A stretch of DNA of 64,000 bases from Planctomycetota bacterium (GTDB lineage: Bacteria > Planctomycetota > Planctomycetia > Pirellulales > UBA7805): the NCBI GenBank assembly GCA_021413705.1, contig JAIOPX010000239.1:1-64000 (forward strand). The letters are read 5' to 3'. This document shows positions 1 to 64,000 of the stretch, piece by piece. How positions within the stretch are numbered: the first letter of the stretch is position 1; every line of letters begins with the position of its first letter. The notes under the pieces were generated by a model, which ran no database searches, was not told where the DNA came from, and worked only from the letters and a program-made list of their open reading frames with translations. The position numbers and the translations under genes are program-made.

Positions 1-319
1 CCAACATTTCATGACGTCTCCTCGCTCTCTTGAATTGAATCTCGATGGGTACTCCGCACTTCCCCTCCGCCTCAAAGGCGGAATAGTGCAGAGCAGGCTT
101 TGAAGCGCGCGGACCGCAGCGCGAAACCACTTCAACCGTTAGGACTGATCGGACCGCTCCGCACGGCAGATTCAGATTTCGCGCCACAGGCCGGACGACC
201 CGCAGTTCCGGCAAAGTTTGACAGGCTTATCGAGACGAGCCCGCAGCGCGAGAAAATGGGCCAAAAACGAGCAGATTGCTGATCTGGCATGGGCCGTGAG
301 TCGGTGCTAGCAGAAGATT

Positions 320-1468
320 CTACCCCTCGTTGCACCCTTTTTTGTCCGCTGCTTGCACAGCAGGCATCAGCAGGCCGGCATCCCAATAGGTTTTCCTTTC
401 TTCTTCGGTCGGCTCTGTAAACGGCCGGACCACACGGAAGCCCACATGCTGCGCGTCGGTGAAGTACCAGATGCTTTGCGGGAATTGCGGATCCTGCTCC
501 TTCCAATCCTCGATCGAGAAGACGCGACTGGCGCTGCGCAGCTTCTTGGCGGGATCTTTCCAGGATCCCCCGCGCACGACGCGGGAATATTCTTTTGTGG
601 GAATGGCCAGCGTCTTCGACACGGGACCAGCCCCCAGTTTGCCGTAATGATCTCCCACGTATTGATCCAAGACCCATTCCGACACATTGCCGTGCATGTC
701 GCACAGCCCCCAAGGATTGGGCTTTTTCTTGCCGATCGGCTGATATTTTTCTTCACTATTGTCGGCATACCAGCCGTATTGTCCGAGCGTGGCCGGGTCA
801 TCGCCGAAGGAGTAGGCCGACTTCGTCCCAGCGCGGCAGGCATATTCCCATTCCGCCTCCGTGGGCAAACGATAGTAGCGACCAGTCTTCTGCGTCAGCC
901 AACGGCAATAGATCCGCGCCGCAAGCTGAGTCATGCACACGGCTGGATAGCCGTGTTTACCCATGCCGAACGTCATGTCGGTGTAAGGCTTGGTCGGGCG
1001 AGAAACGGCATCGGCCGATTTTTCCGCCGCCGTGGGTGCAACTTGTTGCACCTGCCGCCGCTTGAGATCCAAGCAGAGCATGAACACTTCGTACTCATCC
1101 CAAGTCACTTCATGCTTGCCCATCCAGAATGGTGAGATCTGAACATCCACCTGCGGACCTTCATCGGCACGACGCCCTGGTTCCTCCGTTGGACTCCCCA
1201 GGCGAAAGGTTCCGCCAGGGATCGGCAGCATTTCGAACTTGGCCGTGCTGTTGGGAATCTCATCGGTATACGGCTTCATTTCTTTCGGAGTGGTAGCTTC
1301 CGCATTGGCGATTTTCAATACCTCACGTGCCGGCGGATCGGCCGCCAGCGATCGCGTGCCGCACATGGACATCGACACGGCGATCAAGCACAGGCAACAC
1401 CAACCGAACCGCGCTGTCCGACAAGTTAAAAGATGGACGCAAGGACTATTCTTAAGTAGGCTGGGCAT
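320..1468 (-). CDS. SUMF1/formylglycine-generating-enzyme-like (FGE-sulfatase domain) secreted protein
   Basis: Motifs MLPIPGGTFRLGS, FWMGKHEVTWDEYEVFM, YRLPTEAEWEYACRAGT, NPWGLCDMHGNVSEWV, VVRGGSW, HVGFRVVRP; start chosen at MPSLLKN (ATG at 1468), not the longer ORF start. Confidence 0.88.
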   Translation of the reverse strand: MPSLLKNSPCVHLLTCRTARFGWCCLCLIAVSMSMCGTRSLAADPPAREVLKIANAEATTPKEMKPYTDEIPNSTAKFEMLPIPGGTFRLGSPTEEPGRRADEGPQVDVQISPFWMGKHEVTWDEYEVFMLCLDLKRRQVQQVAPTAAEKSADAVSRPTKPYTDMTFGMGKHGYPAVCMTQLAARIYCRWLTQKTGRYYRLPTEAEWEYACRAGTKSAYSFGDDPATLGQYGWYADNSEEKYQPIGKKKPNPWGLCDMHGNVSEWVLDQYVGDHYGKLGAGPVSKTLAIPTKEYSRVVRGGSWKDPAKKLRSASRVFSIEDWKEQDPQFPQSIWYFTDAQHVGFRVVRPFTEPTEEERKTYWDAGLLMPAVQAADKKGCNEG

Positions 1469-1514
1469 AAGGGTACTCAGAGAGAATTTGAGAGAATTAA
1501 CGTCAAGGTATGTC

Positions 1515-2558
1515 ATGCTAGCCGGACTTTTGCTGTTGTGCCTGACGGTCGCGCCGCCGGATGCGTCGAACCAACATGCTAACCCGGCCAATTCTGCAGG
1601 TGGGCTTGCGCGGTATGAATACTCGCAGGTCCACATGGGAACCCGCTTTCGAGTCGTATTATATGGACCCGATCGCGTCACGGCAAACGAGGCGGCACAA
1701 GCCGCATTTGACCGCATTGCAAAGCTCGACAGCGTGCTGAGCGACTACAACCCGCAGAGTGAACTGAGCCGCCTGAGCGTCAGCAACTCGCTGGAGCGCC
1801 CCGTCAAAGTCAGCGACGAACTCTGGCCCGTTCTTCACCATGCACAGCAACTGGCCCTTCAGTCCGACGGCGCCTTCGACATCACCGCTGGCCCCCTGAC
1901 CAGCTTATGGCGCAGCTCGCGGCGTAGCGGCCATTTGCCGTCGAAGGATGAATTGCTCACCGCCCGTCAGGCCACCGGTTATTCGCACTTAAAGCTTAAC
2001 GCATGTCAGCGGACCGCACAGTTGCTGCGGCCCAATATGCGACTCGACCTAGGTGGCATTGCCAAAGGTTATGCCGCGGACGAAGGATTGCGAATACTCG
2101 CAAAACGGGGCATCGTACATGCCTTAGTGGCCGCCAGCGGCGATATCGCTGTCGGCGCACCACCGCCCGGAGAGCGTGGCTGGCGGATCGCCATCGCGCC
2201 ACTGCGCAATGAGGACGGCGCCATCCTCTCTCCTGCCCGGACGCTGGAAGTTTCGCACGCAGGCGTTTCCACATCAGGAGAAGCGGAGCAGCATGTGGAT
2301 ATTGGCGGCATTCGCTATTCGCACATCGTCGATCCGCGCACTGGCTTGGGCCTGACCACATCCAACAGCGTCACCATCGTATCCCCTCATGGCATGACGT
2401 CCGACGCACTGGCAACCGCAGTCAGCGTTCTTGGTCCGAAGAAGGGGCTCTCGCTGCTTGTGGCGACCCCTGGTGTCCAAGGGTTGATCGTTTCGGCGAA
2501 GGGGGACAAGGCTGAATCCGTGACGACGCAAGGATTCACGAAGCTGGAATCACGATAA
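1515..2558 (+). CDS. apbE: ApbE-like FAD:protein FMN transferase
   Basis: MGTRFRVVLYGP, RLDLGGIAKGYAADEGLRIL, SGDIAVGAPPPGERGWRIAI, YSHIVDPRTGLG, SDALATAVSVLGPKKGL; start at ATG 1515 with signal-like N-terminus. Confidence 0.9.
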   Translation: MLAGLLLLCLTVAPPDASNQHANPANSAGGLARYEYSQVHMGTRFRVVLYGPDRVTANEAAQAAFDRIAKLDSVLSDYNPQSELSRLSVSNSLERPVKVSDELWPVLHHAQQLALQSDGAFDITAGPLTSLWRSSRRSGHLPSKDELLTARQATGYSHLKLNACQRTAQLLRPNMRLDLGGIAKGYAADEGLRILAKRGIVHALVAASGDIAVGAPPPGERGWRIAIAPLRNEDGAILSPARTLEVSHAGVSTSGEAEQHVDIGGIRYSHIVDPRTGLGLTTSNSVTIVSPHGMTSDALATAVSVLGPKKGLSLLVATPGVQGLIVSAKGDKAESVTTQGFTKLESR

Positions 2559-2564
2559 CTCGGT

Positions 2565-4106
2565 CTAGCGCGCCGGTAGCGGAATCTGCATTGCTCGCAT
2601 CCGCCCCTGTCGTTCGACGGTCACATCCGTTAACCCAGTCATTTCTGCCGCTCGCTTGCGAAACTCTTCGCCGTCCTTAAAGCCGGCGCCGGCGATTTCC
2701 ACGATCCTATCGCCATTGCGAATACCGGCCTGATCCGCCGGGGAATCGGCCATCACATGCGCCACAATCAAAGTTCCGGGCTCGGCGTTGTCTTCCCACC
2801 ATGACACACCGACGCGCTGCGGCTTGCCGGCAAGTTCCACCTTGACCGTGGAAGGTTCTTTTTCATCCTTCCGCACAATGCTTAGCTCAATCATGCTCGG
2901 GGCAACAACGATCGCGGCCCGCAACTGTCCCCCGTTGCCGATGACCTGCTCGCCGCACTTCACAATGCGGTCTCCCGCCTTCAAGCCAGCCCGGCTCGCG
3001 GCCGAATCGGCCTGCACGTTGGATATCTCCACCCCGGTTGCCGAATCCGCGTCCGATTTCCAATCGACTCCCAACCTCCCCAGCGGCAGTGTGGGTTGCG
3101 GCGAGTTCGGCTCGTCGAACACTGCTTCGCGGCGCGAGGCCGGCCGGAAACTGGCGAGTTGCGGCGCATTGCCGAGTTGCTCGATGATGCGGAACAACAA
3201 CTGCGATATTTTGCGCACACCTGCCGAATCGATTTTCTCGGCGGTGTCGCTCGGCCGGTGATAGTCGCCATGCAAACCCGTATGAAGCATGAGAATCGGG
3301 ATGTTGCGGGCGAAGAACGTGTGGTGGTCGCTGTTCTGCTTCAACTCCCGCGTGAACTTTAGATTGAGGTCCGATTCCTGATTGCTCTCGCTCACCAGTC
3401 GGCGCAATCCAGGGCTGGTGCGTGTGCCAAATACGGTGACTGTGTTGTCGGTGAGCCGGCCAATCATGTCCAGGTTGATCATCAACTTGATGCGATCCAG
3501 TGGCACCGTCGGATGCTGCACGAAATGCTCGGAGCCGAGCAGGCCTTGCTCTTCACCGTCGAAGAAGGCGATCAGGATCGAGCGGCGCGGACGGGGTTCC
3601 AGCCGAGTGAGAGCCTCGGTCACTTCCAGCAATCCGGCCGTGCCGCTGGCATTGTCGTCGGCCCCGTGATGCACTAGACCGATGGGGCCGTAGCTGGTGC
3701 GCGAGGTGCCATACCCAACGTGATCGTAGTGGGCGCAGACCATGACCACTTCGTCCTTGAGCTTAGAATCGGAGCCCTCGATCATCGCCAGCACATTGCG
3801 AAAGCCGTTGCTCAGCGGCTGGTAGTAGCCCTCATCCTGGCCGGCCGGTTTGAGTGGATAGCGGCGAAGTTGCTCGACCAGATAAGTGCTGGCAGCCCGG
3901 CCCCCACGGCTGCCCGCATCTCGACCTTCGAAAGCGTCGCTGGCCAGGACGTCCACATGCCGCTTGACCTCTGGCGTGGTGATCGTGGCCATCGCAGCCG
4001 CAAGATTGCTCTGCTTTTCATGCTCCGCCGCTGGAAGCGCCGCAGAGCCGACCAACAGCAATCCGAGCAAATGCCCTGCACCGATTCTGGCGGGATTCAG
4101 TTTCAT
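2565..4106 (-). CDS. Secreted M28-family Zn aminopeptidase with two C-terminal PDZ domains
   Basis: VVMVCAHYDHVGYG, GADDNASGTAGLLEVTEAL, FFDGEEQGLLGSEHFV, MLHTGLHGDYHRPSDTAEKID; two PDZ-like segments (AGLKAGDRIVKCGEQ, AGIRNGDRIVEIAG). Confidence 0.9.
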   Translation of the reverse strand: MKLNPARIGAGHLLGLLLVGSAALPAAEHEKQSNLAAAMATITTPEVKRHVDVLASDAFEGRDAGSRGGRAASTYLVEQLRRYPLKPAGQDEGYYQPLSNGFRNVLAMIEGSDSKLKDEVVMVCAHYDHVGYGTSRTSYGPIGLVHHGADDNASGTAGLLEVTEALTRLEPRPRRSILIAFFDGEEQGLLGSEHFVQHPTVPLDRIKLMINLDMIGRLTDNTVTVFGTRTSPGLRRLVSESNQESDLNLKFTRELKQNSDHHTFFARNIPILMLHTGLHGDYHRPSDTAEKIDSAGVRKISQLLFRIIEQLGNAPQLASFRPASRREAVFDEPNSPQPTLPLGRLGVDWKSDADSATGVEISNVQADSAASRAGLKAGDRIVKCGEQVIGNGGQLRAAIVVAPSMIELSIVRKDEKEPSTVKVELAGKPQRVGVSWWEDNAEPGTLIVAHVMADSPADQAGIRNGDRIVEIAGAGFKDGEEFRKRAAEMTGLTDVTVERQGRMRAMQIPLPAR

Positions 4107-4336
4107 ATGGTCCCCTACTCAATCCTCACATCTGACTTCCTGAAATCGGCATTCCAAGGCTGAAAGCGACAATCGCCCTGTTCTTGCAAGAGGAAGCGTT
4201 ATGATAGTTGCAACCGGACTACGGCGTTTCGGCTCGAGAAGTTCGCCTGTTCAGGCAATAAACCGTATCCCTACGGCACTTGCCATGGGCAGCCGCCTTG
4301 CGGCCGGGGCCGAATTCCCTAAAATTCCCTCAATCA

Positions 4337-4378
4337 CAACCTGCTCGATTGCCGACAACGGCTCGGCAGGTTGTTTTT
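4337..4378 (+). terminator. Terminator-like hairpin CAACCTGC...GCAGGTTG followed by TTTTT
   Basis: 8-bp perfect inverted repeat (4337-4344 / 4366-4373), inner GCCG/CGGC, T5 at 4374-4378. Confidence 0.55.
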
Positions 4379-4465
4379 GGAGAGGTGGCTGAGTGGTCGA
4401 AAGCGCGGGTTTGCTAAATCCGTGACCGGGTAACTGGTCCGCAGGTTCGAATCCTGTCCTCTCCG
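4379..4465 (+). tRNA. tRNA-Ser(GCT)
   Basis: Acceptor GGAGAGG pairs with CCTCTCC; anticodon loop TTGCTAA gives GCT; long variable arm; T-arm GCAGG-TTCGAAT-CCTGT; discriminator G. Confidence 0.95.
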
Positions 4466-4522
4466 CTCAAACGGGAAACGCGGGTGATGTCCCAGAGATT
4501 TGTGGCTTGGCAGCAGTTTGGC

Positions 4523-5773
4523 TCAGTCCGAAGTCACTCCCAAAAGACGCAGGAGTTCTCCCGCACCGGGTTGGAGTTCAAACGAGAACTTGTTGCCCGC
4601 AACACTTAGTCGATCCCACTGCCCTGTCTTGCGGTTGAAGATTTCCACACGGGGAGCCGCACTTCCCGCAGACTTCACTTCCATGGTCACTTTTTGTGGC
4701 TGCCGGGCACTGTGGTTGGCCACGAACACAGCGTCAAAACCCGAGTCGTACTTGAAAAAACCGACCAACACTTCGCCGCCGATGACTTGTGCCCAGCATG
4801 TAGCCGGAAACGGCGTCAAGGGACGGGGCACATCCCGGGGCTTTTCCCGGTCGTCCCAGGTCCGCGTGGTGGGTGTGGAATACACCGCCTGCGGCCGGTC
4901 GATTTCGCCCAGTTCATGATACAGCTTGGCGATTTCACGATGAACGCTCAAATGGCGATGCTGCTCATCGAGCGCGCCGCTCTTGGGATCGACGGCTCCC
5001 TCCCCTTGCCAAATCATGGCCTTCATTCCGTGGGCGAGCGATGCGTTGATCTTCTGCAAGGTGCGTCGAATATCCGGTTCCGAGTCAATCGAACGGCCCA
5101 GGTTATCAACACGACTTTGGCAGAGTGCAAAACCCTCTGTCAGCGAAGTAAGGTTGTTCCCTTGGCCGTTGACGTCCGCACAGGCCAACACGCCCGCGGT
5201 CCCCTGGACGGCTTGCAAGGCGGCAAATGATTTTTCCCCAATCCAGACCGGATGTATGGGATCCCAAGTCCGCAGCAAGGCCAGACATTCGTTGACATTG
5301 TCTGCACCGCCCGGCGCGAAGCGATCCAGGCGATCATTACTCAGGCAGTAGCCCCACACCGCCTTGTCATTTTGAAGTTTCTCGCAGAGCTTTTGGAGTT
5401 TTTCCCGTTGTTCCGGTCGGCGAATGTCCATGCGTGATTCATCACCTCCCGCTAACACGTCGATCATCAGCTTGAAATTGTGCTTGCGGCAGAGTTCCAG
5501 GCGGTAATCGCGATAGGCGCAACCGATGGTGTTGTAGCCGGCCCGCTGAACATTAAGGATCAATTTCTCAAACGTGGCCGGGTCGTCCGTCAGTTGCGCT
5601 CCCCCGCCCTGGCCGAAACTAAGCGTGACCGCAAACACATCCAAAGGTTCCGGTGGCGTTAATGGAACTCCAAAGTCCTTCGGTTCCGCAGCGACTATTC
5701 GATTTCCCATCGCAAAACCAGCGATAGAAAAAAGTAAAAATAGAACCACCCCTATCGGAAGGCGAGTAGGCAT
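4523..5773 (-). CDS. Secreted TIM-barrel-like (glycoside-hydrolase-like) protein, paralogue A
   Basis: Homologous by eye to ORFs 5891 and 8305: VTLSFGQGG...DPATFEKLILNVQRAGYNTIGCAYRDYRLELCRKHNFKLMIDV; shared C-terminus YSTPTTRTWDDREKPRDVPRPLTPFPA..GGEVLVGFFKY..FDAVFVANH. Confidence 0.7.
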   Translation of the reverse strand: MPTRLPIGVVLFLLFSIAGFAMGNRIVAAEPKDFGVPLTPPEPLDVFAVTLSFGQGGGAQLTDDPATFEKLILNVQRAGYNTIGCAYRDYRLELCRKHNFKLMIDVLAGGDESRMDIRRPEQREKLQKLCEKLQNDKAVWGYCLSNDRLDRFAPGGADNVNECLALLRTWDPIHPVWIGEKSFAALQAVQGTAGVLACADVNGQGNNLTSLTEGFALCQSRVDNLGRSIDSEPDIRRTLQKINASLAHGMKAMIWQGEGAVDPKSGALDEQHRHLSVHREIAKLYHELGEIDRPQAVYSTPTTRTWDDREKPRDVPRPLTPFPATCWAQVIGGEVLVGFFKYDSGFDAVFVANHSARQPQKVTMEVKSAGSAAPRVEIFNRKTGQWDRLSVAGNKFSFELQPGAGELLRLLGVTSD

Positions 5774-5890
5774 CTTAGTCCCTGAATTGCAGTTGGAAGT
5801 TGGCGACCAGGTTGCTCCCACACGTCGCAGCTAGTTATCATACATACTACATGCCAACTCGGCTCCTCTCTACCCCACGAGACTGCAACG

Positions 5891-7327
5891 ATGCGCATCC
5901 TGCCACATATTCTCCTGTCATTCTTGGTCCTCCATCTGGGCACGGTAGCTTGCCTTGGTCAGGGAAAACCCCTCGATCCCAAGGACGCCACGCTACCGAA
6001 GCTTGAAATGCCAGATGAGTTCGCGCTCATCTTTTCCTTTGGGTACGTCACCGATTGGATGCCCAAGGATCCGGCCAAATTCGAGGCCATGCTGAAGAAC
6101 ATGAAGCGGACAGGAATCAACACGGTGCACTGCAAGTATACCGACTGGCGATTGAAGCTATGCGAGCAGTATGGCATCATGATGATGATTGACTTGGCCG
6201 TGCTTGAGCACGACCTAAAGCAAGGCAAGTGTGCGGTCGAAGAGGCCGAGGACATCAAGAATCTCGACGGCGCGGAAGAGAAGTTTGCCGCGGCGAAGGC
6301 CGACCTGGATACAGTCAATGCGAGGCTGAAAGCGATCGGTGCTGAACTCAAGCCGGCCAAGGACCAAAAAGCTCCCGATGCAGCCCGCGCGGCAGAACTG
6401 CAGAAGAAAAAAAAGGAATTGGAGGCCCAAAAGCCAGCGCTCGAAAAACGCAAGGCTGTGCTGATCGCCTCCAATGTCAAATACATTTGCGGCAAGGTAC
6501 GCGGCAGCAAGGGTGTGTGGGGATATGGCCTGTACTATGACGCGGGCACGAACGGATCCTACCTCAATCATGCCATCGAGAAACTCCGCACTTGGGATCC
6601 TACGCACGTCTCGTTTGTTGGCTCCTATCGCCACGGCGGCCTGGAAACCGTCACTCTCAATCCTGGATGCTACGGTTGGTACGATTTCCATTGGCAGCGG
6701 GGCATTTTGTGGCACTATCTTGACATGATGGTTCTGCACGACATCTGCAAGCGCCGCGGAGCCATCGCGGGCAACTATGCCCAGTATTCTGGACTCAAGC
6801 AGGATCTGTTTACGCTGAATCAGTGCATTGCGGCGGGGGGCAAGATGAGCTTATGGTTCATCGGCGGTCCCATGAGCCGCGAAACGTATGAGTGGAACGA
6901 CAATCAGGATCTGGTGCGGATCGCGGCTGAAATCCGCCCGCTCTACAAGGAGCTGATGCTCATCGGCAGCCCTTCAGCGTTTTACTCTACGCCCGTGACG
7001 AAGACCCACGACAACAAGCCGGTGCCTGCCCCGGGAGTGCCGCGCTGGTTCAAACCATTTCCAGCTGACTGCTCGGTGCAAGTTCTCGGCGGGGAGGCTA
7101 TGATCGGGCTATTCAAATACGCCGATGGGGCCGATGCGCTCTATGTCGCCAACCACAACGCCTTTGCCCCGCAAGAGATGAAGCTCAAGTTCAATCGCCC
7201 TGGCACACTGAAAGTCGCAATCTTCGACCGCAAGCAAGGCGCCTGGAAACCGCTGCAAGTCACCGATCAGACAGCAAGCTTCACCCTCGACGCCGCGGCC
7301 GGAGAACTCTTGAAAATCGAGCCCTGA
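5891..7327 (+). CDS. Secreted TIM-barrel-like (glycoside-hydrolase-like) protein, paralogue B, with predicted coiled-coil insertion
   Basis: Same family as 4523 and 8305; Lys/Glu/Ala-rich insertion KNLDGAEEKFAAAKADLDTVNARLK...KKKKELEAQKPALEKRKAV. Confidence 0.7.
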   Translation: MRILPHILLSFLVLHLGTVACLGQGKPLDPKDATLPKLEMPDEFALIFSFGYVTDWMPKDPAKFEAMLKNMKRTGINTVHCKYTDWRLKLCEQYGIMMMIDLAVLEHDLKQGKCAVEEAEDIKNLDGAEEKFAAAKADLDTVNARLKAIGAELKPAKDQKAPDAARAAELQKKKKELEAQKPALEKRKAVLIASNVKYICGKVRGSKGVWGYGLYYDAGTNGSYLNHAIEKLRTWDPTHVSFVGSYRHGGLETVTLNPGCYGWYDFHWQRGILWHYLDMMVLHDICKRRGAIAGNYAQYSGLKQDLFTLNQCIAAGGKMSLWFIGGPMSRETYEWNDNQDLVRIAAEIRPLYKELMLIGSPSAFYSTPVTKTHDNKPVPAPGVPRWFKPFPADCSVQVLGGEAMIGLFKYADGADALYVANHNAFAPQEMKLKFNRPGTLKVAIFDRKQGAWKPLQVTDQTASFTLDAAAGELLKIEP

Positions 7328-7364
7328 AGACGTTCAGTAAGGGGGCGACGGCGGGAAGTTCGAA

Positions 7365-8288
7365 CTATTGCGGAGAATAGCCTAACTGTGCCAAGGCATG
7401 GCCAATACGTTGTTCGATCTGAGGCCAAGCGGCGAGTTCGGCATCTCCTTGGGGCTGGCGACTGCGGCCGATCTTGAAGCCGCGCAGAGCAACCGCAGTG
7501 CGGATGCCATGCGGAAATTCCACCGACAGAACCGCTGCATCGAAAAACTCCAGGATCGCAACTTGCATGGCACGGGCCTGAGTTATGTCCCCTTGCTGCA
7601 CCAGGTCAAAGAGCTTGCGAAAATAGTCGGGCAGCACTCCGCTCGTGGCGTTGACCCCGCCGTCGCAACCCATGGCCAGCATCGGTACGAGTGTTGTCTC
7701 CCAACCGCTGAGGAAGGAGAACTCGGGACGCCGCGGTCGAATCTTGTCGATCATCCGCAGCATCGCCGTCAGATCGCCGGACGAGTCTTTCAGGCCGATA
7801 ACACGCTTCATGTCCGCCAGGCGACACACGGTGTCCACGTCGATCGGACTGGCGAACTGCGGGATGTTGTAGAGCAGTATGTCGATGGGCGAGTTGCGGG
7901 CGATTTCGCGATAATAGGCAAACACCGCGTCGGGGCTGGCGCGAAAATAGTACGGAGCCACGATGGCCGCGGCACGGGCTCCGTACTCCCGATACAACTC
8001 GCAAGCGGCCAACGTCTCACGCACGTTGGCCTCCGCGGCGCCGGCCAATACTAATACCCTGCCTGCGGCCTGCTGGATCACGATCTGCGCAATTCGCTGA
8101 CGTTCTTCGGACGTAAATCGCGTGAACTCGCCGGTCGAGCCATTGGGGTAAAGGCCATGCACTCCCTGACCTATGAGCCAATCGACATAACGGCGCAGCT
8201 CGTCCTCGTCGATGCGGCCTTGTTGGTCGAGCGGCACGACGTTGGGAGTGAAAATACCCTGCACAGCAGGCGCGGATCGGTGTGGCAT
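7365..8288 (-). CDS. Dihydrodipicolinate synthase / N-acetylneuraminate lyase superfamily aldolase
   Basis: GLYPNGSTGEFTRFTSEERQRI, VLAGAAEANVRETLAACELYREYGARAAAIVAPYYF, ILLYNIPQF, VIGLKDSSGDLTAML, GCDGGVNATSGVLP. Confidence 0.92.
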   Translation of the reverse strand: MPHRSAPAVQGIFTPNVVPLDQQGRIDEDELRRYVDWLIGQGVHGLYPNGSTGEFTRFTSEERQRIAQIVIQQAAGRVLVLAGAAEANVRETLAACELYREYGARAAAIVAPYYFRASPDAVFAYYREIARNSPIDILLYNIPQFASPIDVDTVCRLADMKRVIGLKDSSGDLTAMLRMIDKIRPRRPEFSFLSGWETTLVPMLAMGCDGGVNATSGVLPDYFRKLFDLVQQGDITQARAMQVAILEFFDAAVLSVEFPHGIRTAVALRGFKIGRSRQPQGDAELAAWPQIEQRIGHALAQLGYSPQ

Positions 8289-8304
8289 AAACGTAGGGTG
8301 GGTG

Positions 8305-9636
8305 TTACTTGCTTTTACGACCTGTCACCCGCACCAGATCTCCACCGGCCGTGCGCAGGTCGAATCCGTAGGCGCCGTCTTTCTTGGCCAGTTCCTTCCA
8401 TCCGCCATTCTCGCGGTCGAAAAGCTCAACCTTCGCGCCATCATCGCCTGCCACGGTGAAGGACATTTGCTGGGGGCCATAGGCGTTGTGGTTCGCAATC
8501 CACACGGCGTCCGCGCCGTCAGGATACTTGAAGAATCCAACTACAGCTTCACCGCCTCGAACCTGGAACCAGAAATCCGCCGGAAAGGCTTCCAGCCGCC
8601 AGGGAATGTCCTTGGGCTTGTCCTTGCCATCCTGCCACTTGGTGGTCTGCGTGGAATAGACCTGGTTGGGCCGGCCAATCTTGCCGATCTCGGGATAGAG
8701 CTTGTGCATCTCCTGACCGATTTTCACGTAGTGGAAAGAGCGGTCCTTGGGATTGACGTTACCCTGCTCGTCGAACGGCCCGTCGATAAACCAGAGCACC
8801 ACTTTCTGTCCGAACGCGATCGACGTGTTGACCGAGTATGAATTGCGATTGTAGTTGCTCACCAGTTGCCAACTTCCGAACACGCCATCCTGCGTCGGGA
8901 CATAATTGCGATACCAATTTAAGCCGGCAAAGTGCCACACAAAGCCCCGCTCCCAGGGATAGTCGTAGTAGGCGTGGACACCCGGCTTGGCTTTCGGCGC
9001 GTTGGCGTAGATCACCTGGTACGTTCCCATCCAGATAGGATGGGTGGGATCCCACTCTTTGAGCATTGTGATGCACTCGTCGATGTTCTTGCCATCAGTG
9101 CAACCGAACCAGGAAAGCTTTTCATTCCAGATGTTGTAGCCCCACACGGCTTTGTCGCCGCGCAGCTTTTCCATGATCGGTTTGAGATTCACGCGCTGCT
9201 CGGGACGGCGGAAGTCGGTGTTGATGTCTCCCTTCCAGGCCAGCAGGTCGAGCATCATCTTCACGTCATGTTTGCGGCACAGTTCCAGCCGCCAATCGCG
9301 GTAGGGACAGTGAATGCAGTTGAAGCCCGACTTCTTCATGTTGATCAGCAAGTTCTCAAATGCCTTCGGATCGGTCGTGAAGCGGTCCGCTTCGCCATAA
9401 GGCTTGGATAGGGTGAAGGCGTATTCGGTCGGGAGAGCCGGCTTGGTGGCCGCCGACTGCGCCGGAGTTTGGGCCTTGGGGGCGTCCTTTTTCTTGTCTT
9501 CCGCTCTCAAGTTCCCGGCGGGAATCCCCAGCAGCAGGACGAACAGGAAAACCAGCGAGAAACGTCCTATATCACGGCAATTGAGAAGAGGCATGGGGGG
9601 CTCGCTTAGGGGGGAGGGAACTGGGGCAGGAAACAA
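8305..9636 (-). CDS. Secreted TIM-barrel-like (glycoside-hydrolase-like) protein, paralogue C
   Basis: EYAFTLSKPYGE..TDPKAFENLLINMKKSGFNCIHCPYRDWRLELCRKHDVKMMLDLL; same C-terminal block as paralogues A and B; 16-nt gap to the DapA-like gene suggests an operon. Confidence 0.7.
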   Translation of the reverse strand: MFPAPVPSPLSEPPMPLLNCRDIGRFSLVFLFVLLLGIPAGNLRAEDKKKDAPKAQTPAQSAATKPALPTEYAFTLSKPYGEADRFTTDPKAFENLLINMKKSGFNCIHCPYRDWRLELCRKHDVKMMLDLLAWKGDINTDFRRPEQRVNLKPIMEKLRGDKAVWGYNIWNEKLSWFGCTDGKNIDECITMLKEWDPTHPIWMGTYQVIYANAPKAKPGVHAYYDYPWERGFVWHFAGLNWYRNYVPTQDGVFGSWQLVSNYNRNSYSVNTSIAFGQKVVLWFIDGPFDEQGNVNPKDRSFHYVKIGQEMHKLYPEIGKIGRPNQVYSTQTTKWQDGKDKPKDIPWRLEAFPADFWFQVRGGEAVVGFFKYPDGADAVWIANHNAYGPQQMSFTVAGDDGAKVELFDRENGGWKELAKKDGAYGFDLRTAGGDLVRVTGRKSK

Positions 9637-10119
9637 ATCCCGAAAGAACGGGGCCGGTCTTTACTGCATTTTACTTGCGTTGGAACTCCTCAGCAAGTAA
9701 TATATGTGATGACATCCAACCGCACGAGTGATCTTAACTCGCGGTTTGTTCTCAATTTCGAGCAACGCTTATGATAGTCAACGACCCGTGCAGGCATTCG
9801 CCTAACGTGGATCGGTGATTTCACCGCAGGTTTTGCAGGCGTTTGCTGCTCGACAGTCCCAACGGCGTTTGATCGCCGTCGCCAGCCCCAGCGCTGGCGC
9901 CTCGACATTGACCCTCCGATTGCCCACGGGCGATTCCGGTTGATTCAAGTTGGCTCGTCGGCCTCGCCGGGATAAGCATCTCCGCAACTCGCCGCAATTG
10001 ACCAAGGCCCTCGCTGAGACGATAGCGCTCAGCGACGTCATTGGCCATTGCACGGCTTTGCATTGGACTCATTGAGAATGCCCCGAAGCGTAACGCTTCG
10101 CCAACCATAGGAGATGTAA

Positions 10120-13065
10120 ATGTCCATTAACAACCGCAGCCAAGCGCACCCAAGGCGAAAGCCTTGCCAGGCGCGAGCCCAACGACAAAGGGTCTTGTTT
10201 ACGGTTTGGGGCGGCGGCGGGGTATGTTTTATTTTGGCCTTATTTCTGCTGGTGGCGGTCGTGTCTCCCCAGAGCGCTCCCGCGGGTACTTTCTACAACT
10301 TCGCCAGCGGCGGCGCTGGTCCGTGGGACAATGCCACGACTGCCGTTTGGGGAAATGTCAGCGGAGGACCATACAACACCACCTGGAGTTCTGGCAATAC
10401 TGCCACGTTTGAAACCACGGGTGGCGCTGTTACCGTCAGCGGCACGATCTCCAGTGTCACCGGCCTGACTTTCAACACCACAGGCTATTCGCTCAGCGGC
10501 GGCACGATCACACTGACCGGCGCTCCAGCGCTCAATGCCAATTTCGCGAGCACGTCGAACACGGCCATCAGTTCGAGCCTCACATCGGGCGCCGGAGTGA
10601 ACGTCAGCAAGACGGGCACAGGCAAGATTACGCTCAGCGGCTCGTCCACGCTCGGCAACGGAACCCTCGTGATGAGTAACGGCACTTTAGTCCTTAGCGG
10701 AGTTCAGACAGGCACCATCGGAGCAGTAACCGTCAACAACACCAACAATGCCGCCAATGGATGGTTTGAAGTTGCGCCGGGCGCCAGTTGGACCGTTTCA
10801 TCTCTGACCGTTGCCGGCGCAGGCACGACCAACGGGGCCGTGATGCACCAGACGGGCGGCGCGCTGACTACCAGTGGCGCGTTTACGGTCGGTTCAGGCA
10901 CGCTGAACTCTAGCGCGTTTCATTATATGAGTGGCGGAACGCTCAGCGTGGGGACCAATCTGCAGGTGGGCGGAAGCCAACAGGGCCTCAGTAATTTCAG
11001 CATCAGCGGCGGTGCGGTGACTGTCACCGGCAACACTCGCATTGGCGGCACGAACAACAACAATGATACGGGCTTTTTCGATGTCTTCGGCGGTTCGCTG
11101 ACAACCGCCACGATGACCTTGCAGCCGAATCAGGACGGGCAAGGGACTCTCCACATGGGGGGCACCGGTGCGGTGAGTGTCACGGGCGCCGCCGGCATTG
11201 TGCTGGGTGGGATCAGCGGCGCGAATACCCGCGGGCCAGGGATTATCAATCTGGCCGGAGGGACCATCACCACCCAAAAAATCGTCAAGGCATCGGCGAA
11301 CACGGCGGCCGCCGCCACGGGTGGGAATCACCTCAACTTCAACGGCGGTACGCTCCAGGCGTCCGCGACGAATAATACCGACTTCCTTGGTGGCACGGCC
11401 AACCCTGCGGCTGGGAACAACTCGTTGGGGGTCGCTGGCTCGGCCCCGTTCGTGCGAATCTACAGCGGCGGCGCGACGATCGACACAAACGGTTTTGACG
11501 TAACGGCCAATCCCGCGTTTCTCCCCAGGGCCACTGCGACACTTTCGGGCATCGCCTCGGTGGCGATCACCAACTCGGGCAGCAATTATTCCATTGCCTC
11601 GGGTAACTTTGCTGCGGGTGGCAATCAAGTCACCTTTACGGGCGGGGGTGGCTCGGGAGCCACGGGCCGTGTTGTTCTCGACACGAACGGGGGGATCGCG
11701 GGAGTCATTATCACCGATCCCGGCACTGGATATTCCTCGGCGCCAACAATGTCGATCGTGGGACCCGTCTTGGGGCCTGGTGGAGTGGCTGCCACGTTCG
11801 GCACAGTCACCCTACGCTCGTCGGCCGTCGGCGGACTGACGAAGATCGGCGCTGGAATATTGACACTGGCCAGCGGGGCCAGTGCATATACCGGCGCAAC
11901 AACAGTCAATGGCGGAATCTTGAGCATCGGCACTCTAGCCAACGGCGGCGCGAACAGCAGCATCGGGGCATCGAGCAACGCGGCGGCCAACCTGATCCTC
12001 AACGGCGGTACGCTGCGCTATACCGGCGGCGCAATCAGCACGGATCGGCTCTTTAGCGTCGGGACCAGTAATGGCACGCTCCAGTCCAATGGATCTGGAC
12101 CTGTGAACTTTACCAACACCGGCGCCATGGGATTCAACGGCCAAGCCGGCGCACGTCTGCTGAGCCTGATGGGAACCGACACTGGTGCCAACACCATCGC
12201 CGCCAGCATTGGCGACAACGGTGGCGGCACGGCGCTGACCAAGATTGGCAATGGCCAATGGATCCTTACGGGCAACAACACGTACACTGGTAACACTGCG
12301 ATCAACCAGGGAACGCTCGCGTTGTCCCATGTGTCCAACAACAATATCTCCGGCACACCCTTGATCACTCTGGTGGGGGGCGCCTTCCTCGAAACGACAG
12401 CACTGGGCAGCGGTCTATTGACATCTGCTGATCTCATCCTGGCCCCAAACCAAAAACTGACGGGAACCGGAACCATCAACGGGAACCTCACTGTCGCCGC
12501 CAATTCCAGGCTCGCGCCCGGCAACAGCCCTGGTGCTTTGTTCGAAGATGGCGATCAAACTTGGGACGACGATGGCATCTATGAGTTTGAGATCAACGAC
12601 GCTGGCGCGGCCAACCCGATCCCCTTCAGCGGAACGGCCGGCAACGACCCCGGCTGGGACCTCATGAACATCGACGGCTCGCTGACGATCGCGTCCACTA
12701 ATACCGACCCGTTCGTCATCGAACTGATAGGCCTGACGCTGGCCAACGCTCCCGGCACGGTCAATGACTTTGACAATACACTCTCCTATGCCTGGTTAAT
12801 CGCCGACTCCACCAGCAACGTGAGCGGCTACGCGGCCGATAAGTTCGCGATTGATGACAGCCAATTCCTGTCGGCCAATCCCTATGGCGGAACCTTTAGC
12901 GTAGTGCTGGGTAGCTCTTTCGGCGGCGATGACTCCCAGGTCTGGCTCGCGTACACTGCGGCCGCTATTACCGCCGTACCCGAACCTGGGACTCTGGCCT
13001 TGGCGGCGATAGGACTAGCAGGCCTGGGATTGGCGGTTTGTCGACGTCTTTATCGGCTGGCTTAG
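10120..13065 (+). CDS. Autotransporter-associated beta-strand-repeat protein with PEP-CTERM tail
   Basis: Repeats such as GGLTKIGAGILTLASGASAYTGATTVNGGIL; NSRLAPGNSPGAL; C-terminus VPEPGTLALAAIGLAGLGLAVCRR. Confidence 0.88.
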   Translation: MSINNRSQAHPRRKPCQARAQRQRVLFTVWGGGGVCFILALFLLVAVVSPQSAPAGTFYNFASGGAGPWDNATTAVWGNVSGGPYNTTWSSGNTATFETTGGAVTVSGTISSVTGLTFNTTGYSLSGGTITLTGAPALNANFASTSNTAISSSLTSGAGVNVSKTGTGKITLSGSSTLGNGTLVMSNGTLVLSGVQTGTIGAVTVNNTNNAANGWFEVAPGASWTVSSLTVAGAGTTNGAVMHQTGGALTTSGAFTVGSGTLNSSAFHYMSGGTLSVGTNLQVGGSQQGLSNFSISGGAVTVTGNTRIGGTNNNNDTGFFDVFGGSLTTATMTLQPNQDGQGTLHMGGTGAVSVTGAAGIVLGGISGANTRGPGIINLAGGTITTQKIVKASANTAAAATGGNHLNFNGGTLQASATNNTDFLGGTANPAAGNNSLGVAGSAPFVRIYSGGATIDTNGFDVTANPAFLPRATATLSGIASVAITNSGSNYSIASGNFAAGGNQVTFTGGGGSGATGRVVLDTNGGIAGVIITDPGTGYSSAPTMSIVGPVLGPGGVAATFGTVTLRSSAVGGLTKIGAGILTLASGASAYTGATTVNGGILSIGTLANGGANSSIGASSNAAANLILNGGTLRYTGGAISTDRLFSVGTSNGTLQSNGSGPVNFTNTGAMGFNGQAGARLLSLMGTDTGANTIAASIGDNGGGTALTKIGNGQWILTGNNTYTGNTAINQGTLALSHVSNNNISGTPLITLVGGAFLETTALGSGLLTSADLILAPNQKLTGTGTINGNLTVAANSRLAPGNSPGALFEDGDQTWDDDGIYEFEINDAGAANPIPFSGTAGNDPGWDLMNIDGSLTIASTNTDPFVIELIGLTLANAPGTVNDFDNTLSYAWLIADSTSNVSGYAADKFAIDDSQFLSANPYGGTFSVVLGSSFGGDDSQVWLAYTAAAITAVPEPGTLALAAIGLAGLGLAVCRRLYRLA

Positions 13066-13316
13066 CGCTGGCCGGTTTAAAATTGGGCTGATCAACTATC
13101 TCTCAACCGCGCACACCCCACCCATAAGAGTGGCTTCCTGAGGGGCATTTCGCTTGCCTCGGCAAGAGGTCAGCAAGTAATATATGTTATGTGCAAGGTT
13201 GGCACATGATCACCCTCGTGGAGCAGCCGAGTTCTCGGCAGCATGGACCGTCGAAGTATTCCTGGCGTATCCCGTCACTTTTTAGCCATTCTCAATCGAC
13301 CGGCTAGGGCAGTCAA

Positions 13317-16300
13317 ATGATCCGCACATTTACCATGCGACATTTCCGCGCGCACTTTGTGCTCGCATTCGCTTCCGTGGTGTTACTGAACACGACACCG
13401 TTAGCTTTTGCCACCCCTATCACTAGCGGGCTGCAACTTTGGCTCGATGGTTCTGATCCCGACGGCGACGCGGTCGTCGAGGGAGTTGGCGAAACCGGCA
13501 TCTCAGGCGCCACGATCACTTGGGCCGATAAATCCGGCAACACTCGCAACTTCACGCAATCGACCGCTGCGCGCCAACCCGTCTATACCGCTACGGGATT
13601 CTCCAACTCCAAGGGCGCTTTTGACTTCACGGGGGGTAACGGGGTGGACGCTAACGGCGACACGCTTTTCTACGGCGGCGCCGGCCCACTCACGCCCGGC
13701 GACGATGATTACACCTATGTCGTCGTTTGGAATGCCGATCTAACCAATCAGTTCCGTTATGCCTATACACAAGGCGACGGCGCCGGCAACGGCGAGCGCG
13801 GCGGCTTGATCTTGTCGAACACAACCTATGGATTCAATGGGCTGAATGCGGACGCCAATGGGTTTGTGCCGTACACTGCTGCCCAAAGAAACCTGTCGAT
13901 TATGCAGGTGGATACCACGACGCGATTTGGCTTAGGGGGCGCCAATCCCAACGTGCGGATTTACGACGAGGGAACACTATCGACCGCACTGACAGGCAAC
14001 CCCACGACCCTCAACATTCAACAAGGGCAGACCTATGTGGCGAGCAGCGTAAGCACGACCGAGTTTTTCGACGGGAAAATCGCCGAGATCATGGTGTACG
14101 ATCGAGTGCTGAGCATCAACGAAGTGAATCAGGTGGGAAATTACCTGTGGGTGAAATACGACGCCCCGTGGGCAAGCACCACGACGGCGACGCAGTATTG
14201 GGATGGCAACGGCAACACGGCAGGCGCCAGCGCCACTCCCAATGGCACCTGGGGAACGAGCAATTTTTGGAATAGCGACGTGGCGGGTGGCGCCGGGACT
14301 TTCAAGACGACTACGGTCGCACAGGACGCCGTCATTTTTTCGGCGGGAGGCGATGCTACCGGAGCCTACACGGTTACGGTCAGTGGCAATCAGGAAGCCG
14401 GTTCCATTGTCTTTGAAGACGGTAGCGCCACGATCACAGGTGGAACAAGCCTTTCCATTTGGGGATCTGTTACCCACAACAGCACGGGTGCCACAACGAT
14501 CAACAGCCCGAGTGTAGGGGTATCCACGTTGGCTCACAATAACGGAAAACTGGTTCTCAATGGCGCCAACGCAACAACGACAAATACCTGGACCATTCAG
14601 AACTCGGGTAACGCCGCCAACGGCTGGCTGGAGGTCGCACCCGGGGGAGACTGGAAAGCATCAGCGATCAACGTCGGAGGCACCAGCACTGTTAATGGAG
14701 CCGTGATGCATCAGACCGGTGGTTCCTTATCGGTTAACGGAGCAGTCACAGTCGGATCGGGAACCACAAATTCGATCGCGTTTTATTACATGAGCGGAGG
14801 CACTTTGAATTCGGCCAGCATGAGGGTCGGAGGCACAGCGGCGAATAGTTCGTATTTTGGCATGAGCGCCGGGACGTTATCAGTCGCAGGAAATCTTCAG
14901 GTCGCGGAAAGCAACGTCAATGGAGGTGTGGCATACTTCGATCTTTTAGGAGGCTCCGCGACGGCGGCCACGATAACCACCAATGGCTTTCAAGACGGCA
15001 AACAATTCGTCAATGTCGGCGGAGGTACGCTTTCCGTCACGGGTGCGGGAGGAGTTACTCTCGGCGGCAGCGGTGTGCAAAACCGCTCACCAGGTAGGCT
15101 CACGCTGGCAGGAGGCGTTACCAGCGTTCAGAAAATCGTGAAAAACACGGCAACCGATCCAACACAGGATCCAAGTACTGTGTTTTTCAATGGGGGCACC
15201 CTGCGTGCCCTAGCAACCAATAATACAGACTTTTTGGGCGGGGTTGCGAATCCAGGAGTTGGCAGTATCTCCTTGGGAAATACGGGGGTAGCACCCTTTG
15301 TAAGGATTCTCAGCGGCGGCGGGACTATTGATACGAATGGCGCCGATGTCACCGCAAACACCCGGTTTCTGGGGCCAATCACTTCGACTGGGCTGAGCAT
15401 AGCTTCTGTACCTGTAACTACATTGGGTAGTAATTATTCGATTCCTTCAAATAGCAACACCAATACCAACCAAATGTTGACCTTCACCGGGGGCGGCGGT
15501 ACGGGCGCTATCGGACGCGTTGTTCTTGATGCCAACGGCGGAATCGCCGGGATCATCATCACCGACCCAGGTTCCGGCTACACTTCGGCCCCGACTTCTA
15601 TAACGATCGCCAACTCTATATTGGGCCCCGGTGGACTGGCAGCCGTGCTGGGAACCGCTGTGATGCGGCCAGCAGATGCGGGTGGACTCACAAAAGTTGG
15701 CTCTGGCATTCTCACGCTCGCGCGCGGCGATAGCGAATACTTGGGGCCAACGAGCATTAACGCAGGTGTACTCAGCCTGGGAACCCTGGCCAACGGTGGT
15801 GCGAACAGCAGCATTGGGAAGTCCAGTTCAGTTGCTGGAAACCTGATTCTCAACGGCGGCACGCTCCGCTATACCGGCGGCGCGGTCGGTACGGACCGGC
15901 TCTTCAGCGTCGGTACAAGCAACGGTACTTTCGAGACCAACGGGGGCGGTGCTGTTAATTTCTCGAACGCCGGTGCGATGGGATTCAATGGCCAATCGGG
16001 CGCGCGCACCCTTACGCTTACAGGCACGAACACTGGCGCCAACACCATCGCCGCCGTCATTGGAAACAACGGCGGGGCAACATCGCTCACGAAATCCGGC
16101 AGCGGAAATTGGACGCTTAGTGGCAACAGCTCCTATTCAGGCCCAACCCTGGTCAGCCAGGGAACTCTAGCCCTGCTGAACAACAATAACAATAACATCT
16201 CAGGTTCTACCACGATCAACATTGCGGGTGGAGCTTTCCTCGACACGACGGGCTTGGGGTCGGGCTTGCAGATTTCTCGCGATCTCATTCTCGCCGGCGG

Positions 16301-16919
16301 ACAGACTCTTAAGGGAACCGGCACCGTGCTGGGAAATCTCACAGTCGCTGCCGGATCGAAGCTTTCGCCCGGCAGTAGCCCCGGCACGATCAACCAGGTG
16401 GGTATCCAAACCTGGGATCCTGCCGGCGCACTGGTGGTGGAAATGAACGATGCACTGGGTACCGCCGGGAGCGACCCGGGTTGGGACTTGCTCAATATCA
16501 CCGGCTCGCTTGACCTGAGCGGCTTGGGTACGGGCAATGAGTTCATTATTGAACTAACCAGCCTGGATTTGGCGAATGCTCCCGGCTTGGCGGCGAACTT
16601 CAATCCGCTGAACTATTATGAGTGGCTCATCGTGGATACGACCAACGACATCGCCACCTACAGCGGCGCCAACCAGTTCACCGTCGACACCACCGCCTTC
16701 GACAACAGTTTCAGCGGTACGTTCAGCGTGCTTCGTGGCGATCAGGCGTCTGGGGACAACACCCAGCTTTACTTGGTGTATGCAGCAGCCCAAACGGAAG
16801 TCGTCCCCGAGCCCAGCACCCTGGCCTTGGGAGCCTTGGGAATGCTGGGACTGGGTGTGTTAGCCGCACGACGGCGCAGGAAGCAAAAAATAGACGCCTC
16901 GAGCAAACCCAAGTTTTAG
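13317..16919 (+). CDS. LamG/concanavalin-like N-terminus plus beta-strand repeats, PEP-CTERM tail
   Basis: N-terminus ITSGLQLWLDGSDPDGD...FDGKIAEIMVYDRVLSINEVNQVGNYLWVKY; repeats GGLTKVGSGILTLARG; C-terminus VPEPSTLALGALGMLGLGVLAARRRR. Confidence 0.88.
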   Translation: MIRTFTMRHFRAHFVLAFASVVLLNTTPLAFATPITSGLQLWLDGSDPDGDAVVEGVGETGISGATITWADKSGNTRNFTQSTAARQPVYTATGFSNSKGAFDFTGGNGVDANGDTLFYGGAGPLTPGDDDYTYVVVWNADLTNQFRYAYTQGDGAGNGERGGLILSNTTYGFNGLNADANGFVPYTAAQRNLSIMQVDTTTRFGLGGANPNVRIYDEGTLSTALTGNPTTLNIQQGQTYVASSVSTTEFFDGKIAEIMVYDRVLSINEVNQVGNYLWVKYDAPWASTTTATQYWDGNGNTAGASATPNGTWGTSNFWNSDVAGGAGTFKTTTVAQDAVIFSAGGDATGAYTVTVSGNQEAGSIVFEDGSATITGGTSLSIWGSVTHNSTGATTINSPSVGVSTLAHNNGKLVLNGANATTTNTWTIQNSGNAANGWLEVAPGGDWKASAINVGGTSTVNGAVMHQTGGSLSVNGAVTVGSGTTNSIAFYYMSGGTLNSASMRVGGTAANSSYFGMSAGTLSVAGNLQVAESNVNGGVAYFDLLGGSATAATITTNGFQDGKQFVNVGGGTLSVTGAGGVTLGGSGVQNRSPGRLTLAGGVTSVQKIVKNTATDPTQDPSTVFFNGGTLRALATNNTDFLGGVANPGVGSISLGNTGVAPFVRILSGGGTIDTNGADVTANTRFLGPITSTGLSIASVPVTTLGSNYSIPSNSNTNTNQMLTFTGGGGTGAIGRVVLDANGGIAGIIITDPGSGYTSAPTSITIANSILGPGGLAAVLGTAVMRPADAGGLTKVGSGILTLARGDSEYLGPTSINAGVLSLGTLANGGANSSIGKSSSVAGNLILNGGTLRYTGGAVGTDRLFSVGTSNGTFETNGGGAVNFSNAGAMGFNGQSGARTLTLTGTNTGANTIAAVIGNNGGATSLTKSGSGNWTLSGNSSYSGPTLVSQGTLALLNNNNNNISGSTTINIAGGAFLDTTGLGSGLQISRDLILAGGQTLKGTGTVLGNLTVAAGSKLSPGSSPGTINQVGIQTWDPAGALVVEMNDALGTAGSDPGWDLLNITGSLDLSGLGTGNEFIIELTSLDLANAPGLAANFNPLNYYEWLIVDTTNDIATYSGANQFTVDTTAFDNSFSGTFSVLRGDQASGDNTQLYLVYAAAQTEVVPEPSTLALGALGMLGLGVLAARRRRKQKIDASSKPKF

Positions 16920-18382
16920 TAGGCTGACTTCATTCGCCAACCTTCAATGCCGTGGGCTTCTGCGTCGCCCCCTTCGCTCAGCAGGCTGACGCTGGTTCCC
17001 GTTGGCGTTCGGCACACGGCCACGGCCGCTTGCCGATCGTTGGCAAACACCTCGACCAGGGTCTTGTCCACAAAGACACGCAGATTCAACTCCTCGCCGG
17101 GCTTCAATTCAAAAGGAACCTTCAGGTCGTCGAGCAACAGGAGCTTGGCGCCCGCTTCGTAGCGGACGGCGAGCCCCCCCTTTCCTTCGGCATCGCACAG
17201 CACGCGAAGCCCATACGTCTTGGCTGTGCTTGGCTTGAACTTCACGGCCAACTCAAGTGCATCCCCTTCAATGCCACTCAGGGGCGAATTCGCACCTGCT
17301 TTCACTGTGACACCCTCGACCGTTTTGCGCTCGTCACGCAGCGATTCGAGTTCCTTTAATGGCTTGATATGTAGAACGCCATCTGCCGGCAGACTCAGTT
17401 CGCGGGGAAGAGACTGCACGCCTCCCTGAAACTTTGCCCCCTTCAGTTGGAGCCAGGCCCACATCACACGCCGACCATCGGGCGTTTGCAGACTCTCGGG
17501 GGCGAAGAACTCCTGGCCGCGCCAGTTCATCCGGCCATGGAAGTCCGGCAAAAATCTCTCGTCCTTGAATGTTCCTAGATAGTAGCGGCAGGCCATGCCA
17601 TGGCTGATGCACAGCAGCATCCACTTGTCGCCGATCTTGAACATGTTGGGGCAGGAAATGTCTTCGTTCTTGCTGACACCCAGGTTGCCGGGCATGTCGT
17701 CGTGCAGGAGCGGGCCAACTTCCTCCCACTTTTTCAGGTCGGTCGACTTGAACAGGAAGGCACCCTTCCCACCCGAGATTGCATAGTAGGTGTCTCCTTC
17801 GAGCCAGCAATCGGGATCCCAGTACTTGACTGCCGATTTCTTTCCGTCTTTAGTCAGTCCGACCATTGGCGTAGGCTTGGTCCATTTCTCCAACTTGTCA
17901 TCGAGAGCGACGGAAATTTGGTTGAACCCTGAACCTAGTCCGTGGTAGATGATTCCCGGTGGCCCTTCCTTGGTCAGAAAAACCCCGCCGCTGAACATAC
18001 CGTGGCCCGTGTTGTCGGTGGTCAGCGGAGTTGGCTGCCACTTCCAATGCACCATGTCGGGGCTGGTTACGTGAGCATAGCAGTGGTTGTGCGGGCCGCG
18101 TTGAAAGATGTAGTGAAGGTGGTATTGCCCCTTCCAAAAGATGGCACAATCGGGATCGGCAGGGTACGTTCCACCCGGTCCGGGGTGCGCCAGATGGTAG
18201 GTCAGCCAGTTCGGCGGAACCTTGGCCGGCATGGCAATTTTGTCGGGCTTGGCGCCGGGCTTGGGGATTGATTGCGCAGCGGGAGTGGGGTCAGCCGCCG
18301 AGCTGAGGGGAGCCCCTGCAAACAGCAAGACACTCGTCAGTAACGCAAGGGCAAACAGAACCAAGGTGTAATGGCGTTTCAT
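16916..18382 (-). CDS. GH32-family-like secreted glycosyl hydrolase (variant catalytic motifs)
   Basis: ADPDCAIFWKGQYHLHYIFQ, HVTSPDMVHWKWQPTPL, YWDPDCWLEGDTYY, EDISCPNMFKIGDKWMLL, C-terminal LRVFVDKTLVEVFANDRQAAV; start ATG 18382. Confidence 0.85.
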   Translation of the reverse strand: MKRHYTLVLFALALLTSVLLFAGAPLSSAADPTPAAQSIPKPGAKPDKIAMPAKVPPNWLTYHLAHPGPGGTYPADPDCAIFWKGQYHLHYIFQRGPHNHCYAHVTSPDMVHWKWQPTPLTTDNTGHGMFSGGVFLTKEGPPGIIYHGLGSGFNQISVALDDKLEKWTKPTPMVGLTKDGKKSAVKYWDPDCWLEGDTYYAISGGKGAFLFKSTDLKKWEEVGPLLHDDMPGNLGVSKNEDISCPNMFKIGDKWMLLCISHGMACRYYLGTFKDERFLPDFHGRMNWRGQEFFAPESLQTPDGRRVMWAWLQLKGAKFQGGVQSLPRELSLPADGVLHIKPLKELESLRDERKTVEGVTVKAGANSPLSGIEGDALELAVKFKPSTAKTYGLRVLCDAEGKGGLAVRYEAGAKLLLLDDLKVPFELKPGEELNLRVFVDKTLVEVFANDRQAAVAVCRTPTGTSVSLLSEGGDAEAHGIEGWRMKSAY

Positions 18383-18885
18383 GGTGGTAGTCCTCCCGTA
18401 ATCGCAAGTTGAATGATTTTTAAGAGCCTCCATGATATCATATATGATTCCGTGAGGCATCTTTGCGAGGATGGCGCGAGCTAGAGACCCAAACCAAGCC
18501 GTCTTGGAAAGAGCGCAAGTCATTATCACATAGTATGTTGCAACACGCCTACTTGAGCCAGCTCGCCTCGCGTACTGGACGGAGTTCTCAATGTTTGTTC
18601 ATGTTTTTGCTGCGATTCTTACAACCAAATACTTGACTCGTAGAGAGGGAGGCAAGTACAGTCAGAAGATGTAGTATATGTTGCATAGTGAAACTCATCG
18701 CTATCCAAGCACGAAATTCGGAAACGCTAATTCTTACAACGGAAGCCATTCGGCGAGTGACCAGAACGTCCTGATTTATTTTTGCATGTAAGCCAGCTTG
18801 GTTGATTGGCAGGCAGCGAAAATAAATCAGGGCGTTTTTGTTTGTATCGCAAAATTGTGTTCGTCAGGCAAAGAAAGAAAAGTCC

Positions 18886-21800
18886 ATGGCTACCCAAGAT
18901 TGCCGTCGCCTCGAAACGCCATCTTTGAAATCAAGCGGCACCCCGCTACCGCTGGTGCAAAGGTCTATCTTATCACGAAAAACTATATTCTCAGCGTTCG
19001 ATTCCCTGTCCGTCCGATTCCTGCGCGCCCCGGGCAGTTGGGCAATCATTGGAGCCGTGGTGGCCTTATGCGAAATTGGCTCGCTGATGTTACCCGTGCA
19101 GGTCCAGGCGGCTTCCCAGAACTGGACGGGCGGCTCTGTGGTGGACGGCAACTGGTCCACTACCGCCAACTGGTCGGGCGGGGCCGCTCCGGGCTCCACT
19201 GCCGTCCTCACGAACACAGATGTTGCCACGTTTAACGCAGCCATCGCCAATACCTGGGGCAATGCAGTTGGCAACTCAGTCGTGCTTGACTCGGCCACGC
19301 AGAATATCGGCGGCATCAGCTTCACAACCTCATCCGGTAACTACTTCATTGGTTCCACAGGCGGCAACACGCTGAAATTGACCAGCGGAGGTACCCTCCA
19401 GATCCTCGCTGGGCTTACCGCTACCAACGCCGTGGAGACGATCAACGCCCCACTCAGCATCCAACTTGCAAATGGCAGCTACACCTTTGCCAACAACAGC
19501 GCCAACGGCACCGGTGTTGGAGCGGGCACGTTGAACTTCGGCGGTGCTATTAGCGGTGCAGTGGCAGGCACTACGACACTGAACATCAACGGAACGAATA
19601 CCAACGCAAACACCATCAGCGGCCAGATCAGCAACGGCACTGCCACGAACCTCGCTGTCACCAAGAGCGGGGCGGGCACCTGGATTCTCTCCGCCGCCAA
19701 CAACTACACCGGCTTGACCACGGTCAGCGCCGGCAGGCTCAAGTACGGCACTAACGACGTAATCGCCGCTGGCAACGTGACGATCAACGGTGCAAGTGCG
19801 GTCCTCGACATAGGCATCTACAACGACACTGTCGGCTCTTTAACTATGAGCGCCGGCTCGATTATCGGATCCGGCACCCTAACCTGCACCTCATTTGCTC
19901 CCAGCGGTACGATCTCCATAAGCGCCAACCTCACGGACACTGGCAACGTTGGCAACACGTTTGTCAACGCGCCAACGTTAACCCTCAGCGGCACGAATAG
20001 CTTTACGAACTCGGGTTCCCAGGCGATGAAAGGGCAACTAATCATCAGCGGCGGCACAACGACGTTCACCCAGACCGGCGGTACCGGCTATATTCAGATG
20101 GGCTTCCAGTCGACGGCGTACCTCGACGTTACCGGCGGTAACCTAGTAGTAAGCAGCGGAGGTTCGGCGAATGGATTAGCCTTGGGAGGCAACAACAACA
20201 ACGCCCACGGACTCTTGCGCCTCTCGTCGGGTAGCGTGTCTGTTGGTGCAAATACCCGGTTGGGCTTGGGTGCAAGTGACACCGGATCACTGTTGCTTTC
20301 CGGCGGAACGGCCACATTAGCCGCCGTTCTAACCAGTGGCACCGGAATCGTCGATGTCACGGGCGGCACCGTCTCCACAGGAGCCTTCGGTGGGGCTGCG
20401 AATGCCAACTTCCGTGGGGTGAGCGTCTCTGGAGGCAGCCTTTCGGTAACGAGCTACGGCAACTTGGGGACGGGGTCTGGAACACTACTGAGCGGCGGCC
20501 AGTTCACTATCGGCAGCACTGGGGCGGGAACACTGAGCGACAGCCTCGGTGTCTTCCTGACCGGCGGGACACTTTCCGCTAGCGCAATTAGCACTCCGAC
20601 GCTCGCGCTCAGCGGCGTGACGATCAAGACCGGCACCGGCGCCTCGAATCTGATCAGCAACGCGGCCGGCGCCAAGGTCTACACCGGCGGCTTGACGATT
20701 GACACCACCGGCGGCGATGCCACGATCTCCACGTCGCTGGCGGGCACAACTGGATACGGGCTGACCGGGGTGGCAGTCAACAGCGGCGGCAACAACTATG
20801 TTGATGTGAAGCCGACCGTGAACTTCTCCGGCGGCACCGGCACCGCGGCGATGGCCTATGCCGCCTTCAGCACCAGTAACAATGTCGCCAAGATTGCCAT
20901 CGGTACGCCCGGGGAATACACCACGGCACCCACCTCGGCCTCACTCAGCAGCGGCAACGGCACGCTCGGCGCAATCTCATCCGCCCTCAACTCGCTCGGT
21001 GGCCTGACCAAGATCGGCTCCGGCACGCTGACGCTTTCCAGCAGCGCGAATAGCTACACTGGCGCCACGATCGTCAATGTTGGCACGCTCAAGAGCGGCG
21101 CGAGTAACGCCCTGCCGGATGCTTCGGCGATCACTGTCAGCGGGACGGGAGCCAGTGTGACCGCCACGCTCGATCTCAACGGAAATAGCGACACGATTGC
21201 CTCGCTGGCCCTCGGTGGTTCAACGACCACTAGCGCGGCCGTGGTGCAGACCGGCGGCGGCACGCTAACTCTGGGCGGCAATGTGACCTATTCTGCTGCC
21301 AACAATCCGCTGGGGGCGAGCATCAGTGGCAACCTGAACTTAGGAGGCGTTACTCGCACGTTCGCAATTGACGACAGCTCGAGCGCCGCCAGTGATCTGA
21401 GCATCTCTGCCATCATCTCTAACGGTGGACTGAGCAAGACTGGAGCAGGAACGCAAGTCCTTTCCGGCGCCAACAATTATGCCGGCACAACTACAATCAG
21501 CGGAGGTAAGCTGCTGGTCAACGGCAGCCATACGGGTGGCGCAGCATACAACGTCAGTGGGACGCTCGGCGGCTCTGGCTCGATTGCTTCGCTCATCACT
21601 GGTTCGGGGCTCGGCAGTCCTGGCAACAGCCCTGGAATACTGACGGTTTTGCAGACCGATCCCTCTGGCGGGATGGACTTTGCCTTTGAATTGACTGCAC
21701 CCGGGGATCCCACCTGGAGCAATGCTGCGGCCAGTCTCAACGATGTGTGGCGGGTCACCCACGCCAGTAATCCCTTTCCCAACGGCCCGTTCGACTCGGA

Positions 21801-22191
21801 CAACGTGTTGGACATCTACTTCGATAGCGTGGCCGGCGGCGACAACTTCCGCGGCGGATTTTTCACCGACCTCAACAGCAATTTCCTGGCCACAGTCGCC
21901 GGCGCGGACTACAACTACTGGGTCTTGGGAGACGGCTTCGGCACTGACACGACATTCGATGGCCAGGGCTATTACAGCCTGGCCAACTTCGACGGGTCTC
22001 TGTCGGTGGCCGTCTCGACCGTGCAAATCGCCTCGGCCAATTTCAGTGGCGGGACGGTTAACAACGGCTGGGTCATGCAGTTTGGCGTCCAAGAAGTTTT
22101 GGCCGTACCCGAGCCAGGAACGCTGGGCTTGGCGGTCGTGGGACTTATCGGCCTGGGATTCATCACGGTTCGCCGACGAAGGCGAGCCTGA
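18886..22191 (+). CDS. Autotransporter-associated beta-strand-repeat protein with PEP-CTERM tail
   Basis: [52 protein letters not shown]-terminus [27 protein letters not shown]; a start at 18838 is also possible. Confidence 0.87.
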
Positions 22192-22349
22192 ACTCCTTCG
22201 CCCTGCGTGAGCGTGGGGTAGATTTTCTTGTCTCCCTGAAGAATGGGCAGCAGACAGGAATGCCCGCCCCGCGTCCCTGGAACGGCCCGTGCTACAATGG
22301 GTGCCGCGTAACCCAGCTCACAATCCACTCCTCTGAAGAAAGTAAACCC

Positions 22350-23672
22350 ATGATTCCCTTTGGCCGCACGGTATTTGACTCAACCGATCTTGGCGTGCCG
22401 CCTGCAATTCGAAAAGTTCACCGCGGACTGAGCGCGGCGCTCACGCTGTTGGTGCTTTTCTGCGGCGGATCATTGCTCGCCGAAACACCACTCATGCATC
22501 AGGTGCTAACCAGCGTCAAGGACAATGTCCACGTCGATGCTTGGCAATGGAAGAGTGATGGCGCGATGGGCGTGCCGGCGGGTGTTGTGATCGAGAAGAA
22601 GCCCCTCCATGGCGGCAAGCAGGAAGGTGTCGATCTGATCCTGGTGGACAATGGCGTCTTAAAGTTCGCTGTGGTACCCACGCGGGGGATGGCGGTGCTC
22701 GAGGTCGTCCGCGGCGACATTCGACTCGGTTGGCAATCGCCAGTCAAAGAGGTGGTCCACCCGCAGTTCATGAATCTCGAAAGCCGCGGCGGCCTGGGCT
22801 GGCTGGAGGGTTTCAACGAATGGATGGCCCGCTGCGGCACCGAGTTCGCCGGGCATCCAGGGCAAGACAAATTCATCAACAATGTGGGTGACGAATCGTC
22901 CGTCGATTTAACATTACACGGCCGAATCGGCAATATTCCCGCCTCCGAGGTGGAAGTGACGATCGATCGCGCGCCGCCGCATCGCATTCGTGTTCGCGGA
23001 CGGGTCGATGAACGCTGCTTCTACGGCGCGCAATTGGAATTGTGGACGGAGATTTCGACGGTCCCAGGAGCTTCGACGTTTCAGATCTCCGACGAGCTGA
23101 CCAATCGCGGCGGCGCGGAGCAGGAAATTCAGGTGATCTATCACGCCAATCATGGCCGTCCGCTGCTGGAGGAAGGGGCCAAGTTCGTTGCTCCGCTGAA
23201 ACGCGTCACACCGTTTAACGATCGGGCGGCTTGCGATTTGGACCATCACGCGACCTACACGGCACCCACCCCCGGCTTTGTGGAGCAGGTTTATTGCATT
23301 GTCCCTTATGCGGACGCGGAGGGGCGTACGCTCGTCATGCTCCGCAATGCGGCGGGAGACAAAGGGGTTTCGTTTCAATACCGGCTCGACCAGCTTCCCT
23401 ATTTGACGCAATGGAAGAACACCCTCTCCGAAGCCAACGGTTATGTGACGGGCATCGAACCGGGCACCTGCTTTCCCCACAATCGTGGCTACGAGAGAAA
23501 AGCGGGCCGCGTGCCTAAGCTCAAGCCAGGAGAAACACGGCGGTTCACAATTGACTTCGGCATCCATGCCGGCGGCGATGAGGTTGCAAAAGTGGCGAAG
23601 CAGATCGACGCCATCCAGGGTGGACGTCCGACGCACATGGATCGAGAGCCTGAAAAGCTGCCCGGCAAATAA
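22350..23672 (+). CDS. DUF4432-like (aldose-1-epimerase-type fold) protein with signal peptide
   Basis: [89 protein letters not shown]. Confidence 0.8.
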
Positions 23673-23687
23673 TGTGCCGGCTTTCCT

Positions 23688-26600
23688 TTAGGGCTTGTCG
23701 TCACCGGCTTTTTCCGCAGCGTTCTTGAGCATTGCCGCGGCCCGAGGGTCTGGAATGCTCATCAGCGCTTCACGCGCACCTCGTCGCACGTTTGGCCACG
23801 GGCTTTGCAGAGCCGCAGCTGCCGCTTCGGGCGACCAGGGTCCGAACAGCTTTTTGAGCTCAATCTCAGATATTGCACTGATGCGACCTTCCTTCGAAAT
23901 GGCCCAGAAACAGACCCGGTTGCCATCGAGGATCGGCATCGGCCGGCCCATGCCTCCTGGCAAACTCCAGCGATTCGTCCGCCGGTCGTACCGCATGGCC
24001 AAGTCACGCTCGATCCACCCCGCCGAAGCGTATACGCCTCGGAGCTCTTCCGGAGGCATATCCACAGACGCAAAAAGTGTCACTGGCCTGCCGCCCAGGA
24101 TGGGTGGATCCATGTTGGCCGAAGTAATTTTCGGCACAGGCGCCTCGGGCCGCGTGACAGCGAGATCGGATCCAAAGACGGGGCCAATCGGACGATCAAA
24201 CACGACTCGTGGTGGCGCCGCGGAGTCGGCCAATGCCCATTGGCTCACCGGAGGAGCCGGCGGATAGTCGAGATACGGCCCCAGAAACTGATCCTGCGGC
24301 AAATTGCTAAGTTCCAAAGAGAGTTCGTTCGGTTTGCCCCATTTCACGAGGTCTGTCAGGTCGGCAAAGTGAATCACCTTCGCTCCGGCGACGGAAAAGC
24401 AGGTCACGGGTAGATCCTGGCCGTTGAATTTCAATTTCACTTCACCCACACGTCCCGCGTCCGTAAACGGCAGCACCAGCCACAGCCGGTCGGGCCGCGC
24501 CCAGGCGAAGTTGTGGGGAAGCCCGCGTGTACGCCGCCAGTGTTCGATCAAAGGCGCGACTTCCGCCAGATTCGCCGGTTTGGCAGATTCGAGAATCTTG
24601 CGAATCGCCGGGTTGGCGGTAAATGTGGTGCGCAGCGCGAGCCTCGTCGCGGCGGGATGAAACGGAAACGCAAAGGGCTTGCCTTCTTCCGTTTTCCAAT
24701 CGTCGAGCGCGCGGGGCAGCGACGTGCCGGCGAATTGAATCGTAGCGCTGGCGGCTGGTTTTTGTTCGATCAACTCCGCCGGTTTGCCGTTGATCCAGAG
24801 TTTTGGAAGTTGGAGGTTTTTGGTATCTGTCCCGACTGTGCAATGCATTCCTCTTGCAGTCACCATGCTTACAACCGCTCTCTCACCCGGTTGACCGCTG
24901 GCGTCTGTGATGCGCAGTTCGTTGTTATCCCGTTTTAATTGGCCGCCGATTCCGGTCACCAGTGGAAGCTCGTCGGCTCGCAAGGGGCGCAGTTCGAGCA
25001 CCATGACTTCGCGGGACGGAACCTCGATGACGACCTGCTCCCCTCTGACCAAAGCCAGCTCGGTTGGATTGAGCCACATGCGTCCTTCGCACGGATGCAA
25101 CTCTTTCAGCGTAAAATGTCCGTTTCGTTCGGCCAGCCCCAGAGTTTCGTCCAGTTTCAGAGCGATCTTTGCTGGTCGATCGGCAGGATTGCAAAGGAAG
25201 ATAAAGCCGTGATCCCCTTTGATGCGCGCATGGACATCGACGCCCCCGGTGCGTACCTGGGCGCCCGAGCTGATGTTGTATTTCACGTAACCGTAATTTT
25301 CCCGCGCCCAACCGAGCCATTTGGCGTGAAACTCCCGCATCCCCGGCACCGCGGCAACGTCTTCCGGCAAAATGTCGGCCGTGATGCTGCCGGAACTGGC
25401 AATGCCGGACAATAAGCTGTATTTCCAGCCCAGGTGATCCCAAACTTGAGTCAGCCTTGGATCAAAAGAATGCTCGCCGATCCGGAATGTCAGCGCGTGG
25501 TTGAATTCCGTCGGCAGAAAGCGGAAGTTTTCATTCCACCAGCTTTGCAGGCGTGCGCCGTCGGCATTGACGCGGTCGTCGTGCAAGTCAGGATGCAGCG
25601 TGGCATCATAGTTAACGGTCTGCTCCCAATACGACTCTTGTTGATCGAAATATTTCAGTCCCCACAGGCCATATTCTTTGCGTCCGTAATAGGCCATGAG
25701 GTAAAGTTCTGGGCATTGCACTTTGAGTTTGCGGATCAACTCCGTCGCGTTGCGCCAGCCTTTGTAGCCCCCTTTGCCGGGAATGTGACCGTGCTTGTCG
25801 CTGTAACAATAGAATCCGTGGCCGGGGCCGGGATCCCACGACCAGAGCCCGAGGTGGTAACGCTCGATGGTATTCTTCTGCACGGCTAGCCACCAATCTG
25901 CGAAGGGGTCACAGGCCATGCAATTTTCGCCGCTGGCGCACCCCAAGGCATCCAACTTTTTCCAATCCTTTTGCTCCGGCACGAAAGGAAGCCCACTGGC
26001 GTTCCCTCGGTCGCCAGTATGCGCAACTCCCATGTAAAACCCATACTTCATCCCTGCGCGATCCGCATGGGCGAGGATCCGCTCCGCCGGAGATTTGGGC
26101 GGGGCCAGTTCCCAAAAACTTTTCGGATCTCCGGTGGGCCGGCCATAGCGGACCAGCGGATTGAAAATGATCGTGTCGCCGCCGAGCGCCTGGAACTGGT
26201 CGATCATCTTACAATACTTTGCCTCCTGCGCCGGACCGGGATATTGCTCGATGGGATACCAATACATGTAGAGGATGGAGCGGAACGACTTCTGCTTCAG
26301 GTCGAGATAATCGGCCGCGAATCGCCTCATGCCTTGGATCTCATTGAAGTCCAACGGCGTGCGCCCCGAGGGATTGATAAATCGGGGGCGCGTCATTTCT
26401 CCTTCGCGGCTGCTGAGCGCCGTGCGCGGCCACTCATTGGCGATCATCCGGCCACTGTGGCGATAGGTGCCAATGAATTGCGGCTCGGTTTCATAGGTGT
26501 CGCCGGGTTTAAGTAGCAACGACGGCTCATAGGAGAATACAGTCTCTTTCTCAGCGTGGCTGGTCGTAAAGAACGGGTTTTCAATACCCGCAAACAGTCC

Positions 26601-27128
26601 CCCGTTTTTCCAGCGCAGGAAGCTGACGGTCGGAGCGTACCAGAAAGTGTCGTAGCGTATCGCCTCCGCGGGAGGCGTTTCAAACTTTGTGCGTCCCAAC
26701 TCGACCTTCAACACCGCCAGCGGCACATTGATGTGATTCAGCAGCAAACGGCGTTCGACATAGTTCCTGTTCTCACGAATCACATAATCAAGTGTGATGT
26801 TGAACTTGCCGGAAAGGGTGTAATCGAATGAAATGCGGTTTGCTGTGGCGCTGTGTGCCGTCTGAGTGGCTGCACGGTTGCTCAATACACCCTTGTCTGT
26901 TTCGATAGTGAAACTGTCGGCAACGATTGAATACGATTCGTCCGCAATCAGGTTATCGATCCGTTGCATGGCGCCGGACTCAGAAACGCTCACCGCGAGG
27001 TTATTGTTTCGTAGGTCCAGCCCCCCTTGTTCCTCGGCGGAGTCTGCTCCACCGGCCAAGTGAATTCCGACCGCCCAGATCGCAGCCGTCACGAAGCAAG
27101 AATTCCAACTTTGCATGGGTGATTTCAT
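23688..27128 (-). CDS. Large secreted putative glycosidase (clan GH-D / alpha-galactosidase-like core)
   Basis: TIM-barrel-like stretches ILYMYWYPIEQYPG, FYMGVAHTGDRGN, YHLGLWSWDPGPGHGFYC; start ATG 27128 with signal-like segment; exact family not resolved by eye. Confidence 0.55.
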   Translation of the reverse strand: MKSPMQSWNSCFVTAAIWAVGIHLAGGADSAEEQGGLDLRNNNLAVSVSESGAMQRIDNLIADESYSIVADSFTIETDKGVLSNRAATQTAHSATANRISFDYTLSGKFNITLDYVIRENRNYVERRLLLNHINVPLAVLKVELGRTKFETPPAEAIRYDTFWYAPTVSFLRWKNGGLFAGIENPFFTTSHAEKETVFSYEPSLLLKPGDTYETEPQFIGTYRHSGRMIANEWPRTALSSREGEMTRPRFINPSGRTPLDFNEIQGMRRFAADYLDLKQKSFRSILYMYWYPIEQYPGPAQEAKYCKMIDQFQALGGDTIIFNPLVRYGRPTGDPKSFWELAPPKSPAERILAHADRAGMKYGFYMGVAHTGDRGNASGLPFVPEQKDWKKLDALGCASGENCMACDPFADWWLAVQKNTIERYHLGLWSWDPGPGHGFYCYSDKHGHIPGKGGYKGWRNATELIRKLKVQCPELYLMAYYGRKEYGLWGLKYFDQQESYWEQTVNYDATLHPDLHDDRVNADGARLQSWWNENFRFLPTEFNHALTFRIGEHSFDPRLTQVWDHLGWKYSLLSGIASSGSITADILPEDVAAVPGMREFHAKWLGWARENYGYVKYNISSGAQVRTGGVDVHARIKGDHGFIFLCNPADRPAKIALKLDETLGLAERNGHFTLKELHPCEGRMWLNPTELALVRGEQVVIEVPSREVMVLELRPLRADELPLVTGIGGQLKRDNNELRITDASGQPGERAVVSMVTARGMHCTVGTDTKNLQLPKLWINGKPAELIEQKPAASATIQFAGTSLPRALDDWKTEEGKPFAFPFHPAATRLALRTTFTANPAIRKILESAKPANLAEVAPLIEHWRRTRGLPHNFAWARPDRLWLVLPFTDAGRVGEVKLKFNGQDLPVTCFSVAGAKVIHFADLTDLVKWGKPNELSLELSNLPQDQFLGPYLDYPPAPPVSQWALADSAAPPRVVFDRPIGPVFGSDLAVTRPEAPVPKITSANMDPPILGGRPVTLFASVDMPPEELRGVYASAGWIERDLAMRYDRRTNRWSLPGGMGRPMPILDGNRVCFWAISKEGRISAISEIELKKLFGPWSPEAAAAALQSPWPNVRRGAREALMSIPDPRAAAMLKNAAEKAGDDKP

Positions 27129-27247
27129 GGAGATCGTTATCAAATACAGTTGCGAGCAAATCCGACAAAAGGTATCGTACATCTTAGATGTTGGCGCCGG
27201 GACTGTGAAGCTTCTGAACCATTGGACCGCTCGGATCATACATTGTC

Positions 27248-28339
27248 GTGAAAAATCCATCGTCTATCGCGGTCGTCACCCCGCTGATGATCCTATGCGT
27301 TCCGCTGTTCTGCTCGGCGGCCGAGACAGCGCCTGCCAGGCCGTGGCCACCCGAGCAGGCTCGGCAGTGGTACGACAAACAGCCCTGGATCGTCGGCTGC
27401 AATTACATCCCCAGCACGGCAGTCAACTGGACGGAGATGTGGCAGAAGGAGACGTTCGACGAGCCGACGATCGATCGAGAATTGGGCTTTGCCGCCGGAC
27501 TGGGCATGAACACGGTCCGTGTCTTTTTTCAGTTTCTGGTCTGGGAGTTCGATCGAGACGGGTTCGCCGACCGGTTTGAACGGTTTCTCAAGATTGCGGA
27601 CAAACACGGGATTGCCGTTGTGCCGGTCTTCTTTGACGACTGCGAGATCGGCGTCTATGGCGGCGAGCCGTTTTTAGGCAAGCAGCCCGACCCATTGCCG
27701 GGACAGATGTTTTCAAGTTGGGTTCCCAGCCCAGGGCACCGGCGGTCAGAAATCCATGCACAGTTTCCTCTGTTCCAGGAATATGTCCAGTCCACGATCC
27801 GCCGGCACGCGCACGACAAGCGAGTGTTGATGTGGGATCTGTTCAACGAAGTCGGTGGGCATAACCGCCAGGAGAAGAGCTATCCTCTGCTGGAGGCCGC
27901 GTTTGTGTGGGCTCAAGAGGTCAACCCGGATCAGCCCATTACCGCCTGCCTGATGGCATGGCACGACCCGAAGTTCAAGAAGTTGGTGGATTTGATGACC
28001 AAGCAAAGCGACGTCGTCACGTTCCACAGCTACGCGGCGGAGAAGCCATTTCGCGAACATCTTTCGCAGATGCAGGCATTTGGCCGCCCAGTTATTTGTA
28101 CGGAATGGCTTGCCCGTGGCTACGGCAGCAAAGTCGAGACGCATCTGCCTCTGATGAAGGAGCAAAAAGTGGGGGCGATTAATTGGGGGCTGGTGAACGG
28201 CCGGTCTCAAACCCATTTTGCCTGGGGAAAAAAACTACCGGAGCCAAAGGTCTGGCACCACGATCTGTTGAAGAAGGACGGAACGCCCTATAGCGAAGGC
28301 GAGGTGAACCTGTTTCGCCGACTCACAAGTAAGAAATAG
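27248..28339 (+). CDS. GH5-like (cellulase/mannanase-superfamily) secreted glycoside hydrolase
   Basis: GMNTVRVFFQFLVWEFDRDGF, VLMWDLFNEVGGHNRQ, DVVTFHSYAAEKPF, RPVICTEWLARGYGSKVETHLPLMKEQKVGAINWGLVNGRSQT. Confidence 0.8.
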   Translation: MKNPSSIAVVTPLMILCVPLFCSAAETAPARPWPPEQARQWYDKQPWIVGCNYIPSTAVNWTEMWQKETFDEPTIDRELGFAAGLGMNTVRVFFQFLVWEFDRDGFADRFERFLKIADKHGIAVVPVFFDDCEIGVYGGEPFLGKQPDPLPGQMFSSWVPSPGHRRSEIHAQFPLFQEYVQSTIRRHAHDKRVLMWDLFNEVGGHNRQEKSYPLLEAAFVWAQEVNPDQPITACLMAWHDPKFKKLVDLMTKQSDVVTFHSYAAEKPFREHLSQMQAFGRPVICTEWLARGYGSKVETHLPLMKEQKVGAINWGLVNGRSQTHFAWGKKLPEPKVWHHDLLKKDGTPYSEGEVNLFRRLTSKK

Positions 28340-28489
28340 GGGTTTTCCAAGGGAATTTGCGGGCTGAGGGCAGTTCTTCGCAGGAACCTGCCTGGCCGTT
28401 AATCGGCTCTGCTTGCGTGGCGGTATTGCTTACGCTACCCTAGCAAGAAGACTTGTCATATATCTTACTCGGAACCTGGGTCTTTCCCC

Positions 28490-30760
28490 ATGAATGTCCG
28501 AAATCCCCAGGGGCGAACCGCATTTACCCTTGTGGAATTGCTGGTTGTGGTGGCGGTGATTGTCATACTTTTCGCGCTTTTGATGCCGGCCATCGGCGCC
28601 GCCCGCCAGAGTTCTCGCACGACCAAGTGCGCTCACCATTTGTCCGAATTTCATGTAGCCCTGCGCAGGGTCTCGCTGAAAGCCCCCCTCACCAACGCCA
28701 ACGGATGGCCTGCGGCGTTGAGCCCCTACATCGATCAAGCGGGTACACTCCTGCGTTGTCCCGACGATGTCACCTCGAGCAGTCTCCCCAGCTACGGCCT
28801 CTCAACGCGTGCTTTCCGCATGCTGGGGGGAGATGACCACAAATTGGTCATGCTGGACTATCACAAGGTGGTGGCGGACGTGGTAGGGCGGATCGCTCCC
28901 GATCCTGCGCAGTGGGGCTTGGGAACGACCATCGCACAACGTCACCGGCAACAGGCAAATGTGCTCACGTTTGGCGGGACGGTGCAATTGCGCTCCGTGG
29001 CCGCCCTCGATCCCCAGGACTGCGACATTCATGATCGGTTGTGGCGTCCTGTACGGGATAGCGCGTACCAATGGGACCGGCCCAATTGCGCAAAGGAATT
29101 GCCACTGACCCCTTCAACTTCGACGGGAGGAGGCACGACATCTTCCTATGCTCCCTGCCCTGGTTTGACCGGCACAACCTTGACTATCTCCGCACTCAAT
29201 GCGAGCGTGGACGAGCCAGACCAGGGGCAACAGACCCTGGTGCAGATGCAGATCACGCTCAGCGCTGCGGCTTCGCAGGCCGTCACGGTGACAGCACTGA
29301 CCTCGGATGGCGGAGCGAACCCTGCCTCTGCCGGAGTCGATTATACCGCTGTCAACCAATTGATCACGTTCAACCCTGGCGAGACGACGAAAAACGTGAC
29401 GGTTACGGTGATTGGAGACAATACCCAGGAGCCGAACGAAACGACATTTTTGCAACTCACCTATCCCCGTTTCAACGGCATGGCATGTCAAGAACTGTCA
29501 GCTTCCACCGCCGCGACGCTGACGATTCACGACAACGATGCCCCGCCGCCCGGCCAACCAGCCGACCCATGCAAGCCCCAGGGCTACACGCAGCAGGTAG
29601 ACAAAGGACTGAACTGGTTGGCGCGGCACCAGTTCAACGACGGCAGTTGGTCGCTTAAGCACTCGCAAACCGCCGGTTGCAACTGCCCCAATGACGGCAG
29701 CCCCCATGAATCGCGGATCGCGGCGACTGCCGTTGCTCTGCTGCCTCTGATTGGCGCCGGCAACGCGCCAGGCAGCAACGCTCCCTACGCAGACAATGTC
29801 TGCCGCGGATTGCAATATCTGATGGCGCGTCAGAATGTGGCCAACGGAAGCTTGGCAGAAGTGACGGACACGATCGCGAACCGCGTCATGTACAGCCATC
29901 ATTTTGCGACCGTCGCCTTGACCGAAGGGCTGTTGGCAATGCAAGCGCGGCAGGCTCAAGGTTGCGCCGGAGGGGGCGGCACTTCGACCACTTCGGGCAC
30001 GACCTCCACCACCACTGGCGGCAGTCCCGCCGGCTGCACGATTGATATCAATCTGCTGCAGGCACGCGCGAACCAAGCGGCGCAATACACGATCAACCAA
30101 CACATGCCAGTCGCGGGCGCAGACCAGAGAGGCGGCTGGTGCTATTTCACCAACAACAACTCTCCGCAGCCGTGGGGAGAATTGTCGATGTCCACCTGGG
30201 CCATGCTCGGGCTGAACAATGCCCGGCGGGCTGGGCTCTCGGTCCCGCAGCCGATTTTCGACACTCTGCGAAACACGTTTTTCCCCACGATCCGGACGAA
30301 TCCCATAACCGACCAGGGTTGGACGCTCGGGGACTACCGCTACCAGGCTCGGCTAGGAAACGGACGCTGGAGCATTGCAACGGAATCGATGACGGCCTGT
30401 GGATTGTACGTCAACATGATGCTCGGCGCGCCCAGCAGCCATACCAAGATACAGTCGTTTGCCAACCAGCCTGCGCTTGTGCCTTGGGTTGGAGACCCGA
30501 TGTATAACTTTCACATGACCCACTTCATGCATCTCGCCGGCGGGCAGCCCTGGGAAACCTGGAAAGGATCGATTGAAGCAATGGCGTCTGGGCAGCAAGC
30601 GCAGGGGGGCCATATTGATGGGAGTTGGTATTGGGGGAGCTGTCCGCAGGAGCCCCGGGCAGCGACTGCCTGGAACCCCGTGGGGGGACGGCACTATTGC
30701 ACTACGTTCTCCTTGCTCTGCCTTCAGGAATACTTCAATCGACTCAGAATCAGCCAATAG
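28490..30760 (+). CDS. Chimeric protein: prepilin-type N-terminus plus H-X9-DG-type pilin head, Calx-beta domain, squalene-cyclase/prenyltransferase-like repeats
   Basis: [131 protein letters not shown]. Confidence 0.8.
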   Translation: MNVRNPQGRTAFTLVELLVVVAVIVILFALLMPAIGAARQSSRTTKCAHHLSEFHVALRRVSLKAPLTNANGWPAALSPYIDQAGTLLRCPDDVTSSSLPSYGLSTRAFRMLGGDDHKLVMLDYHKVVADVVGRIAPDPAQWGLGTTIAQRHRQQANVLTFGGTVQLRSVAALDPQDCDIHDRLWRPVRDSAYQWDRPNCAKELPLTPSTSTGGGTTSSYAPCPGLTGTTLTISALNASVDEPDQGQQTLVQMQITLSAAASQAVTVTALTSDGGANPASAGVDYTAVNQLITFNPGETTKNVTVTVIGDNTQEPNETTFLQLTYPRFNGMACQELSASTAATLTIHDNDAPPPGQPADPCKPQGYTQQVDKGLNWLARHQFNDGSWSLKHSQTAGCNCPNDGSPHESRIAATAVALLPLIGAGNAPGSNAPYADNVCRGLQYLMARQNVANGSLAEVTDTIANRVMYSHHFATVALTEGLLAMQARQAQGCAGGGGTSTTSGTTSTTTGGSPAGCTIDINLLQARANQAAQYTINQHMPVAGADQRGGWCYFTNNNSPQPWGELSMSTWAMLGLNNARRAGLSVPQPIFDTLRNTFFPTIRTNPITDQGWTLGDYRYQARLGNGRWSIATESMTACGLYVNMMLGAPSSHTKIQSFANQPALVPWVGDPMYNFHMTHFMHLAGGQPWETWKGSIEAMASGQQAQGGHIDGSWYWGSCPQEPRAATAWNPVGGRHYCTTFSLLCLQEYFNRLRISQ

Positions 30761-30867
30761 GACCGCCCGGCTTTCCCCAAAGCCACCACACTACCAACTG
30801 CTCACAAGAGAATCTCAGAGTGTATTCTGCCGCAGCTTCTATAAAGTTAATATGCAGCCAGCGCAAA

Positions 30868-31347
30868 GTGATCTCAGCAGTGTTGCTGGGGTGCGCTTGT
30901 GTTTTGTCGGCAGGCTGTGGCAAAGGTGCTCCAACTGCAAGCAGTCCCATCCCTCAACTCAGCGCCTCAGCCCCCGCCGCCAACGACTACTCTCTGCTTC
31001 CCGCTCGCTACGGGGGCCGCTTGGAAATGACGCTCAATTTGTCCCAATCAAAAATCACCGACGCAGAACTTAGTGCGCTTCCCATTCACGATGCAGTCAC
31101 CTCGATCGACTTGAGCTACACCCCTATCGGCAATAAGGGGTTGGAGAACTTCTCCCGCGGTAAAAACGTCGAGCGGTTGATCCTGGCAGGAACCCAAGTA
31201 ACCGACGCGGGGCTGACACATCTGAAACAGATGCCCAGCCTCAAGACCGTATCGCTGGATCGAACCTCTGTGTCCACGGAAGCGCAACTTGAGCTGCTGC
31301 GATTCCTGGCAAACCGACCGGAAAAAACTCCCAGCGGTCAACCGTGA
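30868..31347 (+). CDS. Small leucine-rich-repeat lipoprotein
   Basis: Probable GTG start at 30868 (VISAVLLGCACVLSAGC, lipobox LSAGC); LRR-like ITDAELSALP..VTSIDLSYTPIGNKGLENF..VTDAGLTHLKQMPSLKTVSLDRT. Confidence 0.65.
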   Translation: MISAVLLGCACVLSAGCGKGAPTASSPIPQLSASAPAANDYSLLPARYGGRLEMTLNLSQSKITDAELSALPIHDAVTSIDLSYTPIGNKGLENFSRGKNVERLILAGTQVTDAGLTHLKQMPSLKTVSLDRTSVSTEAQLELLRFLANRPEKTPSGQP

Positions 31348-31356
31348 TCGAAACCA

Positions 31357-31385
31357 TTGAGATAGTGTCGCGTCTCAAATAAGAT
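31357..31385 (+). promoter_or_regulatory. Sigma70-like promoter TTGAGA-17-TAAGAT upstream of GH32 gene 31442
   Basis: TTGAGA 31357-31362, 17-nt spacer, TAAGAT 31380-31385; downstream ATACGAC; TTGAGA...TCTCAA inverted repeat. Confidence 0.5.
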
Positions 31386-31441
31386 ATACGACACCCCTGC
31401 AACCTCTCCCGCCTCAGCGCCTGCCTGCAAGGAACTTTTCG

Positions 31442-33052
31442 ATGAAACAATCCCGGATAGCGCTCTGTTCGTGTCGCTGTGCAAACTCGGCTCCCACCTA
31501 CTTCAGCCGGTTAGTCGCAGCCATCTTCACGCTGTCCCTCAGTTGGGTCTACCCACTGACTTTGGCTGCCCAGCCCGCGGCAAAGCCGGTGAAAGGGGCT
31601 GCGCTCCCTGCTGCAAAGTCGCCCGCAGGAAAATCGGCCCTGCCCAACAATTCAATTGATCTCACCCGTGCTCATCGCGAACACCTGCTGGCCGATCCGC
31701 ATCGCCCTGGTTATCACTTTGCGATTCCAGAAGGGAGCGCCAGGCCGTTCGACCCCAACGGGTGCATTTTCTGGAAGGGGCGCTATCACATGTTCTACAT
31801 CTACCAGGACTCCCGTGGCCACAACTTCGGTCACGTTTCCAGCACCGACTTATGTCACTGGCGCTTTCATCCCACGGGTTTGGCCGGGGGCATGTTCAGC
31901 GGCAATTGCTTTGTCAACAAAGAAGGCAAGCCGACCATGTGCTACCACGATACGCAAAAAAAAGGAAACTCGATGGCGGTAGCCCTGGATGACCAGCTCA
32001 ATAACTGGGAGAAGTTGGCGAGCAGCCCCATCACACCCCAGACCGCGCCTGGCGATCGCCACCATGGCAAGTATCGTTCGTGGGATCCCTACGGCTGGTT
32101 GGAGGGGGACAATTATTATGCCATCTTCGGCGGCAAGCATCCTGGCATCGTCAAGAGTGCGACGCTCGATGGGCCGTGGAAATACGTTGGCGATTTGCTG
32201 GCCAACGCCGCGCCGGGCGTGGGAATCGACGAAGACATTTCCTGCGCGGACTTCTTCAAGATCGGCAACAAGCACATGCTGCTGTGCATCAGTCATGGAC
32301 TTGGAGCCCGCTATTATCTGGGCGAGTGGAAAAACGAACAGTTTCATCCAGACTTTCACGAGAAGATGAGTTGGGTGGACAACTCCTACTTCGCCCCGGA
32401 AAGTCTGTTGGACGATAAGGGGCGGCGGATCATGTGGGCCTGGTTATGCGACCTGCCCGGGATCAAGACACGATCTCCTTTCGGCTGGTCGGGCACGATG
32501 AGTTTGCCCCGCGTGCTGACGCTGGATGATGCCGGCTGGTTGCGGATGAATCCGCCGGAGGAACTGGATCGGCTGCGCTATAACGAGCAATCGGTCCCGC
32601 CGCTGGAGATCGCCGCGGACAAGCAGGAAGTGCTTAAGGATCTCAGCGGCAACTCCAAGGAGTTGTTTGTCGAGATGATCCCGGACAAAGCCACCCAACA
32701 GTACGGCGTTGCAGTCTGCCGTTCTCCTGACGGCGCCGAACAGACGTTGATCTATTACGACGCGGCCGACAAGAAGCTCAAGATCGACACCAGCAAATCG
32801 AGCCTCGGCGACGGAACCAAGACTGTCGAGGCCGGCCCGCTGGAACTACCCGCCGGTGAGTCGCTCAAGCTGCGAGTGTATATCGACAACTCCGTGATCG
32901 AAGTATTCGCCAACGACGGCCGCCAGGCGGTGATGCGGCGGATCTATCCGACTCGGCAGGATAGCATCGGCGTGGCGCTGTTCTCCAACGGCGGGCGCAC
33001 GCAGATCAAGAAAATGACTGCCTGGGAAATGATGCCGTCGAATTCGTATTAG
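31442..33052 (+). CDS. GH32-family-like secreted glycosyl hydrolase
   Basis: PFDPNGCIFWKGRYHMFYIYQDSRGHNFGHVSSTDLCHWRFHPT, RSWDPYGWLEGDNYY, DEDISCADFFKIGNKHMLL, LRVYIDNSVIEVFANDGRQAV. Confidence 0.9.
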   Translation: MKQSRIALCSCRCANSAPTYFSRLVAAIFTLSLSWVYPLTLAAQPAAKPVKGAALPAAKSPAGKSALPNNSIDLTRAHREHLLADPHRPGYHFAIPEGSARPFDPNGCIFWKGRYHMFYIYQDSRGHNFGHVSSTDLCHWRFHPTGLAGGMFSGNCFVNKEGKPTMCYHDTQKKGNSMAVALDDQLNNWEKLASSPITPQTAPGDRHHGKYRSWDPYGWLEGDNYYAIFGGKHPGIVKSATLDGPWKYVGDLLANAAPGVGIDEDISCADFFKIGNKHMLLCISHGLGARYYLGEWKNEQFHPDFHEKMSWVDNSYFAPESLLDDKGRRIMWAWLCDLPGIKTRSPFGWSGTMSLPRVLTLDDAGWLRMNPPEELDRLRYNEQSVPPLEIAADKQEVLKDLSGNSKELFVEMIPDKATQQYGVAVCRSPDGAEQTLIYYDAADKKLKIDTSKSSLGDGTKTVEAGPLELPAGESLKLRVYIDNSVIEVFANDGRQAVMRRIYPTRQDSIGVALFSNGGRTQIKKMTAWEMMPSNSY

Positions 33053-33123
33053 TGGGGTGGGTGCTTGCACTCACGCAGAATTGGACGCAAACGAAAGGCC
33101 GTGGGTGCAAGCATCCACCCAAC
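33052..33123. repeat. Long imperfect inverted repeat between the two tandem GH32 genes
   Basis: Arm GTGGGGTGGGTGCTTGCACTCACGC (33052-33076) and CCGTGGGTGCAAGCATCCACCCAAC (33099-33123): 20 of 25 positions complementary. Confidence 0.7.
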
Positions 33124-33150
33124 AGTACCTTACTTCCAAAGGCTGAATTC

Positions 33151-34740
33151 ATGCGCACATGCCTATTCGGGTTCTTATCACTCTTGATTTTGCAAGGCAC
33201 GTCCACTGCCTCGGCAAAAGAACCCGCAGCAGTTTCACCGAATGTGCCTCATGACATGCGGCACCACCTGCTGGCCGATCCGCACCGGCCGGAATTTCAC
33301 TTTGTCATTCCCGAGGGACAGGTCGCGCCCTTCGATCCCAACGGCGGCTTATTCTATAACGGGCGATATCACCTGTTCTACATTTACCAGGACGAGGACC
33401 GCCAACATTGCTTTGGACACATCTCCAGCCGCGACTTGTTTCACTGGCGCCAACATCCTACCGTGCTGGCGCCAAAAGAGGGCGACGCAGACGTCGGCAC
33501 GTTCAGCGGCGGAGCGTTTCTCGATAAGCAAGGCGTGCCGACGATCATTTACTGGGGGTTGGGCGATAGTTGGGGACGGGGGAAAAAACTCAATCGCCCC
33601 GGCGGGATCTGCCTGGCCACCAGCACCGATAAGAACCTCGACACCTGGACCAAGTCCCCCCACAACCCGGTGATTCCCTATCCCAAACAAGGGGATAAGG
33701 AGTACGAGCGATACACGGCCGTCGATCCATCGGCCGTTTGGGTAAAGGACGGCAAGTACAACGTATTGACCGGCAACCTGCAAATGATGATCGAAGTCCA
33801 CAAGAATAAGCCGGAGTTCAAGAAAGGCGATACGAACTATTTGTTCCAATCGGACGACCTGATTCACTGGACCTACAAGCACGAGTTCTACAAGTCCGAT
33901 CGCAAATGGACCGCTGCATTTGAAGACAACATGTGTCCCGATTTTTTCCCCTTGGGAAACAAGCACATGATGCTCTTCATCAGCCACACCAAAGGTTGCC
34001 AGTACTATCTGGGATCCTACGAGAACGACCGGTTCGCCCCCGAACAGCACGGCCGCATGACCTGGGTAGACCACGAATTCTTCGCGCCGGAGACCATCCT
34101 CGACGACAAAGGCCGTCGGATCATGTGGGCCTGGGTGTTCGACCGCAATAGCGTCGCGAGTCAGCGCGCCGCCGGCTGGGCGGGCCTGTTCAGCCTGCCT
34201 CGCGTGCTGACGCTCGGCCAGGACGGCAACCTGCGGATGAATCCACCGGAGGAACTGGAACGACTTCGTTATAACGCTGTCACCGCTGACGACCTGAGCG
34301 TGCCGGCCGGACAGGAAGTCGTACTCGACAAGGTGAAAGGAAGCGTATTTGAATTGAACATCGTACTGGAACCGTCTCCCGAAGCGAAACAGTTCGGCGT
34401 TGTTGTCGCGAGATCTCTAGACGGCGCAGAGCAGACTCGCGTGTTCTATGACGCGACGGAGAAGAAGCTCAAAATCGACACCAGCAAATCTGGCAAGGAA
34501 GGGGGCCGTAAAATCGAGGGAGGTCCACTGGAACTAGCTGCCGACGAGCCGCTTCGACTGCGCGTGCTGGTGGATAAGTCCGTGGTCGATGTGTTCGCCA
34601 ACGACGGGCGCCAGGCCGTATGTCGGCGGATCTATCCGTCGAATCATCAGAGCGTTGGCGTAGCCGTATTCGCCACCGGCGGCCCCGTGAAAGCCAGCAA
34701 GATCAAGGCCTGGGACATCATGCCTTCCAACCCTTATTGA
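33151..34740 (+). CDS. GH32-family-like secreted glycosyl hydrolase
   Basis: PFDPNGGLFYNGRYHLFYIYQDEDRQHCFGHISSRDLFHWRQHPT, FEDNMCPDFFPLGNKHMM, LRVLVDKSVVDVFANDGRQAVCRRIYP; start ATG 33151 after signal-less extension. Confidence 0.9.
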   Translation: MRTCLFGFLSLLILQGTSTASAKEPAAVSPNVPHDMRHHLLADPHRPEFHFVIPEGQVAPFDPNGGLFYNGRYHLFYIYQDEDRQHCFGHISSRDLFHWRQHPTVLAPKEGDADVGTFSGGAFLDKQGVPTIIYWGLGDSWGRGKKLNRPGGICLATSTDKNLDTWTKSPHNPVIPYPKQGDKEYERYTAVDPSAVWVKDGKYNVLTGNLQMMIEVHKNKPEFKKGDTNYLFQSDDLIHWTYKHEFYKSDRKWTAAFEDNMCPDFFPLGNKHMMLFISHTKGCQYYLGSYENDRFAPEQHGRMTWVDHEFFAPETILDDKGRRIMWAWVFDRNSVASQRAAGWAGLFSLPRVLTLGQDGNLRMNPPEELERLRYNAVTADDLSVPAGQEVVLDKVKGSVFELNIVLEPSPEAKQFGVVVARSLDGAEQTRVFYDATEKKLKIDTSKSGKEGGRKIEGGPLELAADEPLRLRVLVDKSVVDVFANDGRQAVCRRIYPSNHQSVGVAVFATGGPVKASKIKAWDIMPSNPY

Positions 34741-35203
34741 GGCGGTTCCATCGACGCGCAGTGGCGGGGCGGCAACCGTGACCCGCGTTCCTAAATGCCT
34801 GCGCCAAAATACTTTGCGGCGGTGAATTGCAACTCGATAAGTCGTGGTCGAACGGCCTGGGTGGCGGAGTGCCGGTTCTTCGCCTGTCGTGAATTCTGGC
34901 GGCGAATAATTTTCATATTTCCTGCCTATAAAATTGTTGCGGCAGGCTTGGTGAATTGGCATACTAATGTCAGATGTCACACAAAGTTCTCGTTGGGCAA
35001 TCCACAAGGAGTACGTTAGTGTTTCTTGGACTAGTAGCGGTCAACTGAAGCGCCACGCAATTTCTGTCCATTTTCTTACCGCGATTTGCGGTCTGCCGGA
35101 CAGAGATTGCTTGGCTTCTTTTTGTACTCGTTGAAACCGTGAACACTGAACCGTGAACTCTCATTTTCAGATGTGTACTCTTTTCTTCAGAAGGAGCAAG
35201 CTC

Positions 35204-35950
35204 ATGATTTCGAAGCGAAACCACAGGGTGTTTTGCGCAGCGATGGTATTGGTCGCGAGTCTGGTGTTTGGAATGGCAAGCACGGCGCAAGCGACGAGAC
35301 TCCCTTTCGGAGCTCCCCTCGTAGACAACGTCCAGATTCCCACAGCCTACGGGGACAATGTGGCCGGCTCCCCGCAACTGGGATACACCTACTTTAATGA
35401 TGGCGAGGGCTGGACTCCCAACGTGACCTGGGACTTGCTCGCCACGGGCGCTCCCAACCTGGGATTGGTAGGATCTATCGGCTCTGCTTTTTCACCGCTT
35501 GTGGACGTTGCCTACCCGCCCAGCGCCGGAGCAGCGACCGTCACCATGGTGTTGCAGGCTGCGGCGGGCTATAAGGTGAAACTACTTGATTTCCAGGTTG
35601 CCAATTGGAATCCGACCACCATTACATGGGAATCAGTTCAGGTTCTTGACAGCGCCAATAACCCACTGGCAACTGCTACGAATGTATTGGTTCCCAATGG
35701 GGCGGGCATCCTGGATCAGGCTGGCACCTTTGGTGCAACTCCTTTCGAGGACACGAAACTGACGCTGATCTTCACCGAGACGAGTGCTTCTCCACGTGCT
35801 TTCTGGATCGCTTTTGACAATATCAAGTTTGCGGAAGTGCAGGAGGTACCCGAACCCTCTACGCTTGCCTTGTCAGGTCTCGGGCTATTCGGCTTGATGG
35901 TGTTGGCCCGCCAAGTACCTGTACGTCAGTCATTGACCTTCAAAAATTGA
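35204..35950 (+). CDS. Small PEP-CTERM secreted protein of unknown function
   Basis: AAGGAGC upstream of ATG 35204; signal-like N-terminus; C-terminus VPEPSTLALSGLGLFGLMVLARQVPVRQ. Confidence 0.8.
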   Translation: MISKRNHRVFCAAMVLVASLVFGMASTAQATRLPFGAPLVDNVQIPTAYGDNVAGSPQLGYTYFNDGEGWTPNVTWDLLATGAPNLGLVGSIGSAFSPLVDVAYPPSAGAATVTMVLQAAAGYKVKLLDFQVANWNPTTITWESVQVLDSANNPLATATNVLVPNGAGILDQAGTFGATPFEDTKLTLIFTETSASPRAFWIAFDNIKFAEVQEVPEPSTLALSGLGLFGLMVLARQVPVRQSLTFKN

Positions 35951-36114
35951 GCCCTCAACGAGAGGATCAGGCGGAGTATTTTGAGCCCATACCTCAGGGG
36001 GGTTAGCGCCTCCGTTTCTGGGCTCTAGGCTCGTTCTCGATCAGCAGGATGAGCCACAGGATGAGCCAAGGGAACAGATTGTTGGTGTAACCCGAAAAAA
36101 CACCTACAAAACTG

Positions 36115-36143
36115 TTGCCGCCCGCGTGGGGCATGGCTATCAT
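36115..36143 (+). promoter_or_regulatory. Sigma70-like promoter TTGCCG-17-TATCAT upstream of giant gene
   Basis: TTGCCG 36115-36120, 17-nt spacer, TATCAT 36138-36143, followed by near-palindrome ATCATGTATGAT. Confidence 0.45.
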
Positions 36144-36439
36144 GTATGATATGTCTCTTGTTTAGTGCGCCTCGTTCTGCCGGGTTACGCTGGCAAGGCG
36201 CAGCTGTGCGCGATAACTGAGTGTGAGTGATTGCTCTTCTCTGCAAATCTGAAACTGCGTGCCCAAGTAGAACGCTCCATGTTAATACCCCATCTTGAAA
36301 CTCCCTTCTGCGTAGCGCCATGGCGCCGCTGGGCCACGCAAAATCTTGCGACGGCCATCAGTGCGGCGGTGATGGCTCTTCGCTTGTTTTTTTCCCCAGG
36401 CGGCCAACTTATCACAGCAGGCAAGGCGAGGTGCCGCTC

Positions 36440-39400
36440 ATGAGAAGCATTTCATTGCGAGCTATTTCCTTCACCTTGCTCTGCCGGGCAGTCTGTGCCG
36501 CGGCTTGTGCGGTTGTGATGCTCCATCTCGGATTGCAACCTGCTGTGGCTCAGTGGCAAGGCGCAACGTCGGGCGATAGCTACGCCCCAGGCAACACCTA
36601 CGACTACGATGCTCCGGCGAATTGGGTTGGGGGAACGATCAATGATTCGTTCCTGGGCACCACACTCACTGGCAACGTCACCCTTTCGCTCGACGCCGCT
36701 CGTACCACGGTCCCCAGCGGACTGAACATCACTTATGCGGGCGCCTTTGATTTCAATCTCTTCTCGGACAGCGCCACCCCGCGGGCGCTTACGCTTGGCG
36801 GCAACGTGATCGCCAATGCCACCGACGGCAATCAGACGATCACCATCGGCACTGGCCTCCGTCCCGTAACCCTGAATCTCAACGATGCGACACGGACGTT
36901 TACCGTCGGAACTGGCGACACGCTGGTGGTCAACGGCGTCATCTCCAGTACGACCGTTGCAGCCGGTGGGCTGACTAAGGCCGGCACGGGTACTCTGACG
37001 CTCAACGCCGCCAACACGTTTGCCGGCCCGCTGACAATCACGGATGGCACGGTCAAAGCCAACACGAGCGCTGCGGCACTTGGCGCCGGCGTTCTCGCGT
37101 TAGGCGGGGGTACACTCGATTTCAACCATAGCGCCCTCTTAAATTTCGGTCGCGCTACCGCAGTCTACGGCAACACGACAATCATGTCTGAAAAGGATGT
37201 TGCCGGAACGGGTGTCACCTACACCCTGGGCACCATGATTATTGGCGCCAACACACTCAATGTGCAGGGTGGCAACGTCACCAGCGGCACAGCGGGGCTC
37301 ACTTTTGGCGTTACCTCACTCAATGGCAATGCCACGATCAACATCACCGACCCTGTTGGCGGCGGCACAACGCTGTTAACTGTCGGCGCCATCACGGGCT
37401 TCGCCAACAGCATCACCCTGCAAGGCAACGGAGACTTTGCCCAGGCTGGCGTTTGGAGCGGTGCTGGCAGCTCTCTCGTGCTCGATACGGGTTACAGCGG
37501 GCTGGCCACTCTCAACCAAGCCAACACATTCACCGGTGGGGTAACGATCAACAGCACCTCTGGCGGCACCCTTCGACTGAACCACGCGACGGCGGCCAAT
37601 ACACCCATTAGCTTCGGCACGGGGAGCACGGGCGTACTGCAAGTCCAGCTTTCCACCACCGTCGCGGGGCTGAGTTCCGCCGCCACCGGGGCAATCGTCG
37701 AGAACGGTGTCGGTGGAGCAACGACGCTGACCGTCAGCAACCCCAAGGCCAATACGTTTGCTGGCGTGATCCAGAACGGCGGCGCCGGTACGCTCGCCTT
37801 GACACTGAGCAACAGCGGCAACGGTGGCGTCCTGACCCTGACCGGTTCAAACAACTACAGCGGTCTGACCACGATAAGTGCCAACGCCGTACTAAACATT
37901 CAAAACAACACGGCATTGGGGAATACGACAGCCGGGACCTCGGTTACCAATCTCGGTGCTCTTCAAGTACAGAACAACATCACCGTGGGCAATGAAGCGC
38001 TGACGCTCAACGGCACCGGCGTCACCAATACCGGAGCGCTGCGGAACATCGCCGACAGCAACACCTACGGCGGCCTGATTACGCTGGGAAGCGCGTCCCG
38101 CATCAACTCGGACAGCGGTACACTTACGCTGGATGTCTCCTCAGGCAACGCGATCTCCTCGGGTGCCAATCAGAATTTGACGATCGGCGGCGCCGGCAGC
38201 GTAATCGTGGCCGATCCGATCGCAACCTTGGCCGGCACGCTGACCAAGGATGGCACTGGCACGCTGACGCTAAGGGGGTTGAACACGTACACCGGACTCA
38301 ATACGGTCCAGAACGGCAAAATCAAGGCAGATGCTTCGAACAACCTAGTGTTCAACTCCGCCAACGCGTTGACGTTTAATGGCGGCGGGACGTTTGAGTA
38401 TGATAACGGCACCGCCGCGGCCGCCCGTGCCCAGTCGCTCGGGGCGCTGACGTTCCAGGCCGGCGACGGCACCGTTCAGCTGACGCAGACCGCCGCACAG
38501 AATCTCAAACTCACTCACTCTTCGCTGGCGGCCAGGGCGGCTGGCGCGACCGGCAACTTTGTTTGGAATGGCGTTTCGGACGCCAATAACGGCATCTATC
38601 TAACGGGTGTTGCAGCCGGTTTCATCAATCAGGGAGAGTTTTTCAATGGCAGCAATTACGCGTATATGAACGCGTTGGGTACATACGTCCGAGGCATCAA
38701 TTATGGCTCCGATGCCAGCACAGCGGCCGTCGGTCCGGCCACGGAAATCGGCGCTGCTGACGCCAGCAAGCACATCCGCATCGACGGCACGATCTCGGGG
38801 CAGAACACTCGCACTATCCTCACCCTCAACCTTGCCGGCGCTTACGACTTTACCCTGGCCGGCAGTCAGACTCTGACACTGACTAATGGCGGCATCCTCA
38901 AGGCAGGGGGCGGCTCCAGTACGATCAGCGGCGGCACGGCGCTAACCCATGGCACCCTCAACGGCGAATACGTTGTCCGCACTGACGCTGCCAGTGACAG
39001 CCTGACGATCAATACTCCGATCAACGCCAACGGAGCAAACATTTTCACCAAGTCAGGGGCGGGCACGCTTACCTTGGGCGCGTCGAATGCCTTCACCGGC
39101 AACGTGTTCGTCAATGGCGGCACGTTGAGCATCAGCAACAACAACAATCTGGGGCCGGTAGCCACGACGAAGGCCATCACTCTCCACGGAGCCACGCTCC
39201 AGCTTACGAACAACATTGACTTCTACAACGGCGCTCCCGCCACGAATCCGAAAGCGTTCGGAATCGGACCGGCTGGCGCGACGATCGATACTGGCGTCAA
39301 CACGGCCACAATCTCCGGTGTTATTTCCAGCAGTGTCGCCAACCTCGGCCTGTTGACCAAGTCCGGCAGCGGTACACTCGTGCTTTCCGGCGCGAACACG

Positions 39401-42400
39401 TTGACCGGTGGCTTGAGCCTCAACCAGGGAGATCTGGTGGCCACCGTCGCCGGCGGCTTCGGCACGTCGGGCAATACCCTGTTCTTCAACGGTGGCAACC
39501 TGGAACTTCGTGCCAGCGCGACCGCCTACACCGGCAAACTAGACATGACTGCCGCCGGGACGACGGTCACCATCAACCCCGCAACATTGGGCAGTGGCGT
39601 GACCCATTCGCTCAGCACTGCGGCCACGCTTGGCACACAGACGATGGTGATTCAAAAAGGATCGCTGACCAATGTGGATACGAACTACGGCCTCACACTC
39701 AGTGCAGCACCCATTCTCACCGGCAATCCCACGTTTACGATCAATGGCAACGGCACCGGAGTTGGCACCTTGACGCTCGCGGGTGGGTTGGACATGGGAG
39801 GTGCCACCCGTACGTTGACGTTCAACTCTGGTACAGGTTCTAGTGCCGTCGTTATCAATGCCGGCGCTTTGACGGGTACGCCGGGCACGCTCGAACTGGC
39901 AGGCACCACTCCGACCATCACCGTCAACGCCCTGACCACCACCGCCAACAACCTCAAACTCAGTGGCTCGGGAACGTACACACTGCAAGGCGCCAGTACC
40001 TACACCGGCAATACGATCCTGAATAACTCGGCCGCCACTGTCATCGCTACGAATGGTGGCGGATTTGGTACCGGCAACCGGGTGGTATTCAACACGGCTG
40101 GCGCCGGCTTCGAACTGAAACTCGATGCTGGCACGACCTTTACCACCGGCTTGGATAGTTCAACCAACGGCGGAACGATCACGGTCAACCGTGCCACTCC
40201 CGCGGCCACGGCAACGACGCACATCCTGAATCAAGCCAACTTCCTCGGCGGTAATACCATCAATGTCCAGGCCGGAGCCAACATCACATCGGGTACCGCA
40301 TATGGCCTGACGCTCAGCGGCGCCAACGTCCTGACCGGCAGCCCGACCTTCAGCATCAATGGCAACGGGGCCGGTGTTGGCACACTGACTCTCTCCGGTG
40401 GTTTCGACACCCAAGGTACGACGCGGACCTTGACATTCAATGGCGGCACCAGCGCCGCGGTGATATCGGGTGCATTCGCCGGTGCCGCAGGGATCCTGGA
40501 TCTCGCTGGAAGCACGCCTAATGTTACTGTCGGTGCGCTGACGACATCTGCCAACGCTGTTCAAGTGAGTGGATCGGGCATCTACACCTTCAACGGCGCG
40601 AGTACATTCACCGGTGGGGTAATTCTGAACAATTCAGCGGCCAGTGTAATCGGCACGGTGGGCGGCGGCTTCGGCGCAACCGCGGGCAAGGTCAAGTTCA
40701 ACGTGGCCGGCACAGCATTTGAGCTGCAAAACAACACCGGTACGACATTCACTTCCGGCATCGACACTACCGCATTCGGCGGCGGCATCACGGTGAATCG
40801 AGCCACCCCCCCCGCGGCAACGGCCACAACTCACACACTGAGCCTGGCCAACAGTCTCGGCGGCACCACTCTGACTGTCAGTCCGGGAGCAAACATCAGC
40901 AGCGGAACTGCCTATGGCCTGACGCTCTCCGGCACAAGTACGCTGAGCGGCGCTCCGACGTTTGTCATCAACAATAACGGCGCAGGAATTGGCACACTCA
41001 CCTTGGGAGCCGTCCTCAACTATGCGAACAACGCCACGATCACGGGGGCCGGCAACTTCGCGCAATCAGGAGTGTGGGGTTCCGGCAGTGGCGGAATTAC
41101 TCTGGACGGCAGCTATTCTGGCGCGGCGACACTCAATCAGGCCAACACATTCACGGGCGGCGTTAGTCTGTCTTCGGGCACGCTGAACATCAACTCGGTC
41201 GGGGTGGTTGCAACCAACGGGCCGTTGGGCAATGGCGGAACATTTTCCATCAATGGCGGCACGATCGACAACACCAGTGCATCGGCAAAGGTACTTTTGA
41301 ACGTCAACCCAATTACCCTCGGGGGCAACTTCGCCTTCAGCACCTCCGCAGGTACTGCTAATAACAATCTGACGCTTCCCGGCGCGGTGAGCATGGGTGC
41401 CGATCGGACTATCACGCTTAATGGCGCAGGCGCATTAAATCTCAGTGGCCTGTGGACCAACACCAACGATTCAGTGCGGACCTTGACGATCAATAACGGC
41501 GCAGGGACCACAGCGGCCACGCTTCTCTCGATCGGCAGCTACAACTTGACTGGGCCAGGAAGCACAGCCGCACGCAACAATATCATCAACGGCACGGGCA
41601 ACGTGACGATCAGTGGCGTAGTTGGCAACGGGGTTAGCGCCGGCAGCGCTCTGACCTACAACGGCACCGGAACCCTCAGCCTCGGGGGCTCGAATACGTT
41701 TACTGGCGGCCTTACGGTCATGTCAGGCACTGTCAGTGGCACCGTTGCCAACGCGTTTGGCGGCAGCGGAACCGGAGCGGTGACACTGGGCGATGCTACC
41801 ACACCCGCGACGGGCGCCACGCTGAATTTGGGTGTCGCAGCCACATTCGCCAACCCTATCACCACGGTCCCCAACGCCAACAGCGGCGTGTTAACGATCC
41901 AGGATGGCGGAAACTTCGCCGCCATCCTCTCTGGGCCGATCACTCAGAACAGCGCGCTGACGATCCGAAACACAGGCACCACCGTGATGACGCTGACGGG
42001 GGGCATTTCTACCACATCGGGCACGGCCAATCTGACGCTCAACGCAGCCGGCACGGGAGGCATTACACTCAGTTCAAACCCGATTAACAACGCCGGTTCG
42101 ATCACCAACGCGAGCACCAGCAGCGGCCCTGTTATCATCAGCGCAGCCATCGGCAGCAGCGTCACCAATATTCTCCAAAGCGGCTCCAGCAACCTGTCAA
42201 TCACGAGCGCAACTATCGCCAACAATGGCAACCTGACTTTCTCCGGCACGGGAGCATCAACGGTCACAGTTGGCACTGGGGCGATCAATACCGTGGGCTC
42301 AATTCTCAACAACGGCATCACGACCGGCACCACAATACTCAGCGGCACGATCGGCAACACCATATCCAGCATTACTCAGAACAGTCCGACCTCAACACTG

Positions 42401-45400
42401 GCTTTGAGCGGCAACAACTCCACTTATACAAATGGACTTTTAATCTACAATGGGACCGCAAGCGCTACTGGCGTCACCAACCCGTTTGGCGCCGCGGCCA
42501 ACGTCATCACCCTCGGCGACTCAACCACGGCGGCGACTGGCGCCACGCTGAATTTGGGAATCGCCGGCACGTTCGCCAATCCGATCACCACGGTGCCGAA
42601 CTCCAACGGTGGTGTGCTGACCATTCAGGACGGTGGAAACTTTATCGGCACACTCTCGGGGCCAATCACTCAAAATAGCGCGCTGACGATCAAGAACAAC
42701 GGCACCCAGTTGATGACTATCAGCGGTGGCATTTCCACGACGTCTGGCACGGCTAATCTGACGCTCAATGCAACCGGCACGGGTGGCATTACGCTTAGCA
42801 CGAATCCGATCAATAACGCCGGTACGATCACCAACGCGGGCACGGCTGCTGGCGTCGCGACGATAAGCAGCGTCATCGGAGCGAACGTCACCGGCGTGAA
42901 TCAAAATAGCGCCCCTTCGACGCTGACGCTTTCGGGACCAAACACGTATACCAGTGCCACTACCGTTAGCGCCGGGACGCTGATCGCATCGAACGCCTCG
43001 GCACTGGGCACGACGGCGGCCGGCACGAGCATATCCTCCGGCGCCACGCTCGACGTGCGGGCCAACATCGGCACCGAAGCCATCACTAGCCTCGAAGGCG
43101 TCGGAGTCGGCGGCAACGGTGCGCTGATTACGGGCAGTGGTTCGGGAACCGTCGGCGGGGCCGTGACCTTGGTAGGCACTGCCAACATCGGCGGAGCTGG
43201 AGCGCTTACGATCGGTGGAGCGATCGGCGACGGGGGCAGCGGGTTTGGCATTACCAAAGTGGGTGCGGGCGTAACCACGCTGACCGGGGCCAACACCTAT
43301 ATCGGCCCGACCACGATCAATGCTGGCAGCCTGATCGTCAATGGCTCGCTCGCTGCCGGCAGTGCGGTATCAATCAACGGTGGCACGCTCGGCGGCAGCG
43401 GAAATGTGGCGGGTACGGTGGCCGTCAACAGCGGTGGCACGATCTCGCCGGGCAATAGCCCCGGAACACTCAACACGGGCGCCACAACTTACGCCAGCGG
43501 CGGCACCTACAAGTGGGAAATCAACAACGCACTCACCACTCAAGGAATCGATCCGGGCTGGGACTATCAGAACATTAACGGGACGCTGGACATCACAGCG
43601 ACCAGCGGCGCCTTCCCAGCCAATACTTTCCGGATCGACGTTACCGGGCTGGACCCCAGCAATGTCGCCGGAGCGGTCTCCAATTGGAACCCGCACAGCA
43701 ACTACACCTGGAACCTCGCGACGGCCAGCAGTGGGATCACCAACTTTGCGGCCAATAAGTTCGATGTGTTGACCACGAATTTCTCCAATTTCAATGCCCT
43801 CGCCGGGACATTTGGAGTGGCAACCTCCGGTAACAACCTGCAATTGACGTACACAGCCGGTGCCGGCGCAGCGACTTCGTATTGGGATCTCAATAGCACC
43901 CTGCCCGGCGCCGGCGGCAGTTCGCCGGGTGGCGTGTGGGGCGGCAGCAATGCCAACTGGTCATTTAGTTCGTTGGGAACTGGATCGACTTATAATTGGA
44001 CCAACGGCGACAATGCGGTCTTCGCAGCCGGCACGGATGGCAACGGATCGTATATTGTCACCATCGCCGGGGGGGGCGTGACCGCGCAGAACATTACGTT
44101 CGAGGAAGGGCAGGCGGCCGTTCCCATCACCACGATTAGCGGCGGCACGCTCACGTTGGCGGGAACAACGCCGACAATCTCGGTTGCCGCCACCCGCACC
44201 GCGGCCATCAACTCCGTGATCGCGGGCACCGATGGCCTGGTCAAAGGCACCGGCACTGGCACGTTGACATTGTCGGGTCTAAACACCTACACCGGCGTAA
44301 CCAACCTCAACGCCAGCGCGGGTATCACCCAGGTCAGCAAGCTCGCCAACGGTCTGTCCCCCAGCAGCATCGGACAATCGAGCAATGTGGCGGCTAATTT
44401 GTTAATTGGGAGCGCTTCGACGTTGCAATACATCGGCTCCGGCGACAGCACCAACCGGTCGTTTACGCTCAATGGGACCACCAACGCGCAGTCCTTTACG
44501 CTTGACGCCTCCGGCTCGGGGGCACTCAGTTTCACCAACACAGGCAGCCTGGCGTATGGGACGACCAACCAAACCCGCACCCTGGTTCTCAGCGGCTCCA
44601 GCACGGCGGCCAATACGTTCTCCCCGAAAATTGAAGACAACGGCACCGGGGCCACGTCCGTGACCAAGAGTGGTGTGGGGACTTGGGTTCTCAACAATGA
44701 CACCAGCAACTATACGGGGACTACCGCGATCCAGGGGGGGACGCTGAGCATCACCTCCATCAAGAGCGTGGGGGGCGGCGCCAGCGCCGTGGGGGCACCG
44801 GCTCCCGGGAACGGCACGATCAGTATCGGCAGCACGACCACAACTGGGCAACTAACATACACCGGCACGGGCGACACGACGGACCGCGTAATCAACCAGG
44901 CGGGCACCTCAGGAGGAGTGATCCTCGATCAGTCCGGCGCGGGACTGCTGAAATTTACCAGCAACCTGACCGCCACCGGCGCTGGGACGAAGAACCTGAC
45001 ATTGCAAGGTTCAACGGCTGGCACGGGTGAAATCGCCGGGGCCATCGGACAGAACGGCACAACCACGCTCACCAAGGCCGGCACTGGCACGTGGACCCTT
45101 TCTGGTTCCAATACGTTCAGCGGTTCGACCACGATCACCGGCGGCACGCTCAACCTGGACTACAACACGAACGACACCAGCAAACTTGCCGACGGATCCG
45201 TTCTGCTGCTCAGCGGCGGAACGCTGAATTTCATGGGAGCGGCCGGCACCCACCACGAAATCGTCGTCTCCACGACGCTTACGGGCGCGAACAACGTCAC
45301 CCGCACCAGCGGCGCGGCCGTGCTGCGGATGGGGGGCATCACGGCCTCGGCCGGGTCCGTCAATTTTGGCGCCGACAATATCGCCAGCACCACGAACACC

Positions 45401-48301
45401 AACGCAAACGGTATCCTGCAAGGTTCGAATTCGGTGGGCTGGGCTACCGTCGGTGGGACAGACTGGGCCGCGAATTCCGGCACTCTTGAGGGAAGCGGCA
45501 ACAACTTCATCGTGGCGTACTCCGGCTACGCCGACGTAACGCGGCAGATTTCCGGCCCGCAGTCCATTATTGATGACTCCACATCCAACGTGCGGATTAT
45601 CGAGGGGAGCGGTGGGGCGGCCGACATCACGCTGGGTGCTGCCACCACTACTCTCAATACGCTCAATCAGAGCTCGCTGGGCGGCACCGGCGCTGCCACC
45701 ATCGATCCGGCCGGCCAGACGCTCGGCGTCCGCGGTGTCTTGATCGGCAGCGACGCCGGCTCGCTGACGATCGGAAACGGCGTGAACAATGGCACGCTGC
45801 GTGCCGCGGTCGCCAGCGGTAACCTGCTGCTGAACAACCAGTCAACCACCAGTGTCTTGACAGTCAATTCGGTCATTGCGAATAACACGGGCACATCAAC
45901 GCTGACCAAAGTCGGCCTCGGCACAGCGACGCTTGCTGCCACGAACAGCTACAACGGCACAACGACCGTCAACGGCGGCACGCTGAACGCCAATGCCACG
46001 GGAGCCATCCCTGGCGCATTGACCGTCAGTTCCGGGACTTTAAACGCAAACGCCTCCGGAGCCATCTCGGGCGCCACAACGGTCAGCGGCGGCACGCTGG
46101 TCTATGGAGCCATTGATCCGATCGCCGACGGGCAAAATGTTACGGTCAGCAGCGGCACGCTCAACATCGGCGCCTTCAGCGACACAGTCAATACCATCAC
46201 ACTGAGCGGCGGCACCATTACCGGCACGACGGGTGTTCTGACAAGTACCAGCACTATTCAGGCCCAATCGGGAACGGTTTCGGCGGTGCTCGGCGGCGAC
46301 GTCGGAATGAATAAGACCACGGGAACGGTGACGTTGTCGGGACTCAATACCTTCACGGGCGACATCGTAATGCCAACGTCCAGTGGAGGGACGTTGATTG
46401 TCAATACGCTCTCCAATAAAGGCGTCCCGAGCAGCATTGGCGCTGGGGGCCTCGATGCAGACGGCGCTGGTCCCGGAACCATTCTCTTGGGCGATATCTT
46501 TATGAACACGCCCAGCGGTGGCGGGCAGGGAACCCTCATTTATACCGGAGGCAGCGTTACTACCGATCGGGGGTTGTACTTCCATCAGAATACCGATCGC
46601 GTCACTGCGCCAGCGGGCGGGACGATCGCCAATGTGCAGATTTCGAATTCCGGCGTTACCGTCGGTTTCCTAGGCAATAGCAAGTGGGGTTCCGGCTCTG
46701 GCCAGGGGAAGACTTTCTTCGGTCCAACTACCGGCCTGAGTACGTTAAATTTCGGTGCCGTCGAACTATTTTTCTCCTCCGGTGATGGCGGCCAGTACAC
46801 CGCGACTCCAACCCTCAACGTCAACATCGCCTCACTTTCATCCGTCTCGGGCGGCACGACAGCCTCGAACTTCATCTTCAACGGGCCAACCAATTCAATT
46901 GGTAACATCAATTTCACTCTTTTGGGGAAGAGTCTGAGTTTGTCCGGCACCGGCATCACGACTCTTACAGGGAACAACTCGTTCAGCGGCGCCGGCACGA
47001 TGTTGGTTGACAACGGCATAGTGATCCTTACCGGCAGCAATAGTGGAGGAACTATGACATGGTCGGTCGCCAATGATGCAATCTTGCGGGTCGGTAACGG
47101 CGGGACGACCGGTACTATCAGCGGCCTCGTAAGCAACGCAGGTCAACTGATCTTCAACCGTAGCGATTCGACCTACGTGTCGAACAACAACATCAGCGGC
47201 GCGGGCAGAGTGCAGCAACTCGGCAGCGGCCGGACCACCTTGTCAGGCACCAACACGAACACGGGACAGACGATTGTCACCAACGGCACACTCCAGTTTC
47301 AAAAAGAAGTTTCGCTCTACAACAATACACCCGCCAGTTGGACGGCCGCGAACATCGTGGTCGAGCCCAATGCGACCCTGGCGTTCAATGTCGGCGGTAC
47401 GGGGGTAAACGCGGGGCAGTTCACCGCTTCCGACCTCGATGCGCTCAAGGCCATCGGAACGAGCGCCGGGGGATTCAAGAGCGGCACGTACCTCGGGATC
47501 GACACGAGCAACGCCGTAGGAACCTTTGTGTACAACAGCAACATCAGCAATCCCAATGGCGGAACCAACGTCCTGGGGCTGACCAAGCTTGGTGGTAGCG
47601 CGCTGGACCTCGGAGGGACGAACACGTACACCGGGACGACCAACGTCAGGGCCGGCACTTTGCGGGTCAACGGCACACACACCGGCGGCGGATTGTACAC
47701 GATCGATGCTAACGGCACGCTGGGCGGAGCCGGCAGCACCACTTCCGACGTGCTCGTCTATGGAACCCTGGCGCCGGGCAACAGCATCGAGTCGCTCGGT
47801 ACGGGTTCTATGACGTTCGATGGGGCGTTTTTCAACGGAACGTACGACTACGAGTTGGACACGGACGCGCCACTCGCAACTGCCGCCGACCTGCTTTATG
47901 GCGACAGCGGCAGCACGCTGACGCTTAATAATGCCTTGCTGTTGCTGACGGACCTGGGGTCCGGCTCGACATTGACGTCGGGAACCAAGCTCACAATGAT
48001 TGCCTATGACGGAATCTGGAACGGCGGTGAGTTCTTCGAAATCGGGGCCGTCGGCTCGCTCCTTTCCGACGACAGTACGTTCAGTTTTGCCGGCAACAAC
48101 TGGCTCATCAACTATGACGACGCCTCGCCTGGCAGCAACTTCCTCGGCGATATCACCACCCAATCGAAGTTTGTGACCATTACGGTCTCGAATGAAGTCG
48201 CAGCCGTTCCCGAGCCAGCCACCTGGGCCCTGGCCGTACTCGGGTTGCTTGGCCTGGTCATCTACGCCTGTCGCCGATGCAAGCAAGTCGGTACGGTCTG
48301 A
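36440..48301 (+). CDS. Giant (about 3950 aa) autotransporter-associated beta-strand-repeat protein with PEP-CTERM tail
   Basis: ATG 36440 followed by hydrophobic signal-like segment; dozens of [21 protein letters not shown] repeats; C-terminus [26 protein letters not shown]. Confidence 0.9.
39440..41160 (+). repeat. About 600-bp tandem repeat units (three clear copies) within the giant gene
   Basis: Units re-starting at [12 protein letters not shown] (~39450), [12 protein letters not shown] (~40055), [13 protein letters not shown] (~40663), each with T.YGLTLSG...INGNG.GVGTLTL. Confidence 0.8.
41755..42900 (+). repeat. About 725-bp-offset duplicated segment within the giant gene
   Basis: [51 protein letters not shown] (~41814) vs [51 protein letters not shown] (~42540). 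Confidence 0.85.
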
Positions 48302-48397
48302 CGGACCGTATCTGTTGAGTGCGGCAACGAACCCGAGTGAGAGCCAGCTCCGACAGCTTGCGCTGACTCGCAAGGTCCGCCTCGGCAAGGCCGACAA

Positions 48398-49537
48398 CTA
48401 CTTTGGCTCGTCCAGTGAATGCCGGATGCTGGTCTTCGGCAGTGCTTTCTTGAGCTTGCGAATCCCTTCCGCCGTGAGCTTCGTATTCCGGACTTCGATG
48501 GCCAGCGGGCCTTTGAGCTTCGCCAGGTGCTCCACGGAGTCGTCGCCAATTGACGTGCCGTCCAGCGTCAACCACCCGATCGACATCCCGGCAAAATTTT
48601 TCAGCCCAGGCCCGGTGATTTTGCAATTGCTCAGATCCAGCGTGCGAAGGTTGTTCAAGGGCGCGAGGTGCTTAAGCCCCTCATCATCAATCCGGGTGGA
48701 ATCGACTTTCAATTCAATCAGGCCGCGCAAGTTGCGAAACTTTTCGATGCCGGCATTCGTTAGTGGGGTACCCGAGAGCCTGAGATACATCAGGTCTTTG
48801 AGACGTGCGATGCATTCGGCTCCACGGACCGTAAGTTTGACATGGTTTGCATATAAGGCGCGCACGGGCGCGGTATCTGCCAGCAGGCAAAGGCTTTCGT
48901 CCGTCAAGCGAGTGTTGTTCAAATTGACCGTATCCAACCCGCGAAAATTTCCGGCGACGGCAAATCCGCGATCGGTGACCGCCGTGTAGCTCAGATCCAG
49001 GAATCGTACATTGACCAACAGAGCGAACCTCTCCATGTCACGATCCGTGATTGCCGTATGATCCACCTTCAGCGCGGCAAGATCCAGACACTGACCGATC
49101 AGATCGAGCTCCACCTCGCTGAATTGTGGCGGGGGGGACACCTCGGGCAGCCCGGCATTCACGACTTTCACTGCGCCCGAAACCGGATCCGTGAGCACCA
49201 GAGCTCCTTTGGCGCGGAGAACTTCAGCGACGGTTGGCTTGGAAACGGGAGCCTCTGCTTGGGCTACGGGAGTTAAAACCTGCGCCGAACCTTGAACAAC
49301 AGGCGAAGGCGGCGGTGCAGACCCGACGCTGACCGCTTTCGTCTTGGGAATGCTAGAATTGGCTCTGCCGCTTGGCGGAATGTGGTTTCGTACTTCTCGC
49401 TTAGGCTCCTCCTGAATACGCGAGGGGGAACCTTGCAATTCCCGCTCGTCGTTACAACCAAGAGCGGTACAAACGATGCAGGCCAAGACCCCCATCAAGA
49501 ACGTGCGAACCAATTCGATGGGAATGCGAGTGAACAT
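48398..49537 (-). CDS. Leucine-rich-repeat lipoprotein
   Basis: FLMGVLACIVCTALGC lipobox; repeats AITDRDMERFALLVNVRFLDLSYTAVTDRGFA..GLDTVNLNNTRLTDESL; start ATG 49537. Confidence 0.75.
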   Translation of the reverse strand: MFTRIPIELVRTFLMGVLACIVCTALGCNDERELQGSPSRIQEEPKREVRNHIPPSGRANSSIPKTKAVSVGSAPPPSPVVQGSAQVLTPVAQAEAPVSKPTVAEVLRAKGALVLTDPVSGAVKVVNAGLPEVSPPPQFSEVELDLIGQCLDLAALKVDHTAITDRDMERFALLVNVRFLDLSYTAVTDRGFAVAGNFRGLDTVNLNNTRLTDESLCLLADTAPVRALYANHVKLTVRGAECIARLKDLMYLRLSGTPLTNAGIEKFRNLRGLIELKVDSTRIDDEGLKHLAPLNNLRTLDLSNCKITGPGLKNFAGMSIGWLTLDGTSIGDDSVEHLAKLKGPLAIEVRNTKLTAEGIRKLKKALPKTSIRHSLDEPK

Positions 49538-49721
49538 GCAACCCTTCCAGGAATTGGCCAGGCTATCGAAGACCTGAAGAGCAGGCATAGCTCGGCCGCA
49601 GACTTCTGGAATCCTGATAATCCATGATAACATTTGATCACAGGTAACGCGAACGGCGGGGGAAATATGAACAACTCCCGCAATCCAGCACATGCCGTGG
49701 CAAGCATTGCCCCATCCACTT

Positions 49722-50375
49722 TCAGGGCTTCGCGCCAGGAGCGCTCGGGAGACTCTTCAACAACCGTTGCTCCGCCTCCCGAGATATCCCTTTCCCGTCT
49801 TCATAGCAGTCAAGGAAGACCAAGGCCAGACGCTTATGCCCCGCCAAATGCTCAAGCCCTCGGTCGGTGACCTTGGTGCCGCTGAGACTAATAAACTCGA
49901 GCCGCTCGGCCTTTTTAATCTGCGCCAGTCCGTCGTCCGTGATGCCGGTCTGCGAAACATTCATGACCGTGACCTGGGAAAAAGCAGGAAGTTGCGATAT
50001 TTGTGCCACCTGAGCATCGGTTACCGGAGCGCCATGCAGGTCGATGGCCACCTGCAAGGGTCCCTCGATGGACTCACCAGACATTCCTGCGGTGTCCATG
50101 GGTATGGTGCCTGGCGGTGCATTTTTGTAGACGCGAATCGTACCTCCAAATTGTTTCACCGCCGTGTCGAGCTCAATGAGTTCCGGCTTTGTATTGAACG
50201 GGACGTCAACGGGGAGGCCCGTGGCGGGATGACTAGCAGCATCGCCGCCATCAACATGATTGGCATCGGGAATTTTGCTTGTAGCGTGTCGCGAAGAGCA
50301 ACTGCACCCACTTATACTCGCCACGAGGATTACACCACTTGTCGCGAGGATACCAACTACTAATCTCATGGACAT
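49722..50375 (-). CDS. Small leucine-rich-repeat lipoprotein
   Basis: [20 protein letters not shown] lipobox; [43 protein letters not shown]; overlaps upstream gene stop by about 10 nt. Confidence 0.75.
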
Positions 50376-52495
50376 ACCGGGAACTCATGCACGGGGCCGC
50401 AGGGACTGTTCTGGTCCGAGAGAGGATTAGAGCAGGGAATACACTTCCGCCAGACCGGTGTTTCGCCGCCAGCCCTGGGGTCGTTCTGATGCAGTTCGAT
50501 CGACACACCCATTTCGCGCCGTCCCTGCCAACATGGTCGATGGACAAGCCGAACGGACCTGATGTCCTTACCCTGCGGTCCGAGATAAATGAGCATCCAG
50601 CCGGGCACGTAATCTCCCGAATGGGCTAGATAAGGGGCTTCCGAACGTGGATCGGGAATACTGCAAATCAGCGGGGCGTTATTATCAATCAAAGCTCCAT
50701 TCCACGTACCCCAGGCCGTATACGGAGTTTGAATGTCGGCGACCGTCCCACCGTTCATCGCGGCTGCCACGTTGACACCGTTCTGATCATACGCCTGGAA
50801 CTCTTCAAGGTTGATATTGGTTAGGAGCAGTCCTGTGGTGGGAAGGCCTGTCGCCGTGATGCTTGAGGCCTGTCGGATCCAAATGTAACGCACAACGGGA
50901 CCAACTCCCTGTCCCGATGCTGGGGCTGGAGTAATCCGACCGCTGCCATTGCCTCCGCATTGGGTGCTGCCGTCCTGAGCACAAGGATAAGCTTCGACCG
51001 CAGTGCAGGTCGGTGGCGTGCCAACATAGAAGCAGGCGCCGGGGCTGGGAATGGAGTTGTTGCTTGTATTTGGGTCGCTGGTGTAGGTGAAGAAGCTCGC
51101 CGAATTACAAATCGTCCCGCTGGCTCCACCATTGACAGTCACGTTGATAGTGACTGTCGCGGTTCCATTCCCTGTGATGGTGCCCAACTTGGCCGTAATC
51201 GCCGGGTTAGCAAATTGCGTCGTACCCTGGCTGGCATTGGCAGATACATAGGTCACGCCGGCCGGCAGACTATCCGTGACCTCCACACCGGTCGCGTTGG
51301 TGAGCCCAAGATTTCTAATCTTGATGGTGTAGGCCACCGCTGCCCCCGGTTGCACCCAACCCGATGAAACGGACTTTGTGATCGCCAAGTCTGTCCCCGT
51401 GCAGTCGCCGCTATCCGCAGCGGTGTCCAACAAGGATGGGTCATTGTACACTGCCGTTCCGACGTAAGCGATGACACTTCCGTAATTCGTTCCACTAACC
51501 CACTTGCGCAAATTTCCTGAACTGTCGATCACATACCAGCTTTGCGTGGCGCCGTCGATATTATTCGTAGCGCGAATAAACTTCCCTGTGCCTCGACCGC
51601 TCCAGGTGTATTGGGTATCGAAGTAGAAGCCGTAGGATAAGTCCAACGGGCATAACTGAGATGGGGTTTGTCCTGTCGTCGTCCCGCTGGTTGTCGTCCC
51701 GCCGGTCGTTGTTCCACCCGTCGTCGTTCCACCGGAAGTCGTCCCGCCAGTTGTGGTTGTCGTGCTCACGGCAGTTGTGGATGTTGTCCCCGTGGTAGTG
51801 GATCCCGTTGTGCCAGCTCCTGCCGTGGTGGCGCCTGTCGTGGGACCACTGCCGGCACTCGAGGTTGGGGACGTCTGACCCAACGCCAAACAGCCTAAGA
51901 GGTCCATATTGCTATCTTTGGCAGGCTGCCAATACTTCTCATAGTAAACGCAGTATCTCGGATCGATATCCGCCGGGCTCTTATTGACTACCTGACCCGC
52001 AGCCAGAACCATATTTTGCTGGAGAAAGTGGCGGGGAGCATTTTCACTGGGCCAACTGGAATCGAGCTGCCCCAGCGACTGCCCCACGACTTTGGCTTCC
52101 ACGGCCTTGTAATCCAACAGAACAATCCGCCCGTTATCGCGGTCGGCCATTCGAAACGCTCGATTGTTCATGCCATAGCTGGCGCCGGCCGTGGGAGTAG
52201 TATCATCTGGACAGAGGTAGCTCTTGCCCTGGTTTTCCAAATAAGGCTGAACCTTGCTAGGCCACTGAGCGGGGACGAAGTTTTGAGTGACATCGCGGCT
52301 TGTCGCCCGCGTCCAGCCGAGCCAGATTTGGCGCAGGTTGTTAGAGCATTGAGTTTGTCGCGCCCGGGCCCGAGCAGCGCCAACTGCGGGCAGCAACAAT
52401 GCGACCAGGATCACGATCACCGCGATTACCACCAATAGTTCTACTAATGTAAAACCACGCCTAGGTGACGCAGAACGCAGACCAGTGTCATCCAT
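50366..52495 (-). CDS. Chimeric protein: prepilin-type N-terminus plus pilin head, Thr/Gly linker, DUF11-like domain, uncharacterised C-terminus
   Basis: [31 protein letters not shown]; pilin head [97 protein letters not shown]. Confidence 0.82.
51664..51790. repeat. Thr/Gly-rich low-complexity repeat, about 15-bp period
   Basis: Minus-strand translation (T/S)[21 protein letters not shown]; + strand GTCGTCCCGCCGGTCGTTGTTCCACCCGTCGTCGTTCCACC. Confidence 0.75.
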
Positions 52496-52549
52496 GGGTA
52501 TGATCCATGATTGTGACTATGACATTTGCGAAAAGAAAGGATAACGTGT

Positions 52550-52578
52550 ACGATATGTGATAAAGATGCCTGCGTCAA
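52550..52578 (-). promoter_or_regulatory. Sigma70-like promoter TTGACG-17-TATCGT for the prepilin chimera/LRR operon
   Basis: Minus strand: TTGACG (52573-52578), 17-nt spacer, TATCGT (52550-52555). Confidence 0.5.
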
Positions 52579-52711
52579 CTCCCCGAATGGCATTTTTTCT
52601 CTAAGCCCGGGCTCTTACCAGGTAAGCAAACTCACTTTCGTTCATAATATGCCCAGACGGTAGCCGCTGCATGGATGGCGATGGGTGCAGTGCCCCAAAT
52701 CAAGGTGACGT

Positions 52712-54721
52712 TTGATGATTTTGCCGCGACTTAGTTTGGTGTTCATTTTGAGCCTTTTGGCAAGCAATGCCTGGGCCCAGGGTGCGCTGCATCCTCTTGA
52801 CCTACGCGAAATCAAGGTAGCGGGCTCCCTGGGGCACCGCATCGACTTGACCGTCGCCAAAAACATTCTGGTCATCGATCACGAGAAGAGCTTTCTCAGG
52901 TACTTTCGCGAGCGGAACCGCCCCCCTTTCGCCTATGTCGGCCTCGGGAAGGAAATCGATGCCCTGGTACGTCTAGCCTATTATACGAGCGATCCGCGGC
53001 TGCTGGAACTCAAAACACGAATCGTTCAGGAAACAATCAAGACTCAGCTTGAGGACGGTTATATCGGCATCTTTGCCGACGACCGGCTTAAGCAATGGTG
53101 GGATCTTCACGAACTGTCTTACATTGTCTACGCGCTGGTTCAAGATTATCGCTACTTCGGAAGCCAGGAGTCGTTGGCCGCCGCAAAACGTGCGGGCGAC
53201 TACATGATGGAACACCGCGCCAAGCGACGGCTCGTGTTTCATGTTTCCACCATCGGCCTGGAGAGGGCATTTCTTGCCCTGCAATCGGCAACCGGCGACG
53301 CCAAGTATCTAGCGCACGTCAACTACGAGGAAAGCCTTGCCCAATGGCAGGCCGACGTGGGTGGACACGCCTACGACTATCTGAACTTATGTGTTGCTCA
53401 GTTGGATTTGTATGAGCGGCGAGCAGATACTAGCCTGCTCAGGCAGGCACACCACGCGATGGAATATCTTACTGCGAAAAACGGCCTGCTCGTCAACGGA
53501 ACGTGCAGTCATCGTGAAGGATGGCATACAGATCAGACAGGGACGGGTGACACGGGTGAAACGTGCGCCACCTCGTATTTGATTCGATTATGGGACAAAT
53601 TGCTGCAAGCCGAAGGGAAATCACTCTACGGCGACTTGATGGAGCGGGCCATCTACAATGCCTTGTTCGCCGCCCAATCAACTGACGGAAGAGAGCTACG
53701 GAAATACACTCCCCTGGAAGGTCCGAGGCAATTCTATCAAGGAGAGGCGGGCTCCGATTTTCAGCGCGATACCTACTGCTGTCCCAATAACTATCGCCGG
53801 ACGATTGCCGACCTGCCAGGCTTGATCTATTATCGCGCCGCCGATGCCGTAGTCGTGAATCTCTACTGTGCCTCGCAGGCCACCGTGCGTCTTGACAAGA
53901 ACCTGACGGTTAATCTTGTCCAAGAAACCGACTATCCCAACTCGGGCGGCGTGCGGTTGCTGGTGAATCCATCGAAGCCCGCGGAGTTTGCAGTCAAGCT
54001 GCGCATTCCACGGTGGTGTAACGGCGCATCCGTTCGCATCAATGGTCAGCCGGGAGACTGCTCGGCAACTCCGGGGGAGTTTTGTGCCGTACGTCGCACA
54101 TGGAAGTCGGGTGACGTGGTGGAATTGCAAATGCCGATGCCGGTACGGGTATTGCGGGGACGGGCTAGCCAGGACGGGAAAGTGGCCGTGATACGCGGCC
54201 CGCTATTGTTTTGTTTCAATCCACGATTGAACGCCGATCAGGAACCGGCGCTGGCTGGCCAACACGGGGATCGAGGACGAAAGCGCGGCGAATTGGTTGC
54301 GCAATTCAACAGCGTCGAGGCCCAACTCTTGGTTCCCGATGACGTGCCGGCCTCCTCCGCGGGCACACCGAATACGACTAGTCCTGAGCGGCAAGCTTTG
54401 CTGGCGCGGCGCAGTCTGCTGGAGAAGGAGATCGCCAACTATCGCAAAATCGAAGACGTCTTACGCGAAGTAAAGTTCGACCTCGGTTCGGTGTCTGGAC
54501 CGATAAGCGACTCTACCGTTCGTGCCGACGGATTGGCCCTGCGAATCAAAGCCTGGAGTCCGGGCGCCGACCGCACGGCACCTCCAAACTTGATACTTCG
54601 ATTGACCGAGTTTGCCGATCCGGGGGGAGAATTGACCTACTTTGCTACAGATCAGCCCACATTGGGGGTCGAAGATGACCTGCTGCAACCGCGTCTGCAT
54701 GACGATGTTAAGAAACCGTGA
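52712..54721 (+). CDS. GH127/DUF1680-like (beta-L-arabinofuranosidase family) secreted protein
   Basis: YIGIFADDRLKQWWDLHELSYIVYALVQDYRYFG, TGDTGETCATSYLIRLWDKLLQAEGKSLYGDLMERAIYNALFAAQS, DTYCCPNNYRRTIADLPGLIYYRAADAVVVNLYCAS. Confidence 0.85.
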   Translation: MMILPRLSLVFILSLLASNAWAQGALHPLDLREIKVAGSLGHRIDLTVAKNILVIDHEKSFLRYFRERNRPPFAYVGLGKEIDALVRLAYYTSDPRLLELKTRIVQETIKTQLEDGYIGIFADDRLKQWWDLHELSYIVYALVQDYRYFGSQESLAAAKRAGDYMMEHRAKRRLVFHVSTIGLERAFLALQSATGDAKYLAHVNYEESLAQWQADVGGHAYDYLNLCVAQLDLYERRADTSLLRQAHHAMEYLTAKNGLLVNGTCSHREGWHTDQTGTGDTGETCATSYLIRLWDKLLQAEGKSLYGDLMERAIYNALFAAQSTDGRELRKYTPLEGPRQFYQGEAGSDFQRDTYCCPNNYRRTIADLPGLIYYRAADAVVVNLYCASQATVRLDKNLTVNLVQETDYPNSGGVRLLVNPSKPAEFAVKLRIPRWCNGASVRINGQPGDCSATPGEFCAVRRTWKSGDVVELQMPMPVRVLRGRASQDGKVAVIRGPLLFCFNPRLNADQEPALAGQHGDRGRKRGELVAQFNSVEAQLLVPDDVPASSAGTPNTTSPERQALLARRSLLEKEIANYRKIEDVLREVKFDLGSVSGPISDSTVRADGLALRIKAWSPGADRTAPPNLILRLTEFADPGGELTYFATDQPTLGVEDDLLQPRLHDDVKKP

Positions 54722-54843
54722 AAGGGGCATTTTTAGATTGAGTGGTGATAGTTACCGGATCACTCTCCTTGGGGTTTATGTCTAGATATGGTTCGCCGTT
54801 GACAATCCTCCGAATTCGGGTATTCTCATAAGGCAGGGTAGAT

Positions 54844-55629
54844 ATGAAGCGTGCCGAGTTCCCCAGTCTGGTCAGGATCGAGAGAAATACTCAGGTGGGC
54901 ACCACATCGCAATTGCCTGGTGGTTTCGACCGCCTTCAGCAGGTTGATCTCGTCAAAGAAATTGTTCAGCAACTCCGCTCACGAATTTTGTCCGGGCACT
55001 TTGGACAGAACGGTGAACTTCCGACGGAGTCCCAACTGGGCACTTCGTTCGGCGTCTCCCGAACCGTCGCCCGCGAAGCCATGCGAACACTGCGAGCCCA
55101 GGGTTTGGTGGAAGTCTCGCGGGGACGTCGCCCGCGCGTTTGTCCCATGGATCCCCAGGTAGCCATTGATAGTCTCCAGGCTCTGCTGGTTCGCTCGGTG
55201 GCCTCACTCCATCACTTGTTTGAAATCCGGCGGCCTTTAGAGTTGGAAATCGCCACCTTGGCTGCTGATCGAGCGACCGAGGCCGACATGCAGGCGCTTC
55301 AAGACGCCATCGACGAGCAGTTGGAGTCGAAATCTGTCAAGAAGCAGATGGATTGTGATCGTCGCTTCCATGAGCTATTGGCAAACTCGACGGGTAATAC
55401 CCTCTTCCAAACGCTGCTCTCTACGATAGCACCCTTGCTCAATGCCTCGCGCAGAACAACACTGTCTCGCGTGGGAGCGGGAAGGGCCATTGAAGGACAT
55501 GTCGCGATTCTTCAGGCATTGCGAAACCGTGATTCTGTCGAGGCGCACAAAGCAATGGCCTTGCACTTGGCCATGGCCGAAGAAGATCTCGGACAATCGT
55601 CGCTCCAAGTCGAGCCGACTGAAAATTAG
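54844..55629 (+). CDS. FadR/GntR-family transcriptional regulator (wHTH plus FCD)
   Basis: VKEIVQQLRSRILSGHFGQNGELPTESQLGTSFGVSRTVAREAMRTLRAQGLVEVSRGR; FCD-like LFEIRRPLELEIATLAADRATEADMQAL..DRRFHELLA. Confidence 0.93.
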   Translation: MKRAEFPSLVRIERNTQVGTTSQLPGGFDRLQQVDLVKEIVQQLRSRILSGHFGQNGELPTESQLGTSFGVSRTVAREAMRTLRAQGLVEVSRGRRPRVCPMDPQVAIDSLQALLVRSVASLHHLFEIRRPLELEIATLAADRATEADMQALQDAIDEQLESKSVKKQMDCDRRFHELLANSTGNTLFQTLLSTIAPLLNASRRTTLSRVGAGRAIEGHVAILQALRNRDSVEAHKAMALHLAMAEEDLGQSSLQVEPTEN

Positions 55630-55706
55630 TCATTTCGAGGGGGGGTGAACGCGCGCATCGCTCAACTTAAACCACGATGCGTCTCACCTGCTTTTACTAA
55701 CGCCAC

Positions 55707-56519
55707 CTATCGCCCCTCCACCGAACGACTGCGGTAGCTTTCCTTGCTGATCAACTGGCTGGTCATCCCCCCGTCGATGGGAATGTTAGCGCCGGTGAGG
55801 TACGCCGCGTCGTCCGAGGCCAGAAACGCAGCCAACAGGCCGATCTCACGCGCCAGACCGACCCTCCCCATGGGTATATTGGCCCACCAGTGCGCCTCGC
55901 ACTCACTCGAATCCTCGGACGCAGTGACAATATCCCGCCAGATTTGCGTGTCGATCAACCCGGGACTGATGCAGTTAAATCGCACCTTACGGGCGGCATA
56001 CTCCACGGCCAGCGATTTGGTCATGCCCACCACGCCGCATTTGGCCGCGTCATAAGGTGCGGCCCCCGGCATGGCGGCCAGCGTATGCACCGAAGCGATA
56101 TTAATCACCGAACCCGCCTGCTGCCGCAGAAAGTGCCCGATACAAGCACGCGTGCAGAGAAACACGCCCCGCAGATCGACCCCTAGCACGCGGTCCCAGT
56201 CTTCGGTCGTCAACTCATCGAACGGTTTCGAAAAATTGACCCCGGCGTTATTGACCAAAATGTCGACCCGCCCTTTTGCCCCAATCATCTGCTGAACCGC
56301 GGCGTTGACTTCAACAGCCGAGGATACGTCGCAGCGAACGAACTTCGCAGCCGCCCCGGCTGCCGTCAACTCAGCTTCGGCTTTCAGCCCGGACTGCTCG
56401 TCGCGGTCGGCCAAATAAACATGCGCACCTTCTTCGATGGCGAATACCTCGGCAATGGCTCGGCCGATTCCGCCCGCTGCGCCGGTGATCAAGGCCGTCT
56501 TTCCCTGAAGTCTAGCCAT
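55707..56519 (-). CDS. Short-chain dehydrogenase/reductase (SDR)
   Basis: KTALITGAAGGIGRAIAEVF, DILVNNAGVNFSKPF, SVINIASVHTLAAMPGAAPYDAAKCGVVGMTKSLAVEYA, ISPGLIDTQ. Confidence 0.95.
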   Translation of the reverse strand: MARLQGKTALITGAAGGIGRAIAEVFAIEEGAHVYLADRDEQSGLKAEAELTAAGAAAKFVRCDVSSAVEVNAAVQQMIGAKGRVDILVNNAGVNFSKPFDELTTEDWDRVLGVDLRGVFLCTRACIGHFLRQQAGSVINIASVHTLAAMPGAAPYDAAKCGVVGMTKSLAVEYAARKVRFNCISPGLIDTQIWRDIVTASEDSSECEAHWWANIPMGRVGLAREIGLLAAFLASDDAAYLTGANIPIDGGMTSQLISKESYRSRSVEGR

Positions 56520-56523
56520 GATA

Positions 56524-57171
56524 TCAATCCACCATCGCCACGGCGCGAATCGGCGAGCCGTCGCGCCCCTGGATGTTCAGCGGAAATCCGATGAATGTGA
56601 ACCGTTCCGGCAATTTTTCCAGATGAGCGAGGGCTTCGACAATGACAATCTCCACGCTCTTGCGCAGCAGAATGTGATGGCACTCCAACCAATCGGTGCT
56701 CGGGGTCGGCGTGTCCATGCCCAACAGGCGGATGCCGCGCTCGGCGATCCAGCGGGCGGCCTCCAGCGTGAGTGTGGGAAAGTGACTGTAGAAATCGTCC
56801 TGGCCGAATGACTGATCCCAGCCGGTGCGGTAGATTACCTTGGCCCCCGGCGAGAACTTCGCCTCGTGCGGCTCGAACATCTCCACGGTCAGTGGCGTCT
56901 TGGGAGCCAGCCGGCTGCCGGGAGCCAGATCGACCAACACCGCCGGCCCATAGAAATCCTCCAGCGGCATCTGATCGAGCGTGCGTCCGTCGTCGAAAAA
57001 ATGATACGGCGCGTCCAGGTGCGTCCCCTGGTGGCTCGACATGCTGATCTGCGAGATATTGTAGCCGATCACAGAAACCGTGTTGTGAACCACGATGCTG
57101 AGCTTGGGATCCCAGGGGAATGTGGCCTGCCCATGCACCAGCGGATGTGAAAGATCAATAAGCCGAGGCAC
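56524..57171 (-). CDS. Cyclase family protein (kynurenine-formamidase-like metal hydrolase)
   Basis: PRLIDLSHPLVHGQATFPWDP, SQISMSSHQGTHLDAPYHFFDDGRTLDQMPLEDFYGPAVLVDL, LLGMDTPTPS. Confidence 0.9.
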   Translation of the reverse strand: MPRLIDLSHPLVHGQATFPWDPKLSIVVHNTVSVIGYNISQISMSSHQGTHLDAPYHFFDDGRTLDQMPLEDFYGPAVLVDLAPGSRLAPKTPLTVEMFEPHEAKFSPGAKVIYRTGWDQSFGQDDFYSHFPTLTLEAARWIAERGIRLLGMDTPTPSTDWLECHHILLRKSVEIVIVEALAHLEKLPERFTFIGFPLNIQGRDGSPIRAVAMVD

Positions 57172-57187
57172 GGGGGATTCTCCCAGA

Positions 57188-58183
57188 CTAATTGACGATG
57201 TTGCGGATCGGTTTTCCCAAAAACGCCTGGCGACAACTATCGGCCGCTTTGTTGCGAATGTCCAACAAGCCCTGTTCGCAATAGAACGCAGCGTGGGGAT
57301 TGATCAGCACCCGATCGTGGGCCGGGTGGTTCCGATCTCTCCAAGCACAGACCAGCACATCATCCTCCTGCGGCGGTTCTTGCTCCAAAACGTCGATGCC
57401 GACACCCGCCAAGTGACCACTCTCGACAGACCGCGCCACAGCGGACGTGTCGAGCACGGCGCCGCGAGCCGTATTGACCAGGAACGCATCTTTTCGCATT
57501 AAAGCCAATGAATCACGGTTAATCAAGTGTCGCGTTTCCGGCGTCAAGGGACAGTGCAGGCTGACGATGTACGATTCCCTAAGCAGCGCCTCAAGTGAAT
57601 CGACCCGGCGAATGCCCAGTGATTTTTCGTAGCCGTCTTCCTTGTAGGGATCATAGAAGACTACGTCCATACCCAACGCTTTGGCTCGAATGGCCGTCCC
57701 CATGCCGATCCTCCCCAGCCCGACGATCCCGAACACCTCGCCCCGCAACCGCTGCCGCCGGCCGGCCGGCGCGTGGTGCCAGGGACCGCGCGAGTCGCGC
57801 AACAGCGAATTGAGCTGCGTGATTCCCCGCGCCAGCGACAGAGCCATCCCGATTGCCGTATCGGCCACTTCCTCCGTACCGTAGTCCGGCACATTGACCA
57901 CGGGGATGCCCCGCAGCCTGGCCGCTGCAATATCCACGTTGTCCACACCCACGCCGCAGCGCACGATGACGCGGCAGCCGTTAAGCCGCTGCACCAGTTC
58001 TTTGGTCAGGAGAATGCTGTGGTACACCATCAGCGCATGGGCATGTTCGATTGCGCCGATCAATTCTTGGGGCGAAGTGGCGTTGAGCGCTACAACGTCC
58101 GACAGGTCATCCAAGGCGCTGCGTTCCGGCACCAGTTCATCCGCCACAAAATCGGTAATTACCGTCTTAAATCGAGTATTCAT
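57188..58183 (-). CDS. D-isomer-specific 2-hydroxyacid dehydrogenase
   Basis: VIVRCGVGVDNVDIAAARLRGIPVVNVPDYGTEEVADTAIGMALSLAR, FGIVGLGRIGMGTAIRAKALGMDVVFYDPY, SLHCPLTPETRHLINRDSLALMRKDAFLVNTARGAVLDT. Confidence 0.94.
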   Translation of the reverse strand: MNTRFKTVITDFVADELVPERSALDDLSDVVALNATSPQELIGAIEHAHALMVYHSILLTKELVQRLNGCRVIVRCGVGVDNVDIAAARLRGIPVVNVPDYGTEEVADTAIGMALSLARGITQLNSLLRDSRGPWHHAPAGRRQRLRGEVFGIVGLGRIGMGTAIRAKALGMDVVFYDPYKEDGYEKSLGIRRVDSLEALLRESYIVSLHCPLTPETRHLINRDSLALMRKDAFLVNTARGAVLDTSAVARSVESGHLAGVGIDVLEQEPPQEDDVLVCAWRDRNHPAHDRVLINPHAAFYCEQGLLDIRNKAADSCRQAFLGKPIRNIVN

Positions 58184-59691
58184 GTGTCGAGAATCTCCCG
58201 GATGACATGACCATGAACGTCGGTCAGCCGCCGTTGAACTCCATTATAGTAGTAGGTCAACTTCGTATGGTCCAAACCCAAGAGATGCAGGGCGGTGGCG
58301 TGTAAGTCGTAGCTTAAACAGGGATGTTCGGCGGCGCGGCGGCCCGTTTCGTCGGTCGCACCGTAGCCGATTCCGCCCCGCGTCCCCCCCCCCGCTAACC
58401 AGACAGTGAACGCATCGGCATTGTGATCGCGTCCCTTTCCCTGGGCAGCGGGCTGACGGCCGAACTCGCTGGTACACATCACCAGCGTCTCGTCGAGCAT
58501 TCCGCGCTGCGCAAGATCGCGCAAGAGTGCCGATGCCCCCCGATCGAGCACCGGTCCATGCACGCCATGGTTGTCGAGCACATCCTCATGCGCGTCCCAG
58601 TTGGGGCGTGGTGGCGGCACATTGTCCGCTCCGCACCACACTTGGACAAATCGCACTCCCGCTTCAATCATCCGCCGTGCCAGAAGGCATTGTCTGCCGA
58701 ACGGCTCCGTCTTGGCATTGTCGAGGCCATAAAGCGCCCGCGTGGCCTGCGTCTCGCGCGACAGGTCGGTCACCTCGGGCGCACTGAGTTGCAGCCGGGC
58801 AGCCAATTCGTAGGCCGAAATGCGCGCCTCCAATTCCGTATCGCCACTGTGCGCAGCGAGATGACGCTTATTGAGTTGCCGCAGGAAATGCCGACTGTCC
58901 GTTTCGGCTGCCGGTTCGATCCGAGCTTCCTTGGGCGGAAACAGATCGTGAATCGGTGGGCGATCCTTGGCTGTATTGATGGCGGTCCCTTGATATACGG
59001 CCGGAAGAAAACCGGCTCCCCAATTGGCCGGTCCGCCGGGAGGAACCCCGCGTGCATCCGGCAGCACCACAAACGACGGCAGGTTTTGTGTTTCGCTACC
59101 GAGTCCATACGTCACCCAGCACCCCATGGCGGGGAAACCTGGCAGAATGAATCCGGAGTTCATCATGAACGTCGCCGCGCCGTGCAACGCCGACTTCGAC
59201 TGCATCGAATAGATGAACGTCATCTCATCGACGCACTCAGACAACTGCGGCAGCAGGTCGGACATCCACAGGCCGCTCTTGCCGCGTTGGCGGAACTTCC
59301 AATAGCTCTTCTGGTACTTGCCGGGTGCGGAAGCGAAAAACACCTCCCCTGGGACTCCTTGATAGGTCTTGCCGTGCAGCTTATCCAGCGCCGGCTTATA
59401 GTCATACGTATCGATCTGGCTGATGCCGCCAGGGCAAACCAGATGAATCACCCGCTTGGCCCGGGCAGGAAAATGGGGCATTTTCCGCACCAAAGGATCA
59501 GCGGTGGGCTTCGCACCGGACCTCTCCGCTCCCAGCAGGCCATCCTCGGCCAACATCACGGCCAGCGCGATCCCCCCCAGCCCTCCACCAGCGCCCCAAA
59601 GAAACTCGCGGCGCGTCGTGGCCGGAGGGCGATGTTGGGCCGCAATGTAATTGGGTTTCGTACTAGTCCACATATACAAACTCACTGGCAT
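58180..59691 (-). CDS. DUF1501 family protein (planctomycete-type, alkaline-phosphatase-fold/sulfatase-like)
   Basis: RREFLWGAGGGLGGIALA Tat-like signal; KRVIHLVCPGGISQIDTYDYKPALDKLHGKTYQG; FVQVWCGADN; TLVMCTSEFGRQPAAQGKGRDHNADAFTVWLAGGGTRGG. Confidence 0.93.
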   Translation of the reverse strand: MPVSLYMWTSTKPNYIAAQHRPPATTRREFLWGAGGGLGGIALAVMLAEDGLLGAERSGAKPTADPLVRKMPHFPARAKRVIHLVCPGGISQIDTYDYKPALDKLHGKTYQGVPGEVFFASAPGKYQKSYWKFRQRGKSGLWMSDLLPQLSECVDEMTFIYSMQSKSALHGAATFMMNSGFILPGFPAMGCWVTYGLGSETQNLPSFVVLPDARGVPPGGPANWGAGFLPAVYQGTAINTAKDRPPIHDLFPPKEARIEPAAETDSRHFLRQLNKRHLAAHSGDTELEARISAYELAARLQLSAPEVTDLSRETQATRALYGLDNAKTEPFGRQCLLARRMIEAGVRFVQVWCGADNVPPPRPNWDAHEDVLDNHGVHGPVLDRGASALLRDLAQRGMLDETLVMCTSEFGRQPAAQGKGRDHNADAFTVWLAGGGTRGGIGYGATDETGRRAAEHPCLSYDLHATALHLLGLDHTKLTYYYNGVQRRLTDVHGHVIREILDT

Positions 59692-62644
59692 TGAACATCG
59701 CTCGGCACAAGTGAAACAATCCGTGCTGGCGAACTAGTTCCGCGGCACCGGTCACTTCCTCCGTCGTGGCGGGCCGACCGAGCGACAAGCGGAAAGCCTG
59801 CTGGATTTGGGCCGTCTGCTCCTTGCCTGCTTCTTTTTCAACCCGCTCGGCAAAGTAACGAGCCTGTCGCAAAAGAAAATCGTCGTTCCACAGAGCCAGC
59901 GATTGCAGTGGCGTCGTCGTGCGGCTGCGGGCGGGAGTCAGGTTAGACGGATTTGCGCAATCCAGCACGTCCAGGAGCGGATTCGACACACTGCGCACGG
60001 TGAAGCGATATACAGTGCGCCGCCACAACTCCGGCTTGTCGGCCGTCTGAAAGCGATAGATGGGTGCGTAGCGTTCGATGTATTGGAAGTCCCGATATCC
60101 GGGACCGCCCATTTTGAGATTCAATTTTCCGCTGACCGCCAGAATCGAATCGCGAATCGCCTCCGCCTCGAGCCGCTGCGGGTTCCTTCGCCATAGCAGT
60201 CGATTGTCTGTATCAATCGCCTGCGCCTCAGGGTTAGCGGCGCCCCCTTGCCGATAGGTGTTGCTCAATACCATCTGCCGGTGCATGGCCTTGAGCGACC
60301 AGTTTTGTTTCAACAATTCATCGGCCAGGTAATCCAGTAGCTCGGGGTGAGTGGGAGGACCGCCATTGAAACCAAAGTCGCTGGGCGTATCGACAATTCC
60401 CCGGCCGAAGTGGTAGTGCCACAAACGGTTGACGATCACCCGTCGCGTGAGCGGATTATTCGGATGCACCAGCCAGTCGGCCAGCGCCCGCCGCCGCTCC
60501 CCCTCCGGCATGTCGCTCTTCCCCAAGTCGGAAGAAACACTGCCGACCGCCGAAAGCGCACCCGGCCCTACTTCATACAACGGCAATTCGGTATCTCCTC
60601 GGGCGAGAACTTTCATCGCTGGCGGCTTCTGCGTCACGACACCAAATACCGCGGGAATCTCGACGGGCAACTCAGCCAGTTGCTTCTTGAGCGCCGCCAA
60701 CTCGGCCGTCAACTCATCGCGTCTCTGTTGAATCGGTGCGCCGTTCCGGTCAGTCGGATCGGGAAGTGATACGAGTAGCGGATCGCCGAAAATGATCTGG
60801 TCGTGAGAGATGTCATTCCCGCCGTCGGTGGCAATCAACGTCAGGAACCGCTTGTCGATACCCAATGCAATATCGAGATGCGTACCACCGCGAGTTTGCG
60901 TGACACCTGTTTCGCTGGCGGCCAGCTTGTCGTCCACGTACACCCAGAAATCGCTGTAGCCACCGCTGGCGCAACCGGCAACCGCCTGGAACTTCAATTC
61001 CCGATAACCCGTGGACTTGCGAATCGCGGCCAGGTCGAAGGTGATTCCCTTGTTGGCGTGCAGGGCGAGCTGCGTGTGTCCTGTGCTGGAATAGTCTACG
61101 CCGTCGAGCGTACTCCCTGACTGCATGGCGGACGGACCGTTGACGATAAAGTCCCAAACCTTGCCGTTGGTGGAGGTCAAACCCTGCACATGCAAACCGG
61201 TGGAACTAATTTGCACCGGCGTCCGGCCACCGGCGCCGCCGTCGGGCACGAACACTCCGTCCACGAGCGGTGATTTTGTCCGCACATATTTACCCGTGGG
61301 TGCATCCAGAAAACTTTCACCCGCCTTGGCAAGCTTCCCATCCCGAGGATCTAGGCCAAAACCCTTCTTGCCGCTGCCAAATCCATTTCCGCCGCCGACG
61401 ATATCAGCCAGATTCACAGGCGGGCCGGAGAGACGCTTGAATTGTTGCTCCAGCGAGGTGATCTGCTGGGTAAGTTCCTTGCGAAGCGGAGTCTGGGGGA
61501 GCTTGCGTTCGGCCCGCAACACGCCAGCGAACACGGCTGAGAGCCGATAGTAGTCCTCTTGCAGTATCGGATCGAACTTGTGGTTATGGCAGCGGGCGCA
61601 GTTGATGGTCAGCCCTTGCGTGGCCGTAACGACCGTGGTGACCATGTCGTCCAGAACGTTGGAAAGCGCCTGTCGCTTCAACATCGGGTTGCCCGTTTCC
61701 ATCAAACCCGAGACGTCCCACGGACCGGCTCCCAAGAACGCCGTGGCCGTTACTTTCTCCGCATCCGTAGGCGCAATGACATCGCCGGCAATCTGCTCGC
61801 GAATGAAGTCGTTGTAGGGCTTGTCGGCGTTGAAGGCGGCGATCACATAGTCGCGATAGGGCCAGGCGGTGGAACGGAGAAAATCCCGCTCAAATCCATG
61901 TGTGTCCGCATAGTGGGCCACATCAAGCCAGTGCCGGCCCCAGCGCTCGCCGTAGCGGGGGGACGCCAACAACCGGTCCACGATTTTTTCGTAGGCGTCG
62001 GGCGATTGATCGGCAACAAACGCTTCGATTTCTGCGGGTGTTGGCGGCAGTCCTGTTAGATCAAAAAAAATACGGCGGACCAGCACCGTTTTGCTCGCGG
62101 GTGCGGAAGGAGATAGCTTGTGAGATCGCAGCTTCTCCAGAACAAAGGCATCAATGGGGTTGAGAACCCAATTGCTTTTGATTTCTGGTACGGCAGGACG
62201 CTTGACCGGCTGGAGCGACCACCAATCTTTCCCGGCCCGTTTGTCGGTTGTCACATCCAACTCACTGAGGACGCGCCCTTTTGGCCAAGGCGCGCCGCTC
62301 TTGACCCAGGCGGTGAGTGTCTCGATCTCGGCGGGAGAAAGAGGAATGCCCTTTTTCCGAGGAGGCATTTCTCCCTCGCGGACACGCTGCAGGAGATAGC
62401 TCGCCTCTGGATTGCCCGGCACGATCGCCGGGCCACTTTCGCCCCCCGCCAGTGCCGTTTTGAGAGTAGAGAGATTCAGTTCCCCTTTGGCCTCGGCAGC
62501 GTTGTGGCAAGTTAGACAGCGTTGCGTCAAAAGTGGGGCGACTTGGCCATCAAAATCGGCCGCTTTTGCGGTTAGATTCGCGCATGACGCCACCGCGAAG
62601 GCCAGCGCTGCAATCAGTGCGCGTAATTTATGGAAGTAAATCAT
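59663..62644 (-). CDS. Planctomycete cytochrome c-type (PSCyt1)-DUF1549-DUF1553 protein with internal NPCBM-like insertion
   Basis: RCLTCHNAAEAKGELNLST; NPIDAFVLEKLRSHKLSPSAPASKTVLVRRIFFDLTGLPPTPAEIEAF; CARCHNHKFDPILQEDYYRLSAVFAG; NPLTRRVIVNRLWHYHFGRGIVDTPSDFG; start ATG 62644. Confidence 0.92.
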   Translation of the reverse strand: MIYFHKLRALIAALAFAVASCANLTAKAADFDGQVAPLLTQRCLTCHNAAEAKGELNLSTLKTALAGGESGPAIVPGNPEASYLLQRVREGEMPPRKKGIPLSPAEIETLTAWVKSGAPWPKGRVLSELDVTTDKRAGKDWWSLQPVKRPAVPEIKSNWVLNPIDAFVLEKLRSHKLSPSAPASKTVLVRRIFFDLTGLPPTPAEIEAFVADQSPDAYEKIVDRLLASPRYGERWGRHWLDVAHYADTHGFERDFLRSTAWPYRDYVIAAFNADKPYNDFIREQIAGDVIAPTDAEKVTATAFLGAGPWDVSGLMETGNPMLKRQALSNVLDDMVTTVVTATQGLTINCARCHNHKFDPILQEDYYRLSAVFAGVLRAERKLPQTPLRKELTQQITSLEQQFKRLSGPPVNLADIVGGGNGFGSGKKGFGLDPRDGKLAKAGESFLDAPTGKYVRTKSPLVDGVFVPDGGAGGRTPVQISSTGLHVQGLTSTNGKVWDFIVNGPSAMQSGSTLDGVDYSSTGHTQLALHANKGITFDLAAIRKSTGYRELKFQAVAGCASGGYSDFWVYVDDKLAASETGVTQTRGGTHLDIALGIDKRFLTLIATDGGNDISHDQIIFGDPLLVSLPDPTDRNGAPIQQRRDELTAELAALKKQLAELPVEIPAVFGVVTQKPPAMKVLARGDTELPLYEVGPGALSAVGSVSSDLGKSDMPEGERRRALADWLVHPNNPLTRRVIVNRLWHYHFGRGIVDTPSDFGFNGGPPTHPELLDYLADELLKQNWSLKAMHRQMVLSNTYRQGGAANPEAQAIDTDNRLLWRRNPQRLEAEAIRDSILAVSGKLNLKMGGPGYRDFQYIERYAPIYRFQTADKPELWRRTVYRFTVRSVSNPLLDVLDCANPSNLTPARSRTTTPLQSLALWNDDFLLRQARYFAERVEKEAGKEQTAQIQQAFRLSLGRPATTEEVTGAAELVRQHGLFHLCRAMFNASEFVYVD

Positions 62645-62933
62645 GGCCTCGCCGTGGCGCGCAATCACGATCGTGGGAACCCACAGAAGGATGTTTGAGT
62701 CGATGTTTTAAAACTACGGTTAGGATCGAGTGCGCGTACATCTCGCCACGCTAACTTATATGATATCTTAGAACTTCAGGCTTGCCAAGTGCTTGCCCAA
62801 ATCCGCAAGCGTGGCTAAATACAACTTTCAGACAAACGCTGGACACACCGTGAATGCTTAGAGGCCGGAATCCAGGACGCACTATCTATCGCGCTGTCAG
62901 GATAGACAGAGAGGAAAGAGGAAATAGTCGATC

Positions 62934-62960
62934 AGGCACCGTATACTTGGGTCGGTGCCT
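62934..62960. repeat. Perfect 8-bp inverted repeat AGGCACCG-N11-CGGTGCCT
   Basis: 62934-62941 and 62953-62960; second small inverted repeat TCTATC...GATAGA about 30 nt upstream. Confidence 0.6.
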
Positions 62961-63261
62961 TCCTCTATTCTCACACAAGAGTTGAGAATATCAGCTTCCA
63001 TGCATCAGTTGAATTTGACGTCAGACGGCTGCAATTCAAAATTGTCGAACCCCTGCACTGTGTTCCACCCAGGAATTCCCCAAATACTACCCAAACTGTA
63101 TATAAAGCGGATTATCCTTGACGGCTTCTGGGTTTCAGAGGATAATGCTCATCTCCCACCTTGAGGCGAGATTTCGCAGGACCCCGTTTCGTTGGCGGCC
63201 ACCCAGCATTGGCCTCCTATACCCACCTGATTCCGTCCATCGAGTTATAGGAATTGATGTC

Positions 63262-64000
63262 ATGCCTGTTCCCAACTCGCATCGATTCAGCCTGCGGACC
63301 GCCATCGCCACGAGATATCCTAGTCATTTAGTGCGGCTTTCACTCGGACTGTTGAGTGTTATCGTAGCATGTTTTGACCAACCGACCGCACAGGCCAAGG
63401 AAACGCTTGATTTCAACCGTGATATCCGGCCGATTCTTTCCAACAATTGCTTCGCCTGCCATGGAATGGACGCCAAGCACCGCAAGGCGGATTTGCGGCT
63501 CGATACGCTCGAGGGGGCCACTGCGGATCACGAGGGCGCACGGGCCGTGGTTCCCGGCAAGTTGTCGTCGAGCGAATTGTGGAGTCGCATTACCAGCACC
63601 GACGTGGACGCGCTGATGCCTCCTCCAGACAGCCATAAGAAACTCTCCGATAAAGAAAAGCAAATCCTCAAACGCTGGATCGAGCAAGGTGCGCCCTATC
63701 AAAAGCATTGGGCCTTCGAGCCGCCGGAAGTTCGTCCCGTGCCGGAGGTCAATGGCGCGGCCTCCCATGTACGCAATCCGATTGATGCCTTCATCGTCGA
63801 GCGATTGCAGCGCGATGGACTTAGTATGTCCCCCGAGGCAGACAAAGAAACACTCATTCGCCGCGTTTCTTTCGCACTGACCGGCTTACCCCCTAAGATA
63901 GCCGAGGTGGATGCGTTTCTGGCCGACGAGGCGCCGCAATCCTATGAGCGGATGGTGGATCGGTATCTGTCCACTGACTTTTACGGCGAGGAGATGGCTC
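63262..64000 (+). CDS. Second PSCyt1-DUF1549-like protein, truncated by window edge
   Basis: Manual translation from ATG 63262 stays open to 64000: LDFNRDIRPILSNNCFACHGMDAKHRKADLRLDTLEGA...NPIDAFIVERLQRDGLSMSPEADKETLIRRVSFALTGLPPKIAEVDAFLADEAPQSYERMVDRYL; absent from the ORF track, presumably because no stop lies inside the window. Confidence 0.93.
   Translation, partial: MPVPNSHRFSLRTAIATRYPSHLVRLSLGLLSVIVACFDQPTAQAKETLDFNRDIRPILSNNCFACHGMDAKHRKADLRLDTLEGATADHEGARAVVPGKLSSSELWSRITSTDVDALMPPPDSHKKLSDKEKQILKRWIEQGAPYQKHWAFEPPEVRPVPEVNGAASHVRNPIDAFIVERLQRDGLSMSPEADKETLIRRVSFALTGLPPKIAEVDAFLADEAPQSYERMVDRYLSTDFYGEEMA

Follow-up and report, generated by a model that had tools for sequence, protein, structure and literature searches.

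The giant open reading frame in the window analysed here, 64,000 nucleotides of planctomycete DNA, most likely encodes a heterologous two-unit, single-anchor exported beta-repeat protein, probably made by shuffling at the boundary between a unit-terminator module (block C) and a passenger-start module (module S). The original prediction had interpreted this junction as the in-frame fusion of two ancestral secreted proteins, followed by loss of the first anchor. All the details on which it drew and which we checked are correct: the C block found at the ends of sister proteins sits inside the giant, a passenger start lies directly behind it, and there is no PEP-CTERM between them. Of the interpretation itself, one part stands, i.e. 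that two unlike passenger units with different terminators (C and D) are joined in frame at about 43877; a requirement for two ancestral anchored genes and a lost internal anchor is not supported, and C is found to be recurrent at internal positions.

Architecture of the giant protein and its genomic setting

The reading frame of the giant is uninterrupted from 36320 to 48301 (Table 1). The first ATG is probably too early by 40 residues, and the true start is probably the ATG at 36440 (M41), just before a putative signal peptide. At the level of domain families, the protein matches PATR (PF12951) with 147.8 bits and TIGR02601 with 143.9 bits, and 13-14 repeats pass the curated cut-offs individually. 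The start region of unit 1 has a 56% relative in contig C95 of the same genome. The autotransporter outer-membrane beta-barrel family has no match anywhere in the giant; its C-terminus is a PEP-CTERM, composed of a PEP motif, a hydrophobic helix and basic residues, which scored 29.2 bits against PF07589 in one search (over the cut-off) and 20.5 against a cut-off of 20.7 in another.

Table 1. Features of the giant and of its sister genes, with positions in the window.
Feature	Positions	Strand	Residues	Basis or remark
Giant ORF	36320..48301	+	3993 aa	PATR/TIGR02601 repeats
Putative signal peptide, ends LQPAVA	36440..36550	+	aa 41-77	Typical, clear by eye in the translation
Unit 1 body: N-terminal start region and PATR-type beta repeats	36551..43411	+		Repeat-family match
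Block C, internal unit-terminator module	43412..43876	+	aa 2365-2519 (~155 aa)	Matches to sisters
Module S, passenger-start module, abuts C directly	43877..44164	+	aa 2520-2615	Sister match, profile
Unit 2 body: PATR-type beta repeats	44165..47719	+		Repeat-family match
Block D, unit 2 terminator	47720..48202	+		Differs from C except for a short APGNS stretch
PEP-CTERM anchor, sole one in the giant	48203..48277	+	aa 3962-3986	PF07589 match
Terminal block C of sister 10120, then PEP-CTERM	12481..12969	+		Sequence match
Terminal block C of sister 13317, then PEP-CTERM	16332..16796	+		Sequence match
S module of sister 13317	14193..14507	+		Sequence match, profile

The landmarks of block C in the giant are a 10-residue peptide from aa 2375 (43442), DPGWDYQ at 2411 (43550) and LQLTYTAG at 2507 (43838); those of module S are SYWDLNS at aa 2520 (43877) and another 10-residue peptide at aa 2562 (44003). 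The block matches sister 13317 at 42% over 151 aa (E 1e-25) and sister 10120 at 37% over 165 aa (E 2e-21), and the S module matches aa 293-377 of 13317 at 40% (E 2e-8); judged by these alignments, both similarities are far above chance. Within the giant, PGWD, YWD and VPEP each occur once (VPEP at aa 3963), and C otherwise aligns to the giant itself in short or weak matches only (E >= 0.003). A search of all frames between 43700 and 44100 for a PEP-like peptide or a PEP-CTERM relic found none, no step in GC or GC3 is seen across the junction, and a scan of genome contigs with the junction peptide gave no match.

The two neighbouring passenger genes at 10120-13065 and 13317-16919 are 53% identical over 927 aa: one gene was duplicated in tandem, and each copy has retained its anchor. 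Neither of them, nor 18838, is supported as a parent of either half of the giant, as similarity is confined to modules and repeats. Three genes of the GH32 family (16916-18529, 31442-33052 and 33052-34740) are located among the PEP-CTERM passenger genes of the window, which suggests fructan or levan metabolism beside surface proteins. The window belongs to contig C131. The draft genome comprises 6.58 Mb in 457 contigs and is 89.5% complete and 6.1% contaminated; its PSCyt1 and DUF1501/1549/1553 genes indicate a planctomycete, as does one DUF1501 gene, the relatives of which come for the most part from Planctomycetota and Verrucomicrobia, with a Planctomycetota bin at the head of the list. PEP-CTERM is matched 74 times in this genome, and three genes score as exosortases above the PF09721 cut-off.

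Blocks C and S are recurrent modules

Neither C nor S has a match in Pfam, even at E 5. Profiles of both were built by us and used against the host's own genome and the genomes of its order. In the own genome, C occurs in single-unit proteins that end in C and PEP-CTERM (L010, 1770 aa; L011, 1274 aa), and S is located right behind the signal peptide in L009 and L011; because of this placement, we regard C and S as genuine end and start modules. According to the profile search, C is present in 70 out of 297 genomes of the order. The fate of 105 copies was followed, a non-random set from loci around the better-scoring matches, in which family f7 is dominant: 44 are followed by another repeat restart, 26 by an S-like start and 22 by a PEP-CTERM within 60 residues, while 13 are other cases or cut. 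The S-like class is set by a Trp pattern and includes start modules unscored by the S profile; the restart class is of the SGTQTQ type, and several of its members have, by eye, a dockerin-like stretch ahead of the anchor.

The 26 direct C-to-S joints are distributed over 15 genomes, which belong to families f1, f7 and f16. A spacer of 0-10 residues separates C from the first Trp, and no PEP motif is found at any of the joints. Wherever the 3' end of a joint-bearing ORF is available (n=15), a PEP-CTERM follows further on, nearly always near the C-terminus. At the profile cut-off, 23 S modules are placed close to the N-terminus and 12 immediately behind C. Furthermore, seven ORFs contain two or three copies of C, and L079, L080 and L085, which are related to one another (45-53% identity in the aligned stretches), possess three, two and one, respectively. 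In the congener G001, an internal C is followed immediately by a start module in three large proteins (L039, L040 and L041); L040 is the sole local match that spans the join of the giant (33% over 919 columns), with a different start module. The internal position of C in the giant is not special, and C is a reusable unit terminator in the host's order. The supposition that such a block does not recur within other passengers does not hold, given 26 joints and up to three copies per ORF. Recurrence of the block inside passengers is what the original prediction had named as evidence against itself, and this is largely what C shows; fusion with loss of an anchor is only partly supported.

Two further large proteins deserve mention. 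On contig C84 of the own genome, L012:4429-10624 is a large PATR protein with a frameshift at an internal C-like block; 3' of the frameshift, a domain of another type is followed by a further start module, a second SPGNSP block and a PEP-CTERM. The frameshift may be an assembly error or mark a pseudogene. L223, on contig C315 of G001, is a PEP-CTERM ORF of 4097 aa that has stretches in common with unit 1 of the giant.

Phylogeny of the terminator blocks

In the tree of 105 C copies, the C of the giant pairs with the internal C of L040 (92), with L039 next, and the terminal C copies of the sisters cluster with L010 and L011. A tree of 24 rows recovers an internal group (88/83) and a terminal group (99/98). 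The grouping of the giant's C with the terminal C of its own genome is rejected in the 24-row tree (AU 0.023), but its grouping with the terminal C of the sisters is not rejected in the larger, quick 105-row tree (AU 0.52). Topology thus suggests, with moderate statistical support, that the giant's C is closer to the internal C of the congener than to the terminal C of its sisters; because the C phylogeny is weakly resolved and the two trees disagree, this direction of C history is suggested and not proven.

Module exchange is seen in another pair of proteins. L041 of the congener, with an internal C, and L016 of the own genome, with a terminal C followed by PEP, share a C that is 69% identical over 175 aa and falls into one clade (100/100), while no similarity is detectable between their upstream bodies; closely related C blocks thus sit on dissimilar bodies, a case of module exchange. 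The first and the second C of L083 and L084 together make up a four-member clade (99-100%), in which each copy stands with its counterpart from the other protein, a topology by which both show unit duplication. Among the relatives of block D, those whose 3' end is intact are either single-unit PEP-CTERM proteins, three of them complete ORFs, or fragments with a PEP-CTERM at the end; outside the giant, D was found solely before PEP-CTERM.

No protein orthologous to the giant over its full length was found in the 93% complete draft of G001 or in the sampled relatives; individual segments of the giant hit different proteins. The event is consequently undated and unpolarised. A comparison of the window with the L039-L041 loci revealed no convincing conserved neighbourhood.

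Read-through fusions of PEP-CTERM proteins

Three ORFs each encode, in one continuous frame, two or three PEP-CTERM proteins that are complete: L018:1746-3521 (own contig C93), L221 (a 612-aa ORF on contig C209 of G001) and L147:4531-10314 (G166). In each of them every internal PEP-CTERM is kept, and the signal peptide of the next protein follows. The examples from the own genome and the congener are small PEP-CTERM proteins unrelated to the giant; L018 and L221 share 43% identity in their first halves, and their fusion partners differ. L147 lies in a contig of 6.47 Mb, a near-complete chromosome, and its first unit aligns with L146 over 1130 aa at 86% identity; L146 stops after its PEP-CTERM. 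Inspection by eye adds L082, L137 and L100 (G175, G092 and G227), where a prepilin-type start (1559-like) follows in frame behind the PEP-CTERM, with a dockerin-like stretch ahead of that PEP-CTERM in L137 and L100; in L138, a signal peptide and a DUF1080-like domain take the place of the prepilin-type start.

Origin of the two-unit protein

We hold it likely that the two units derive from different lineages and were recombined at the C/S boundary, a joint that recurs in the host's order. A start module opens and a terminator closes each run of PATR-type repeats, with C serving unit 1 and D unit 2. Recombination at the C/S joint would leave a PEP-CTERM anchor on the last unit only.

The alternative that two neighbouring full-length PEP-CTERM genes fused, with deletion of the anchor and stop of the first and of the promoter, start and signal peptide of the second, seems unlikely to us. 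It is consistent with C and S being bona fide end and start modules and with the existence of tandem PEP-CTERM passengers (10120 and 13317), and the read-throughs in L018, L221 and L147, which retain an internal PEP-CTERM, indicate that the first step of this route does occur. However, separate adjacent halves, each a PEP-CTERM gene, were not found in the draft of G001 or in the sampled relatives; remnants of an anchor are present at 0 of the 26 C-to-S joints; the nearest copies of C are already internal; and the read-throughs with two or three PEP-CTERM proteins lead into neither an S module nor a PATR passenger. We still allow it a small share because anchor-retaining read-through fusions exist, although the proteins concerned are of other types. 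That a passenger unit was duplicated in tandem within one gene, as happened in L083 and L084, is very improbable for the giant, since the terminator of unit 2 (D) differs from C apart from the short APGNS in common; the start regions of the units differ as well. A chimeric assembly of two genes is hardly credible: repetitive sequence in a fragmented draft (457 contigs, 89.5% complete, 6.1% contaminated) could invite one, but the join is in frame and exactly on a module boundary used in other genomes, it shows no GC or GC3 step, and the clean removal of stop, anchor and signal peptide would be unexpected.

Export and possible function

For the two-unit mosaic, we propose export by Sec, retention in the inner membrane through the PEP-CTERM helix at the C-terminus and cleavage by exosortase, after which a long fibre or matrix protein of two segments would be displayed; a role in adhesion or biofilm formation may be envisaged. 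Export and anchoring would be those of the PEP-CTERM/exosortase system described by Haft 2006 (PMC1569441), according to which PEP-CTERM is located near the C-terminus virtually without exception. A multi-unit protein would be expected to bear the last anchor only, whatever its origin. From their positions, C could cap the first solenoid at its end and S could open the second. AlphaFold2 models, made with alignments of window sequences only, have a mean pLDDT of 53.5 for the junction and 66.0 for C alone, and the stretch ahead of C is modelled as regular short strands, mostly with pLDDT 70-88; at this low to moderate confidence the models are too weak to show capping. Foldseek with the C model found no PDB fold match at E <= 0.001, and a weak match of the C profile to PPE4 in a PDB sequence search (E 0.003) is not believed.

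A more general model is put forward tentatively, with slightly less than even confidence: C/S might be the standard joint with which these planctomycetes put together exported beta-repeat proteins of one to three interchangeable units per exosortase anchor, and C might also take a dockerin-bearing tail or the anchor as its end, which would amount to a combinatorial system of surface-protein construction.

Relation to known systems and significance

The giant has the same repeat family as the autotransporter-associated repeat proteins of PATR (PF12951)/TIGR02601, but differs from them by the lack of a barrel match, a PEP-CTERM anchor, two units, and terminator and start modules not yet modelled. 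Type V autotransporters are defined by a C-terminal outer-membrane beta-barrel, and the giant falls outside this class. Its C-terminal PEP-CTERM, probable signal peptide and genomic exosortases are those of PEP-CTERM/exosortase substrates (PF07589; Haft 2006, PMC1569441), among which it is very large and two-unit, and otherwise ordinary in having a single anchor at its C-terminus. Periscope proteins (Whelan 2022, PMC9704523) are likewise long anchored repeat proteins whose unit number varies among relatives; their definition requires highly identical tandem domains (Whelan 2022, PMC9704523), whereas the units of the giant are diverged and heterologous, ending in C and D, with C and S present once each. 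No earlier description of this modular architecture was found in the literature searched.

In kind the giant is ordinary, and in detail it is mildly new: it belongs, with two units, to a modular architecture. A separate oddity came to light in the internal PEP-CTERM signals that are retained inside read-through fusions. Furthermore, two recurrent modules without a Pfam family, C and S, are now searchable, and what was suspected to be a one-off fusion becomes a general rule for very large exported proteins in a group of planctomycetes.
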